DNA of 41,337 bases. Source: Clostridia bacterium (GTDB lineage Bacteria > Bacillota > Clostridia > Oscillospirales > Acutalibacteraceae). The stretch is from positions 1-41,337 of the forward strand of contig JAFTWW010000003.1 of NCBI GenBank assembly GCA_017465085.1, given 5' to 3'. The notes beneath the pieces were generated by a model. That model was not told the DNA's origin. It made no database searches and saw only the letters and a program-made list of their open reading frames with translations. Shown one piece after another: positions 1 through 41,337 of the stretch; position 1 is the stretch's first letter; each line of letters begins with the position of its first letter. The translations under genes were made by a program, and so were the position numbers.

Positions 1-361
1 AAGGGTCCTCTATATCCTTTGGTCTATCGGTAAAATCAAGCAGGCGGCAGACCTTATTTTTATCATCTTCGCCGATAATACTTAAAAGGCGGGGCATATT
101 ATACTGCTCCATAACGATGATATAATCAAACTCATCGTAATCCTCCCGCGTTATCTGGCGGGCGGCGTGAGGGCTGAAAGGAATACTGTGCCTTTTAAGC
201 GTTGCGGCGGCGGGCGGATAGATGGGATTGCCTATCTCCTCGCGGGATACCGCCTTGGACTCTGTATGAACATCAAAATCCTTTGCCATATCCTTGAATA
301 TAAACTCCGCCATTGGACTTCGGCAGATGTTCCCATGGCACAAAAACATTACTTTTATCAT
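1..361 (-). CDS. Low-molecular-weight protein tyrosine phosphatase, 5' part only
   Basis: The reverse strand opens with ATG at 361 behind an AGGAGT ribosome site (368-373) and stays open to the window edge, about 120 codons of a family normally near 150 residues. The protein begins MIKVMFLCHGNICRSPMAE, which carries the phosphate-binding loop C8-x5-R14-S of LMW-PTPs (C8 nucleophile, R14 phosphate ligand). The last visible residues, around LLDFTDRP and then EDP, match the loop holding the general-acid Asp of the family, so the active site is essentially complete and only the C-terminus is cut by the window. These enzymes dephosphorylate tyrosine in the cytoplasm, often on polysaccharide-export kinases, or serve as arsenate-reductase-like proteins. 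No partner kinase is visible. The call is firm; the substrate is unknown. Confidence 0.9.
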   Translation of the reverse strand, partial: MIKVMFLCHGNICRSPMAEFIFKDMAKDFDVHTESKAVSREEIGNPIYPPAAATLKRHSIPFSPHAARQITREDYDEFDYIIVMEQYNMPRLLSIIGEDDKNKVCRLLDFTDRPKDIEDP

Positions 362-374
362 AATTTTACTCCTG

Positions 375-785
375 CTAAATTGATATATCATCGGCTCCCT
401 CTGACGAGGGAGCTGTCAGCAAAGCTGACTGAGGGAGAGATTTTTTAACAGCCAAATCTATATATTCACATGCTCCGTTAAAATTACGGTCAATATCTAA
501 ATTGGAAACTCTTAAAACAGTTAAAGTCATTTTCTCTAGTTCTTTTGCGCGAATATTATCCTTTTTAATTTGTTCCGAAGTATAGTGGCCTCCACCATCA
601 AGTTCAACAACCAGTCTTGCTTTAGCGCAATAAAAATCCACGATATAGTTTCCAATGGATTTTTGTCTTTGAAAACGCAAGGGATAATTTCTCAAAAAAT
701 TATACCATAATTTTCGCTCCCAAGGCGTCATGTTTTTCCTTAAAACTTTCGCAAGAGGGATATTAGATTTATTATACTTTTTCAT
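375..785 (-). CDS. DUF559 (Vsr-like) endonuclease-domain protein
   Basis: This 136-residue protein matches the DUF559 family of small PD-(D/E)XK-type, Vsr-like nuclease folds. It has an N-terminal helix with the typical TPWERKLWYNFLRN pattern, then a core with the acidic residues of VDFYC and VELDGGGH (about residues 48-66). The last ~20 residues (SLPQSALLTAPSSEG) are encoded by a palindromic repeat, so the C-terminus is repeat-derived rather than part of the fold. The gene sits between two inverted copies of that repeat and ends 13 bp before the phosphatase start on the same strand. The ribosome site before ATG 783-785 is weak. No substrate or activity can be read from the sequence. DUF559 genes are often found singly in clostridial genomes, and the flanking repeats suggest it moves with them. 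Confidence 0.75.
   Translation of the reverse strand: MKKYNKSNIPLAKVLRKNMTPWERKLWYNFLRNYPLRFQRQKSIGNYIVDFYCAKARLVVELDGGGHYTSEQIKKDNIRAKELEKMTLTVLRVSNLDIDRNFNGACEYIDLAVKKSLPQSALLTAPSSEGADDISI
395..439. repeat. Palindromic intergenic element, left copy flanking the DUF559 gene
   Basis: This is a compound palindrome with the order CTCCCTCTGACGAGGGAG, then a GTCAGCAAAGCTGAC hairpin, then TGAGGGAGAG. It overlaps the 3' end of the DUF559 gene, whose last codons it encodes. A related copy lies in inverted orientation at 797-846 on the far side of the gene. Confidence 0.8.
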
Positions 786-796
786 TTTCTATTATT

Positions 797-846
797 CTCT
801 CCCTCCGTCAAAACTTCGTTTTGCCACCTCCCTCGTCAGAGGGAGG
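797..846. repeat. Palindromic intergenic element, right copy flanking the DUF559 gene
   Basis: Read on the reverse strand, this copy has the same order as the left copy: CTCCCTCTGACGAGGGAG, an inner hairpin, GGAGGGAGAG. The inner hairpin here has a different sequence (CAAAACGAAGTTTTG core). The outer arms are near-identical to those at 395-439, so the pair forms inverted repeats around the gene. Confidence 0.8.
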
Positions 847-1118
847 CACTATTCACTACAGATCTTATATATACTATAACATTTTATAATAAGGGTTTCA
901 AATCTTTTCTGTTTTGGTCGTTATGTTAATACCTTTTACAAGCTCGGCATACTGGAAAGAAGTCCATCCCGTCGTCAAGAGTTACGCCATTAACATAGAA
1001 GCCGAAAAAAGCGGCTTTTGAGCAGCGGAACAGATACCGATAAATTAAAATCCCGCTACCATCATTATAGCTGGTTTTCCAGCTATGTACAGGCGGCGGG
1101 AACGAGGAACAATGCGGC
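847..1118. other. Intergenic stretch with a short possible gene remnant
   Basis: No convincing gene was found here. On the plus strand, 893-1021 is an open frame ending at TGA. From the only ATG (923) it would give 33 residues, including AYWKEVHPVVKSYAINIE, which looks protein-like but has no recognisable family and no good ribosome site. It could be the end of a decayed gene. A perfect hairpin, ATAGCTGG-TTTT-CCAGCTAT, lies at 1067-1086 without a following T run. Confidence 0.25.
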
Positions 1119-1147
1119 TTGATTTCTATATACGATTGCTATATAAT
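1119..1147 (+). promoter_or_regulatory. Probable promoter for the small membrane protein
   Basis: TTGATT (1119-1124) and TATAAT (1142-1147) are separated by exactly 17 bases and lie about 55 bases upstream of ATG 1201. Confidence 0.6.
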
Positions 1148-1200
1148 TTAATTAAGCAAACAGTTCACAAAACTTAAATTTGACAAAGGGGTATGATTGT

Positions 1201-1350
1201 ATGAAAAAAGCCATTCTCGCAGTTGTTATAACACTTCTGGTAAGCTTATTTGTGATGGGCGTTTTTTATGAAACGCTGGAATTCGGCTTACTTGCCGCTA
1301 TTCTTATTATGGGCGGTTTTATTATCTACTTCAACGAGAAAAAGAAGTAA
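1201..1350 (+). CDS. Small membrane protein, 49 residues, unknown function
   Basis: ATG at 1201 follows AAAGGGG and a sigma-A-like promoter, and opens a 49-residue frame to TAA at 1348-1350. The protein has a Lys-rich N-terminus and two hydrophobic stretches, about residues 4-20 (AILAVVITLLVSLFVMG) and 26-42 (EFGLLAAILIMGGFIIYF). It ends NEKKK, so both ends are probably cytoplasmic and the protein a two-helix hairpin. A longer frame on the same strand (from 1268) overlaps it out of register and has no ribosome site. Size, the promoter and the charge pattern support a real small protein. I do not recognise a family. Confidence 0.6.
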   Translation: MKKAILAVVITLLVSLFVMGVFYETLEFGLLAAILIMGGFIIYFNEKKK

Positions 1351-1383
1351 GCCGCTTCCAATATGTCTAATAAATAAAAATGT

Positions 1384-1426
1384 GTTTGCGAAGCAAACGG
1401 TATATTATATTGTCGGCTTTGTCGAC
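1384..1426. repeat. Two tri-loop mini-palindromes
   Basis: GTTTGC-GAA-GCAAAC (1384-1398) and a one-mismatch GTCGGC-TTT-GTCGAC (1412-1426) lie in the gap between the small membrane protein and the lipoprotein. The same design (6-7 bp stem, 3-base loop, varying sequence) recurs at several other intergenic sites in this window. The rest of the 1351-1606 gap shows no gene. Confidence 0.6.
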
Positions 1427-1606
1427 TCCGATTTTATTCTTTATTCTTTCTTATTTATTATTTTGGCAATCGGTAAGCGCCGACGCTATAACACCAATAT
1501 ACCATTTTCCGTTAAAACTTGCAAGTTAATATCCCTGCGTATAGGACTTGTTTTTAGTTACATATTGGTATATAATCAGGTTAGATGAAAATAGGGAGTG
1601 TGTAAA

Positions 1607-2035
1607 TTGAAAAAGATATCAATTGTTTTTGTTTTAATGATGCTTATCATCTTATCCGCTTGCTCTAAAAATAAGCTTTTTGATATTAACCACGAAACCT
1701 ATTCTTCAGATAAATTAGAATTTGTTACCGAAAAGGAAAGCTATTCTTCGAATGATACCGTGATCCGCTACTCCATAACGAATATCGGCGCCGATGAAAA
1801 CTGTATAGCAGGCGATGATAACTGTTTTGAACTTCATAAATTAGTTGATGGCGAGTGGAAACGGGTTGGAGCAAAAATTGACCACAGCTGGACCTTAGAG
1901 GGCCTTATTTTATATCCAAATCAAACAGAGGTTAGGGAAATTATTCTTGAAGAATTTTTTCATTTGCCTTTAGAAAAAGGCACCTACCGAATTGCTGTAG
2001 AAGACCTTGTTTCAAACACCTTTGAAATTTCCTGA
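1607..2035 (+). CDS. Lipoprotein with a bacterial Ig-like domain
   Basis: The preferred start is TTG at 1607, eight bases after AGGGAG. It gives a 142-residue protein whose N-terminus (MKKISIVFVLMMLIILSAC) is a lipoprotein signal with lipobox LSAC, so mature lipid-modified Cys is residue ~19. The alternative GTG at 1598 overlaps the ribosome site. The mature part has YSSNDTVIRYSITNIG, a central W-containing segment (DGEWKRVG) and a final LPLEKGTYRIAVE motif. This is the pattern of the small Ig-like (Big_14-type) domain found on Firmicute lipoproteins. The protein would be anchored on the outer face of the membrane; its ligand is unknown. A strong terminator follows at once. Confidence 0.75.
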   Translation: MKKISIVFVLMMLIILSACSKNKLFDINHETYSSDKLEFVTEKESYSSNDTVIRYSITNIGADENCIAGDDNCFELHKLVDGEWKRVGAKIDHSWTLEGLILYPNQTEVREIILEEFFHLPLEKGTYRIAVEDLVSNTFEIS

Positions 2036-2045
2036 TAATATAATT

Positions 2046-2080
2046 AACCCCTTTGATTTTTTGCGAAATCAAAGGGGTTT
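2046..2080. terminator. Rho-independent terminator, bidirectional
   Basis: A long stem, AACCCCTTTGATTT paired with AAATCAAAGGGGTT, with a short loop and a T run on each strand. It serves the lipoprotein gene on the plus strand and the convergent U32 gene on the minus strand. Confidence 0.9.
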
Positions 2081-2091
2081 TAATATTTCTA

Positions 2092-3129
2092 TTAAACCTC
2101 GGAAAGATAAAGCTTTTCGAGCTCTTTTTTTGAAATGAGCATACCTTTTGCCGCTTCCTTACAGTAGCCGCATTGCTCACACCTACGGGAGCAATTGCTT
2201 GTTCTCTCAAACCAATCGGCAGGAAATTTTGTGGCGTCAAGAATATGCCCCTTAAATCTACGGGAGTAGCCGGGCTCGGTTAAATCAAGCATATTGCCCG
2301 AAAATCTGCCTCTTATATAGGCGCCTATTACTCTGCGGGGATTTGAGTGCATACGGGTTGCAAGCTTGATTTCGGAAAAATATGGCTCGTAGCGGGTAAT
2401 ATCCTGCGGCCTTATCCAGCTTTCCTGCAGGAACACCGCCGCCGCATCCTCGGGAGTTAGCCCCTCCATCATATCCCAGCAGGGACTTGGGTTATGACTC
2501 ATAGCGTTATCATAACCGCAGGCTCCGCCCTCGTGGGCTACAAGGTTATCGTGAAAGGTGTGAAAGGGGCAGGTGTAAAGACAGCCCGAATTTGCAAGCA
2601 ACTTAAGTTCCTTGCCGTTCTGCTTACACCAGCCTGAGAGCCGCTCTATTCTATCAAAATCGCGGTTAAATTCCCTTTGCATATAAAAGCCATCGAAATC
2701 CTCCCCTAAATATCTCATAGCCTGCTCGGTGCCTATCCACATATTAACCGAGGCGCATATTTTTATATGGGGGAACTCCTTTTTAACCACCTTCGCCACA
2801 AAGGGAGAGGTGGTGGTGATATCGGTGATATCAAGCCTTTTTGCCATATCCTCTACGGTGCCGATTATCTCCTTTTGAAACTCAGAGGAAACCGCCTTAT
2901 CGCCGTAGCAATTAGCGTTATAAAGGAGGGTGAGATTTACGCCCTCATCCCTTATATAACGCAGTTCATCAAGCATATATTCCGCCGCCTCCTGCTCCAC
3001 GGCGCTACGGGCGCTGTTAAGCCCCAGGGGCGCAAAATACACGCTGTTTATATTTTCTTTATAGTCGTTTACTATATCTGCAACCGAATCCAATTCATCG
3101 GGCAGTTGATAACCAATCGAAAATTTCAT
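2092..3129 (-). CDS. U32-family (peptidase/hydroxylase-fold) Fe-S protein
   Basis: This 345-residue protein resembles the U32 superfamily (annotated as peptidase U32, and including UbiU/UbiV and RlhA-type proteins). An N-terminal TIM-barrel-like part has strands such as VNLTLLYNANCYG. Next comes the segment NSGCLYTCPFHTFHDN with paired Cys, then ACGYD. The Cys-rich tail reads CSRRCEQCGYC (about residues 312-322) and would bind an Fe-S cluster. Known family members act in anaerobic hydroxylation of ubiquinone precursors or of 23S rRNA; the substrate here cannot be told. It starts 5 bp after the QueG-like gene with no clear ribosome site, so the two are probably translationally coupled in one operon from the promoter at 4195-4223. 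Confidence 0.7.
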   Translation of the reverse strand: MKFSIGYQLPDELDSVADIVNDYKENINSVYFAPLGLNSARSAVEQEAAEYMLDELRYIRDEGVNLTLLYNANCYGDKAVSSEFQKEIIGTVEDMAKRLDITDITTTSPFVAKVVKKEFPHIKICASVNMWIGTEQAMRYLGEDFDGFYMQREFNRDFDRIERLSGWCKQNGKELKLLANSGCLYTCPFHTFHDNLVAHEGGACGYDNAMSHNPSPCWDMMEGLTPEDAAAVFLQESWIRPQDITRYEPYFSEIKLATRMHSNPRRVIGAYIRGRFSGNMLDLTEPGYSRRFKGHILDATKFPADWFERTSNCSRRCEQCGYCKEAAKGMLISKKELEKLYLSEV

Positions 3130-3134
3130 AATTA

Positions 3135-4154
3135 TTACAGTAAGGTTTTATCCTTGCTCTTCTTCTGACCCACCACAATATCGGGATAGAGGGAACGGTC
3201 TATCTTCCAATGCTTAAAGCCTGGCTTACGGAAGGGGGTGGTAAACTTTTTGGTGAGCCTACCTGTTTTTTCAAGGTGATTATAGCATTCTCTCATACAG
3301 CCTCTTGCGCCCTCAAGGGCAGAGCCGTGGCGCATATAAAGCTCTATGCCAACGGCCTGCTCAAGCACGGGGCTACCCATCCAGAGCTGATTATAATCCT
3401 CGGGCTTAACGCCTGTTGCTAAGAAGGGGTTATAATCGGGATCACCGCCGCGGTAGGCTACGGAACATGCCTTAAGATCAAGCTTTGCATACTCAACATC
3501 ATGACCTGCAATTGTGATGTGCTCGGATTCATCCATAGAAATAGCGTGACCCGTACAGCTTCTTGCGCAAATTTTACAGCGGTCGCAAATCTTGCCCTCA
3601 AAAATGGGATCGGGCTCAAGCTCGGCGGTGGTAAGCAGGCAGGCAAATCTCTGTAAGGGACCAAACTCGGGGGTGAGGAAAACCTTACTCCAACCGTATT
3701 CGCCAAGACCTGCCGCATAGGCCGCCACACGCTGATCTATCATAACATCGGGGCAGGGCTTATCGGGTGAAACGGGAACGCTTACCGAAGGATCGTCGGG
3801 CTCCTTATCAAAATATACGCTGGGGCGAAGATAAATATTGGGCAGGGGTACCGATTCATAGCCCTCATCCTCTAAATAACAGCACAGCTCACGCAATACC
3901 ACGGGGCCGAAGACCTCGTTGATGCCTGCATAGCCCATAGCAGTATAGGTTGAGAAGAAGGTGCCCTCCTCAATGCCGCGAAGATATCCGCGGGGTATTC
4001 TGAATGCCAATACTATACAGCTTTTGGCATCGGGCTGTATGTAACGGGGGTCCTGCTCCTTAGGAGCGCCCTCAAAACGATCCATAGAGGCGATACCGCA
4101 TAGATCTGCGCCCAACTGTTTTGCTAATCTTTTAATTCCTTCTGATGTTACCAT
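3135..4154 (-). CDS. QueG-like 4Fe-4S reductase-family protein
   Basis: This 339-residue protein has the layout of epoxyqueuosine reductase (QueG) relatives. The N-terminal region (GADLCGIASMDRF, then VLAFRIPRG) belongs to the corrinoid-binding reductase fold. A ferredoxin-like motif, CDRCKICARSCTGHAI, lies near residues 188-203, and a further Cys (KACSVAYRGG) follows. QueG normally carries two 4Fe-4S clusters and cobalamin. The second cluster motif is incomplete here, so this is better called a QueG-like paralogue than true QueG. TTGGAGGAAA lies just upstream of ATG 4152-4154. The next gene on the strand is the U32 protein. Confidence 0.7.
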   Translation of the reverse strand: MVTSEGIKRLAKQLGADLCGIASMDRFEGAPKEQDPRYIQPDAKSCIVLAFRIPRGYLRGIEEGTFFSTYTAMGYAGINEVFGPVVLRELCCYLEDEGYESVPLPNIYLRPSVYFDKEPDDPSVSVPVSPDKPCPDVMIDQRVAAYAAGLGEYGWSKVFLTPEFGPLQRFACLLTTAELEPDPIFEGKICDRCKICARSCTGHAISMDESEHITIAGHDVEYAKLDLKACSVAYRGGDPDYNPFLATGVKPEDYNQLWMGSPVLEQAVGIELYMRHGSALEGARGCMRECYNHLEKTGRLTKKFTTPFRKPGFKHWKIDRSLYPDIVVGQKKSKDKTLL

Positions 4155-4194
4155 ATATCATTTCCTCCAATATAAAGGGTTGCAATTTAATATA

Positions 4195-4223
4195 ATTATA
4201 ACAGAGGATTTTTAGCTAAACAA
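4195..4223 (-). promoter_or_regulatory. Promoter of the QueG-like/U32 operon
   Basis: On the reverse strand, TTGTTT (4218-4223) and TATAAT (4195-4200) are 17 bases apart, about 40 bases before the start at 4154. Confidence 0.7.
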
Positions 4224-4275
4224 TCTTACTTAAACTCATAAAAGTGCTGTTTTGTTGCATTATTTCCCTTTTCCC

Positions 4276-4303
4276 TTGACTTTTATTCCCGAAACAATAA
4301 AAT
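4276..4303 (+). promoter_or_regulatory. Promoter of the radical SAM-rhaM-nitroreductase operon
   Basis: TTGACT (4276-4281) and TAAAAT (4298-4303) have a 16-base spacer, about 38 bases before the TTG start at 4341. It is divergent from the promoter at 4195-4223. Confidence 0.65.
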
Positions 4304-4340
4304 AAAGGCATATGCTGTTATATGAATCAGGAGGATTTTT

Positions 4341-5390
4341 TTGGATTTTAAGGAACCTATGTATTATCTGCGACCCGATAGCGATCCTGCGGATAGGCCT
4401 CGAAAAATATATATTGAGCCAACCTCCCTATGCAATCTCAACTGTTCTATATGCTTCCGCCACGGCTGGATAAACGAGGGCTTCGGCAATATGGATTTTG
4501 CGGTGTTTTCTACCCTTGCAGAAGAGATAGGCTCCATAGAGAGCGTTGAGGAGATATTTTTCGGCGGTATGGGCGAGCCGCTGTTTCACCCCCATATATG
4601 CTCTATGATAAGGGCTTTGCCTAAAAGCAAAAAAATATCTCTGCTCACAAACGGCACCCTGCTTGATGAGACCTTAAGCCGCGAGCTTATTTCTTCGGGA
4701 CTTAATGAGTTATGGATTTCTATGGATGGCTTTTGCAAAGAGATTTATGAAAATATTCAGCTCGGCAGTAGGTTTGACCTTATTATTAAAAACCTTGAGG
4801 GCTTTAACAGGGCTCGGGCGGGAACCGATACGCGCCTTGGCATAACCTTTGTAGTAACCCCCGAAAATGTTGAACAGCTTAAGCTTATAAACGAATTTGC
4901 CGACCGCTTTAATGCGGATATACTCAACATAAGCCATATGATACCCGCCTCCCCCGTAAAGAAGGAGGATACCCTTTATGAGAGAGAGGATATTCCCGTT
5001 GGCAAGATGCGCCGATTTGAAGGCAAGGCTGACACTAAGGAAGAATACGTTTGCCCCTTTGTAACCTCGGGGGCGGTATTTATAAGGTGGGATGGCAGGG
5101 TTGCCCCTTGTATGCAGCTGCTTCACAACTGCCACACCTATCTATACGAAGAAAAGCGGAAAATCACCGCGTTTTTCTACGGAGATATACATAATCAGAG
5201 CCTTATGGATTGTTGGTGTAACCCCGATTACAAGGAGTTCAGAGAAAGGGTGAGAATATTCTATTTCCCCTTCTGCACAATCTGTTGGGGCTGTGAGGAT
5301 AGGAAAGAAAATCTTACCGATTGCGTATATGGAGAGGCTCCCACCTGCGGAGCTTGTTTATGGGCAACAGGCAAGATGTTTTGTCCATAA
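4341..5390 (+). CDS. Radical SAM/SPASM protein, tungsten-oxidoreductase maturase type
   Basis: TTG at 4341 is the start, six bases after AGGAGG (4329-4334), giving 349 residues. C31-x3-C35-x2-C38 (CNLNCSICF) is the radical SAM cluster, followed by the GGMGEPLF motif that contacts SAM. The C-terminal third is a Cys-rich SPASM-like region: CPFVTSG, APCMQLLHNC, CWC, FPFCTICWGCEDR and finally CGACLWATGKMFCP. This ending closely resembles the radical SAM proteins found with tungsten-containing aldehyde ferredoxin oxidoreductases (Cmo/W-maturase type). No such oxidoreductase or pterin-cofactor gene is in the window, so the partner is missing or elsewhere. Rhamnose mutarotase and nitroreductase genes follow at 17 and 35 bp. 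Radical SAM membership is certain; the maturase role is inferred from the tail. Confidence 0.7.
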   Translation: MDFKEPMYYLRPDSDPADRPRKIYIEPTSLCNLNCSICFRHGWINEGFGNMDFAVFSTLAEEIGSIESVEEIFFGGMGEPLFHPHICSMIRALPKSKKISLLTNGTLLDETLSRELISSGLNELWISMDGFCKEIYENIQLGSRFDLIIKNLEGFNRARAGTDTRLGITFVVTPENVEQLKLINEFADRFNADILNISHMIPASPVKKEDTLYEREDIPVGKMRRFEGKADTKEEYVCPFVTSGAVFIRWDGRVAPCMQLLHNCHTYLYEEKRKITAFFYGDIHNQSLMDCWCNPDYKEFRERVRIFYFPFCTICWGCEDRKENLTDCVYGEAPTCGACLWATGKMFCP

Positions 5391-5407
5391 AAAAAGGAGT
5401 TGAAAAA

Positions 5408-5731
5408 ATGGAAAGATACGCCTGGAAAGCAAGAATTTTAGATGGAAAGCTGGATGAATACATCCGCCGCCACGATAATATCTGGCCTGAAATGAAGGAG
5501 GTTTTATCGAGGGCGGGAATCCGCAACTATACTATATGGAACGTGGGCGATGAGCTCTTTGGCTATTATGAGTGCGATAGCGTGAAGGAGGCGGGCCGCG
5601 TTCAGAGTGAAAGCGCCGTTGTGGAAAAATGGAACGAATATATGAAGGATGTTATGGTGATGGAGCGAGATCCCGTAACGGGCGCTCAGCCGTTGCTTAA
5701 GCAGGTTTTCTCCTTCGGTATTGAAAAATAG
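5408..5731 (+). CDS. rhaM: L-rhamnose mutarotase
   Basis: This 107-residue protein of the dimeric ferredoxin-like RhaM family interconverts alpha and beta anomers of L-rhamnose (or a related 6-deoxy sugar) in the cytoplasm. It begins MERYAWKARI and carries the family's YIRRHDNIWPEM motif (catalytic Tyr and His region), then IRNYTIWN and LFGYYECD. The start is ATG 5408, eight bases after AGGAG (5395-5399). A longer frame from 5321 overlaps the previous gene and is rejected. It sits in a three-gene operon with no rhamnose isomerase, kinase or aldolase nearby, so its sugar substrate here is uncertain. Confidence 0.85.
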   Translation: MERYAWKARILDGKLDEYIRRHDNIWPEMKEVLSRAGIRNYTIWNVGDELFGYYECDSVKEAGRVQSESAVVEKWNEYMKDVMVMERDPVTGAQPLLKQVFSFGIEK

Positions 5732-5766
5732 CAGGAAAAGCCGTATAATACTGATGAGGTGTTTTT

Positions 5767-6297
5767 ATGGATTTTTCTGAGATTTGTTTAATGCGGCAAT
5801 CCTGCCGAAAATATGATACCGAAAGGGATATAGAAAAGGAAAAGCTTGATGCGGTGCTTACGGCCGCCCGCCTTGCGCCCTCCGCCTGCAACGGTCAACC
5901 CTATCACATTACCGTTTGCAAGGGTGAGCTTGCAAAACAGGTGGGAAGAGCCACTATGAGTATGGGGCTTAACGGCTTTGCAGATGAGGCTCCCGTTTTG
6001 CTCGTTATCTCGGATGAGCCCTATGTTAAATCTGCGGCTCTCGGCGCTAAAATCTCGGGCAGCGATTATCGTTCTATGGATATCGGTATTCTTGCGGCTT
6101 ACATTACAGCCGCCGCAACCGAGCAGGGATTATCAAGTTGTATTTTAGGTTGGCTTAACTGCGAAAAGATACAAAAGCTTTGTTCCCTTGAAAACGAGGT
6201 CAGCCTTGTTATAACGCTGGGCTATGCCCATCCCGAAGATAAGCTACGGAACAAAAAGAGAAAAAGCATAGAAGAGCTTGTAAGCGAAAAGGAATAA
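5767..6297 (+). CDS. Nitroreductase-family FMN protein
   Basis: This 176-residue protein is a typical small nitroreductase. FMN-contacting residues lie in MRQSCRKYD (about 9-17), followed by LAPSACNGQPYHI (about 36-48), the dimer core SMDIGILAAYITAAATEQGL and the C-terminal VITLGYAHPED. Such enzymes use NAD(P)H and FMN to reduce nitro groups, quinones or other electron-poor compounds; the physiological substrate is unknown. It is last in the operon starting at 4341 and ends at a strong terminator. Confidence 0.85.
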   Translation: MDFSEICLMRQSCRKYDTERDIEKEKLDAVLTAARLAPSACNGQPYHITVCKGELAKQVGRATMSMGLNGFADEAPVLLVISDEPYVKSAALGAKISGSDYRSMDIGILAAYITAAATEQGLSSCILGWLNCEKIQKLCSLENEVSLVITLGYAHPEDKLRNKKRKSIEELVSEKE

Positions 6298-6299
6298 AT

Positions 6300-6330
6300 A
6301 AAAAGGAGTAGGCTCGGCCTACTCCTTTTT
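6300..6330. terminator. Rho-independent terminator between convergent genes
   Basis: AAAAAGGAGTAGGC, loop TCG, GCCTACTCCTTTTT. The U and A tracts on both sides let it stop both the nitroreductase operon and the minus-strand symporter. Confidence 0.9.
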
Positions 6331-6341
6331 GATATTTATTT

Positions 6342-7670
6342 TTAGAACGCTATCTTCATAAAGAGCGCCACAAGGCATAGGATTAAGGCGCAGGGCACAT
6401 AGAGATATCTTCCCGCATAGTACCAAAGATTTCCTCTGTTTTTTCGAACGCCTTTGTTAATCTCGCCGAGCAGGTCCTCCTTCTTCATAACAAAGAACCA
6501 GGTAACCGCGCCGAGCAGAGCGCCTATGGGGATTATATAGATTGAAACGATATCCATCCAAGGCCCCCACTTTGCAATAGGCTCCATATTGATACCGATG
6601 CCGAGGCACACAACACCCAAAAGAATGAGAATCAGATTGCGGCTGAGCTTTGGAAACTTATTCTGCAGAGATTCTGCCACCGCCTCAAACATATTCTGAA
6701 GAGAGCTTACGCCTGCAAAAATCATAGCAATATAGAGGATAATTGCAAAGATTATACCCAAGGGTATATCCTGCAAAATTCTCGGCAGAGTTACAAATAA
6801 AAGGGATGGCCCTGCGCCCACATCAAGCCCATAGGCATAGCAGGCGGGGATAATAACGAGGGAGGCAGTCAGCGCGGCGATGGTATCAAACATAGCGGTG
6901 CGGACCGAAAGCTTTACCACATCCTCCTTTTCATCAAGGTAGGCGCCATATACTATCATACCGCTACCCGTTACAGACAAGGAGAAAAACGCTTGCCCCA
7001 TAGCCCATACCCAAGTCATTGGTTTTTTTAGCACCGACCACTCGGGAGTAAACATAAATTTATAGCCCTCCGCAGCGCCCGGTAGGAAAGCAACCCTTAC
7101 AGCAAGAACAACAAAGATAATAAAGAAAACAGGCATCATTATCTTATTACTCTTCTCAATACTTTTAGCGCCTAAAAGCAGGGTTAAAAGGGTTGCTACA
7201 ACAACTATAATATGGAATGGAATAACCGAATAATCGTTACCCGAAAAGCTATCAAACCAAGCGGCTGTTTCTACGCCCATAAGCTTACCCGTAACCGAAT
7301 CCCAAAAGGCCTTAAGCACATAAGCGATAATTACGGCGTAGCCCAAAGCTATACACAACGAGCCTGCAAGGGGAAGCCAGCCGAGAGCGGCGCCGCCCTT
7401 GGCCATTTTTTCGCCCCTTGTGGCAAAAGCGCTTTTATAGGCGCCGAGGGTACCCGTTTTTGCGCGGCGGCCGAGGGCGTATTCTGCCGAAAGACCTACT
7501 ATGCTAAAAAGGGCTACAAAGAAAAGATAGGCAACTAAAAAGGCTCCGCCTCCGTTCAGGCCCATTTTTGCGGGGAAGCCCCACACATTTGCCATACCAA
7601 CTGCGCTGCCTACCGCCGATAATATAAAGCCCCAACGGGATGAAAACTTCCGATTTGCAGTATTACTCAT
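6342..7670 (-). CDS. Sodium:neurotransmitter symporter-family transporter
   Basis: This 442-residue polytopic membrane protein is of the NSS/SNF (LeuT-like) family, which imports amino acids or related amines with Na+. The N-terminus has WGFILSAVGSAVGMANVW followed by the unwound TM1 and NGGGAFLVAY, the family hallmark. About eleven hydrophobic segments follow, including the TM6-like SLSVTGSGMIVYGAYL. In most homologues TM1 reads NVWRFP; here it is NVWGFP, so the usual extracellular-gate Arg is replaced by Gly. ATG 7668-7670 follows GAGGAGA. It is transcribed alone from 7702-7730, divergently from the SCIFF operon. The substrate is not determinable. Confidence 0.9.
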   Translation of the reverse strand: MSNTANRKFSSRWGFILSAVGSAVGMANVWGFPAKMGLNGGGAFLVAYLFFVALFSIVGLSAEYALGRRAKTGTLGAYKSAFATRGEKMAKGGAALGWLPLAGSLCIALGYAVIIAYVLKAFWDSVTGKLMGVETAAWFDSFSGNDYSVIPFHIIVVVATLLTLLLGAKSIEKSNKIMMPVFFIIFVVLAVRVAFLPGAAEGYKFMFTPEWSVLKKPMTWVWAMGQAFFSLSVTGSGMIVYGAYLDEKEDVVKLSVRTAMFDTIAALTASLVIIPACYAYGLDVGAGPSLLFVTLPRILQDIPLGIIFAIILYIAMIFAGVSSLQNMFEAVAESLQNKFPKLSRNLILILLGVVCLGIGINMEPIAKWGPWMDIVSIYIIPIGALLGAVTWFFVMKKEDLLGEINKGVRKNRGNLWYYAGRYLYVPCALILCLVALFMKIAF

Positions 7671-7701
7671 TATATTTTCTCCTCAAAACATTCTAAGTAA
7701 T

Positions 7702-7730
7702 ACCATATACTAAATTGAAGATTTTGTCAA
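7702..7730 (-). promoter_or_regulatory. Promoter of the NSS symporter
   Basis: Reverse strand: TTGACA (7725-7730), 17 bases, TATGGT (7702-7707), about 32 bases before ATG 7670. Its -35 lies only 12 bases from the -35 of the SCIFF promoter facing the other way. Confidence 0.65.
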
Positions 7731-7742
7731 ACCTTTTATTCC

Positions 7743-7771
7743 TTGACAAGATTTTTAAGGTGTGCTATACT
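7743..7771 (+). promoter_or_regulatory. Promoter of the SCIFF operon
   Basis: TTGACA (7743-7748), 17-base spacer, TATACT (7766-7771): a near-consensus vegetative promoter about 40 bases before ATG 7811. Confidence 0.8.
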
Positions 7772-7810
7772 TATAAAGTAAATTTTAACCTTGAACGGAG
7801 GCTTATTATA

Positions 7811-7960
7811 ATGGAAAGAATTAAGACTATTGAAACCCGTGATCTTTGCGAGAGCGCTAAAAACGGCGGTTGCGGCGAATGCCAGACCTCTTGCCAGTCT
7901 GCTTGCAAAACAAGCTGCGGTATTGCAAATCAGCAGTGCGAAAACAAGGATAACGACTAA
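7811..7960 (+). CDS. scfA: SCIFF ranthipeptide precursor
   Basis: This 49-residue precursor belongs to the 'six cysteines in forty-five residues' family, a near-universal marker of Clostridia. The leader is MERIKTIETRDL and the core is GGCGECQTSCQSACKTSC, then a final Cys: C21, C24, C28, C32, C36 and C43. The maturase installs thioether bridges from these Cys to partner residues. An additional Cys at position 13 makes seven. ATG 7811 is chosen because GGAGG lies about ten bases upstream; a longer frame from 7715 would include the promoter. A hairpin terminator separates it from scfB. Confidence 0.95.
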   Translation: MERIKTIETRDLCESAKNGGCGECQTSCQSACKTSCGIANQQCENKDND

Positions 7961-7973
7961 TTAGTTAAATTTG

Positions 7974-8002
7974 AAAATGCCGCGTTATCTGCGGCATTTT
8001 TT
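7974..8002 (+). terminator. Intercistronic terminator/attenuator between scfA and scfB
   Basis: AAAATGCCGC, 7-base loop, GCGGCATTTTTT. It lies 13 bases after the scfA stop and 15 bases before the scfB start. Partial read-through would give far more precursor mRNA than maturase mRNA. Confidence 0.85.
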
Positions 8003-8017
8003 ATTTAGGGGATTTTT

Positions 8018-9400
8018 ATGCTACATCAATATAAACTGAACGGCTACAATATCGTGCTTGATACCTGCTCGGGCTCGGTGCACGCGGTGGATGAGGTGGC
8101 CTACGATATTATTGCCGTTTTTAAGGATAAATCACAAGAGGAGATAGTAAAGCTAATCCTCGAAAAATATAAGGATAGAGCCGATGTTACAAGGGAGGAA
8201 ATCCTCCTTTGCATTGAGGATATAAAGGCTCTCGAAATGCGGGGCAAGCTTTTCACCCCCGATACCTTTGAGCCTATGGCCGATACCCTTAAGGATAGGA
8301 GTAAGAATATAATCAAGGCCCTTTGTCTTCACGTGGCCCACACATGCAACCTTAATTGCGAATATTGCTTTGCGAGTCAAGGCAAATACCACGGCGAGCG
8401 CGCCCTTATGAGCTTTGAGGTGGGCAAGCGCGCCCTTGATTTTCTTATAGAAAATTCGGGTAACCGCCGCAATTTAGAGGTTGATTTCTTTGGCGGCGAG
8501 CCTCTTATGAACTGGGAGGTTGTAAAGCAGCTTGTTCTGTATGCAAGAAGCATCGAAAAGGAAAAGGGCAAGAATTTCCGCTTTACCCTTACCACCAACG
8601 GTATGCTTATCGATGATGACGTTATAGATTTCTCCAACGAGCAGATGCACAATGTGGTATTGAGCCTTGATGGAAGAAAGGATATCCACGATAGCGTGCG
8701 GGTGGATTTTAACGGCAAGGGAAGCTTTGATACCATCGTTCCGAAGTTCAAAGAGTTTGTAAAAAGAAGGGGCGATAAGGAATATTATATGCGGGGTACT
8801 TTCACCCACAAAAACCCCGATTTCCTTAAGGATATTGAGGTTATGCTGGATTTAGGCTTTGATAAGATAAGTATGGAGCCCGTGGTATGCGCCCCCGAGG
8901 ATAAAAGCGCCCTCACGGATGAGGATAAGCCCGTTATCTTTGAGCAGTATGAGTTACTTGCCAAGAAGATGTTGGAAAGCAATTCCAAGGGCAAGGGATT
9001 TACCTTCTATCACTATATGATAGACCTTAAGGGTGGTCCCTGCGTTTATAAGCGCATTTCGGGATGTGGCAGCGGCACCGAGTATATGGCGGTTACCCCT
9101 TGGGGCGACCTTTACCCCTGCCATCAGTTTGTTGGAGATGAAAAGTTTAAGCTTGGTAACATCTTTGAGGGTGTTACCAATACCGATACCGTGAAGGAAT
9201 TTAAGGGCTGTAACGCATATTCCAGACCCGATTGCCGTGACTGTTGGGCAAAGCTTTACTGCTCGGGCGGTTGCGCCGCCAACGCCTACCACGCCACAGG
9301 CTCTGTTAAGGGTATATATGAATACGGCTGTGAGCTTTTCAGAAAACGAATGGAATGCGCCATAATGGTTGAGGTTGCAAAGGAACTTGAAGAAAAATAA
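8018..9400 (+). CDS. scfB: SCIFF peptide radical SAM maturase
   Basis: This 460-residue radical SAM/SPASM enzyme forms Cys thioether cross-links in the SCIFF peptide. Residues ~1-90 form an RRE-like leader-binding domain (HQYKLNGYNIVLD to LEMRGKLF). The SAM cluster is HTCNLNCEYC at about residues 108-117, followed by FFGGEPLMNWE. The SPASM region holds the auxiliary-cluster cysteines: GGPCVYKRISGCGSG, DLYPCHQF, CRDCWAKLYCSGGC and a last YGCELF. Length and motif order match characterised ranthipeptide maturases. GGGG before ATG 8018 is the ribosome site. Its TAA overlaps the next ATG by one base, coupling it to the decarboxylase-like gene. Confidence 0.95.
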   Translation: MLHQYKLNGYNIVLDTCSGSVHAVDEVAYDIIAVFKDKSQEEIVKLILEKYKDRADVTREEILLCIEDIKALEMRGKLFTPDTFEPMADTLKDRSKNIIKALCLHVAHTCNLNCEYCFASQGKYHGERALMSFEVGKRALDFLIENSGNRRNLEVDFFGGEPLMNWEVVKQLVLYARSIEKEKGKNFRFTLTTNGMLIDDDVIDFSNEQMHNVVLSLDGRKDIHDSVRVDFNGKGSFDTIVPKFKEFVKRRGDKEYYMRGTFTHKNPDFLKDIEVMLDLGFDKISMEPVVCAPEDKSALTDEDKPVIFEQYELLAKKMLESNSKGKGFTFYHYMIDLKGGPCVYKRISGCGSGTEYMAVTPWGDLYPCHQFVGDEKFKLGNIFEGVTNTDTVKEFKGCNAYSRPDCRDCWAKLYCSGGCAANAYHATGSVKGIYEYGCELFRKRMECAIMVEVAKELEEK

Positions 9401-10704
9401 TGAAAACGCCGATTTTTGATTTTGTGAAATCCTATGCCGATAAGAACCCCTCGCGGCTACATATGCCAGGGCACAAGGGAGCAGAGCTTTTAGGCTGTGA
9501 AAAATACGATATCACCGAAATTTCGGGGGCGGATTCGCTTTTTGAGGCCTCGGGAATTATAAAAGAGTCCGAAGAAAACGCCGCGGAGCTTTTCGGAGCT
9601 CTCCGCACCCTATATTCAACCGAGGGCTCAACACAAAGCATTAAGGCTATGGTATATCTCGCCCTTAAAAACCGCAAAGTCACCGATACAAAACCCGTTA
9701 TCGCGGCAACGAGAAACGCCCACAAATCCTTTGTTTATGCCTGCGCCCTCCTTGATATTGATATTTTCTGGATATACGGCCGCTCGGATAAATTTTCCCT
9801 TTGCGAGTGCGGTGTAACCGCTGAGGATATTGATAACGCCATCAAGGAAAGTGACGCCTTTGCGGTGTTTGTAACGAGTCCCGATTACCTTGGCAATATG
9901 CTTGATATTAAGGCCTTTTCCGATACCGCTCATAAACACAATATTCCGCTTCTTGTGGATAACGCCCATGGGGCATATCTTGCCTTTTTAGAGCAAAACC
10001 GCCACCCAATAGCGCTGGGGGCGGATATGTGCTGTGATTCGGCCCATAAGACACTTCCCGTGCTGACGGGGGGAGCTTATCTTCACATAAACAACAAGGA
10101 TTTTGCGAATGATGGCAAGGCGGCTTTATCGCTATTTTGCTCAACGAGTCCCTCCTATTTAACCCTTGCCTCTCTGGATTTAGCCAACAAATATTTGATT
10201 GAGGATTACGGTAAGCGACTTTGCGAGCTTATAAAAAAGCTCAATAAGCTTAAAGAGGCTTTAAGAGGCAGAGGCTTTACCGTTCTTGATACCGACCCTC
10301 TTAAATTAACGGTTAAAAACGGCGGTATAGCTTTAAGCCGGAGGCTTAAGGAATACAACTGCGAGGCGGAGTATGAATCCCCCGATTTTACGGTGCTTAT
10401 GTTCACCCCCGAAAACGAGGATAAGGATTTCATAGCTATAGAAAACGCCCTTACTGCTCCCCCATCCTTAAAGGATAACGGGCTTTTAGCGGTAAGACCT
10501 AAGGCCGTTTGCTCACCGAGAGCCGCTCTCTTTTCCAAATCGGAAGAGGTGAATACCGAAGATGCTTGCGGCCGCGTTTTAGCCGATGTTTCGGTTTCCT
10601 GCCCCCCTGCCGTGCCCATTCTTGTAAGCGGAGAGGAAATAAGCGAAGATTCCATAAACATTTTCCGTTATTACGGCATTAAAAAAATTAAGGTTATAAA
10701 ATAG
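9400..10704 (+). CDS. Orn/Lys/Arg decarboxylase-family PLP enzyme
   Basis: This 434-residue fold-type-I PLP enzyme is of the short Gram-positive arginine/lysine/ornithine decarboxylase group. Visible motifs are SRLHMPGHKG at the N-terminus, YSTEGSTQS (cofactor phosphate region), LLVDNAHGAYLAF (Asp contacting the pyridine nitrogen) and the Schiff-base segment DSAHKTLPVLTGGA with the catalytic Lys. A smaller C-terminal domain ends in FRYYGIKKIKVI. Such enzymes make cadaverine, putrescine or agmatine. The substrate cannot be fixed from sequence, and the C-terminal part is shorter than in long biodegradative decarboxylases. The start codon shares a base with the scfB stop (TAATG), so it is co-translated with the SCIFF maturase. 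Confidence 0.85.
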   Translation: MKTPIFDFVKSYADKNPSRLHMPGHKGAELLGCEKYDITEISGADSLFEASGIIKESEENAAELFGALRTLYSTEGSTQSIKAMVYLALKNRKVTDTKPVIAATRNAHKSFVYACALLDIDIFWIYGRSDKFSLCECGVTAEDIDNAIKESDAFAVFVTSPDYLGNMLDIKAFSDTAHKHNIPLLVDNAHGAYLAFLEQNRHPIALGADMCCDSAHKTLPVLTGGAYLHINNKDFANDGKAALSLFCSTSPSYLTLASLDLANKYLIEDYGKRLCELIKKLNKLKEALRGRGFTVLDTDPLKLTVKNGGIALSRRLKEYNCEAEYESPDFTVLMFTPENEDKDFIAIENALTAPPSLKDNGLLAVRPKAVCSPRAALFSKSEEVNTEDACGRVLADVSVSCPPAVPILVSGEEISEDSINIFRYYGIKKIKVIK

Positions 10705-10706
10705 CA

Positions 10707-10739
10707 AAAAGCTGAAAGGCAGTTTACCTTTCAGCTTTT
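10707..10739. terminator. Terminator between convergent operons
   Basis: AAAAGCTGAAAGG, 7-base loop, CCTTTCAGCTTTT. It is symmetrical, serves both directions, and overlaps the last codons of the minus-strand peptidase gene. Confidence 0.85.
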
Positions 10740-11173
10740 AATTTTTTCCATAAAAACTGTTTTACTTTTCTGTAAACATAAATAAAGGGGAAACGGAGGG
10801 TGCTGAGAATACCGAAAAGCTTAAAGATAAAGCTATCCGCCTGCATATATTTTCCGTTTCGGTAAAGAGCGGTTAAAACTCCTATAATATTATCCGCTTT
10901 AATATCTCGCTCAAGGTTAAGATTGTTATCTCCGCGGATAACCAATTCCTCGCCCTTTATTCTAACTATTCTGTGAAGAACGAAGCTTTCATCATTCCTT
11001 GTGTAAAGGACGATATCACCTTTTTTAAGGGGATTTTCGGGCCTTTTTATTACGGCGATATCCCTATGCTCTTTGAAAAGGGGCGCCATACTGTTGCCTT
11101 GAGTTAACACCTCTATCTGCGCGCTCTCACTCAGAGCCTCACGGGCATTTTTAAGCTCAACCTTATCCATCAT
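10724..11173 (-). CDS. S24/S26-family serine peptidase (SipW-like)
   Basis: This 149-residue protein has GNSMAPLF with Ser28 and VLHRI with His67, giving the Ser-His arrangement of SipW/archaeal-type signal peptidases rather than Ser-Lys. KGDIVLYTR and IRGDNN complete the beta-fold signature. There is no N-terminal membrane helix. Instead a hydrophobic stretch lies near the C-terminus (FKLFGILSTLRFPFIYVY), followed by a basic tail, so it may sit at the membrane by its end. Its first ATG overlaps the PqqD-like stop by four bases. In this operon it would be the candidate leader or export peptidase for a modified peptide; that is inferred from context. Confidence 0.75.
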   Translation of the reverse strand: MMDKVELKNAREALSESAQIEVLTQGNSMAPLFKEHRDIAVIKRPENPLKKGDIVLYTRNDESFVLHRIVRIKGEELVIRGDNNLNLERDIKADNIIGVLTALYRNGKYMQADSFIFKLFGILSTLRFPFIYVYRKVKQFLWKKLKAER

Positions 11174-11430
11174 ATAACACCAAAGGAGGCAAGATAGGCT
11201 AAAAATTCATCCACTTTTTCTTCTGCCCTTTCCTTTTCTACCTCGTACTCACCGCGCACCGCGTTTACGATTTCCTCTCTCGAAATTTCGTTTTTGAGTA
11301 AAGAAAATATAAAGGCTCCCGTTTCATTAAGCTTGATATATCCGCCGAAGGCTTCAAGACTATCTCCCACGGCTACGGCTACGGTTTTGCCCGCAACCTC
11401 ATTTGTTACAAACTCGTATTTAAGCTTCAT
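11170..11430 (-). CDS. PqqD-like protein (RiPP recognition element)
   Basis: This 86-residue protein has the PqqD/RRE winged-helix layout: two beta strands (YEFVTNEVAGKTVAVAVG), the hallmark YIKLNETGAFIFSLLKN (normally about NETGAxIWxLL), a helix SREEIVNAVRGEY and a C-terminal helix ending FLAYLASFGVI. Stand-alone PqqD-type proteins bind leader peptides and hand them to modifying enzymes. The gene lies three bases after the kinase-like gene and overlaps the peptidase gene. No radical SAM enzyme or precursor is in this operon, though the SCIFF maturase is in the convergent one. Confidence 0.85.
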   Translation of the reverse strand: MKLKYEFVTNEVAGKTVAVAVGDSLEAFGGYIKLNETGAFIFSLLKNEISREEIVNAVRGEYEVEKERAEEKVDEFLAYLASFGVI

Positions 11431-11433
11431 TTT

Positions 11434-12138
11434 TTACCTCTCGAAAATAGTTTTATATGGATTTTTCGCCGCATCATTATCAAGATTACAGGTGATTTTC
11501 CAAAGCTTACAGGTGTTTAACAGCTTTTCAAGCAGTTCAAGGGTTTTAGCGGCGCTCTGGGGATTTTTAGGCATATATACTTGCGAAAACAATAGGTCTG
11601 CCGCCTCATCCTTTTTTAGCTCCTCGGCCTTATTTTCACCGCCTCTTTCAATAAAGCAGATATGCTTTAAGGGGGTCTTCCCCGTATTGCCTAAATTCTC
11701 CTTACCTTTCCAAGGAGTGCCGTAGGCAAAAGGATATTCACTGCCCTCAAAAAAACGGACAAAGGGCTTATCCCCGTTTATAACGGTAAGCTTATCCCCT
11801 AAAAGCGCCTGCCAACGAAGAAGATGGGTGGTTTTACCCGTGCCGCTTCGGGCGGCAAATGCAACGCCCTCTCCGCCTACCTCGAACACGGCGCTATGAA
11901 GCAAAAATGCATCCTTTTGGGGCAGTATTTCGGCAAGCAGGCGGTTAGCCGCCACCGATTCGAGATACTCTCTAGAGTGGGGATTTTCTGCAAGCTCCTT
12001 TTCCCTTTCCAAATCCTTAGGGGTTACGGTTATTTCTATATCGGCAATCCCACTCTCGCACTCAAAGGGGGCGCAAAGCTTTTTAAGATAGCCGCCCATA
12101 TCCTTAAAATCCATATTAAATTCGGCTATGCGATACAT
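11434..12138 (-). CDS. HPr-kinase/PEPCK-like P-loop ATPase
   Basis: The chosen start is ATG 12136-12138 behind a GGGGGG-type ribosome site (complement of 12145-12150), giving 234 residues. A longer frame to 12270 would swallow the promoter. The central motif is AFLLHSAVFEVGGEG followed by the Walker A loop AARSGTGKTTHLL, then INGDKPFVR and YGTPWKGKENLG. This is the compact kinase core of HPr kinase/phosphorylase-like proteins that accompany PqqD-type proteins in peptide-modification clusters. The lasso-peptide kinases are related. It is first in the three-gene operon. Its likely activity is ATP-dependent phosphorylation of a peptide or protein; the target is unknown. Confidence 0.7.
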   Translation of the reverse strand: MYRIAEFNMDFKDMGGYLKKLCAPFECESGIADIEITVTPKDLEREKELAENPHSREYLESVAANRLLAEILPQKDAFLLHSAVFEVGGEGVAFAARSGTGKTTHLLRWQALLGDKLTVINGDKPFVRFFEGSEYPFAYGTPWKGKENLGNTGKTPLKHICFIERGGENKAEELKKDEAADLLFSQVYMPKNPQSAAKTLELLEKLLNTCKLWKITCNLDNDAAKNPYKTIFER

Positions 12139-12189
12139 TTTTGTCCCCCCTGTATTTGTATTTACACCCAAAGGCGCAACATCATTTAT

Positions 12190-12218
12190 ATAATACCCTA
12201 ACAGCGTAAATAAGTCAA
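12190..12218 (-). promoter_or_regulatory. Promoter of the kinase-PqqD-peptidase operon
   Basis: Reverse strand: TTGACT (12213-12218), 17 bases, TATTAT (12190-12195). The position supports the start at 12138. Confidence 0.75.
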
Positions 12219-12307
12219 TCCATTGTGACACTTTTCCCGCCCCGAAATATAATATAGTGACGGGTTGCATACTTTAATCCGCCACTATACTATCAGAAGG
12301 GAATTAT

Positions 12308-13198
12308 ATGAATATTAAAATCAAAACTGCTCCCGATTTCAAAGCCGTGGCGGCAAGGGTGGGCGCCGTTGGTATTGCGGGAAATATGTTTTTAAGCATT
12401 TTTAAGGCGGTGGCAGGTCTGCTATCGGGCTCGGGATCGCTCATAAGCGATGCCGTGCATTCGGCCGCCGATGTTTTCAGCAATATTGTGGTACTTATAG
12501 GCATACGCCTCTCGGCAAAAAAGCCTGATAGAGAGCACCCCTACGGTCACGAACGGTTTGAGTGCGTGGCAGCGGCAGTTCTCGGTATTATTCTGCTTGT
12601 TACAGGGCTTTTTATCGGCATAAGCGCCTGCGAGCAGATACTTTCCAATGATTTCGGCAGTGAGAATGCGCCCAAAATATACGCCGTTATTGCGGCGGCG
12701 GTATCCCTTGTTATCAAGGAGTTTTTGTTCCGCTTCACAAAATTTTACGGCATTAAATATAACTCACAGGCGCTTCTTGCCGATGCTTATCACCACCGCG
12801 CCGATGTTTTGGCAACCTTAGGCGCCCTTGTGGGAACGGTGGGAGCTAAGGCGGGTATGCCTATTTTAGATAGCATTGCAAGTATCGGCATTTGTATTCT
12901 TATAATAAGAACGGCGGTGAAAATTCTTTTTGAAGCCGCAAGAAAAATGATAGATAGGTCCTGCGATGATGAAACGCAGGAAAATATATTAAATCTGCTA
13001 AAGACAGATGAAAGGGTTTTTGACGCCGTTCTTCGCACACGGCTTTTCGGCAATAAGATCTACGCCGAGGCCACCGTTTTTGTAAGCCCCGATACAACCG
13101 TTATGGAGAGTTTTCACTTATCCACCGAATTATCAGGAAAGGTTAATAACGTTCTTCCGCAGATAAAGGAGATTTCGGTATGGGTTGCGCCGAAATAA
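12308..13198 (+). CDS. Cation diffusion facilitator (Zn/Fe/Mn efflux) transporter
   Basis: This 296-residue CDF-family transporter sits in the cytoplasmic membrane and exchanges divalent metal for protons. TM2 carries SDAVHSAADVFSN, with D48, H51 and D55 for the metal site, and TM5 carries LLADAYHHRADVL with the matching His/Asp set. The signature KKPDREHPYGHERFE follows TM2. The cytoplasmic C-terminal domain (about 205-296) has the ferredoxin-like fold with VRTRLFG-like and AEATVFVSPD segments. Start ATG 12308 follows AGAAGGGA. It is transcribed alone, divergent from the kinase operon, and ends at a strong terminator. Metal specificity is not readable. Confidence 0.92.
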   Translation: MNIKIKTAPDFKAVAARVGAVGIAGNMFLSIFKAVAGLLSGSGSLISDAVHSAADVFSNIVVLIGIRLSAKKPDREHPYGHERFECVAAAVLGIILLVTGLFIGISACEQILSNDFGSENAPKIYAVIAAAVSLVIKEFLFRFTKFYGIKYNSQALLADAYHHRADVLATLGALVGTVGAKAGMPILDSIASIGICILIIRTAVKILFEAARKMIDRSCDDETQENILNLLKTDERVFDAVLRTRLFGNKIYAEATVFVSPDTTVMESFHLSTELSGKVNNVLPQIKEISVWVAPK

Positions 13199-13217
13199 AC
13201 AAGAAAGAATAAATACA

Positions 13218-13264
13218 GAAAAAGAGAAGATTCGTTTTAATTGCGAATCTTCTCTTTCTTTTTT
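13218..13264 (+). terminator. Rho-independent terminator of the cation efflux gene
   Basis: AAAGAGAAGATTCG, short loop, CGAATCTTCTCTTT, then CTTTTTT. Confidence 0.9.
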
Positions 13265-13269
13265 GTTAA

Positions 13270-13467
13270 GTGATATGCCGCCCTTGGCGGCGTGATATTT
13301 TCACTTTGCGAAAGTGATATTAAGTCCTTTGGACTTAGTGATATTCTATTCGCCCTATAACTTGCGAAGCAAATAACACTCGGCTAAAAGCCGAATATCA
13401 CTGCGTAGCAATATCACTCGCCGTAGGCGAATAGAGTTGGCGTAATGTCCGTTAAGGACATCACGCC
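13270..13467. repeat. Array of short tri-loop hairpins joined by GTGATAT/ATATCAC
   Basis: Eight small palindromes follow one another: GCCGCC-CTT-GGCGGC, TCACTTT-GCG-AAAGTGA, TAAGTCC-TTT-GGACTTA, TTGC-GAA-GCAA, TCGGCT-AAA-AGCCGA, TGC-GTA-GCA, TCGCC-GTA-GGCGA and TGTCC-GTTAA-GGACA. GTGATAT occurs at 13270, 13292, 13314 and 13338. The inverse ATATCAC occurs at 13395 and 13411. TATTCGCC (13348) pairs with GGCGAATA (13426). The whole thus has overall dyad symmetry with different hairpin sequences inside. It fills the gap between the cation efflux terminator and the GH31 gene. No gene is seen in it. Confidence 0.85.
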
Positions 13468-13483
13468 ATTCGCCCTCTTGTTT

Positions 13484-15964
13484 TTATTCATATTCATCTC
13501 TAAGTAAGGTAAGCTGTTCTTTTATGGCTCCCTCAAAGTTTCTATCTTCAAATGAATCAAAGTTTATGCGGCAGGTTTTATAGTGGGGATTATAATGGTC
13601 CATACCCATAGCGGCATTTATGTGACCCTTTCTTGATGCCGAAACCTTAGCCTCGGCAACAATTCTGCTTACCCTTTCCTTAAAGCAACCGTTATCGGTT
13701 ATAAGGCTCTCGCCCTCTATCTCAACCTTCACCTCATCCATTGTTTTAGCGGAAACGGTGAGTGAGGTTGTAAGGGTTTCGCTATCATAGATAGACTGGG
13801 CCTTAATCTCTTTGCCGTTTACAAAGGCTTTAACCTTAATATCCTTATTAAAGCCACGAAGGTGGATATTCCACTCTCGATTTTCGGGGATAAGGGAGGT
13901 ATCTCCCTTTGCGGCGGCAATCTTAAAGGTGGCGTTCTCTCCCCACTCGAGTGACATTTCGGTGGTTGAGAAGGCTCCATCCTTATAAGAATTATATTCG
14001 CCCTCATCCTCATAAAGAGTAAAGCTATTGGACGCGGCGGGGAACACATAAATATCCATCTTATCGCTGGAGCCCAAGTGATTATCCCCTGCCTTGTGGG
14101 CGTTCATAGGAACAATGGCGCCCGCCTTTGCAAATACGGGATAATCCTCGGTTCTGCGATAGAAATCCATTACCCTACCCTTAAGGCTTTCGTAATGAAG
14201 ACCGTTTAAGAAATCAAACCAATCGCCTTTGGGTAGCCAACCCGTAGCCTTGCCTAAGTTAACAACGCTATCATTAGGCTCGGTGATGGGGCAAACCATA
14301 AGCTCTGAGCCGAACAGATACTGATTTCTGAATTTATAAGCATCCTCGTTCTTTGGATATGCATAGTATAGCGGCTGCATCAAAGGCTCTAAATCCTTGT
14401 GATTACGGTAGGTCATAGTATAAAGATAAGGGAAGAGCTGATGGCGGAGCCTCATCCATTTTTTAAGGATTGGCTCATAGGTCTTGCCGTAGGCCCAAGG
14501 CGTTTTTTCCAAATACTTATCGCTGTTGCTGTGGAGGCGGTTTATGGGAGAAAGCACACCAAACTGCAGCCAACGGGTTGCGATTTCGCCGTTGGTGTAA
14601 CCGCTTGTGTGACCGCCTATATCGTGACTCCACCAGCTATAGCCCACATTAGATGCGGTGGCGGTGAACTCAGGCTGATAATCAAGGCTATCCCAACAAA
14701 CATAAACATCGCCCGAAAAACCTACGGGGTAACGGTGGGAGCCGTAACCTGAATAGCGGGAGAAGAACATAGGCCTCTTGCCTTCCCGCATAATATCAAC
14801 TATATGGTAGTGATTGAGCATCCAAAGTGGGTCTGCCTTTTCGAGTTCGTTTTTGTATTCACCTTCGCGGTTTGCCTCGTGAATCCAATCATAGTTGGTG
14901 CCCTGCTGCCAATCCATCCACCAAAAATCAATTCCATCCTCTTCGTAAGGGTGGTGGAGGATATCAAAATAGTTCTCCATAAAGTCCTTCGAAAGAACAT
15001 CAAAGGGGACTCTTCTTTTAGTGGTGGGGTCTATGCCGCAGGCCTTTGCCATCTCTTCGTACATATCCTCATGGGCGGCAACGCCGCTTGCGGGATGAAG
15101 ATTAAGGGAGGTTTTAAGGCCTCTTTCGTGCATATCCTTTATGAACTTTTTATAATCGGGGAAATATTGAGGATTCCAGCTATATCCCGTCCATCCGTTA
15201 GTGAAGCGTTTATCTTCCTCTTGATATTCCTCGGGCACCTTTGTGGTATGCCAATCCATATCCACAACGCCAACGGTAAAGGGAACATCCTCATTGGCAA
15301 AGCGGTCCATAAGGTCAATATATTCATCCTGAGTATATTTATGGAAACGGCTCCACCAGTTGCCTAAAGCGTAAGCGGGAAGCATTGGGGGCGCTCCTGT
15401 TAGCCTATAAAAATCCTTAATGGCATCAAGGTAGTTATAGCCATAGCCGAAAAAATAAATATCTTTATTTCCCTTATTTCTCACCTCTACCCAGCCATCT
15501 TCACCCAAAACTACGGTATCGCTATCATCAATAACAGAAAAACCGAAGCGGGAAATAACGCCGTTATCAATAGGCACCCTGCCGTGAGCCATATCAAGCG
15601 TTCTTGCGGTGCCGCCAAGGGTTTCAAACTCATCACCGAAGCTCCAGGAGGATGCAGGCTCACCCTTTAATTTGATTTTAAGGGTATCATTGGAAAAATC
15701 CGCATTCTCGGTATAGGTTATAATAACCTCTTTGGTTTCGGCGGTAACTACGCCATCTTCCACCCTTGACTCAATTTCACACTCGGGGAAATCTCGGTGG
15801 AAAACTACCTGACTCGCCCTATCCTCAAATACTCCCTCGGGGGAATATTCAAGGCGGATAAGCCTATCGGTTAAAGCTGTGAAACGGTAGCTTTTACCGA
15901 TTAACATACTCTTTGGGTTTGCATTAGGGGTTACATTCCATTTGAAGCGTTTATTATTTGACAT
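13484..15964 (-). CDS. GH31 family glycosidase, copy A
   Basis: This 826-residue protein has no signal peptide, so it is probably cytoplasmic. An N-terminal galactose-mutarotase-like beta domain (about 1-190) is followed by the (beta/alpha)8 barrel. The catalytic nucleophile is expected at D351 in FWWMDWQQGT, and the acid/base at D419 in the HRYPVGFSGD segment. Proximal and distal beta domains follow, including DUF5110-like VFPAASNSFTLYEDEG. An extra helical tail of about 60 residues ends the protein. GH31 enzymes cleave alpha-glucosides, alpha-xylosides or sulfoquinovosides; the WMDWQQG variant does not let me choose. It is a tandem paralogue of the next gene with near-identical N-terminal blocks, and has its own promoter. 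Confidence 0.9.
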   Translation of the reverse strand: MSNNKRFKWNVTPNANPKSMLIGKSYRFTALTDRLIRLEYSPEGVFEDRASQVVFHRDFPECEIESRVEDGVVTAETKEVIITYTENADFSNDTLKIKLKGEPASSWSFGDEFETLGGTARTLDMAHGRVPIDNGVISRFGFSVIDDSDTVVLGEDGWVEVRNKGNKDIYFFGYGYNYLDAIKDFYRLTGAPPMLPAYALGNWWSRFHKYTQDEYIDLMDRFANEDVPFTVGVVDMDWHTTKVPEEYQEEDKRFTNGWTGYSWNPQYFPDYKKFIKDMHERGLKTSLNLHPASGVAAHEDMYEEMAKACGIDPTTKRRVPFDVLSKDFMENYFDILHHPYEEDGIDFWWMDWQQGTNYDWIHEANREGEYKNELEKADPLWMLNHYHIVDIMREGKRPMFFSRYSGYGSHRYPVGFSGDVYVCWDSLDYQPEFTATASNVGYSWWSHDIGGHTSGYTNGEIATRWLQFGVLSPINRLHSNSDKYLEKTPWAYGKTYEPILKKWMRLRHQLFPYLYTMTYRNHKDLEPLMQPLYYAYPKNEDAYKFRNQYLFGSELMVCPITEPNDSVVNLGKATGWLPKGDWFDFLNGLHYESLKGRVMDFYRRTEDYPVFAKAGAIVPMNAHKAGDNHLGSSDKMDIYVFPAASNSFTLYEDEGEYNSYKDGAFSTTEMSLEWGENATFKIAAAKGDTSLIPENREWNIHLRGFNKDIKVKAFVNGKEIKAQSIYDSETLTTSLTVSAKTMDEVKVEIEGESLITDNGCFKERVSRIVAEAKVSASRKGHINAAMGMDHYNPHYKTCRINFDSFEDRNFEGAIKEQLTLLRDEYE

Positions 15965-15993
15965 AATATCACCGCCAAGTTTTATTTTTCTTT

Positions 15994-16022
15994 ATAATAG
16001 CCTTGTCTGTGTATAAAATCAA
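15994..16022 (-). promoter_or_regulatory. Promoter of GH31 copy A
   Basis: Reverse strand: TTGATT (16017-16022), 17 bases, TATTAT (15994-15999), in the 98-base gap between the two GH31 genes. Confidence 0.6.
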
Positions 16023-16062
16023 GGGGAAAAATCGCAGTTTTGCCCATTTTATAAAAAAGTTT

Positions 16063-18570
16063 TTACACTCCGCCCCAGCCTTCATACAAATCGGCCAAAA
16101 GGGTTAACCGCTCCCTTATTGCCTCTACTACATATCTCTCCTCGTAAGAAAGATTAGCTGTGTTATGCATTCTTCTGTAATTGCTAAGGCTTCCATATTG
16201 GGGATTTGGCATATTTACTGCCTCGTAAAGCTCGTTTTTACGGTTTGCGGGAACCCTGCTCTCAACTATAAGCCTCTTCATCCGCTCTCTAATATCGCCG
16301 TTATCGGTGATAAGGCTCTCGCCCGTAATCTCAAGCCTTACCTCATCCCTCGTTTTAGCGGTAACGGTAAGAACGGTGGTAAGGGTTTCGGCATCATAGA
16401 TAGCCTGAGCCTTAACCTCTTTGCCGTTTACAAAGGTATTTACCTTAATATCCTTATTAAAGCCGCGAAGATGGATATTCCATTTCCTCTCTTCAGGGAT
16501 AATCGAGGTATCGCCCTTGGCGGCATTTATGGTAAATACTGCCTCTTCGCCGAAGCTTAGTGACATCTCGGTAGTTGAGAAAGCACCCTTTTCATAATTG
16601 CTGTATTCGCCCTCATCCTCATAAAGAGTAAAGCTGTTATCTGCGGCTGGGAATACATAAATATCCATTTCCGCTTTGGAGCCCAAGGTGTTATCGCCTG
16701 CTTTGTGTGTGTTCATAGGAACAATGGCTCCCGCCTTTGCAAATACGGGATAATCCTCAAGACTGCGGTAGAAATCCATAGTTCTGCCCTTGCTTTTATA
16801 ATGCAGACCGCTGAAGAAATCAAACCAATCGCCCTTTGGTAGCCAACCCGTTGCTTTTGCCATATATGCAACATCATCGCAGGGCTCGGTTATGGGGCAA
16901 ACCATAAGCTCTGAGCCGAACATAAACTGATTTTTATGGCTATATGCATCGGAATTTTTTGGATACCTATAATACATAGGCTGTACCGTAGGCTCAAGGT
17001 CCTTGTGATTGCGGTAGTTCATAGTGTATATATAGGGGAAAAGCTGATGACGAAGTCTAAGACAGCTTTTCATCATAGGCTCATATTTTTCTCCATAAGC
17101 CCAAGGCTCCTTGCAAACGAAGGGATCGTTTGTGCTATGGAGGCGGTTTATGGGAGAAAATACGCCCAACTGCATCCAACGGATAACAAGCTCGGGATTA
17201 GCATAGCCCTTGCAGTGACCGCCGATATCGTGACTCCACCAGCTATAGCCCACATTAGATGCGGTGGCGGTAAATTCGGGTTGAAAATCAAGGGATTCCC
17301 AAGTAACATAGGTATCTCCCGAGAAGCCTACGGGGTAGCGGTGGGAGCCGTGACCTGAGTAACGGGAGAAGAACATGGGCCTCTTGCCGTTTCTCGAAAT
17401 ATCCAATATATGAAGGTGGTTAAGCATCCAGAGAGGGTCTGCCTTTTCCCTTTCATCCTTTATATCATAGCCTTCGGTCCAGTGAAGCCAACGGTAATCC
17501 GTTCCCTGCTGCCAATCCATCCACCAGAAATCAACGCCATCTTCTTCGTGGGGGTGGTGTAGGATATCAAAGTAGTTTTCCATAAACTCCTTTGATAAAA
17601 CGTTGAAGGGCACCCTTTTTTTAGTCGCAGGGTCTATGCCGCAGGCCTTTGCCATCTCTTCATACATATCCTCATGGGCGGCAACTCCGCTTGCGGGGTG
17701 AAGATTCAAGGCGGTTTTCAGATTTTTATCGTGAAGGTTTTTCAAAAAGGCCTTATGGTCAGGGAAAAGCTCCTTATTCCAGCTATATCCCGTCCATCCG
17801 TTTGTGAAATAAGAAATATCAAGCTTCCTTACCTCCTCAGGCACCTTTGTGATATGCCAATCCATATCAATAACGGCAACCGAAAAGGGAACATCCTCCG
17901 CCTTGAAGCGTTCCATTAAATCGATATATTCCTGTTGGGTATAAGCATAATAACGGCTCCACCAGTTGCCTAAAGCGTATGCGGGAAGCATTGGGGGCGC
18001 TCCTGTTAGCCTATAAAAATCTTTAATAGCATCAAGGTAGTTATAGCCGTAGCCAAAGAAATAAATATCGCGGTTTCCCTTATTTCTTAACTCTACCCAG
18101 CCATCTTCGCCAAGGCAAATGCTTTCGCTATCATCAATAACCGAAAATCCGTTTCTCGAAATTACGCCCTTATCAACGGCGCAACGGCCGTTAATGCAAT
18201 CAAGCGTTCTTGCAGTACCGCCAAGGGTTTCAAACTCATCTCCGAAACTCCAGGAGGATGCAGGCTCACCCTTTAATTTAATTTTAAGGGTATCATTGGA
18301 AAAATCCGCATTCTCGGTATAGGTTATGATAACCTCTTTGGTTTCAGCGGTAACTACGCCATCTTCCACCTTTGACTTAATTTCACACTCTGGGAAATCT
18401 CGGTGGAAAACCACCTGACTCGCCCTATCCTCAAATACTCCATCATAGGAATATTCAAGGCGGATAAGTCTATCGGTTAAAGCTGTGAAACGGTAGTTTT
18501 TACCGATTAACATACTCTTTTCGTTTGCCTTGGGTGAAACCTTCCATACAAATCTATCATTTTTGGTCAT
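16063..18570 (-). CDS. GH31 family glycosidase, copy B
   Basis: This 835-residue paralogue has the same domain order as copy A, with nucleophile D352 (FWWMDWQQGT) and acid/base D419 (HRYPVGFSGD). It likewise lacks a signal peptide. Identity to copy A is mosaic: the stretch from VFEDRASQVVFHRDF to GGTARTLD and the NYLDAIKDFYRLTG block are almost unchanged in protein and DNA. Barrel loops (e.g. around residues 250-290) and the C-terminal helical tail differ clearly. That pattern suggests duplication followed by local gene conversion, with specificity loops diverging. It lies first in transcription order, behind a direct-repeat operator candidate, and is divergent from a sugar-phosphate isomerase gene. 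Confidence 0.9.
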   Translation of the reverse strand: MTKNDRFVWKVSPKANEKSMLIGKNYRFTALTDRLIRLEYSYDGVFEDRASQVVFHRDFPECEIKSKVEDGVVTAETKEVIITYTENADFSNDTLKIKLKGEPASSWSFGDEFETLGGTARTLDCINGRCAVDKGVISRNGFSVIDDSESICLGEDGWVELRNKGNRDIYFFGYGYNYLDAIKDFYRLTGAPPMLPAYALGNWWSRYYAYTQQEYIDLMERFKAEDVPFSVAVIDMDWHITKVPEEVRKLDISYFTNGWTGYSWNKELFPDHKAFLKNLHDKNLKTALNLHPASGVAAHEDMYEEMAKACGIDPATKKRVPFNVLSKEFMENYFDILHHPHEEDGVDFWWMDWQQGTDYRWLHWTEGYDIKDEREKADPLWMLNHLHILDISRNGKRPMFFSRYSGHGSHRYPVGFSGDTYVTWESLDFQPEFTATASNVGYSWWSHDIGGHCKGYANPELVIRWMQLGVFSPINRLHSTNDPFVCKEPWAYGEKYEPMMKSCLRLRHQLFPYIYTMNYRNHKDLEPTVQPMYYRYPKNSDAYSHKNQFMFGSELMVCPITEPCDDVAYMAKATGWLPKGDWFDFFSGLHYKSKGRTMDFYRSLEDYPVFAKAGAIVPMNTHKAGDNTLGSKAEMDIYVFPAADNSFTLYEDEGEYSNYEKGAFSTTEMSLSFGEEAVFTINAAKGDTSIIPEERKWNIHLRGFNKDIKVNTFVNGKEVKAQAIYDAETLTTVLTVTAKTRDEVRLEITGESLITDNGDIRERMKRLIVESRVPANRKNELYEAVNMPNPQYGSLSNYRRMHNTANLSYEERYVVEAIRERLTLLADLYEGWGGV

Positions 18571-18611
18571 AAAAGCACCGCCTTTTTGAGACTTAAACTC
18601 ATAATACCTTA

Positions 18612-18640
18612 ATAATAAAAGATTGCACCCCGAAAAGCAA
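18612..18640 (-). promoter_or_regulatory. Promoter of GH31 copy B
   Basis: Reverse strand: TTGCTT (18635-18640), 17 bases, TATTAT (18612-18617). The weak -35 would suit an activator-dependent promoter. Confidence 0.5.
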
Positions 18641-18643
18641 GAA

Positions 18644-18675
18644 ATATATTGCGATGTTTTTAGCCATATATTGCG
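18644..18675 (-). promoter_or_regulatory. Direct-repeat operator candidate upstream of GH31 copy B
   Basis: CGCAATATAT occurs twice on the reverse strand (18644-18653 and 18666-18675), 22 bases start to start, about two helical turns. It sits just upstream of the weak -35. The spacing suits a dimeric or AraC-like activator. Confidence 0.45.
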
Positions 18676-18733
18676 GTTTTTGTACAGATTTTACATTATT
18701 GCCCCTTTCCACTTGTTGTTTTTGACCTCTTGC

Positions 18734-18761
18734 TTGACAAGGGGATTTTCCGTGTTAAAAT
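18734..18761 (+). promoter_or_regulatory. Promoter of the sugar-phosphate isomerase gene
   Basis: TTGACA (18734-18739), 16 bases, TAAAAT (18756-18761), about 36 bases before ATG 18798. Confidence 0.65.
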
Positions 18762-18797
18762 GAAAATGAAATCTTTTATTAAAAGGAGTTGCTTTTT

Positions 18798-19370
18798 ATG
18801 AAAACCGTTAAGGACAAATACTTAGTTGTTGGCGCTGACTTTGCGGGCTATCCCTTAAAGGAAGCCGTTGTTGCCCATCTTAAAGAGAAGGGCTGGAAAA
18901 TCGAGGATTTAGGCGTAGTTGCTACCAGCGATCCCGATGATACCGAGAATATGTTCCATCGCGTAGGTCTTCGCGTTGGAAGCAAAATCTCTGAAGGCGA
19001 GTATGAGAGAGCTCTCCTTTTCTGCGGAACGGGTATGGGCATCCATATTGCCGCAAGCAAGTGCCCCCATGTTCACGCAGGTGTTGTTGAGAGCGTTCCC
19101 GCAGCGCTGAGAGCCATTACAGGCAACGGCGTAAACGTTCTTGCTATGGGCGCATTTTACGTTGCTCCCGCCATGGGCTGTGATATTGCCGATGCTTACT
19201 TAAACGCCGAGCTTGGCTCAGGCTATGAGTGGTGGTACAATTTCTATGAGTTCCACAAGCTTGCAATTGATGAGCTTGAAGCCTTTGATTATGAGGAATA
19301 TAAGAAGAACGGCTTTAAGATGGAGCATCTGGGCGATTACCCGCTGAAGCTTGAAAAGAAGCCTGAATAA
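18798..19370 (+). CDS. RpiB/LacA/LacB-type sugar-phosphate isomerase
   Basis: This 190-residue protein begins at ATG 18798, nine bases after AAAGGAG; a TTG at 18789 abuts the ribosome site and is rejected. Family motifs are VVGADFAGYPLKE (phosphate/His region), IEDLGV and LLFCGTGMGIHIAASK, with C76 at the position of the catalytic Cys of RpiB. NGVNVLAMGAF follows. RpiB is about 150 residues; the extra C-terminal ~40 residues (from EWWYNFYEF) are unusual and also seen in some uncharacterised gut homologues. Known relatives isomerise ribose-5-phosphate, allose-6-phosphate or galactose-6-phosphate. Position opposite the GH31 pair suggests a role in processing the released sugar. Confidence 0.8.
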   Translation: MKTVKDKYLVVGADFAGYPLKEAVVAHLKEKGWKIEDLGVVATSDPDDTENMFHRVGLRVGSKISEGEYERALLFCGTGMGIHIAASKCPHVHAGVVESVPAALRAITGNGVNVLAMGAFYVAPAMGCDIADAYLNAELGSGYEWWYNFYEFHKLAIDELEAFDYEEYKKNGFKMEHLGDYPLKLEKKPE

Positions 19371-19382
19371 CATATAAAAATA

Positions 19383-19418
19383 AAAAAGCAGACGGATGCG
19401 CGCATCTGTCTGCTTTTT
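19383..19418 (+). terminator. Rho-independent terminator of the isomerase gene
   Basis: AAAAAGCAGACGGATG, CGCG loop, CATCTGTCTGCTTTTTT (one G-T pair). Confidence 0.9.
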
Positions 19419-19474
19419 TATTATCTATTATTTGTACTCATTAGTATCTACATATATAATGTCGAAATATGCCG

Positions 19475-19503
19475 TTGACTATTTACCCATTTTAATGTAT
19501 AAT
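19475..19503 (+). promoter_or_regulatory. Promoter of the CDP-sugar/surface-glycan operon
   Basis: TTGACT (19475-19480), 17 bases, TATAAT (19498-19503). It leaves a leader of about 80 bases before ATG 19591, with no recognised riboswitch. It is the only clear promoter seen before the terminator at 34159. Confidence 0.8.
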
Positions 19504-19590
19504 ACAATAGAATAGGTGTGTTGTGCTCATTTGTGGGCGCTCATACCCAAAACTACTTGCAAAAAATAAATCGCAAAGGAAGTAGAAATT

Positions 19591-20370
19591 ATGAAAGTTG
19601 TTATTCTTGCAGGCGGATTCGGAACCCGTATTTCTGAGGAGAGTCAATTCAAACCCAAGCCCATGCTTGAGATTGGCGGCAAGCCGATTTTATGGCACAT
19701 TATGAAGGAATATGCCTACTATGGCTTTACCGAGTTTGTAATCTGCGCAGGCTACAAGCAGCACGTTATAAAGGAATGGTTTGCTGATTATTTCCTCCAC
19801 AACAGCGATATCACCTTTGATTTCACCAGCGGCAAGAACGATATGATCGTTCACAATCAGCATTGCGAGCCCTGGAAGGTTACCGTTGTTGATACAGGCC
19901 TTAATACTATGACAGGCGGCCGCATCAAGCGCATCAAGCAGTATATCGGTGATGAGACCTTTATGATGACCTACGGCGATGGCGTTTGTGATGTTGATAT
20001 AAAGGCCTTGGTTGATTTCCATAAGGCTCACGGCAAGATAGCTACCCTTACCGCTGTTACCATGGATCAGGAAAAGGGCGTTTTGGATATCGGCGGTGAC
20101 TATGCCGTTAAATCCTTCCGCGAGAAGAATAAGAACGATTCCGCTCCCATAAATGCAGGCTATATGGTTTTAGAGCCCGAGATATTCGATTACATCGAGG
20201 GAGATGATACCGTATTCGAAAGAGCTCCCCTTGAGAGCCTTGCCAAAGAAGGCCAGCTCATGAGCTTTATGCACAAGGGCTTCTGGCAGTGTATGGATAC
20301 CAAGAGAGAGATGGAGATGCTGGAGAAGCATCTTAAGAAGGGTACTGCTCCCTGGAAGAAATGGGAGTAA
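19591..20370 (+). CDS. rfbF: Glucose-1-phosphate cytidylyltransferase
   Basis: This 259-residue enzyme makes CDP-glucose from CTP and glucose-1-phosphate, the first step of CDP-3,6-dideoxyhexose synthesis. The nucleotide-binding start is LAGGFGTRISEES (residues 6-18) with KPKPMLEIGGKPI. The catalytic Asp motif is MMTYGDGVCDVD, and the C-terminal FERAPLESLA, HKGFWQCMDT and ending match the family at full length. ATG 19591 follows AAAGGAAG. A GGGAG within its last codons (20363-20367) serves the next gene, implying coupling. It is equivalent to DdhA. Confidence 0.95.
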   Translation: MKVVILAGGFGTRISEESQFKPKPMLEIGGKPILWHIMKEYAYYGFTEFVICAGYKQHVIKEWFADYFLHNSDITFDFTSGKNDMIVHNQHCEPWKVTVVDTGLNTMTGGRIKRIKQYIGDETFMMTYGDGVCDVDIKALVDFHKAHGKIATLTAVTMDQEKGVLDIGGDYAVKSFREKNKNDSAPINAGYMVLEPEIFDYIEGDDTVFERAPLESLAKEGQLMSFMHKGFWQCMDTKREMEMLEKHLKKGTAPWKKWE

Positions 20371-20378
20371 TATAAAAA

Positions 20379-22427
20379 ATGTCTTTGAAAGCAAAGAGTG
20401 AACAAAGCGGTGTTGTTTTTTACTCTTTCTTCGGCGCATTTCTTTTAACTCTTTTGGTTTGTTTTCTCCTATCCTTTGTTCCAAACGAGTTGGATGTTGC
20501 AACGATAAAGGCCTCCTTTGTTCCCTCCGTTAAAAACTTTGTGGCCGAAACCTCCGAGAAGCTGCAATACATTCTCGGAACGGTTACATTTGTTGTTTCC
20601 TATTTTCTTATAGGAGCTGCTGTGAAACGAAGCAATCGGCAGAGCATCATAAATGCCGACTATGGCATAAGCATTCTGCTAATACTAATGCTGGGCCTGT
20701 TTATAACCGTGTTATCGCTTAAAAACCCCTTCATAAAAAATCTTCCTGATTCTGTTCAGGTTGCCTTTTTTGTGTGCCTCGGGGTATGCGCGGCAACGGC
20801 AGTGCTTTTCTGCATTTTCCCATTGGGACGTTATATCAGCGAATTTTTTAAGGATAAGCAGGAGTTTTTCAATTCGATTTTTTTGGTGCTCGGCCTTGTT
20901 GCCATTATGGCGGTTAGCGCCTTCTTCTCGAGGGAAACCTATTTTTACGGCGCCCCTATGGTTGAACACCACACAGATGCCTACTTTTATCCCATATGGA
21001 AGGTTTGGTCGGGACAGTATCCCTTAGCGGATTTCAACAGCCTCTACGGCTACTACCCCTACTTCTTTGTGGCGATAATGGATTATATGGGCGGAGTTTC
21101 GATGGAAAACTTCTCCACCGTTATAAGCGTTATGGTGGCCCTTGTTTTTATCCTTATCTATTATGTGTTGTGGACAGTTTGTAAGCGTAAGATAATCGCC
21201 CTTTTGTGTCTGCTCTCCACACAGTATATTCTTGTTATGTACAATGTGGAGCTGACAGAGGATTTCTATCTGCAGTATCTTCCCCACAGAATGATAACCC
21301 TTTGTATGATTCTTGCAGTCTGCTGTGCCGATGCAAAGTATCGGGCAAAGCACGGCAAGGGCTCCGTCCTTTTGGAGACACTCGGTTGGGGTTGCTCGGG
21401 AATAGCGCTGCTTTGGAATCTTGATACGGGCGTTGTAGCTTGGCTCGGCTGGGCTATATATCTGTGCTTCGTTTATTTAGTTAACAATTCGATTTTCAGC
21501 AAGAAAACATGGCTTTATATCCTTATAACCCTCTTAAAAGCCGTTGCGGTTGCATTCATAAGCTTTGGCGTATTGCTCCTTCTCACCCTTCATCTCAGCG
21601 GTGAGTGGATAGGCTTTAAGGAGCTTTTCTGGGGACAGGGCGTTTTCTGGGGCTCGGGCTACTATATGCTAAAGATGAAGCTTTTCCATCCATGGCTTAT
21701 AGTGATGTTCACCTATGCCATTGCCCTTGCAATTTCTATTTCCCGTTTGAAAGACCTTCGCAAAGGTTGTGAAGAAAACAGGCAGGATTTTGTTAAAACC
21801 GCTCTTATGTTTATGTTGGCGGTTGTGGGCGTAGGCGTGTTTCTCTATTATCAGGGCAGGAGCCACGATTTTGTGTTTGTGGTTATTGTCTGGCCCGCTC
21901 TTATGTTGGCCGCTATGTTTGTTGACGGTGTCTTTAATCCCACCGTGGAAGAAAAACCGCCGATTTTTGCCAGAGCTACGGGCATCGGCTGGCGGGTGAT
22001 TTTGACCGCGCTGCTACTCACCTTCACAATCGGTTGGTGCGTTAATATGTTCTCCACCGATTATCTCGAGGATATAAAGAGCGAGGAATCGATTGATGTT
22101 TCGGGAGTGGAGTGCGAGGTAGAGGTTATTACCGAATCGGGCATTTCACCCGATGATGTGGAGCTTTTGACCTCCTTCGCCGCGGAAACCTATGAATATT
22201 TTGATGTTAGGTATATGCCGCCCACTCAAGCAGAGGTGGACATATTCACATATGAGGATGTTGATGAAATCAAGCAACTCCTTAAGACCACCGATAAAAA
22301 TGCAATTATAGGCAGTAAAACCCTTGGATATCTTAATCTGCGGAATAAAGAGGAGTTCCAAGCTCTTCTGGAATCCCGATTTACCCTTACGGAAATAGAT
22401 GGATATCTGGTTTGCTATAAAAAATAA
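20379..22427 (+). CDS. Large polytopic membrane protein, probable GT-C glycosyltransferase
   Basis: This 682-residue protein has roughly a dozen hydrophobic segments across residues ~15-560 and a soluble C-terminal part of about 110 residues, rich in acidic residues, ending TEIDGYLVCYKK. The first large outside loop contains EHHTDAYFYPIWKVWSGQ, then YPLADFNSLYGYYPYF. This is an acidic residue followed by an (Y/W)xxG-Y-xxDF pattern like GT-C enzymes of the PMT/GT39 type, which use polyprenyl-phosphate sugars. No precise family is recognised. It lies between rfbF and rfbG and is likely to transfer one of the sugars made by this operon to a surface polymer. Confidence 0.6.
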   Translation: MSLKAKSEQSGVVFYSFFGAFLLTLLVCFLLSFVPNELDVATIKASFVPSVKNFVAETSEKLQYILGTVTFVVSYFLIGAAVKRSNRQSIINADYGISILLILMLGLFITVLSLKNPFIKNLPDSVQVAFFVCLGVCAATAVLFCIFPLGRYISEFFKDKQEFFNSIFLVLGLVAIMAVSAFFSRETYFYGAPMVEHHTDAYFYPIWKVWSGQYPLADFNSLYGYYPYFFVAIMDYMGGVSMENFSTVISVMVALVFILIYYVLWTVCKRKIIALLCLLSTQYILVMYNVELTEDFYLQYLPHRMITLCMILAVCCADAKYRAKHGKGSVLLETLGWGCSGIALLWNLDTGVVAWLGWAIYLCFVYLVNNSIFSKKTWLYILITLLKAVAVAFISFGVLLLLTLHLSGEWIGFKELFWGQGVFWGSGYYMLKMKLFHPWLIVMFTYAIALAISISRLKDLRKGCEENRQDFVKTALMFMLAVVGVGVFLYYQGRSHDFVFVVIVWPALMLAAMFVDGVFNPTVEEKPPIFARATGIGWRVILTALLLTFTIGWCVNMFSTDYLEDIKSEESIDVSGVECEVEVITESGISPDDVELLTSFAAETYEYFDVRYMPPTQAEVDIFTYEDVDEIKQLLKTTDKNAIIGSKTLGYLNLRNKEEFQALLESRFTLTEIDGYLVCYKK

Positions 22428-22453
22428 ACAAGAAATTCCAATGAGGTGAAAAA

Positions 22454-23506
22454 ATGGATTTATCTTTTTACAAAGGCAAGAAAGTTTTCGTTACGGGCCA
22501 CACCGGCTTTAAGGGCTCATGGCTTTGCCGTATGCTCGTAGGCGCAGGCGCCGTTGTTACGGGCTACAGCTTAGAGCCCCCCACCAATCCCAATCTTTTC
22601 TCCATAGCAGGTCTTGAAGATAAGATGGATAGTATCATCGGCGATATCAGGGATTTAGATGCCCTCAAAGCCGCCTTTGATAAGGCTCAGCCCGAAATTG
22701 TGTTGCACTTAGCCGCTCAGCCCATCGTTCGCGATAGCTATAAGGACCCCCGTTACACCTATGAAACCAATGTTATGGGCACCGTTAATATTTTAGAGTG
22801 CGTACGTCTTAGCGACTGTGTTAAGAGCGTTCTTAACGTTACCACCGATAAGGTTTACCACAACAATGAGTGGTGCTGGGGCTACCGTGAGGACGAGCCC
22901 CTCGATGGCTACGACCCCTACTCAAACTCAAAGAGCTGCTCCGAGCTTGTAACACACAGCTATATAAACAGCTTCTTTGAAGGTAAGCTTCCCGTTTCCA
23001 CCGCAAGAGCCGGTAATGTTATCGGCGGAGGAGATTTTGCTAACGACCGCATCATTCCCGACTGTGTAAGGGCTATGCAGGCAGGCAAGACCATAGGAGT
23101 TAGAAACCCCTACTCCACAAGACCTTATCAGCACGTTTTAGAGCCCCTTGCAGTATATCTCACCATCGCCCAGAAGCAGTATGAGGATGCTTCCTTTGCA
23201 GGCTTCTATAATGTTGGTCCCGATGAGTGTGACTGTGTAACAACGGGCCAGCTTTGCGACCTTTTCTGCAAATATTGGGGCGAGGGCGCCGCTTGGGAGA
23301 ATCAGGCCGAGGCTAATGCCCCCCACGAAGCAAACTTCTTAAAGCTTGATTGCAGTAAGATTAAATCCGTTTTCGGATGGAAACCCCGTTGGCACATTGA
23401 AGAATGTATTGATATGACCTGCCGTTTCAGCAAAGTTTGGTTATCGGGCGGAGATATTGCGGCAGAGATGGATAAAGAAATCAAAGAATTTTTGGAGGAG
23501 AACTAA
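22454..23506 (+). CDS. rfbG: CDP-glucose 4,6-dehydratase
   Basis: This 350-residue extended SDR converts CDP-glucose to CDP-4-keto-6-deoxyglucose. The NAD loop is VFVTGHTGFKGSWL (residues ~11-24), the IGDIRD adenine-binding segment follows, and the catalytic YxxxK is in DPYSNSKSCSEL. The family-specific AARAGNVIGGGDF-like segment is present as TARAGNVIGGGDF, as is ARPYQHVLEP-like TRPYQHVLEPL. AGGTG precedes ATG 22454. It sits two bases before rfbH. It is equivalent to DdhB. Confidence 0.96.
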   Translation: MDLSFYKGKKVFVTGHTGFKGSWLCRMLVGAGAVVTGYSLEPPTNPNLFSIAGLEDKMDSIIGDIRDLDALKAAFDKAQPEIVLHLAAQPIVRDSYKDPRYTYETNVMGTVNILECVRLSDCVKSVLNVTTDKVYHNNEWCWGYREDEPLDGYDPYSNSKSCSELVTHSYINSFFEGKLPVSTARAGNVIGGGDFANDRIIPDCVRAMQAGKTIGVRNPYSTRPYQHVLEPLAVYLTIAQKQYEDASFAGFYNVGPDECDCVTTGQLCDLFCKYWGEGAAWENQAEANAPHEANFLKLDCSKIKSVFGWKPRWHIEECIDMTCRFSKVWLSGGDIAAEMDKEIKEFLEEN

Positions 23507-23508
23507 TT

Positions 23509-24852
23509 ATGGCTATTTGGAAAAATGAAGAAGAGGCACGCGCTCAGATTAAAGAGTTAGTTGCTCAGTTCTATCACGATTTTAAGGAAAAGAAGGAACC
23601 CTTTAAGGAGGGTGACCGCGTTACCTATGCTTCCCGCGTTTTCGATGAAAAGGAGATGTGCGCTCTTACCGATGCCACTCTCGATTTCTGGCTTACCACG
23701 GGTAGATTTTCCGATGAGTTTGAAAAAGAGTTTGCCAAATGGATAGGCGTTAAGTTTGCGCACCTTGTAAACAGCGGCTCCTCTGCAAATCTTATTGCAT
23801 TTTCCGTTCTTACCGCTCCCGAGCTTAAAGAGCGTCAGATTAAGCGCGGCGATGAGGTTATAACCGTTGCCTGCGGCTTCCCCACCACCGTTACCCCTAT
23901 TTTACAGTACGGCGCTGTTCCCGTTTTCGTGGATATGACCGTTCCCCAGTATAACATTGATGTTACCAAGCTTGAGGCCGCTTTAAGCGAAAAAACCAAG
24001 GCCGTTATGATTGCTCATACCCTTGGCAATCCCTTCGACCTTAAGGCCGTTAAGGAGTTCTGCGAAAAGCACAACCTATGGCTTGTTGAAGATAACTGCG
24101 ATGCTTTGGGCACACAGTATACTATTGACGGTGAAACCCGCTTCAGCGGCACCTGGGGCGATATCGGTACCTCCAGCTTCTATCCTCCCCATCATATGAC
24201 TATGGGTGAGGGCGGCTGTGTTTATACCAACAATGCCCTTCTCCACCGCCTTATCCTTTCCTATCGCGATTGGGGAAGAGATTGCATCTGCCCCTCAGGT
24301 ATGGATAACTTCTGTAAACACCGTTTTGACGGACAGTACGGTGAACTCCCCCGCGGTTACGACCACAAGTATGTTTACAGCCACTTCGGTTACAACCTTA
24401 AGGTTACCGATTTGCAGGCAGCAGTTGGCTGTGAGCAGTTAAAGAAATTCCCCTCCTTTATTGAAAGACGCCGTCACAACTGGGATAGACTCCGCGCGGC
24501 ATTAAAGCCCGTAGAGGATAAGCTTATTCTCCCCGAAGCAGCAGAAAACAGCCGTCCCTCCTGGTTTGGCTTCCTTATCTCCGTTAAAGAGGATAGCGGC
24601 CTTGACAGAAACACCGTTACCCGCTATATAGAGGATAAAAATGTTCAGACACGTCTTCTCTTCTCGGGCAACCTTATCAAGCACCCCTGCTTTGATGAGA
24701 TAAGAGGCACCGATGCCTACAGAGTATCGGGCGACCTTTCTGTTACCGACTTTATTATGAACAACTCCTTCTGGGTAGGCGTTTATCCCGGTATGACCGA
24801 TGAAATGATCGATTATATGGCTAAGGTTATTATTGAGGCTGTAAATCAATAA
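23509..24852 (+). CDS. rfbH: CDP-4-keto-6-deoxyglucose-3-dehydrase (E1)
   Basis: This 447-residue, PMP-dependent and Fe-S-containing enzyme removes the C3 hydroxyl. Two features set it apart from ordinary sugar aminotransferases. The PLP Lys site is replaced by His (SSFYPPHHMTMGEGG, H228-H229). The [2Fe-2S] ligands are in place: C197 in DNCDALG, then C259-x-C261-x7-C269 (DCICPSGMDNFC). The PMP-binding SGSSANL and VEDNCDALG segments are intact. E1 normally needs a flavin/Fe-S reductase (E3, DdhD); none is encoded in the window. The product feeds the branching or reduction step by the downstream enzymes. Confidence 0.95.
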   Translation: MAIWKNEEEARAQIKELVAQFYHDFKEKKEPFKEGDRVTYASRVFDEKEMCALTDATLDFWLTTGRFSDEFEKEFAKWIGVKFAHLVNSGSSANLIAFSVLTAPELKERQIKRGDEVITVACGFPTTVTPILQYGAVPVFVDMTVPQYNIDVTKLEAALSEKTKAVMIAHTLGNPFDLKAVKEFCEKHNLWLVEDNCDALGTQYTIDGETRFSGTWGDIGTSSFYPPHHMTMGEGGCVYTNNALLHRLILSYRDWGRDCICPSGMDNFCKHRFDGQYGELPRGYDHKYVYSHFGYNLKVTDLQAAVGCEQLKKFPSFIERRRHNWDRLRAALKPVEDKLILPEAAENSRPSWFGFLISVKEDSGLDRNTVTRYIEDKNVQTRLLFSGNLIKHPCFDEIRGTDAYRVSGDLSVTDFIMNNSFWVGVYPGMTDEMIDYMAKVIIEAVNQ

Positions 24853-24853
24853 A

Positions 24854-25348
24854 ATGAAAATTAAAAAATTTTTGAACAATCCCAAGTTCGCATCATTTAT
24901 TCAGTTCATTAAATTTTGCCTTGTGGGCGTAAGCAATACGCTTATCTCCTACGGAATAGATATGCTGTGTTTCTATGTGCTTTTTGCCTTTTCTGATTTT
25001 CACGGCTGGGTTTCTGTTCTCGGCAAAATAGGCATAACCGCAGAAGCCGAAATCATCAAGGTGATTTTGGCCTCTGTTCTTGCCTTCGTTATAAGCGTTA
25101 CCAATTCTTATTTTTGGAATAACCGTTTTGTTTTCAAATCGGAAAATTCCTCATTTAAGCAGCATTTGCTATCCTATGCCAAAACCTTTTTATGCTACGG
25201 TATAACGGGACTTATTATCTCTCCCGTTATTAAGGCGTGGCTTGTAGACCTTGGTATTTTATACGCCATCGCAAGCTTCGGCTCCTTGGTAATTACCATT
25301 CCCATAAACTTTATTCTCAATAAGTTTTGGGCTTTTAAGAAGCAGTAA
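24854..25348 (+). CDS. GtrA-like lipid-linked sugar flippase
   Basis: This 164-residue protein has four hydrophobic segments and the GtrA signature FIKFCLVGVSNTLISYGID near residues 16-34. SVTNSYFWNNRFVF follows, with the conserved Asn/Trp-Asn-(R/K)-F pattern, and the C-terminus is INFILNKFWAFKK. GtrA proteins are proposed to flip polyprenyl-phosphate sugars across the membrane. It starts one base after the rfbH stop. With the GtrB-like enzyme and GT-C proteins of this operon it forms a complete serotype-conversion-type module. Confidence 0.88.
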   Translation: MKIKKFLNNPKFASFIQFIKFCLVGVSNTLISYGIDMLCFYVLFAFSDFHGWVSVLGKIGITAEAEIIKVILASVLAFVISVTNSYFWNNRFVFKSENSSFKQHLLSYAKTFLCYGITGLIISPVIKAWLVDLGILYAIASFGSLVITIPINFILNKFWAFKKQ

Positions 25349-25395
25349 TCGCGCAGACTATGATGCGACACATATTTAGTGAGGAGGTTTGACGT

Positions 25396-27426
25396 ATGGC
25401 AAGTATGAGCTTGAAGAAAAATAACACCGCAGGAAAAGGAACACATACAAAATACGCAGACATTATCGCTCTGTGTTTCTCGCTGGCGGTTTACGCCGTG
25501 TTTAATCTTCTCTTGGTAAATAAGTTTTTTCCTATTACTGAGGGATGGTTTCAGGATGCAGCGAACTATATAAACGGCGGTCAGGCCCCCTACAAAGATT
25601 TTTATATGTTTGTACCTCCCGGATTTCCGCTTATTACATCCGCAATCAGCGCATTATCCGATAATATGTTCCTCGCGTTCCGTTTGGTTGGCGTTGCCGA
25701 ACGCCTTTTGATGCTGGCGCTGATGTACCGCATACTAAGACGTTTATTCAGCCCTATGGTTGCGGCGGTTTCAGGATTGACAGGCGCGGTGGTATATATT
25801 GCCAATATTCAGGAGATATTCTACGGATATTATCAAACTTCCTTGTTTATTGGACTAATCGGCATATGGCTCTGCATCCGTATGTATGAAACATTTGAAA
25901 AAAGTCCGTATATTTACGCCTTTTTCTTTGGCTTCTGCGCAGCGTTATCCTTTATGGTTAAGCAAACCCTTGGATTGCTGCTTTCTCTTGCCATTGGAGT
26001 TATGTTTTTGGCGGCGGTCTATTTTATAGATGCAAAAAAGGCCGTTAAGGTCTTAGCCGTTGTTGTTGCGGGCTGTGCGACGTTTTTTGCCGCGGCAGTT
26101 ATAATAATGGCGTTTACAAATACATTGCTCCCCTTCGTAGAGCAGGTTTTCGGAGGCGCAAGCTCCAAAGGCAGCCTTGTTTCTGTTTTGTTCGGTTTCA
26201 TACCTCGGATACTTACCCAGAATTCCTTAACCCTTGCAGGCCTGTTCTTAGGCTTCTATGCCTTTGGCGTTATTAAGGGTAAATGTAACAATGAGGAAAC
26301 AAAAAAAGTATGTGATGTAAGCCAATGGGTGATGCTGTTGGCCACAGCTGTATGGCTGATATTTATTTTAATTGATGCATTTGTAAGCAGAAGCAAGGAT
26401 TTTTCTCTTACATGGGAATTTGTTATTACATTGCTGGTGGGCTTCTTTATTCTGGGATTAGGCTGCATTTTTATGTGCTTCAAGGAAAACTCCAAAAAGC
26501 ACTGGGTAGCCGCACCGCTTGTTATGTTGGTTGGATTTGCGTTCTTGTTTTGGGCAATATCATCCAACAAGCAAAATCTGTTAAATTATTCGCAATTGCG
26601 CGATTTTCGCCAGCATATCCTGTTTGCAATTTTCTTATCAGAGTTTCTTGCATCCGTATATTTACTGTATAGAGTGGCAATACGAAGAGATAGCTCAAAG
26701 GCGGTCGGCTTAATTATTTGCGTGGCTTCCTGGAGCATTATGTATGTACACGGCTTCTCCTACACAATAGAGGACCACAGCGGACTGCTTTCTGTTTCTT
26801 TGTTTATAGGCTATCTGCTTTCGGCATCCACCTCGTTTAAGAATGTAAAGCAGCTATTGGCGCTTGTGTTGGCATGCGGCATAGTGCTTACTGTATTTTA
26901 TCAGCGTAATTGGTTTACTTATCATTGGTGGGGTGTTAATATGACAAACACCAGCTATGATGCCACCGAAACGTTTGATGACCCCCATCTTAAAGGAATA
27001 TATGCTAATAAAGAGACCACCGAGCCTATGAATGAGATATATCACTTGGTGGAGCAATATAAAAATGAGGATTCCACACTGTATTCCTTCCCCCATATTG
27101 CATACTTCAACGTTATGGCAGAGCTTCCTTCTCCTACATTTGCAAAAACACACTATTTCGATGTTTGTTCTGACAGTCAGGCCGAATCGGATGCGGCGGT
27201 GTTGCTTGAAAATCCACCTGATTTCATCGTTTGGATGGAAATGCCGGAAGAAACCTGGGTGATCCATGAGGATGCATTCCGAGGTGGAGAATACAGCGGT
27301 CAGAGATCTATTCAACAGGCGTATCGAACGCTCACCGAGGGTGGCGATTATACGCTTTTGGGCGTGTATCACATCTATAACTCCGACCCGATATATCTCT
27401 GGATCAATACAGAGCTGTACAAGTAA
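25396..27426 (+). CDS. Polytopic membrane protein, probable PMT/GT39-like glycosyltransferase
   Basis: This 676-residue protein has about eleven to thirteen hydrophobic segments and a C-terminal soluble domain of ~150 residues (from TYHWWGVNMTNTSYD). The first outside loop reads ITEGWFQDAANYINGGQ, then APYKDFYMFVPPGFP. This is the D-x-x-Y...G-x-x-PY-x-DF...PPG pattern of polyprenol-phosphate-sugar glycosyltransferases (GT39/PMT_2). GAGGAGG precedes ATG 25396. Its base use is unlike the neighbours': Pro codons mix CCT, CCC, CCG and CCA, whereas rfbG and rfbH use almost only CCC. It also has slightly longer flanking gaps. It may be a later arrival or replacement in the cluster. Confidence 0.65.
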   Translation: MASMSLKKNNTAGKGTHTKYADIIALCFSLAVYAVFNLLLVNKFFPITEGWFQDAANYINGGQAPYKDFYMFVPPGFPLITSAISALSDNMFLAFRLVGVAERLLMLALMYRILRRLFSPMVAAVSGLTGAVVYIANIQEIFYGYYQTSLFIGLIGIWLCIRMYETFEKSPYIYAFFFGFCAALSFMVKQTLGLLLSLAIGVMFLAAVYFIDAKKAVKVLAVVVAGCATFFAAAVIIMAFTNTLLPFVEQVFGGASSKGSLVSVLFGFIPRILTQNSLTLAGLFLGFYAFGVIKGKCNNEETKKVCDVSQWVMLLATAVWLIFILIDAFVSRSKDFSLTWEFVITLLVGFFILGLGCIFMCFKENSKKHWVAAPLVMLVGFAFLFWAISSNKQNLLNYSQLRDFRQHILFAIFLSEFLASVYLLYRVAIRRDSSKAVGLIICVASWSIMYVHGFSYTIEDHSGLLSVSLFIGYLLSASTSFKNVKQLLALVLACGIVLTVFYQRNWFTYHWWGVNMTNTSYDATETFDDPHLKGIYANKETTEPMNEIYHLVEQYKNEDSTLYSFPHIAYFNVMAELPSPTFAKTHYFDVCSDSQAESDAAVLLENPPDFIVWMEMPEETWVIHEDAFRGGEYSGQRSIQQAYRTLTEGGDYTLLGVYHIYNSDPIYLWINTELYK

Positions 27427-27480
27427 ATCAAACACAATTTTGAAAAAAGCCAGCTATCTCTCTAAAGGAGTTTGATAACC

Positions 27481-28767
27481 TTGATCAAAAATAAAGTTAA
27501 ATCGGCCCTTAGTGGCTCCACCGTTACACAAAGGATATTCGTTATAGGTACCCTTGCCCTGCTTTTGCACTGCATGCTTGCCTTCGGTCTTACAGAAGGA
27601 AGAAGCTTTTTCTCCCTTCTCCACCCCGACCGCAACGATACCCTTATGGATTTTTTCAACAGTATTTATGATGCCACTTATGAGGACCCTTATGTAGAGA
27701 AAGGCAACATTTACCCCGCTCTTTGCTTCCTCTTCTATAAGTTTTTCGGCAAGCTTCTAAATCAGGATTTCTTCACCGCTTTGCAGTGGAGAAACGATCA
27801 GGCAGGCCTTGTTCTTTACACCTTCCTGCTTATATTCAGTTGCCTTGTCCTTTACAAGCTTATAAGAATAAGGGATGATGGCTCGTTGGTAGAAAAACTT
27901 TTCCCCGTGGTTCTGCTACTGGGCACCGTTCCCTTCTGGTATTGCTTTGAGCGTGGCAACATTATTCTGCAAATGCTTATTCTCCTTCTCTTCTTCCTTC
28001 GTTTTTACAAGAGCGAAAATAAGTTTTTAAGAGAAGCGGCGCTTATCTGCCTTGCTATCTCGGTTTCTATTAAAATTTATCCCGTTTTCTTCGGGCTTTT
28101 ACTTATAAAGGATAAAATGTGGAAGGAAGCATCAAGGTGCGTGCTCTACGGCGCCGCCGTATTCTTCCTGCCCTTCTTCCTTTATGATGGCTTCGGCAGT
28201 GTTATTCAGATGGTTGAAAACATCTTCGCCACCGATGCCAAAATGCAGACCTTTGGCCTTGGTTATAGGGTAAACATAAGCAATACCCTTGATTTCCTAT
28301 CCCGATGGACAGGCCTTGACCTTATTCCCTCCGATACCTTTACCTTTGCCTTCGTAGGTGTTACCACCGCAATTACCCTTATTTTCACTAAAGAGGCGTG
28401 GAAGGTTCAGGCAGCTCTTGCGGGAGCAATTATACTTGTGGCAGGCTTCAGCTATACCTATTGCCTGATTTATATGGTGCTTCCTCTCGTTACCTTCTTC
28501 GAGAAGGGCGAAAGCCACGGATTTCTTGATAAGGTTTATATGATTTTATTCGTATGTATGTTTGCGCCCTTTGCTTTTGGAGGAGTAGACCCGTTAGGTC
28601 TTGGCACCGATTGCCTTTATCCCCTTGGCGCCACCACCATAATTTCCAGTCTTGCGTTGGCGCTTATGGTCGTTATGCTAACCGTTGAGGCAATTTACCG
28701 TGTTGTAAGGCCTAAGATTGCAGAACATATAGCGGCCCGAGCCGCAAAAAACGCTCAAAGCGCATAA
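27481..28767 (+). CDS. GT87 (DUF2029)-family membrane glycosyltransferase
   Basis: TTG at 27481, ten bases after AAAGGAG, is preferred over the TTG at 27472 that touches the ribosome site. It gives 428 residues. About ten hydrophobic segments are present. The GT87 signature is seen as PFWYCFERGNIILQMLIL, then ISVSIKIYPVFFGLLLIKDK, matching the family's ERGQ-N...K-x-YP pattern. GT87 proteins are polyprenyl-phosphate-mannose-type (GT-C) transferases acting on the outer face. The C-terminal helix is basic and Ala-rich. The TPP enzyme gene follows after 12 bp. Confidence 0.75.
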   Translation: MIKNKVKSALSGSTVTQRIFVIGTLALLLHCMLAFGLTEGRSFFSLLHPDRNDTLMDFFNSIYDATYEDPYVEKGNIYPALCFLFYKFFGKLLNQDFFTALQWRNDQAGLVLYTFLLIFSCLVLYKLIRIRDDGSLVEKLFPVVLLLGTVPFWYCFERGNIILQMLILLLFFLRFYKSENKFLREAALICLAISVSIKIYPVFFGLLLIKDKMWKEASRCVLYGAAVFFLPFFLYDGFGSVIQMVENIFATDAKMQTFGLGYRVNISNTLDFLSRWTGLDLIPSDTFTFAFVGVTTAITLIFTKEAWKVQAALAGAIILVAGFSYTYCLIYMVLPLVTFFEKGESHGFLDKVYMILFVCMFAPFAFGGVDPLGLGTDCLYPLGATTIISSLALALMVVMLTVEAIYRVVRPKIAEHIAARAAKNAQSA

Positions 28768-28779
28768 AGGAGTTTATTT

Positions 28780-30612
28780 ATGAAACAAAGACTTGCAGAT
28801 TTCGTAGCAGATTTTTTAGCCTCTAAAGGCGTTACCGATGTATTTTCCGTTGTTGGCGGAGGCGCTATGCATCTTAACGATGCCCTCGGTCATCACGATA
28901 AATTAAAGGTTACCTATAACCATCACGAGCAAGCCTGCGCCATTGCGGCAGAGGCTTATGCCCGTCTTGATAACAAGATTGCCGCCGTTTGTGTTACCAC
29001 GGGCCCCGGAGGCACTAATGCGCTTACAGGCGTTGTTGGCGGTTGGCTCGATTCTATTCCGATGTTTATTGTAAGCGGTCAGGTTCGTTACGATACCACC
29101 GCCCGTTACGCTTTGCAGTTCACCGAAACTCCCCTTCGCGCTATGGGTGATCAGGAATACGATATTGTAAAATCCGTAGAGCCTATGACCAAGTATGCCG
29201 TTATGATTGAGGACCCCACAAGAATTAAATACGAGCTTGAAAAGGCTTGGCATTTGGCCACTACGGGCAGACCGGGTCCCGTTTGGGTGGATATCCCCGT
29301 AAACTATCAGGGCGGTTTCATCGAAACCGATGAGCTTGAGGGCTACGACCCCGCCGAAGATGATAAGCTTCTTCCTCCCCCTGTTGATGAGGCTACTATT
29401 GATATGGTAATCGAGAAGATAAAGAGCGCCAAGCACCCCGTTTTCCACGCAGGCTACGGTATAAGACTTTCGGGTGGCTTCGAAAAATTCAGAAGCGTTC
29501 TCGAAAAATTAAATATTCCCGTTGTTACCTATTGGAACGCCATTGATTTAATTGAATCCGATCATCCCCTCTACTGCGGCAGAGCAGGTAATATGGGTGA
29601 TAGAGCGGGCAACTGGGCAATCCAGAATGCCGATCTGGTTTTAGCGGTTGGCACCCGTATATCCATCCGTCAGACAGGATACAACTGGAAAACCTGGGCA
29701 AGAAGCGCCGAGGTTATTATGGTGGATATCGATAAAGCAGAGCTTAAAAAACCTACCTTACACGTTGAAAATCCCGTTTGGGCAGATGCTAAGGACTTCC
29801 TTACCGCCCTTGATAATAAGCTTGATAGCAAAATATATGATGGCGATGAATGGCTTGATGCTTGCCGCGGATGGAAAGAAAACTACCCCGTTGTTCGCGA
29901 GGATCAAAAGGAAGAAAACGGCGAAACCGCCAATGTTTACGCCTTTGTGGATTATTTAAGCCGTCAGCTTCCCGAAAACGCTCTTACTGCCGTATCCAAC
30001 GGCGCTTGCTGTGTTGTAGGCCATCAGGCATACCATATTAAAAAGGGCGCCCGCTTCGCTAACAACAGCGCCGTTGCAAGTATGGGATACGGTCTTCCCG
30101 CCGCCATCGGCACCTGCATAGGCGGTGGCAGAAACGAAACCATCTGCCTTGAAGGCGATGGCTCTATAATGATGAATTTACAGGAGCTTCAGACCATTCT
30201 TACCAACAAGCTTCCTATAAAGATATTCTTAATAAACAACAGCGGATATCATTCCATCCGCATAACCCAGACCAACCTTTTCTCAAATCACTGCAAGGTT
30301 GGTATCGGCGAAGAATCGGGCGACCTTTCCTTCCCCGAGTTTGAAAAGCTTGCCAAGGCCTTTGGCTACCCCTACCTTTCGGCTCACAGCAATGCCGAAA
30401 TGAAAGAGGCGGTTGATAAGGCTCTTAAAACCGAGGGCCCCGTTTTCTGTGAAATCTTTACCGATACCAAGCAGGTATGGGAGCCTAAGAGCAGCACCAA
30501 GCGTCTTCCCGATGGAACACTTGTTAGTCCTCCCCTTGAGGATTTAGCGCCCTTCCTACCGAGAGAAGAGCTTAAAAAGATTATGTTTGTTCCGCTTATA
30601 AGTGAGGATTAA
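28780..30612 (+). CDS. TPP-dependent acetolactate-synthase-like enzyme, YerE-type candidate
   Basis: This 610-residue protein has the three-domain layout of acetolactate-synthase/YerE flavoproteins. The N-terminal pyrimidine domain has the cofactor-activating Glu (YNHHEQACAI, E50). The middle domain is of the TPP_enzyme_M type. The C-terminal PP domain carries GDGS at 459-462 and Asn-Asn at 486-487, the Mg/TPP motif. It lies with rfbF, rfbG and rfbH, directly followed by an SDR gene. That is the gene set for yersiniose-type sugars, where YerE adds a two-carbon unit from pyruvate to C4 of a CDP-3,6-dideoxy-4-ketohexose. A housekeeping IlvB role is less likely: no ilvN, ilvC or ilvD is nearby. 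The specific substrate is inferred from context. Confidence 0.75.
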   Translation: MKQRLADFVADFLASKGVTDVFSVVGGGAMHLNDALGHHDKLKVTYNHHEQACAIAAEAYARLDNKIAAVCVTTGPGGTNALTGVVGGWLDSIPMFIVSGQVRYDTTARYALQFTETPLRAMGDQEYDIVKSVEPMTKYAVMIEDPTRIKYELEKAWHLATTGRPGPVWVDIPVNYQGGFIETDELEGYDPAEDDKLLPPPVDEATIDMVIEKIKSAKHPVFHAGYGIRLSGGFEKFRSVLEKLNIPVVTYWNAIDLIESDHPLYCGRAGNMGDRAGNWAIQNADLVLAVGTRISIRQTGYNWKTWARSAEVIMVDIDKAELKKPTLHVENPVWADAKDFLTALDNKLDSKIYDGDEWLDACRGWKENYPVVREDQKEENGETANVYAFVDYLSRQLPENALTAVSNGACCVVGHQAYHIKKGARFANNSAVASMGYGLPAAIGTCIGGGRNETICLEGDGSIMMNLQELQTILTNKLPIKIFLINNSGYHSIRITQTNLFSNHCKVGIGEESGDLSFPEFEKLAKAFGYPYLSAHSNAEMKEAVDKALKTEGPVFCEIFTDTKQVWEPKSSTKRLPDGTLVSPPLEDLAPFLPREELKKIMFVPLISED

Positions 30613-31536
30613 ATGATAAACAGAGATATTAAAAGCGCCGTTTTAACGGGCCCCACGGGCGCTATCGGCACGGCCTTATGCCGTGAGCTTGCCGAAAACG
30701 GCGTTACGGTTTATGCCGTTTGCCGCCCAAACTCCAATAGGGCCGCATCGGTACCCGAGCATAAAAACATCCGCAAGGTGTTCTGCGATTTATCTGCCCT
30801 TTGTAGCCTTAAAGAGTTAATTCCCGATGGTGCCGATGCCTTTTACCACTTTGGTTGGGCCCATACCATCGGCGATGGCAGAAACGATATGCCCTCCCAG
30901 ATTGAAAATATTTCCTATTGTATTGATGCTGTTCGCGCCGCTAACGAGCTTGGCTGTAAGGTATTTATCGGTGCAGGCTCTCAAGCAGAGTACGGCAGGG
31001 TTGATGGGGTGCTTACCCCCTCCACCCCTTGCTTTGCCGAAAACGGCTACGGTATTGCCAAGCTTGCCGCAGGAAATATGAGCCGAATCGAATGTGAAAA
31101 GCTGGGTATTCATCACGTTTGGGTGAGAATTTTAAGTGTATACGGCCCTAACGATAGTCGCTCTACTATGATTTCGGGGCTTATAGACAAGCTCTTAAAG
31201 GGCGAAAGGCCCTCCCTTACCCTTGGTGAGCAACAATGGGATTATCTCTATTCCTTCGATGCCGCCCGCGCCTTCCACCTTATTGCAAACAGCGGAGTTT
31301 CGGGCAAAACCTATGTATTGGGTAGCGGCGAGGCAAGGCCCCTTAAATGCTATATCGAGCAGATAAGGGATTTTATCGACCCCGCTCTCCCCTTAGGCTT
31401 CGGCGAGGTTCCTTACGGACCTAAGCAGGTTATGAGATTGCAGGCCGATATATCGGAGCTTACAAGGGATACGGGCTTTACCCCCGAAACAGATTTTGCC
31501 GAGGGTATAGAAGCAACAGTAAAAGCATTCAGATAA
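30613..31536 (+). CDS. Extended SDR sugar reductase/epimerase, YerF-type candidate
   Basis: This 307-residue NAD(P)-dependent extended SDR has the dinucleotide loop AVLTGPTGAIGTALCREL (residues ~9-26), a GAGSQAEYG segment with the catalytic Ser region, YGIAKLAAG as YxxxK, and a C-terminal substrate domain (VWVRILSVYGPNDSR; QQWDYLYSFDAARAF). The ATG directly follows the TAA of the TPP enzyme gene, so the two are coupled. In yersiniose synthesis YerF reduces the acetyl branch left by YerE. CDP-abequose or CDP-paratose synthases (RfbJ/RfbS) are alternatives from the same superfamily. The adjacent TPP enzyme favours the first. Confidence 0.7.
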   Translation: MINRDIKSAVLTGPTGAIGTALCRELAENGVTVYAVCRPNSNRAASVPEHKNIRKVFCDLSALCSLKELIPDGADAFYHFGWAHTIGDGRNDMPSQIENISYCIDAVRAANELGCKVFIGAGSQAEYGRVDGVLTPSTPCFAENGYGIAKLAAGNMSRIECEKLGIHHVWVRILSVYGPNDSRSTMISGLIDKLLKGERPSLTLGEQQWDYLYSFDAARAFHLIANSGVSGKTYVLGSGEARPLKCYIEQIRDFIDPALPLGFGEVPYGPKQVMRLQADISELTRDTGFTPETDFAEGIEATVKAFR

Positions 31537-31549
31537 AGGGGATTTAATT

Positions 31550-32503
31550 ATGAGTAAAAAGACTGTTTCTGTAATGATTCCTTGCTATAACGAGGAAGAA
31601 AATGCCCGCGCTATATATGAGGCAGTAAGGGATGAGTTTATTAAAAGTCTTCCCGAATACAACTATGAGATTTTGTTTATAGATAATAAATCGCAGGATA
31701 ACACCCGCGCCATAATCGAGGATATTTGCAAAGAGGATAAGAACGTTAAGGCAATCTTTAATGCCAAGAACTTCGGTCAGTTCAACTCCCCCTACTATGG
31801 CATACTCAACACCACGGGTGACTGCACCGTTACCATCTGCGCCGATTTTCAGGACCCCGTTGAGCTTATTCCCGTTTTTGTTAAGGAATGGGAAAAGGGC
31901 TATAAGATTGTTATCGGTAGAAAGACCAAGAGTCAGGAAAGCAAATTAGTTTATTTCCTTCGCGGTTGCTACTATAAGCTGATACGCAAGATGAGTAGCG
32001 TCGAGATGATCGAGCAGTTTACGGGCTTTGGTCTTTACGATAAAAGCTTTGTTGATACAATGAGAAATCTTAAGGACCCCATTCCCTTTATAAGAGGTAT
32101 TGTGGCTGAGCTTGGTCCCGAAAGAAAAGAGATTGAGTATGAGCAGCCCAAGAGAAGAGCGGGCAAAACCCATAACAATTGGTATAGCCTTTTTGATGCC
32201 GCGATGCTAAGCTTCACAAGCTACACCAAGGTTGGAATGCGCGTTGCCGAGTTCTTCGGCTTCTTAACCGCGGCTTTAAGCTTTATTATCGGTATTATTT
32301 ATCTTATCGCTAAGCTTGTTAACTGGTACGCCTTTGCCGCAGGCTACGCCCCCATTATTATTGCTGTTTTCTTTATGGGCGGTATTCAGCTTGCATTCTT
32401 AGGCTTTATCGGCGAATATATCCTTTCCATCAACACCCGCGTTATGAACAGACCTTTGGTTGTTGAGGAAAAGAGAATAAATTTTGAAGAAGAAAAGAAA
32501 TAA
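31550..32503 (+). CDS. GtrB-like polyprenyl-phosphate glycosyltransferase (GT2)
   Basis: This 317-residue protein has an N-terminal GT-A domain: VSVMIPCYNEEENA at the start, IDNKSQDNT, and the metal/nucleotide motif D99-F-Q-D102-P. Two C-terminal hydrophobic hairpins (about 230-300) end in FLGFIGEYILSI. This is the DPM1/GtrB/ArnC layout, which links a sugar from NDP-sugar to undecaprenyl phosphate at the inner face. The donor could be the CDP-sugar of this operon or UDP-glucose. AAGGGG precedes ATG 31550. The pairing with GtrA (24854) and a GtrII-like protein next door supports the role. Confidence 0.88.
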   Translation: MSKKTVSVMIPCYNEEENARAIYEAVRDEFIKSLPEYNYEILFIDNKSQDNTRAIIEDICKEDKNVKAIFNAKNFGQFNSPYYGILNTTGDCTVTICADFQDPVELIPVFVKEWEKGYKIVIGRKTKSQESKLVYFLRGCYYKLIRKMSSVEMIEQFTGFGLYDKSFVDTMRNLKDPIPFIRGIVAELGPERKEIEYEQPKRRAGKTHNNWYSLFDAAMLSFTSYTKVGMRVAEFFGFLTAALSFIIGIIYLIAKLVNWYAFAAGYAPIIIAVFFMGGIQLAFLGFIGEYILSINTRVMNRPLVVEEKRINFEEEKK

Positions 32504-32512
32504 AGTGACTTT

Positions 32513-34153
32513 ATGAAGAAGTACATCAATGATTTAAGAGAACTTTTAAGCAACAGAATATATATCTGGAGCGTTATCATAATCTCTGTTATTTCCTTCG
32601 GCTATGCCGCTTTCAACAGTTCTATCAGCATAGATGATACAGAGTATGATAGATACGTGGGCTCGGGAAATGTTATGCTTTCTGCGGGCCGCTTCGGCAT
32701 CTGGTTCTGGTCCTTTATTGAGGGCCGATGGGAAAACTCCTTCCTCATAGATGTTGTTGCCGTTTTCCTCTTTATATTTGCCTGCCTTAATTTCTGCGTT
32801 CTCTTCAAAAGGGTTTCGGATAATAAAATAGGTATGGGCGCCTTAACGGTTTTCTCCTGCCTTTTTATCTCCTACCCTCTTATGAATGAAATCTGGGAAT
32901 ACACGGGGGCAAACGTTAATATTTGCGGCTCATTTTTCTTGGTATCCCTATCTCTTTTGATGCTTCACAGCTTTATTCATAATAAAAAGACACTCCTTTC
33001 CTACCTCTCCCTTGGAGGAACGGCGCTTCTGATGATGCTTGTGTGCGCAGGCTATGAATCGGTGGTGCCCGTTTATATCTTCTTTGTTTTTGCCATCCTT
33101 GCCCTGCAAATTATTTACGGTGAAGAAAAGGAAAAGAAGTTTTCAAATATCATAAAGCAGGGCCTTATCTATGCAGGCGTATTGCTTGCGGGACTTGCGC
33201 TCAGGCTTATCGTTCACAGAATTATTTTAGCCGTTCTTAATATTCCTGCGGCTATCAACGGAGCAACGCAGATTCTGTGGAAAACTGCAACCCCAAAGGC
33301 TATCATCACACAGCTTTTTGATGATTTGTTTGTTAAATATATCTTCCGCTCGGTAATCTATTTCCCGCTTCTTGTTTTTATGCTTTGCGGCCTTGCCTTC
33401 TTAATTATGGGCATCATCGCTTGCAAGAAGCACGGAGCTATACTGCTTTTTACAGGCTTTGGTATGCTTCTTTCCTTGGTTATACTTCCTTTGATTCAGG
33501 GTGTTTGCGCGCCCTACCGCACCTGTCAGGTGATAGCGGCATTTTGCGCCTTTACGGCTATGATGCTCATCTCCTGCTTCCCGAAGGGTGTTAGCAAAAC
33601 AAAAACAGTTTTGCGAATATGCGCTATTTCCCTTTGCGGTTTGCTCTGCTTCTATCAGGCAAGCTTCCTTAATTTCTTCTTGGAGATTAACCACCGCAGA
33701 AGCGAAAGCGAGGAGGTTGTTGTAAGGCAGATAAGCTATGACCTTCGAAGCGGCTTTGACCAGAATAAGCCCGTTATTTTCGTAGGCTCCCACTCACTCA
33801 GCCCCACCTATACCGAGGCGGTGAGTATATCGGAAAACAGCGTACGCTGGAACATATACTGTAGGCTTTGCAGTAAATATTACAGGCTTACGGGCAGAGA
33901 GTTCAATATGGGCGCGCTATCCCGAAAGCTGCCTGAAAGCAATATCAACTCGGTAATTAACTGGTCCATTACCGCCTTTGAAAGTCAGGATGCTATGCCT
34001 AAGCTGTTTGCCTATTACGGCTGCGCCTATGTTGCCGCGGATTTCAATACCTATTGGGCTCCCGCCAATGAGGCCGCCGCCGAGATGCCCGCCTACCCCG
34101 AAAAAGGATATATAAAGGATATGGGCGATTACATTATCGTTAATATGCAATAG
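32513..34153 (+). CDS. GtrII-like (Glucos_trans_II) membrane glycosyltransferase
   Basis: This 546-residue polytopic protein has about eleven hydrophobic segments. The first outside loop carries SISIDDTEYDRYVGSGN, then MLSAGRFGIWFW, which fits the paired acidic residues and the GR(W/F)G motif of the GtrII/Glucos_trans_II family. Those serotype-specific transferases move a sugar from polyprenyl phosphate onto a surface polysaccharide. The C-terminal domain (about 400-546) is soluble and probably outside. The gene starts nine bases after the GtrB-like stop with a weak ribosome site, so it is probably coupled. It is last in the operon and ends at a strong terminator. Confidence 0.75.
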   Translation: MKKYINDLRELLSNRIYIWSVIIISVISFGYAAFNSSISIDDTEYDRYVGSGNVMLSAGRFGIWFWSFIEGRWENSFLIDVVAVFLFIFACLNFCVLFKRVSDNKIGMGALTVFSCLFISYPLMNEIWEYTGANVNICGSFFLVSLSLLMLHSFIHNKKTLLSYLSLGGTALLMMLVCAGYESVVPVYIFFVFAILALQIIYGEEKEKKFSNIIKQGLIYAGVLLAGLALRLIVHRIILAVLNIPAAINGATQILWKTATPKAIITQLFDDLFVKYIFRSVIYFPLLVFMLCGLAFLIMGIIACKKHGAILLFTGFGMLLSLVILPLIQGVCAPYRTCQVIAAFCAFTAMMLISCFPKGVSKTKTVLRICAISLCGLLCFYQASFLNFFLEINHRRSESEEVVVRQISYDLRSGFDQNKPVIFVGSHSLSPTYTEAVSISENSVRWNIYCRLCSKYYRLTGREFNMGALSRKLPESNINSVINWSITAFESQDAMPKLFAYYGCAYVAADFNTYWAPANEAAAEMPAYPEKGYIKDMGDYIIVNMQ

Positions 34154-34158
34154 ATAGA

Positions 34159-34188
34159 AAAATCCGCCGCGAAATTCGCGGCGGATTT
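34159..34188. terminator. Terminator ending the surface-glycan operon
   Basis: AAATCCGCCGCG, 6-base loop, CGCGGCGGATTT, with T-rich sequence on the plus side and A-rich on the other. It probably also serves the convergent aconitase-X operon. Confidence 0.9.
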
Positions 34189-34199
34189 ATTTTATTATT

Positions 34200-34643
34200 T
34201 TATTCTACTTCAACTACTCCATCTGCCTTAACGGTTATCTTCATTCCATCCTTAACATAGTTTAAGAACTCATCACCTAAGGAATCGATAACAGGCATTG
34301 TGCATCCATCAACCCAAACATCTGCAAGAACTGCTCCTGCGGCGGCAAGGGAATCTATATGGTTTGCAAAGAGCATACAAGCGGGGCTTCTGCCCATAGC
34401 ACAGGCGCAGTAGATTACTAGACCGCCTGTGGTGGAGCCGATGGTCTGCGGCAGACAAAGCGCCTTGTTATAAAGAGGCTTGCCGTGAAGCTCCTTATTG
34501 TTCTGATCGCCGCACTTTGCCTCCTTATCGCCGAACTGCAAAGCCATCTGAAGCGAAGCTAAGGTATTAAAGCCCTCGGTGGTTACTACCGCCTCGGCAG
34601 TTACCTCACCCGGAGTTACAACTCTTCCTTTGAACTGTTTCAT
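34200..34643 (-). CDS. Aconitase X swivel-domain subunit
   Basis: This 147-residue small subunit of the AcnX family (DUF126) has an N-terminal FKGRVVTPGEVTAEAVVT, then the family's GSTTGGLVIYC segment with Gly/Ser/Thr ligands, and the barrel edge SLAAAGAVLADVWVDG. It pairs with the catalytic subunit encoded just upstream, whose stop overlaps this ATG by one base. AcnX enzymes are Fe-S hydro-lyases; known members dehydrate cis-3-hydroxy-L-proline (bacteria) or mevalonate 5-phosphate (archaea). The substrate here is unknown. Confidence 0.88.
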   Translation of the reverse strand: MKQFKGRVVTPGEVTAEAVVTTEGFNTLASLQMALQFGDKEAKCGDQNNKELHGKPLYNKALCLPQTIGSTTGGLVIYCACAMGRSPACMLFANHIDSLAAAGAVLADVWVDGCTMPVIDSLGDEFLNYVKDGMKITVKADGVVEVE

Positions 34644-35920
34644 TATCTGTTACCTCCCTTTGTGATCGCGTTAAGGATTTCCTCATCGGTATAATAGCGG
34701 GCGCTTGTATATGTACGAAGCTTATTAGATGAGGTAATAACGGGCATCTTCTTGCAAAGAGGATTATTCATATACATAAGGGGGCAGATATATGAGGTTA
34801 TAACGCCCGTAGCCTTGAGCCTTTCGGCGTATTCGGTTTTATAAAACTCCTTAAGCACCTTGGGGGCGGCGGTGAGCACGGTGGGGATAACCACCTTTTT
34901 CTTGCCGCTCTCCTTAAGGGCTTTTTCTATATTCTCGGTCCAGTTTTTAAGCTGTTTTAATGATAAATGGGGGCAACCCACAAAGCAAAGCTTAGGTGTT
35001 GCATCGGGATTTTTCCACACAACAGGATAATTTTCCTTTACCCTCTCGAGCTCTGCATCATCAATGATATACTCACGCGCGCCCTCGGCTATAAGCCTAT
35101 CTCCAAGCTCAACTGCCTCAGGGGTAAGGTTTTCAATGTGGTAAAGGCCAACGGCGCCGTTAGATGCGGTAGCCGCGCCGAAATCCTTAAGATAGGAACA
35201 GGCATCATCATTAAGCTCGGCTCCAAGCCACTTATCCAGACCTACCACGTAGGGAACATCCTCCATAACCTTCATACCGATGGCCGAGCCCAAAAGCTGA
35301 GCCTCAGGCTTTTTGGTGGTGTTCACCTTAACCACCCAGGTAGCCTTTCTTCCCTCATCGGTAAGAAGACCAAAGTAGGGAACAAAGCCAACGAGGGAGC
35401 CCATAATATCGATTATGCCTGAGTTGCGGTTGCATCTGGCGCCCAAAACCGAGTTTGCGTAAACAACGGCGCTTGATTCCGCCCAGGAAAGCACATCGTC
35501 CTTCTTAGGCTTGTTGCCGACCTCATCCATATAGCAGGTGCAGGTAAAGGCATCATCATCCATAAGGCCGAGCTGCTTTAACTGCTTTTCATAGAAATCC
35601 TGCTTGGTATACATAAACTTGTTAAAAACTAAATTCTGCAAAAGGTTTGCAGGAACATTTTTATCAAGGGGCCTCGGATCTACGGAAAACTTCTGCTTGG
35701 ATGCAACGCCTGCATCAAGAATCTGCTGCATAAGGTCATACACAGGGGACATAACCTTAAGACCAAAGGAGGTTACAAGATGATTGCATTCCGAGGTGAT
35801 TGGAACTAATTTCTCAGCCTCAAAGGCATCGCCGTACATAACCAGCGTTTTCATTACTTTGGAAAGGGTCTCCCCCTTTTCACCATCAAGTATAGCTTGC
35901 TGTTCTTTTGTAAGTTTCAT
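34643..35920 (-). CDS. Aconitase X catalytic subunit
   Basis: This 425-residue protein starts at ATG 35918-35920 behind AAGGAGA (complement of 35925-35931); an upstream GTG/ATG extension to 35944 is rejected. The family motif LGARCNRNSGIIDIMGSLVG (residues ~157-176) and FVGCPHLSLKQLKNW, with its Cys in the Fe-S/substrate region, identify the large AcnX subunit (DUF521). YANSVLGAR and the C-terminal ITSSNKLRTYTSARYY complete the active-site set. It is co-transcribed with the swivel subunit. No proline racemase, hydroxyproline transporter or mevalonate gene is next to it, so the pathway is open. Confidence 0.88.
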   Translation of the reverse strand: MKLTKEQQAILDGEKGETLSKVMKTLVMYGDAFEAEKLVPITSECNHLVTSFGLKVMSPVYDLMQQILDAGVASKQKFSVDPRPLDKNVPANLLQNLVFNKFMYTKQDFYEKQLKQLGLMDDDAFTCTCYMDEVGNKPKKDDVLSWAESSAVVYANSVLGARCNRNSGIIDIMGSLVGFVPYFGLLTDEGRKATWVVKVNTTKKPEAQLLGSAIGMKVMEDVPYVVGLDKWLGAELNDDACSYLKDFGAATASNGAVGLYHIENLTPEAVELGDRLIAEGAREYIIDDAELERVKENYPVVWKNPDATPKLCFVGCPHLSLKQLKNWTENIEKALKESGKKKVVIPTVLTAAPKVLKEFYKTEYAERLKATGVITSYICPLMYMNNPLCKKMPVITSSNKLRTYTSARYYTDEEILNAITKGGNR

Positions 35921-35970
35921 AATATTCTCCTTGCGGAACGACACATAAGTCGTTCCCTACAATTTATATC

Positions 35971-36048
35971 GTTCGCTACGCGAACACATTAACTTTTCAC
36001 TCTTCACTTTTCACTCTTCACTGAGAATTTAATCGAAGATTAAATTCT
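35971..36048. repeat. Mini-palindrome and ACTCTTCAC-type repeat block
   Basis: GTTCGC-TAC-GCGAAC (35971-35985) is followed by a tandem TTTTCACTCTTCAC unit (two copies) and by GAGAATTTAATC-GAA-GATTAAATTCTC (36022-36048). The last palindrome overlaps the final codons of the flavoenzyme gene. It has no T run and is not an obvious terminator. Similar TTCACTATTCA-type motifs recur at 41159-41276. Confidence 0.7.
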
Positions 36049-38100
36049 CATACACTTCTCCCACGCGCCCCAAATAACTGTGCGCAGGTTTCCAACCTTT
36101 TCGGCATCGCCGATAATGTGAATATTCTTTGCCTTCTTAGCTATGGGAGCGGGGTTATAGCCCACCGCTGTAATTACCGAATCGGTTTCAACATCAAAGG
36201 TGTTGCCATCCTTACCTTTAAGGGTAACGGCGCCATCCTTAACCTCGCAAAGAGAGGTTTCAAGATGCACGGGCACCTTATTGGTCTTGAAGAAATCACG
36301 AAGGTAACTTGTGTTAGCAAGGCAAACGCCCTTGGCGGTTATCAGGTCATCCTGCATCTCAACGATGGTAGGCTTTTTGCCCTTAAGGTATAACTCATAG
36401 GCAATCTCACAGCCTGTAAGGCCGCCGCCGATAACCGTAACCCGCTCTCCAACCTCTTTACCTAAGAGGAAATCGATGGCTTCTATGCACTTTTCAGCGC
36501 CCTTAAAGCCCAATTTCTTAGCCTTTGCGCCTGTTGCGATTATGATTTCATCGGCATCAAGCGCGTTTATATCCTTAACCTCGGTATTGAGCTTAACCTC
36601 AATGGGATGCTTCGAAAGCTCCCTTTTATACCAAGCGATAAGAGCTCTATCCTTTTCCTTAAAGGAGGGGGCGGCTGCAGCTACGAATACGCCGCCTAAA
36701 TCATCGCTCTTTTCATAAAGGGTAACACTATGACCGCGTTTTGAAAGAAGAATTGCCGCTTCCATACCGCCGATACCACCGCCGATAACCGCAACCCTTT
36801 TAGCCTTTTTGGCGGGCTTGATGTTATATTTTTTCGATTGCATGGTTTCAGGGTTAAGAGCGCAACGGGCAAGGCCCATTGTATCGGTTAAATCCTGAGT
36901 ATTGGCGTGGCCCTTGGAGGAGGAGAAATTAAAGCAGCCCGCGTGACAGCAGATACAAGGCTTGATATCCTCGATTCTTTCCTCAATCATCTTGGTTACC
37001 CATTGAGGATCTACCAAGAACTGACGGGCAACGCCCACCGCATCTATCCTGCCTTCCTCTACCGCCTTAGCGCCAACGGTCATATCCATTCTGCCTGCGC
37101 ACACAACGGGGATATCCACAAATTTCTTAATGTGGGCAACATCCTCTAAGTTGCAGTTTTCGGGCATATACATAGGCGGATGAGCCCAATACCAAGAATC
37201 GTAGGTGCCGTTATCGGCGTTGAGCATATCGTAGCCTGCCTCCTGCAGATACCTTGCCGCCCTTTCGGATTCCTCCATATTTCTGCCAACCTCGGTATAT
37301 TCCTCGCCCGGCATAGCTCCCTGACAGAAGCCCTTCATTTTAGATTCTACCGAGTAGCGAAGAGAAACGGGGTAATCCTCACCGCACGCCTCTTTTATAG
37401 CCTTTACAACCTCTACGGCAAAGCGGTAGCGGTTTTCGAAGCTTCCGCCGTAGTTATCGGTACGCTTATTGAAAAACTCAATTGCGAACTGGTCAAGCAG
37501 ATAGCCCTCGTGAACGGCGTGAACCTCAACGCCATCAACCCCTGCATCGCGGCAGAGCTTTGCAGTTTTTGCAAAGGCCTCGATGATTTCGTGAATCTGC
37601 TCCACAGTCATCTCAGGGCACTCAATATCGTGGGCCCAACGGGAAGGCTGGGGGCTGGGGCTTGCAAGCTCATGGGAGGTATCGATAATGGGCTTAACTA
37701 TCGCCCTTGTGATTTTATTTTTATGTAAAGGAGCCACAAGCTCGGTTATAGCCCAGCTTCTGCCCATACCTGCGGTCAGCTGAATAAAAAGCTTGGTGCC
37801 TGTTTTATGAATTTCATCCATAAACTCCTTAAGCTCTTCAAACATCTTAGGATTCTGCCAAAGCCACTTGCCCCAAAAGGTATCTCTTAAGGGGGCGATG
37901 CCCGGGATAATAAGGCCAACATTGTTGTTTGCCCTTTCTAAGAAAAGCTTTGCCGCCTCCTTATCAAAATGGCAACCGCCGAGCTCAAACCAACCAAAGA
38001 GTGAGGTGCCGCCCATGGGGCACATAACGATTCGGTTTTTGATTTCCACATTGCCTATCTTCCAAGGGGTAAACAAAGCATCATATGTTTGATTTTCCAT
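36040..38100 (-). CDS. Enoate-reductase/2,4-dienoyl-CoA-reductase-like flavoprotein (OYE family)
   Basis: This 686-residue Fe-S flavoenzyme has three parts. Residues ~1-375 are an FMN barrel (RIVMCPMGGTSLFG; VEVHAVHEGYLLDQF; NRYRFAVEVVKAI). The 4Fe-4S segment has C382, C384/C385 and C389 followed by C413 in ARCALNP, with a loop about a dozen residues longer than in E. coli FadH. The FAD/NAD half has AVIGGGIGGMEAAILL and TVIGGGLTGCEIAYEL. Relatives reduce 2-enoates, dienoyl-CoA or bile-acid intermediates (BaiCD/BaiH); the HEGYLLDQF form is typical of the clostridial enoate-reductase group. The gene overlaps the 3' end of a MarR gene and is probably induced by its own substrate through that regulator. 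Confidence 0.88.
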   Translation of the reverse strand: MENQTYDALFTPWKIGNVEIKNRIVMCPMGGTSLFGWFELGGCHFDKEAAKLFLERANNNVGLIIPGIAPLRDTFWGKWLWQNPKMFEELKEFMDEIHKTGTKLFIQLTAGMGRSWAITELVAPLHKNKITRAIVKPIIDTSHELASPSPQPSRWAHDIECPEMTVEQIHEIIEAFAKTAKLCRDAGVDGVEVHAVHEGYLLDQFAIEFFNKRTDNYGGSFENRYRFAVEVVKAIKEACGEDYPVSLRYSVESKMKGFCQGAMPGEEYTEVGRNMEESERAARYLQEAGYDMLNADNGTYDSWYWAHPPMYMPENCNLEDVAHIKKFVDIPVVCAGRMDMTVGAKAVEEGRIDAVGVARQFLVDPQWVTKMIEERIEDIKPCICCHAGCFNFSSSKGHANTQDLTDTMGLARCALNPETMQSKKYNIKPAKKAKRVAVIGGGIGGMEAAILLSKRGHSVTLYEKSDDLGGVFVAAAAPSFKEKDRALIAWYKRELSKHPIEVKLNTEVKDINALDADEIIIATGAKAKKLGFKGAEKCIEAIDFLLGKEVGERVTVIGGGLTGCEIAYELYLKGKKPTIVEMQDDLITAKGVCLANTSYLRDFFKTNKVPVHLETSLCEVKDGAVTLKGKDGNTFDVETDSVITAVGYNPAPIAKKAKNIHIIGDAEKVGNLRTVIWGAWEKCMRI

Positions 38101-38542
38101 TTTTGCTCTTCCTTTCTATCTTTTCGAGATTTTCGCTTATTATAGCAAGGCTCTTATAAAAGCTGAGCCTATCCTCCTCGCTTAAGCCTTCGCCTACATC
38201 CTCTAAGATTCTATCTATCTTTTCGGCTATCTTCTTTCCTGCTTCCTCACCCTTTTCGGTAAGGGTTAAAAGGCTGTTATACCTTTTTATGCTCTTGCTC
38301 TGGCAGGTTAAAAAGCCTCGGCCTTCAAGATACTCAATGGCTCTCGAAATGGTAGCCTTATCCTCTTCACACCTTTCGCAAAGCTGAGTTGCCGTAAGGC
38401 CCTTTGCGGTGTAAAGATAATAAAGGCAGGAGATGTGGGGCCCCTTAAGGTCATATTCCGCCATTTCCTTGTTTTTAAGCCGTTTCACATTGCGGCTTAT
38501 CTTGGTTATAAGCACCGTAAAGGTTTCAAACCTATGCTTCAA
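38081..38542 (-). CDS. MarR-family transcriptional regulator
   Basis: The preferred start is TTG at 38540-38542, seven bases after AGGAGGG, giving 153 residues, the usual MarR length. Longer frames would run through the promoter. The winged helix is visible: GPHISCLYYLYTAKGL, TATQLCERCEEDKATISRAIEYLEGRGFL (recognition helix) and the wing KSIKRYNSLLTLTEKG. It overlaps the flavoenzyme start by 20 bp. A palindrome, GTTGA-TTTT-TCAAC, lies just downstream of the -10, so it probably represses its own operon until a ligand binds. Confidence 0.88.
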   Translation of the reverse strand: MKHRFETFTVLITKISRNVKRLKNKEMAEYDLKGPHISCLYYLYTAKGLTATQLCERCEEDKATISRAIEYLEGRGFLTCQSKSIKRYNSLLTLTEKGEEAGKKIAEKIDRILEDVGEGLSEEDRLSFYKSLAIISENLEKIERKSKNGKSNI

Positions 38543-38559
38543 AAAAATCCCTCCTGAAA

Positions 38560-38573
38560 GTTGATTTTTCAAC
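38560..38573. promoter_or_regulatory. Palindromic operator candidate of the MarR operon
   Basis: GTTGATTTTTCAAC is a 5-4-5 perfect dyad. It lies between the -10 element and the MarR ribosome site, the usual place for an autorepressor site. Confidence 0.65.
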
Positions 38574-38579
38574 AAATAA

Positions 38580-38608
38580 ATTATAGCATACCCCCTAAAA
38601 ATTGTCAA
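38580..38608 (-). promoter_or_regulatory. Consensus promoter of the MarR-flavoenzyme operon
   Basis: Reverse strand: TTGACA (38603-38608), 17 bases, TATAAT (38580-38585), a perfect sigma-A consensus. Such strength fits a promoter held down by a repressor. Confidence 0.85.
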
Positions 38609-38638
38609 CAGAACGGGCGCCCAGCGCCTAACTCGTTG

Positions 38639-38667
38639 TTGACTACATAGTCTTTTTATGCTATTAT
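38639..38667 (+). promoter_or_regulatory. Promoter of the AraC-family regulator
   Basis: TTGACT (38639-38644), 17 bases, TATTAT (38662-38667), about 50 bases before ATG 38718. Its -35 lies 30 bases from the -35 of the divergent MarR promoter. Confidence 0.75.
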
Positions 38668-38717
38668 CTTGGTGTATAAGGTGTGTTTTAAGCCAAATTG
38701 TGCAAGGATGGTGTGAT

Positions 38718-39515
38718 ATGGAGAATATTTTTAGAGAAACTAAGTCAAGCATTTCTTTTTTCCTCTGTGATACCCCCGATTACCCTGCCCATATCCACGA
38801 TGATATCGAGCTTGTTTTTACCGTTTCGGGCGCAGGCACCGCCTTTTGTGATGGTAAACGTTATGAAGTGAAGCCCAATTCCTTCTTTATCGCATTTCCA
38901 AATCAGGTGCATCACTATACCGATTTTTCCGAGGGCGTATATATTGTCCTCATCATCAAGCCCTCGCGTCTTTTTAGCTTTACCAATGTTTTTCTTGAGG
39001 GGGTACCAACATCTGCCCTTTGCCAATTTGATGAGAACGAGGGCGAGGATATAACGGGTCTTCTTAAATCCGCCCTCAAGGAACAGGAAAAAGAGGCGGA
39101 AAGCCCCATAGTCACCGCCCTTATCACTGCGGTTTTTGGCAAGCTTTTAAGGTTTTATCATATAGAAAAAAGCAAGGTTTCAAAAAACAGCGTTCTGCAG
39201 ATTTTAGAATATTGCGCCAATCACTATAAGGAGGAAATTTCGGTGGAAAGCGTCGCCAAAGCGCTTAAAATCAGCCGAAGCTGTGTTTCCCATGTTTTCA
39301 GCAAAAGAATTTGTATTAACTTCTGCGATTATATAAACTCCCTGCGGCTTGGAAACGCTGTGGGATTGCTCAAGAGCAAAAGCTACTCGGTAACCGAGAT
39401 TGCGGATATGTCGGGCTTCCCGAGTGTGCGCACCTTTAACCGAGCCTTCAGAAAACGCTACGGCTCCTCCCCCAGCGAATACAGAAGGGTTGCCGAGGCA
39501 AGAGCAGATAAATAA
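38718..39515 (+). CDS. AraC-family transcriptional regulator
   Basis: This 265-residue protein starts at ATG 38718 behind AAGGAT. The N-terminal cupin (residues ~10-110) has the PAHIHDDIELVFTVSG and NSFFIAFPNQVHHY patterns of sugar- or effector-binding AraC domains. The C-terminal double helix-turn-helix (about 165-262) shows ISVESVAKALKISRSCVSHVF and SVTEIADMSGFPSVRTFNRAF, ending YGSSPSEYRR. It is divergent from the MarR-flavoenzyme operon. Its target is not evident; the shared intergenic region makes the flavoenzyme operon a candidate. Confidence 0.9.
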   Translation: MENIFRETKSSISFFLCDTPDYPAHIHDDIELVFTVSGAGTAFCDGKRYEVKPNSFFIAFPNQVHHYTDFSEGVYIVLIIKPSRLFSFTNVFLEGVPTSALCQFDENEGEDITGLLKSALKEQEKEAESPIVTALITAVFGKLLRFYHIEKSKVSKNSVLQILEYCANHYKEEISVESVAKALKISRSCVSHVFSKRICINFCDYINSLRLGNAVGLLKSKSYSVTEIADMSGFPSVRTFNRAFRKRYGSSPSEYRRVAEARADK

Positions 39516-39558
39516 CCCTGCCCTCACAAATATATAATTATCTACGACACTTTCGTAC

Positions 39559-39603
39559 TGAACTGCCCCAATTTGTGCAGACAGCACAAATTGGGGCAGT
39601 TCA
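39559..39603. repeat. 20-bp perfect inverted repeat with 5-base loop
   Basis: TGAACTGCCCCAATTTGTGC, loop AGACA, then its exact complement (39584-39603). It lies 44 bases after the AraC stop. It is not followed by a T run, so it is a poor terminator. No transposase is nearby; it could be a remnant of an insertion or a strong RNA hairpin. Confidence 0.75.
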
Positions 39604-39703
39604 CATTACGGAGGGTGCCTCTTTGTAGCTTCTTTTGTTTTTGTACCGTAACTGCTTGCAAACGATTCTATCACAAGATAAGCTAATATATTATATAATC
39701 AAG

Positions 39704-39740
39704 AGTCGGATGAGCGTATATGCTCATCCGACTTTTAGTT
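39704..39740. terminator. Probable terminator downstream of the AraC remnant/AraC gene
   Basis: AGTCGGATGAGC, 6-base loop, GCTCATCCGACT, then TTTAGTTT. A T-rich tail lies on the plus strand. The 39604-39703 stretch before it holds no recognised gene. Confidence 0.6.
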
Positions 39741-39757
39741 TAGCCAAAGCTGTGTTG

Positions 39758-39976
39758 CTATTTCCTTGAGGTCTGTGAGGGAGATATCCCGAAATGCTTA
39801 CGGTAACTTCTGTATAATGTGGTGTAATTAGTGAAGCCGTATTCTTCGAATAGTTCAAGCGGCTTTTTGCCCATTTTCAGTTGCGCGTGTATTTCATTCA
39901 TCCGCTTGTCCTCTATGTACCTTTTGATGCTTACTCCAAAATCATTTTTGAACATATGAGGAATTGAAAAACACAT
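39758..39976 (-). pseudogene. Truncated AraC-family HTH remnant
   Basis: The 72-residue frame reads PHMFKNDFGVSIKRYIEDKR, then a second HTH, ELFEEYGFTNYTTLYRSYRKH, ending FGISPSQ. This is only the last two thirds of an AraC DNA-binding domain, beginning in the middle of the first HTH. The ligand-binding domain and first helices are missing, and a 35-bp palindrome lies directly upstream. The frame itself is intact and could still make a small protein, but I read it as a decayed gene. Confidence 0.7.
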
Positions 39977-39997
39977 AAGCTCTAATTATACAACGAA

Positions 39998-40032
39998 GAG
40001 GTCTGTTTCACTTATAAAGTGAAACAGACCTC
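39998..40032. terminator. 16-bp stem palindrome, probable terminator of the DUF368 gene
   Basis: GAGGTCTGTTTCACTT, loop ATA, AAGTGAAACAGACCTC. It sits 32 bases after the DUF368 stop and before the AraC remnant. The T tract is modest on both strands, so it may instead be a repeat that terminates by stem strength. Confidence 0.6.
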
Positions 40033-40063
40033 TTAATTTTAACCATCAAGCTAAACTATAGCT

Positions 40064-40894
40064 TTAGCCCTTATCATCAATATTAACTTTTTTACCAAGA
40101 TATACAAACAGCAAGGAAATTGCCAGACCGATAACAAGCATAATTACTCCTGCTAAATTTGAACCGCCTTTTGGCAGGGTGAGGAAAATTCCTCCCACGG
40201 AGCCTATCAAAAATCCCATAACCATAAAGTGCGCCATACCGCTGAATTTTGTGAAAACGAATTTGATAAGCTTCGAAGATAATATCATCGAAAGCACAAA
40301 CGCCACACCCACAACGGCTATGGTAACTATATCAAGAGCCTTGGCCGAGGCAATAAGATAATCGTAAACTCCCATAACAATTAGTATCATAGAAACGCTC
40401 ATACCGGGTATAAGACTTGCAAATCCTGCAAAAACACCGCTTAAAGCAATATACATCAGGTTAGTATTTTCTTGAGCAATCTGTGCATCTCCCACGCCCT
40501 CGCTCATTATTCCCACAACAAGAGCTATGGCAAAAGCTGCGGCGGCGCCTAAAATATAATACCACTTAAAGCTACTCTTTCGGGCCTCCTTATAAACCGT
40601 GGGCAGATTTCCTACTATAAGCCCTATAAACAGCATAAATACCGCTTTTTCGTAGGTTTCAAAAAGATAGCTGAACACTAGTACAAATAAGACCAGACTT
40701 ATTACGGCTCCTATTCCCATAGGCAAGAGGAACATAAAGTTTTTCTTAAAATTCTTAAAAGGATTTGAAGCTATATCGAGAAGCTTATCATATATACCCA
40801 TAATAATAGCCATTATACTTCCGCTGATTCCCGGCGCAAATACGCTTATTCCCAGACAAAAGCCGCAGAGAACACGATAGAAAAACGATTTCAT
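40064..40894 (-). CDS. DUF368 membrane protein, PopT-like polyprenyl-phosphate translocase
   Basis: This 276-residue polytopic protein has about eight hydrophobic segments and two copies of the family hallmark. The first is ISVFAPGISGSIMAIIMGIYD near the N-terminus and the second is SLIPGMSVSMILIVMGVYD near residue 170, an inverted-repeat-type fold. DUF368 proteins (PopT) have been reported to return undecaprenyl phosphate to the inner leaflet. ATG 40892-40894 follows GAGGTG; a GTG start at 40906 overlaps that site and is rejected. It is a single gene. Its role would support the lipid-carrier demand of the glycan operon, but no direct link is shown. Confidence 0.85.
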   Translation of the reverse strand: MKSFFYRVLCGFCLGISVFAPGISGSIMAIIMGIYDKLLDIASNPFKNFKKNFMFLLPMGIGAVISLVLFVLVFSYLFETYEKAVFMLFIGLIVGNLPTVYKEARKSSFKWYYILGAAAAFAIALVVGIMSEGVGDAQIAQENTNLMYIALSGVFAGFASLIPGMSVSMILIVMGVYDYLIASAKALDIVTIAVVGVAFVLSMILSSKLIKFVFTKFSGMAHFMVMGFLIGSVGGIFLTLPKGGSNLAGVIMLVIGLAISLLFVYLGKKVNIDDKG

Positions 40895-41026
40895 AGCACA
40901 CCTCACATTATATATTATTATACGTTACTATAAATTATATTAGATTATTTAGGAAATTTCAAGTATAAGAAGCATAAATTTGTTTTAATAACAAATACCT
41001 CCGTCACAATTGGAAAATTTTGTGTT

Positions 41027-41095
41027 GTAGGGGTGAACATTGTTCGCCATAAGGGTTGCCGAAAAACGAAACGGGCGACCACTGGTCGCCCCTAC
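41027..41095. repeat. REP-like element with GTAGGGG/CCCCTAC ends
   Basis: GTAGGGGTGAACATTGTTCG (41027-41046) and GGGCGACC-ACT-GGTCGCCC followed by CTAC (41073-41095) face each other. The ends are inverted repeats and each half is itself a near-palindrome. The surrounding 40907-41305 holds no gene on either strand that I can support. Confidence 0.7.
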
Positions 41096-41139
41096 GAAAT
41101 GCGACGAGGAGAAATGCATATATGAAAGCAACAGGTAGC

Positions 41140-41276
41140 GCAAGGCGGAGCCTTGCGAGTGAATAGTGAATAATGAATAGTGAATAATTTCGGTGTGCCT
41201 TCGGCACGATATATAATGTCGGCAAAGCCGACACATTAATTATTCAATATTCATCATTCATTTTTCATTATTCATT
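41140..41276. repeat. MITE-like element with TGAATAATGAA inverted ends and inner hairpins
   Basis: GCAAGGC-GGA-GCCTTGC (41140-41156) precedes a GTGAATAGTGAATAATGAAT arm (from 41159). Two hairpins follow, GTGCC-TTC-GGCAC and TGTCGGC-AAA-GCCGACA. A matching inverted arm closes the element (ATTATTCAATATTCATCATT to 41276). The layout resembles a miniature inverted-repeat element. It ends about 30 bases before the spoVT-like start. Confidence 0.7.
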
Positions 41277-41305
41277 AAATTAAGAGAAAGAGGAGTTAAT
41301 ATATT

Positions 41306-41337
41306 ATGAAGGCTACTGGAATAGTAAGACGCATAGA
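41306..41337 (+). CDS. spoVT: SpoVT/AbrB-type regulator, first codons only
   Basis: ATG 41306 follows AGAGGAG. The ten visible residues, MKATGIVRRI, are the nearly invariant start of SpoVT/AbrB swapped-hairpin transition regulators of spore formers. Only the first codons are present, so SpoVT is favoured over AbrB or Abh paralogues by the exact opening but not proven. Confidence 0.7.
   Translation, partial: MKATGIVRRI

Follow-up and report, generated by a model that had tools for sequence, protein, structure and literature searches.

The window, that is, the whole stretch of DNA analysed (41,337 nt of contig JAFTWW010000003.1), carries eleven genes on the + strand at positions 19591-34153, arranged as one operon-like run with intergenic gaps of 0-47 bases. 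All coordinates are those of the window, and the ORF coordinates of the operon match those given in the preliminary description. Genes and flanking signals are listed below, with model scores and cut-offs in brackets.

19379..19422, +, terminator-like stem of 20 pairs, upstream of the operon
19475..19503, +, promoter-like site TTGACT-17-TATAAT (11/12 consensus matches; a consensus match only)
19591..20370, +, RfbF, glucose-1-phosphate cytidylyltransferase (TIGR02623, 370.2 bits; cut-off 300.25)
20379..22427, +, 682-aa polytopic protein, about 13 TM, GT-C-like by topology only
22454..23506, +, RfbG, CDP-glucose 4,6-dehydratase (TIGR02622, 443.1 bits; cut-off 278.45)
23509..24852, +, RfbH (E1), Fe-S- and PMP-dependent CDP-4-keto-6-deoxyglucose 3-dehydrase (NF011936, 717.2 bits; cut-off 423)
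24854..25348, +, GtrA-type membrane protein, putative polyprenyl-phosphate-sugar flippase (PF04138, 62.3 bits; cut-off 26.1)
25396..27426, +, PMT_2/GT39-like GT-C glycosyltransferase, about 12 TM (PF13231, 26.5 bits, barely above the cut-off of 26.1)
27472..28767, +, GT87 GT-C glycosyltransferase (PF09594, 38.4 bits; cut-off 25)
28780..30612, +, JanthE-type (YerE-like) ThDP carboligase, putatively adding an acyl branch at C4 of a CDP-4-ketosugar
30613..31536, +, extended SDR, putatively reducing the branch ketone (YerF-like role; PF01370, 118 bits)
31550..32503, +, GtrB/ArnC-like polyprenyl-phosphate glycosyltransferase (GT2), putatively loading a lipid carrier from the CDP-sugar
32513..34153, +, GtrII-type GT-C protein, putative extracytoplasmic transferase (PF14264, 84.6 bits; cut-off 30)
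34160..34188, +, terminator-like stem of 13 pairs at the operon end, seen on both strands

Promoter-like sites occurred across the region at chance level (26 found, 24.7 expected), and 31 terminator-like stems were found where 18.3 were expected. The gene set itself is not a chance assembly, since the same set recurs in relatives (see below). The ThDP and SDR genes lie back to back as first described, TAA being followed directly by ATG (gap 0). Assignment of the run to a single Clostridia-type operon also held: Spo0A was found in the host genome (158.9 bits), LpxC was not found in this 96% complete genome, and Bacillota made up 56 of the 80 named relatives that were retained (the best 80 of at least 587 confirmed).

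Pathway enzymes for a CDP-linked 3,6-dideoxysugar

RfbF, RfbG and RfbH all score above their family cut-offs, in agreement with the CDP-4-keto-3,6-dideoxyhexose pathway first proposed. RfbH matched 3bcx at 520.7 bits, and C193, H220, C251, C253 and C261 were invariant in all 47 aligned rows, the operon's own RfbH included (47 of 50 loci were aligned; three with only a shorter RfbH were left out). We take the four cysteines to be the 2Fe-2S ligands of Yersinia E1 and H220 to be its catalytic His, in agreement with the first identification of RfbH by its Fe-S and His motifs. RfbF and RfbG would convert glucose-1-phosphate to CDP-4-keto-6-deoxyglucose, from which RfbH would strip the C3 hydroxyl with electrons from a source other than RfbI.

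An RfbI/DdhD-type reductase was not found in the operon or in the 96% complete host genome by Fer2 and NAD_binding_1 searches. Fer2 gave 36 matches in 17 ThDP-positive genomes, three of which (G107, G116 and G121) had no match; five matches fell in reading frames 391-412 aa long, which may encode an RfbI-type reductase. RfbI-type reductases are about 330 aa long. A regular expression for E3-type reductases, applied to ORFs of 250-480 aa, recovered 6/8 Fer2-bearing control loci and so can miss one. Two of its matches were rejected: that in L052 overlaps the GT2 gene but is read in another frame, and that in L057 is unlike a reductase on reading. The names ilvN, ilvC, hydrogenase-type and PyrK-type were assigned from sequence and neighbours rather than by a family search.

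All three TPP-enzyme domains were found in the 28780-30612 protein. Its best solved relative was JanthE of Janthinobacterium sp. HH01 (PDB 8rph/8rpi/8rpj; 459 bits, 40% identity), against about 222 bits for AHAS, and JanthE was also the top structural match (structure models of the ThDP enzyme and the SDR used 32 rows each). The two enzymes are similar in length and have a C-terminal stretch in common, a comparison made with JanthE, the 5ahk and AHAS fragments ending before that stretch. Residues at the JanthE Y297 and K567 positions are conserved; V121, Y268 and P293 of JanthE are replaced by D, M and R, and the motif is GDG where JanthE has CDG. The numbering of the JanthE paper is presumably one below that of the fragment and was set to fit V121, Y268, P293, Y297, K567, H494, S498 and F564. 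The earlier YerE assignment is retained in part, the enzyme being closer to the YerE-like JanthE than to AHAS but no nearer to 5ahk (30% identity) than to AHAS (29%); 5ahk is titled acetohydroxy acid synthase Pf5 in the PDB, and we take it to be Pseudomonas YerE. Searches for YerE in plasmids gave, among the 40, 30 and 30 matches listed of about 1,550-1,590 records each, AHAS-type and other ThDP proteins (~28-37%). The physiological substrates of JanthE have not been identified (PMC12188165).

The ThDP protein is not a housekeeping acetolactate synthase. In quick trees (SH-aLRT, LG+G4; JanthE and 5ahk flagged as long rows) it fell in a clade separate from AHAS, the grouping with housekeeping enzymes that had been named as a check on the assignment did not occur, and ilvB, ilvN and ilvC lie at another site in the genome, with no IlvN beside the operon's ThDP gene. 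The closest NCBIfam model was nevertheless that of AHAS, at 330.7 bits and thus below its cut-off of 538.35; against an acetolactate synthase placed by chance within a polysaccharide operon, a highly improbable reading, stand the tree, JanthE as by far the best PDB match, and the presence of RfbH in 17/18 ThDP-positive genomes among 150 genomes of the family. From family knowledge, the enzyme would decarboxylate a 2-oxo acid and join its acyl unit to the ketone at C4, so that a tertiary alcohol forms, and the SDR would reduce the new side-chain ketone. Our best estimate is that the product is likely a C4-branched CDP-3,6-dideoxysugar.

Residues S123, Y146 and K150 of the SDR were invariant in 32 rows. 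A fold search returned generic extended SDRs and was not used as evidence; the YerF role was not supported as originally worded and draws on context and on co-occurrence with the ThDP gene. SDR homologues at ≥43% (a line drawn after the list was seen, the other similarity thresholds likewise being our choice) occurred only in ThDP-positive genomes (13/13) among the 150 family genomes; the five ThDP-positive genomes lacking one were G008, G012, G058, G120 and G144. An SDR gene lies directly 3' of the ThDP gene in 41/100 loci. These two observations weigh against a reading that gives the SDR a plain 3,6-dideoxyhexose (abequose or paratose) as its product and the ThDP enzyme a different task. That reading is helped by the generic SDR fold and by distant SDRs (36-38%) in three of the four RfbH-positive genomes that are without the ThDP enzyme, in one of which (G095) the SDR gene sits directly behind RfbH; we regard it as improbable.

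Related loci and the membrane proteins

The 100 loci compared comprised the operon itself, 19 loci from family genomes and 80 named loci (the best 80 of at least 587 confirmed relatives). Two pairs had identical ThDP sequences (L036/L086 and L031/L076), leaving at most 98 distinct loci, and many relatives' contigs were short. The neighbour families (f0-f14) were obtained by clustering, and no more than two members of any one were checked against Pfam or NCBIfam. Among the 59 loci with more than 8 kb on each side, which include the operon's own locus although only 5.5 kb was taken behind its ThDP gene, RfbH was present in 32, the GT2 in 36, the SDR in 36 and an aldolase in 31. The operon type appears to vary across Bacillota in its side-chain modules (aldolase, cyclase, C-methyltransferase).

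Close GT2 homologues occurred only alongside RfbH (17/17) in the 150 family genomes and were absent from 2/18 ThDP-positive genomes (G008 and G121). The GT2 may not be specific to the branched sugar, because one of the four RfbH-positive genomes without the ThDP enzyme (G029) has it. The operon's GT2 matched GtrB sll0501 at 148.6 bits, ArnC at 97.2 bits and the GtrB-like phrog_841 at 221.1 bits.

A GT2 resembling polyprenyl-phosphate glycosyltransferases, a GtrA protein and a GT-C protein are thus present together, and none of the eleven genes encodes a soluble glycosyltransferase. The 682-aa polytopic protein had no match in Pfam, NCBIfam or PHROG. By sequence, GT2, GtrA and GtrII resemble glycosylation systems of the GtrA/B/C type, here probably serving a branched dideoxysugar, and the arrangement recurs in Clostridia. 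The GtrB-like GT2 would take the branched sugar off CDP and load it on undecaprenyl phosphate, GtrA would flip the lipid-linked sugar across the membrane, and on the outer side GtrII, or another GT-C protein, would link it to a protein or a polymer of the cell wall. The preliminary description counted these proteins only as surface glycosyltransferases; taken as a GtrB/GtrA/GtrII set, they alter the probable way in which the sugar gets to the surface. Among relatives the GtrA/GT-C part is not fixed, since GtrA was present in only 11/100 loci and a protein with at least 7 predicted TM segments stood behind the GT2 in 16/53 loci (background 124/1364). L067, L070 and their kin have soluble-type GT2 proteins behind the GT2 and a Bac_transf priming enzyme in the vicinity.

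Donor of the branch

The preliminary description proposed a yersiniose-like sugar by analogy with the two-carbon-branched octose yersiniose A of Yersinia; a two-carbon branch was not supported as worded, the closest ThDP homologues adjoining an aldolase-like gene. Strict yersiniose, in which pyruvate is the donor and CDP-4-C-(1-hydroxyethyl)-3,6-dideoxyhexose is formed as in Yersinia, is, delivery aside, a sub-case of the C4-branched sugar favoured here, and we give it a little under an even chance. Pyruvate is ubiquitous and the operon contains no aldolase. The host genome (a single genome, 96% complete, searched without a positive control) gave no match to an HMGL-type aldolase, and its sole PF03328 protein above the cut-off sits in another glycan locus; with no aldolase of the HMGL type found there, pyruvate stays a candidate donor. 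In the smallest well-supported SDR set (99), ThDP-SDR loci lacking an aldolase contribute four of the five other rows. Against this, the five nearest ThDP rows (L026, L025, L045, L046 and L050; 79-84%) all have directly after them a gene resembling that of 4-hydroxy-2-oxovalerate aldolase, which hints at longer branches, and the nearest SDR of all (L094, 66%) comes from an aldolase locus, which lowers the odds of yersiniose and raises those of a longer branch.

A longer, erwiniose- or caryophyllose-like branch is in our judgement unlikely; the ThDP enzyme would then share its donor preference with the aldolase-linked relatives, and the 2-oxo acid would come from elsewhere in the cell. Aldolase family members, HMGL-like or HpcH/HpaI-like, occur in 47/100 loci (families defined by clustering; two HMGL-like members and one HpcH/HpaI-like member were tested with Pfam), and ErwE, according to the part of the source available, takes 4-hydroxy-2-oxo acids and not pyruvate (PMC12247030). 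Besides the missing aldolase, four close ThDP relatives without one (L049, L051, L052 and L053; 75-80%, some on short contigs) speak against it. L049 is from Gemmiger formicilis An723, a cultured strain whose cassette reads RfbH-ThDP-SDR-GT2. With 6 changes in aldolase presence on the ThDP tree and 9 on the SDR tree, neither tree predicts it; the SDR phylogeny was rejected as the better tracker on these counts. Motif columns near the ThDP active site did not separate aldolase from non-aldolase types, and the best donor-specific column reached a mutual information of 0.46, such columns not being confined to the active site and the value being uncorrected for relatedness.

Comparison with known systems

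DdhA, DdhB and DdhC are presumably the equivalents of RfbF, RfbG and RfbH. As in the yersiniose A pathway of Yersinia pseudotuberculosis (ddhDABC, YerE), these three and a YerE-like ThDP enzyme lie in one cluster; the proposal that the combination is the same holds to that extent, but the ddhDABC set is incomplete here, A, B and C being found and a DdhD-type reductase not, either in the operon or in the 96% complete genome, and the ThDP enzyme is of the JanthE type. Yersinia and Salmonella, as far as the available part of the source goes, have a DDH transferase and wzx (PMC3715488), whereas the operon has no soluble transferase. The probable chemistry is close to that of Yersinia, with a different way of delivery and partly different enzymes. 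The erwiniose pathway (ErwE, Pectobacterium) offers a parallel in that aldolase-family genes in nearly half of the loci suggest long-chain donors, but an aldolase of that kind is absent from this operon. A GtrB-type C55-P glycosyltransferase, GtrA and a GT-C protein in one operon, as here, are known from Listeria (GtlA/GtcA/GtlB), Bacillus (CsbB/GtcA/YfhO) and Shigella (GtrB/GtrA/Gtr); the proposed donor here, in contrast, is a branched 3,6-dideoxysugar carried on CDP, and the term CDP has 0 occurrences in the main texts of PMC8035078 and PMC11127046 on transmembrane glycosylation.

Branched sugars made by YerE-like enzymes are described, in the parts of the sources available, from Gram-negative LPS and once from a Mycobacterium marinum lipooligosaccharide (PMC12247030, PMC9912281), and branched octoses of Gram-positive antibiotics, in the available part of PMC4753412, are made by other enzymes. 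A literature search found no report of a Gram-positive branched 3,6-dideoxysugar. For Eubacterium saburreum, a member of the Lachnospiraceae from the mouth, an old chemical report is said to describe a 4-C-branched 3,6-dideoxyhexose; should this hold, such sugars have a chemical precedent in Gram-positives.

Taken as a whole, we consider it reasonably probable that the operon makes a C4-branched 3,6-dideoxysugar, loads it on a membrane lipid and displays it outside the cell. More tentatively, gut Clostridia may build C4-branched 3,6-dideoxysugars that cross the membrane as undecaprenyl-phosphate sugars and are attached by GT-C proteins, with RfbH working without RfbI/DdhD, and the operon type, spread across Bacillota with varied side chains, may represent a large and little-explored family on gut commensals. 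RfbH without RfbI raises the testable question of what reduces RfbH, and YerE-like enzymes with distinct partner modules would form a set for tertiary-alcohol biocatalysis. If the reading is true, Gram-positive gut commensals would show YerE-type branched sugars on their walls via a lipid-phosphate route, with consequences for recognition by the immune system, for phage receptors and for serotype-like variation.

Operon layout and host cell

The window carries eleven genes on one strand at 19591-34153, with intergenic gaps of 0-47 bases, in the order RfbF, a 682-aa polytopic protein without a family match, RfbG, RfbH, GtrA, a PMT_2/GT39-like protein, GT87, the ThDP enzyme, an extended SDR, GT2 and GtrII. 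Curated cut-offs were exceeded by a wide margin for RfbF, RfbG and RfbH, and the preliminary description's placement of these three with the ThDP enzyme and the SDR in one run was borne out. The operon is flanked by:

19379-19422, terminator-like stem, 5' of the operon
19475-19503, promoter-like site, 5' of the operon
34160-34188, both strands, closing stem at the 3' end of the operon

At 1.66 Mb in 52 contigs, the source genome is 96% complete; it encodes Spo0A, and a search for LpxC in it gave no match, as would suit an LPS-free Clostridia cell. Elsewhere, the window holds a Gut-1 RNA at 13268-13349 (+) (RF01706, 51.7 bits, gathering 50); two adjoining GH31 glycoside hydrolase genes at 13484-15964 and 16063-18570 (-), probably a tandem duplication judging from their similar length and domain layout; and, at 34200-35944 (-), two adjoining genes, one for the large part of aconitase X and one for its swivel domain, which follow an NADH:flavin oxidoreductase gene and one for a MarR-type regulator.

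Relatives of the ThDP enzyme and side-chain length

Named genomes were scanned for the ThDP enzyme, giving at least 587 confirmed relatives, of which the best 80 were retained; 56 of these 80 are Bacillota (including Gemmiger formicilis, Hungatella hathewayi, Butyrivibrio, Selenomonas artemidis and Desulfosporosinus) and the remainder Treponema, Sphingomonas, Bradyrhizobium, Verrucomicrobia and others. Across 100 JanthE-type ThDP loci (the window and 99 others, with ThDP sequences identical within two pairs), SDR was found in 59, GT2 in 57, RfbH in 50, RfbG in 42, RfbF in 40 and GtrA in 11. Eleven loci, e.g. L104 (Bradyrhizobium), L071 (Selenomonas artemidis), L073 (Butyrivibrio), L087 and L095, carry an AroB-related cyclase-like family (L095 protein: TIGR04425, 417 bits, cut-off 400); together with the known bicyclic sugar bradyrhizose, this suggests cyclised branched sugars, Bacillota included. 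A C-methyltransferase family shortly 3' of the ThDP gene in nine loci (L028, L068, L070, L074, L078, L080, L083, L092 and L108; Methyltransf_14 domain in the L074 protein) suggests a further methyl branch. NeuB-family genes occur in five (L095, L114, L116, L118 and L124; the L118 protein matches PF03102), whose contigs are labelled Verrucomicrobia, Caulobacteraceae, Acidobacteria, Bryobacteraceae and Saccharibacteria.

Aldolase-family genes are present in 47 of the 100 loci (HMGL type 33, HpcH/HpaI type 14), and the HMGL-type protein tested, from L025, was closest to 4-hydroxy-2-oxovalerate aldolase models, scoring well under their cut-offs. According to a passage of PMC12247030, the YerE-like enzyme ErwE uses 4-hydroxy-2-oxo acids, not pyruvate, as donor. 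The five ThDP sequences closest to the window's by tree path (L026, L025, L045, L046 and L050; 79-84% identity) are each followed by an HMGL-type aldolase gene; in the slightly more distant L049, L051, L052 and L053 (75-80%), an SDR follows instead. The window's SDR falls in a six-row set (support 99), four rows of which come from aldolase-free loci, and its closest single relative (L094, 66%) comes from an aldolase-bearing locus. No HMGL-type aldolase was found in the window's genome by a search run without a positive control. On side-chain length these lines of evidence point both ways: a two-carbon, yersiniose-like branch is the simpler reading, and a longer branch would also be compatible. 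A second glycan locus of the same genome (L139, contig C52) encodes an HpcH/HpaI-like protein (PF03328) and also has genes resembling those for a priming sugar transferase and a D-2-hydroxyacid dehydrogenase; apart from the PF03328 match, these names are based on sequence.

Reductases and co-occurrence

The S-Y-K set of the SDR (S123, Y146, K150) is invariant in 32 rows, and its predicted model is confident (pLDDT 97.3); fold comparison does not discriminate function. Co-occurrence was scored in 150 family genomes, the window's own included, with E up to 1e-100 for the ThDP enzyme and close GT2, 1e-120 for RfbH, and for the SDR at least 43% identity, a line set after the list was seen. The ThDP enzyme was found in 18 genomes and RfbH in 21, with both in 17. 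Close GT2 was found in 17, all RfbH-positive and 16 ThDP-positive (G008 and G121 are ThDP-positive and lack it), and the SDR in 13, all ThDP-positive, leaving five ThDP-positive genomes without such an SDR. Fisher tests, treating genomes as independent and ignoring kinship, gave 6e-19 to 1e-13. RfbH stands without the ThDP enzyme in G029, G082, G095 and G099, the first three of which have a more distant SDR (36-38%), directly 3' of RfbH in G095. This distribution fits SDRs close to the window's acting on the branched product, with a different reductase in branch-free genomes.

The four positions that we take to be the RfbH Fe-S ligands, and H220, are kept in 47 of 47 rows, so RfbH should still need electrons. 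Searches with Fer2 and NAD_binding_1 found no RfbI/DdhD-type reductase in the window's genome; the sole matches were, respectively, a hydrogenase-type and a PyrK-type protein, named from sequence and neighbours. Across the 100 loci, a motif scan that recovers 6 of 8 controls brought up no RfbI-like gene once two matches had been discarded on inspection. Among the 17 other ThDP-positive genomes, three lack any Fer2 match, including the 100% complete G121 (RfbH 86% and ThDP enzyme 84% identical to the window's), and five have Fer2 in open frames of 391-412 aa that could hold such a reductase. RfbH likely receives electrons from another donor. By sequence and gene context the ThDP enzyme groups with YerE-like carboligases of the JanthE type. 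Of the yersiniose pathway proposed in the preliminary description, DdhD, a defining part, was not found, and the ThDP enzyme and the SDR are candidates for the YerE and YerF roles.

Proposed route to the surface

The operon's one GT2 is closest to GtrB (sll0501; 148.6 bits, against 97.2 for ArnC) and scores 221.1 bits with phage GtrB families. Passages of PMC11127046 and PMC8035078 describe three-part periplasmic or wall glycosylation by an undecaprenyl-phosphate-loading transferase, a flippase and a GT-C enzyme, a composition that GT2, GtrA and GtrII match, all three parts being present in the operon. The gene 3' of GT2 belongs to neighbour family f10 in L027, L033, L062 and L066 (L033 protein: YfhO, PF09586, 314.8 bits) and to family f11 in some relatives (L082 protein: GT87, 30.4 bits, cut-off 25); YfhO serves as the GT-C enzyme of such a system in Bacillus. 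At least seven TM segments are predicted for 16 of the 53 genes directly 3' of GT2 (background 124/1364), and in L067, L070 and their kin soluble-type GT2 proteins follow, with a priming sugar transferase nearby; these two observations and the GtrA count weaken the assignment to GtrA/GtrB/GT-C systems. About 6 kb from the operon, which is proposed to use undecaprenyl phosphate, lies a VCA0040-like protein of the undecaprenyl phosphate translocase family (PF04018) at 40064-40906 (-).

In a passage of PMC3715488, the dideoxysugar genes of Salmonella and Yersinia are accompanied by wzx and a DDH transferase, whereas a soluble glycosyltransferase is missing from the operon described here. As predicted from its genes, the whole operon would resemble, in function, a yersiniose-type pathway linked to transmembrane glycosylation.
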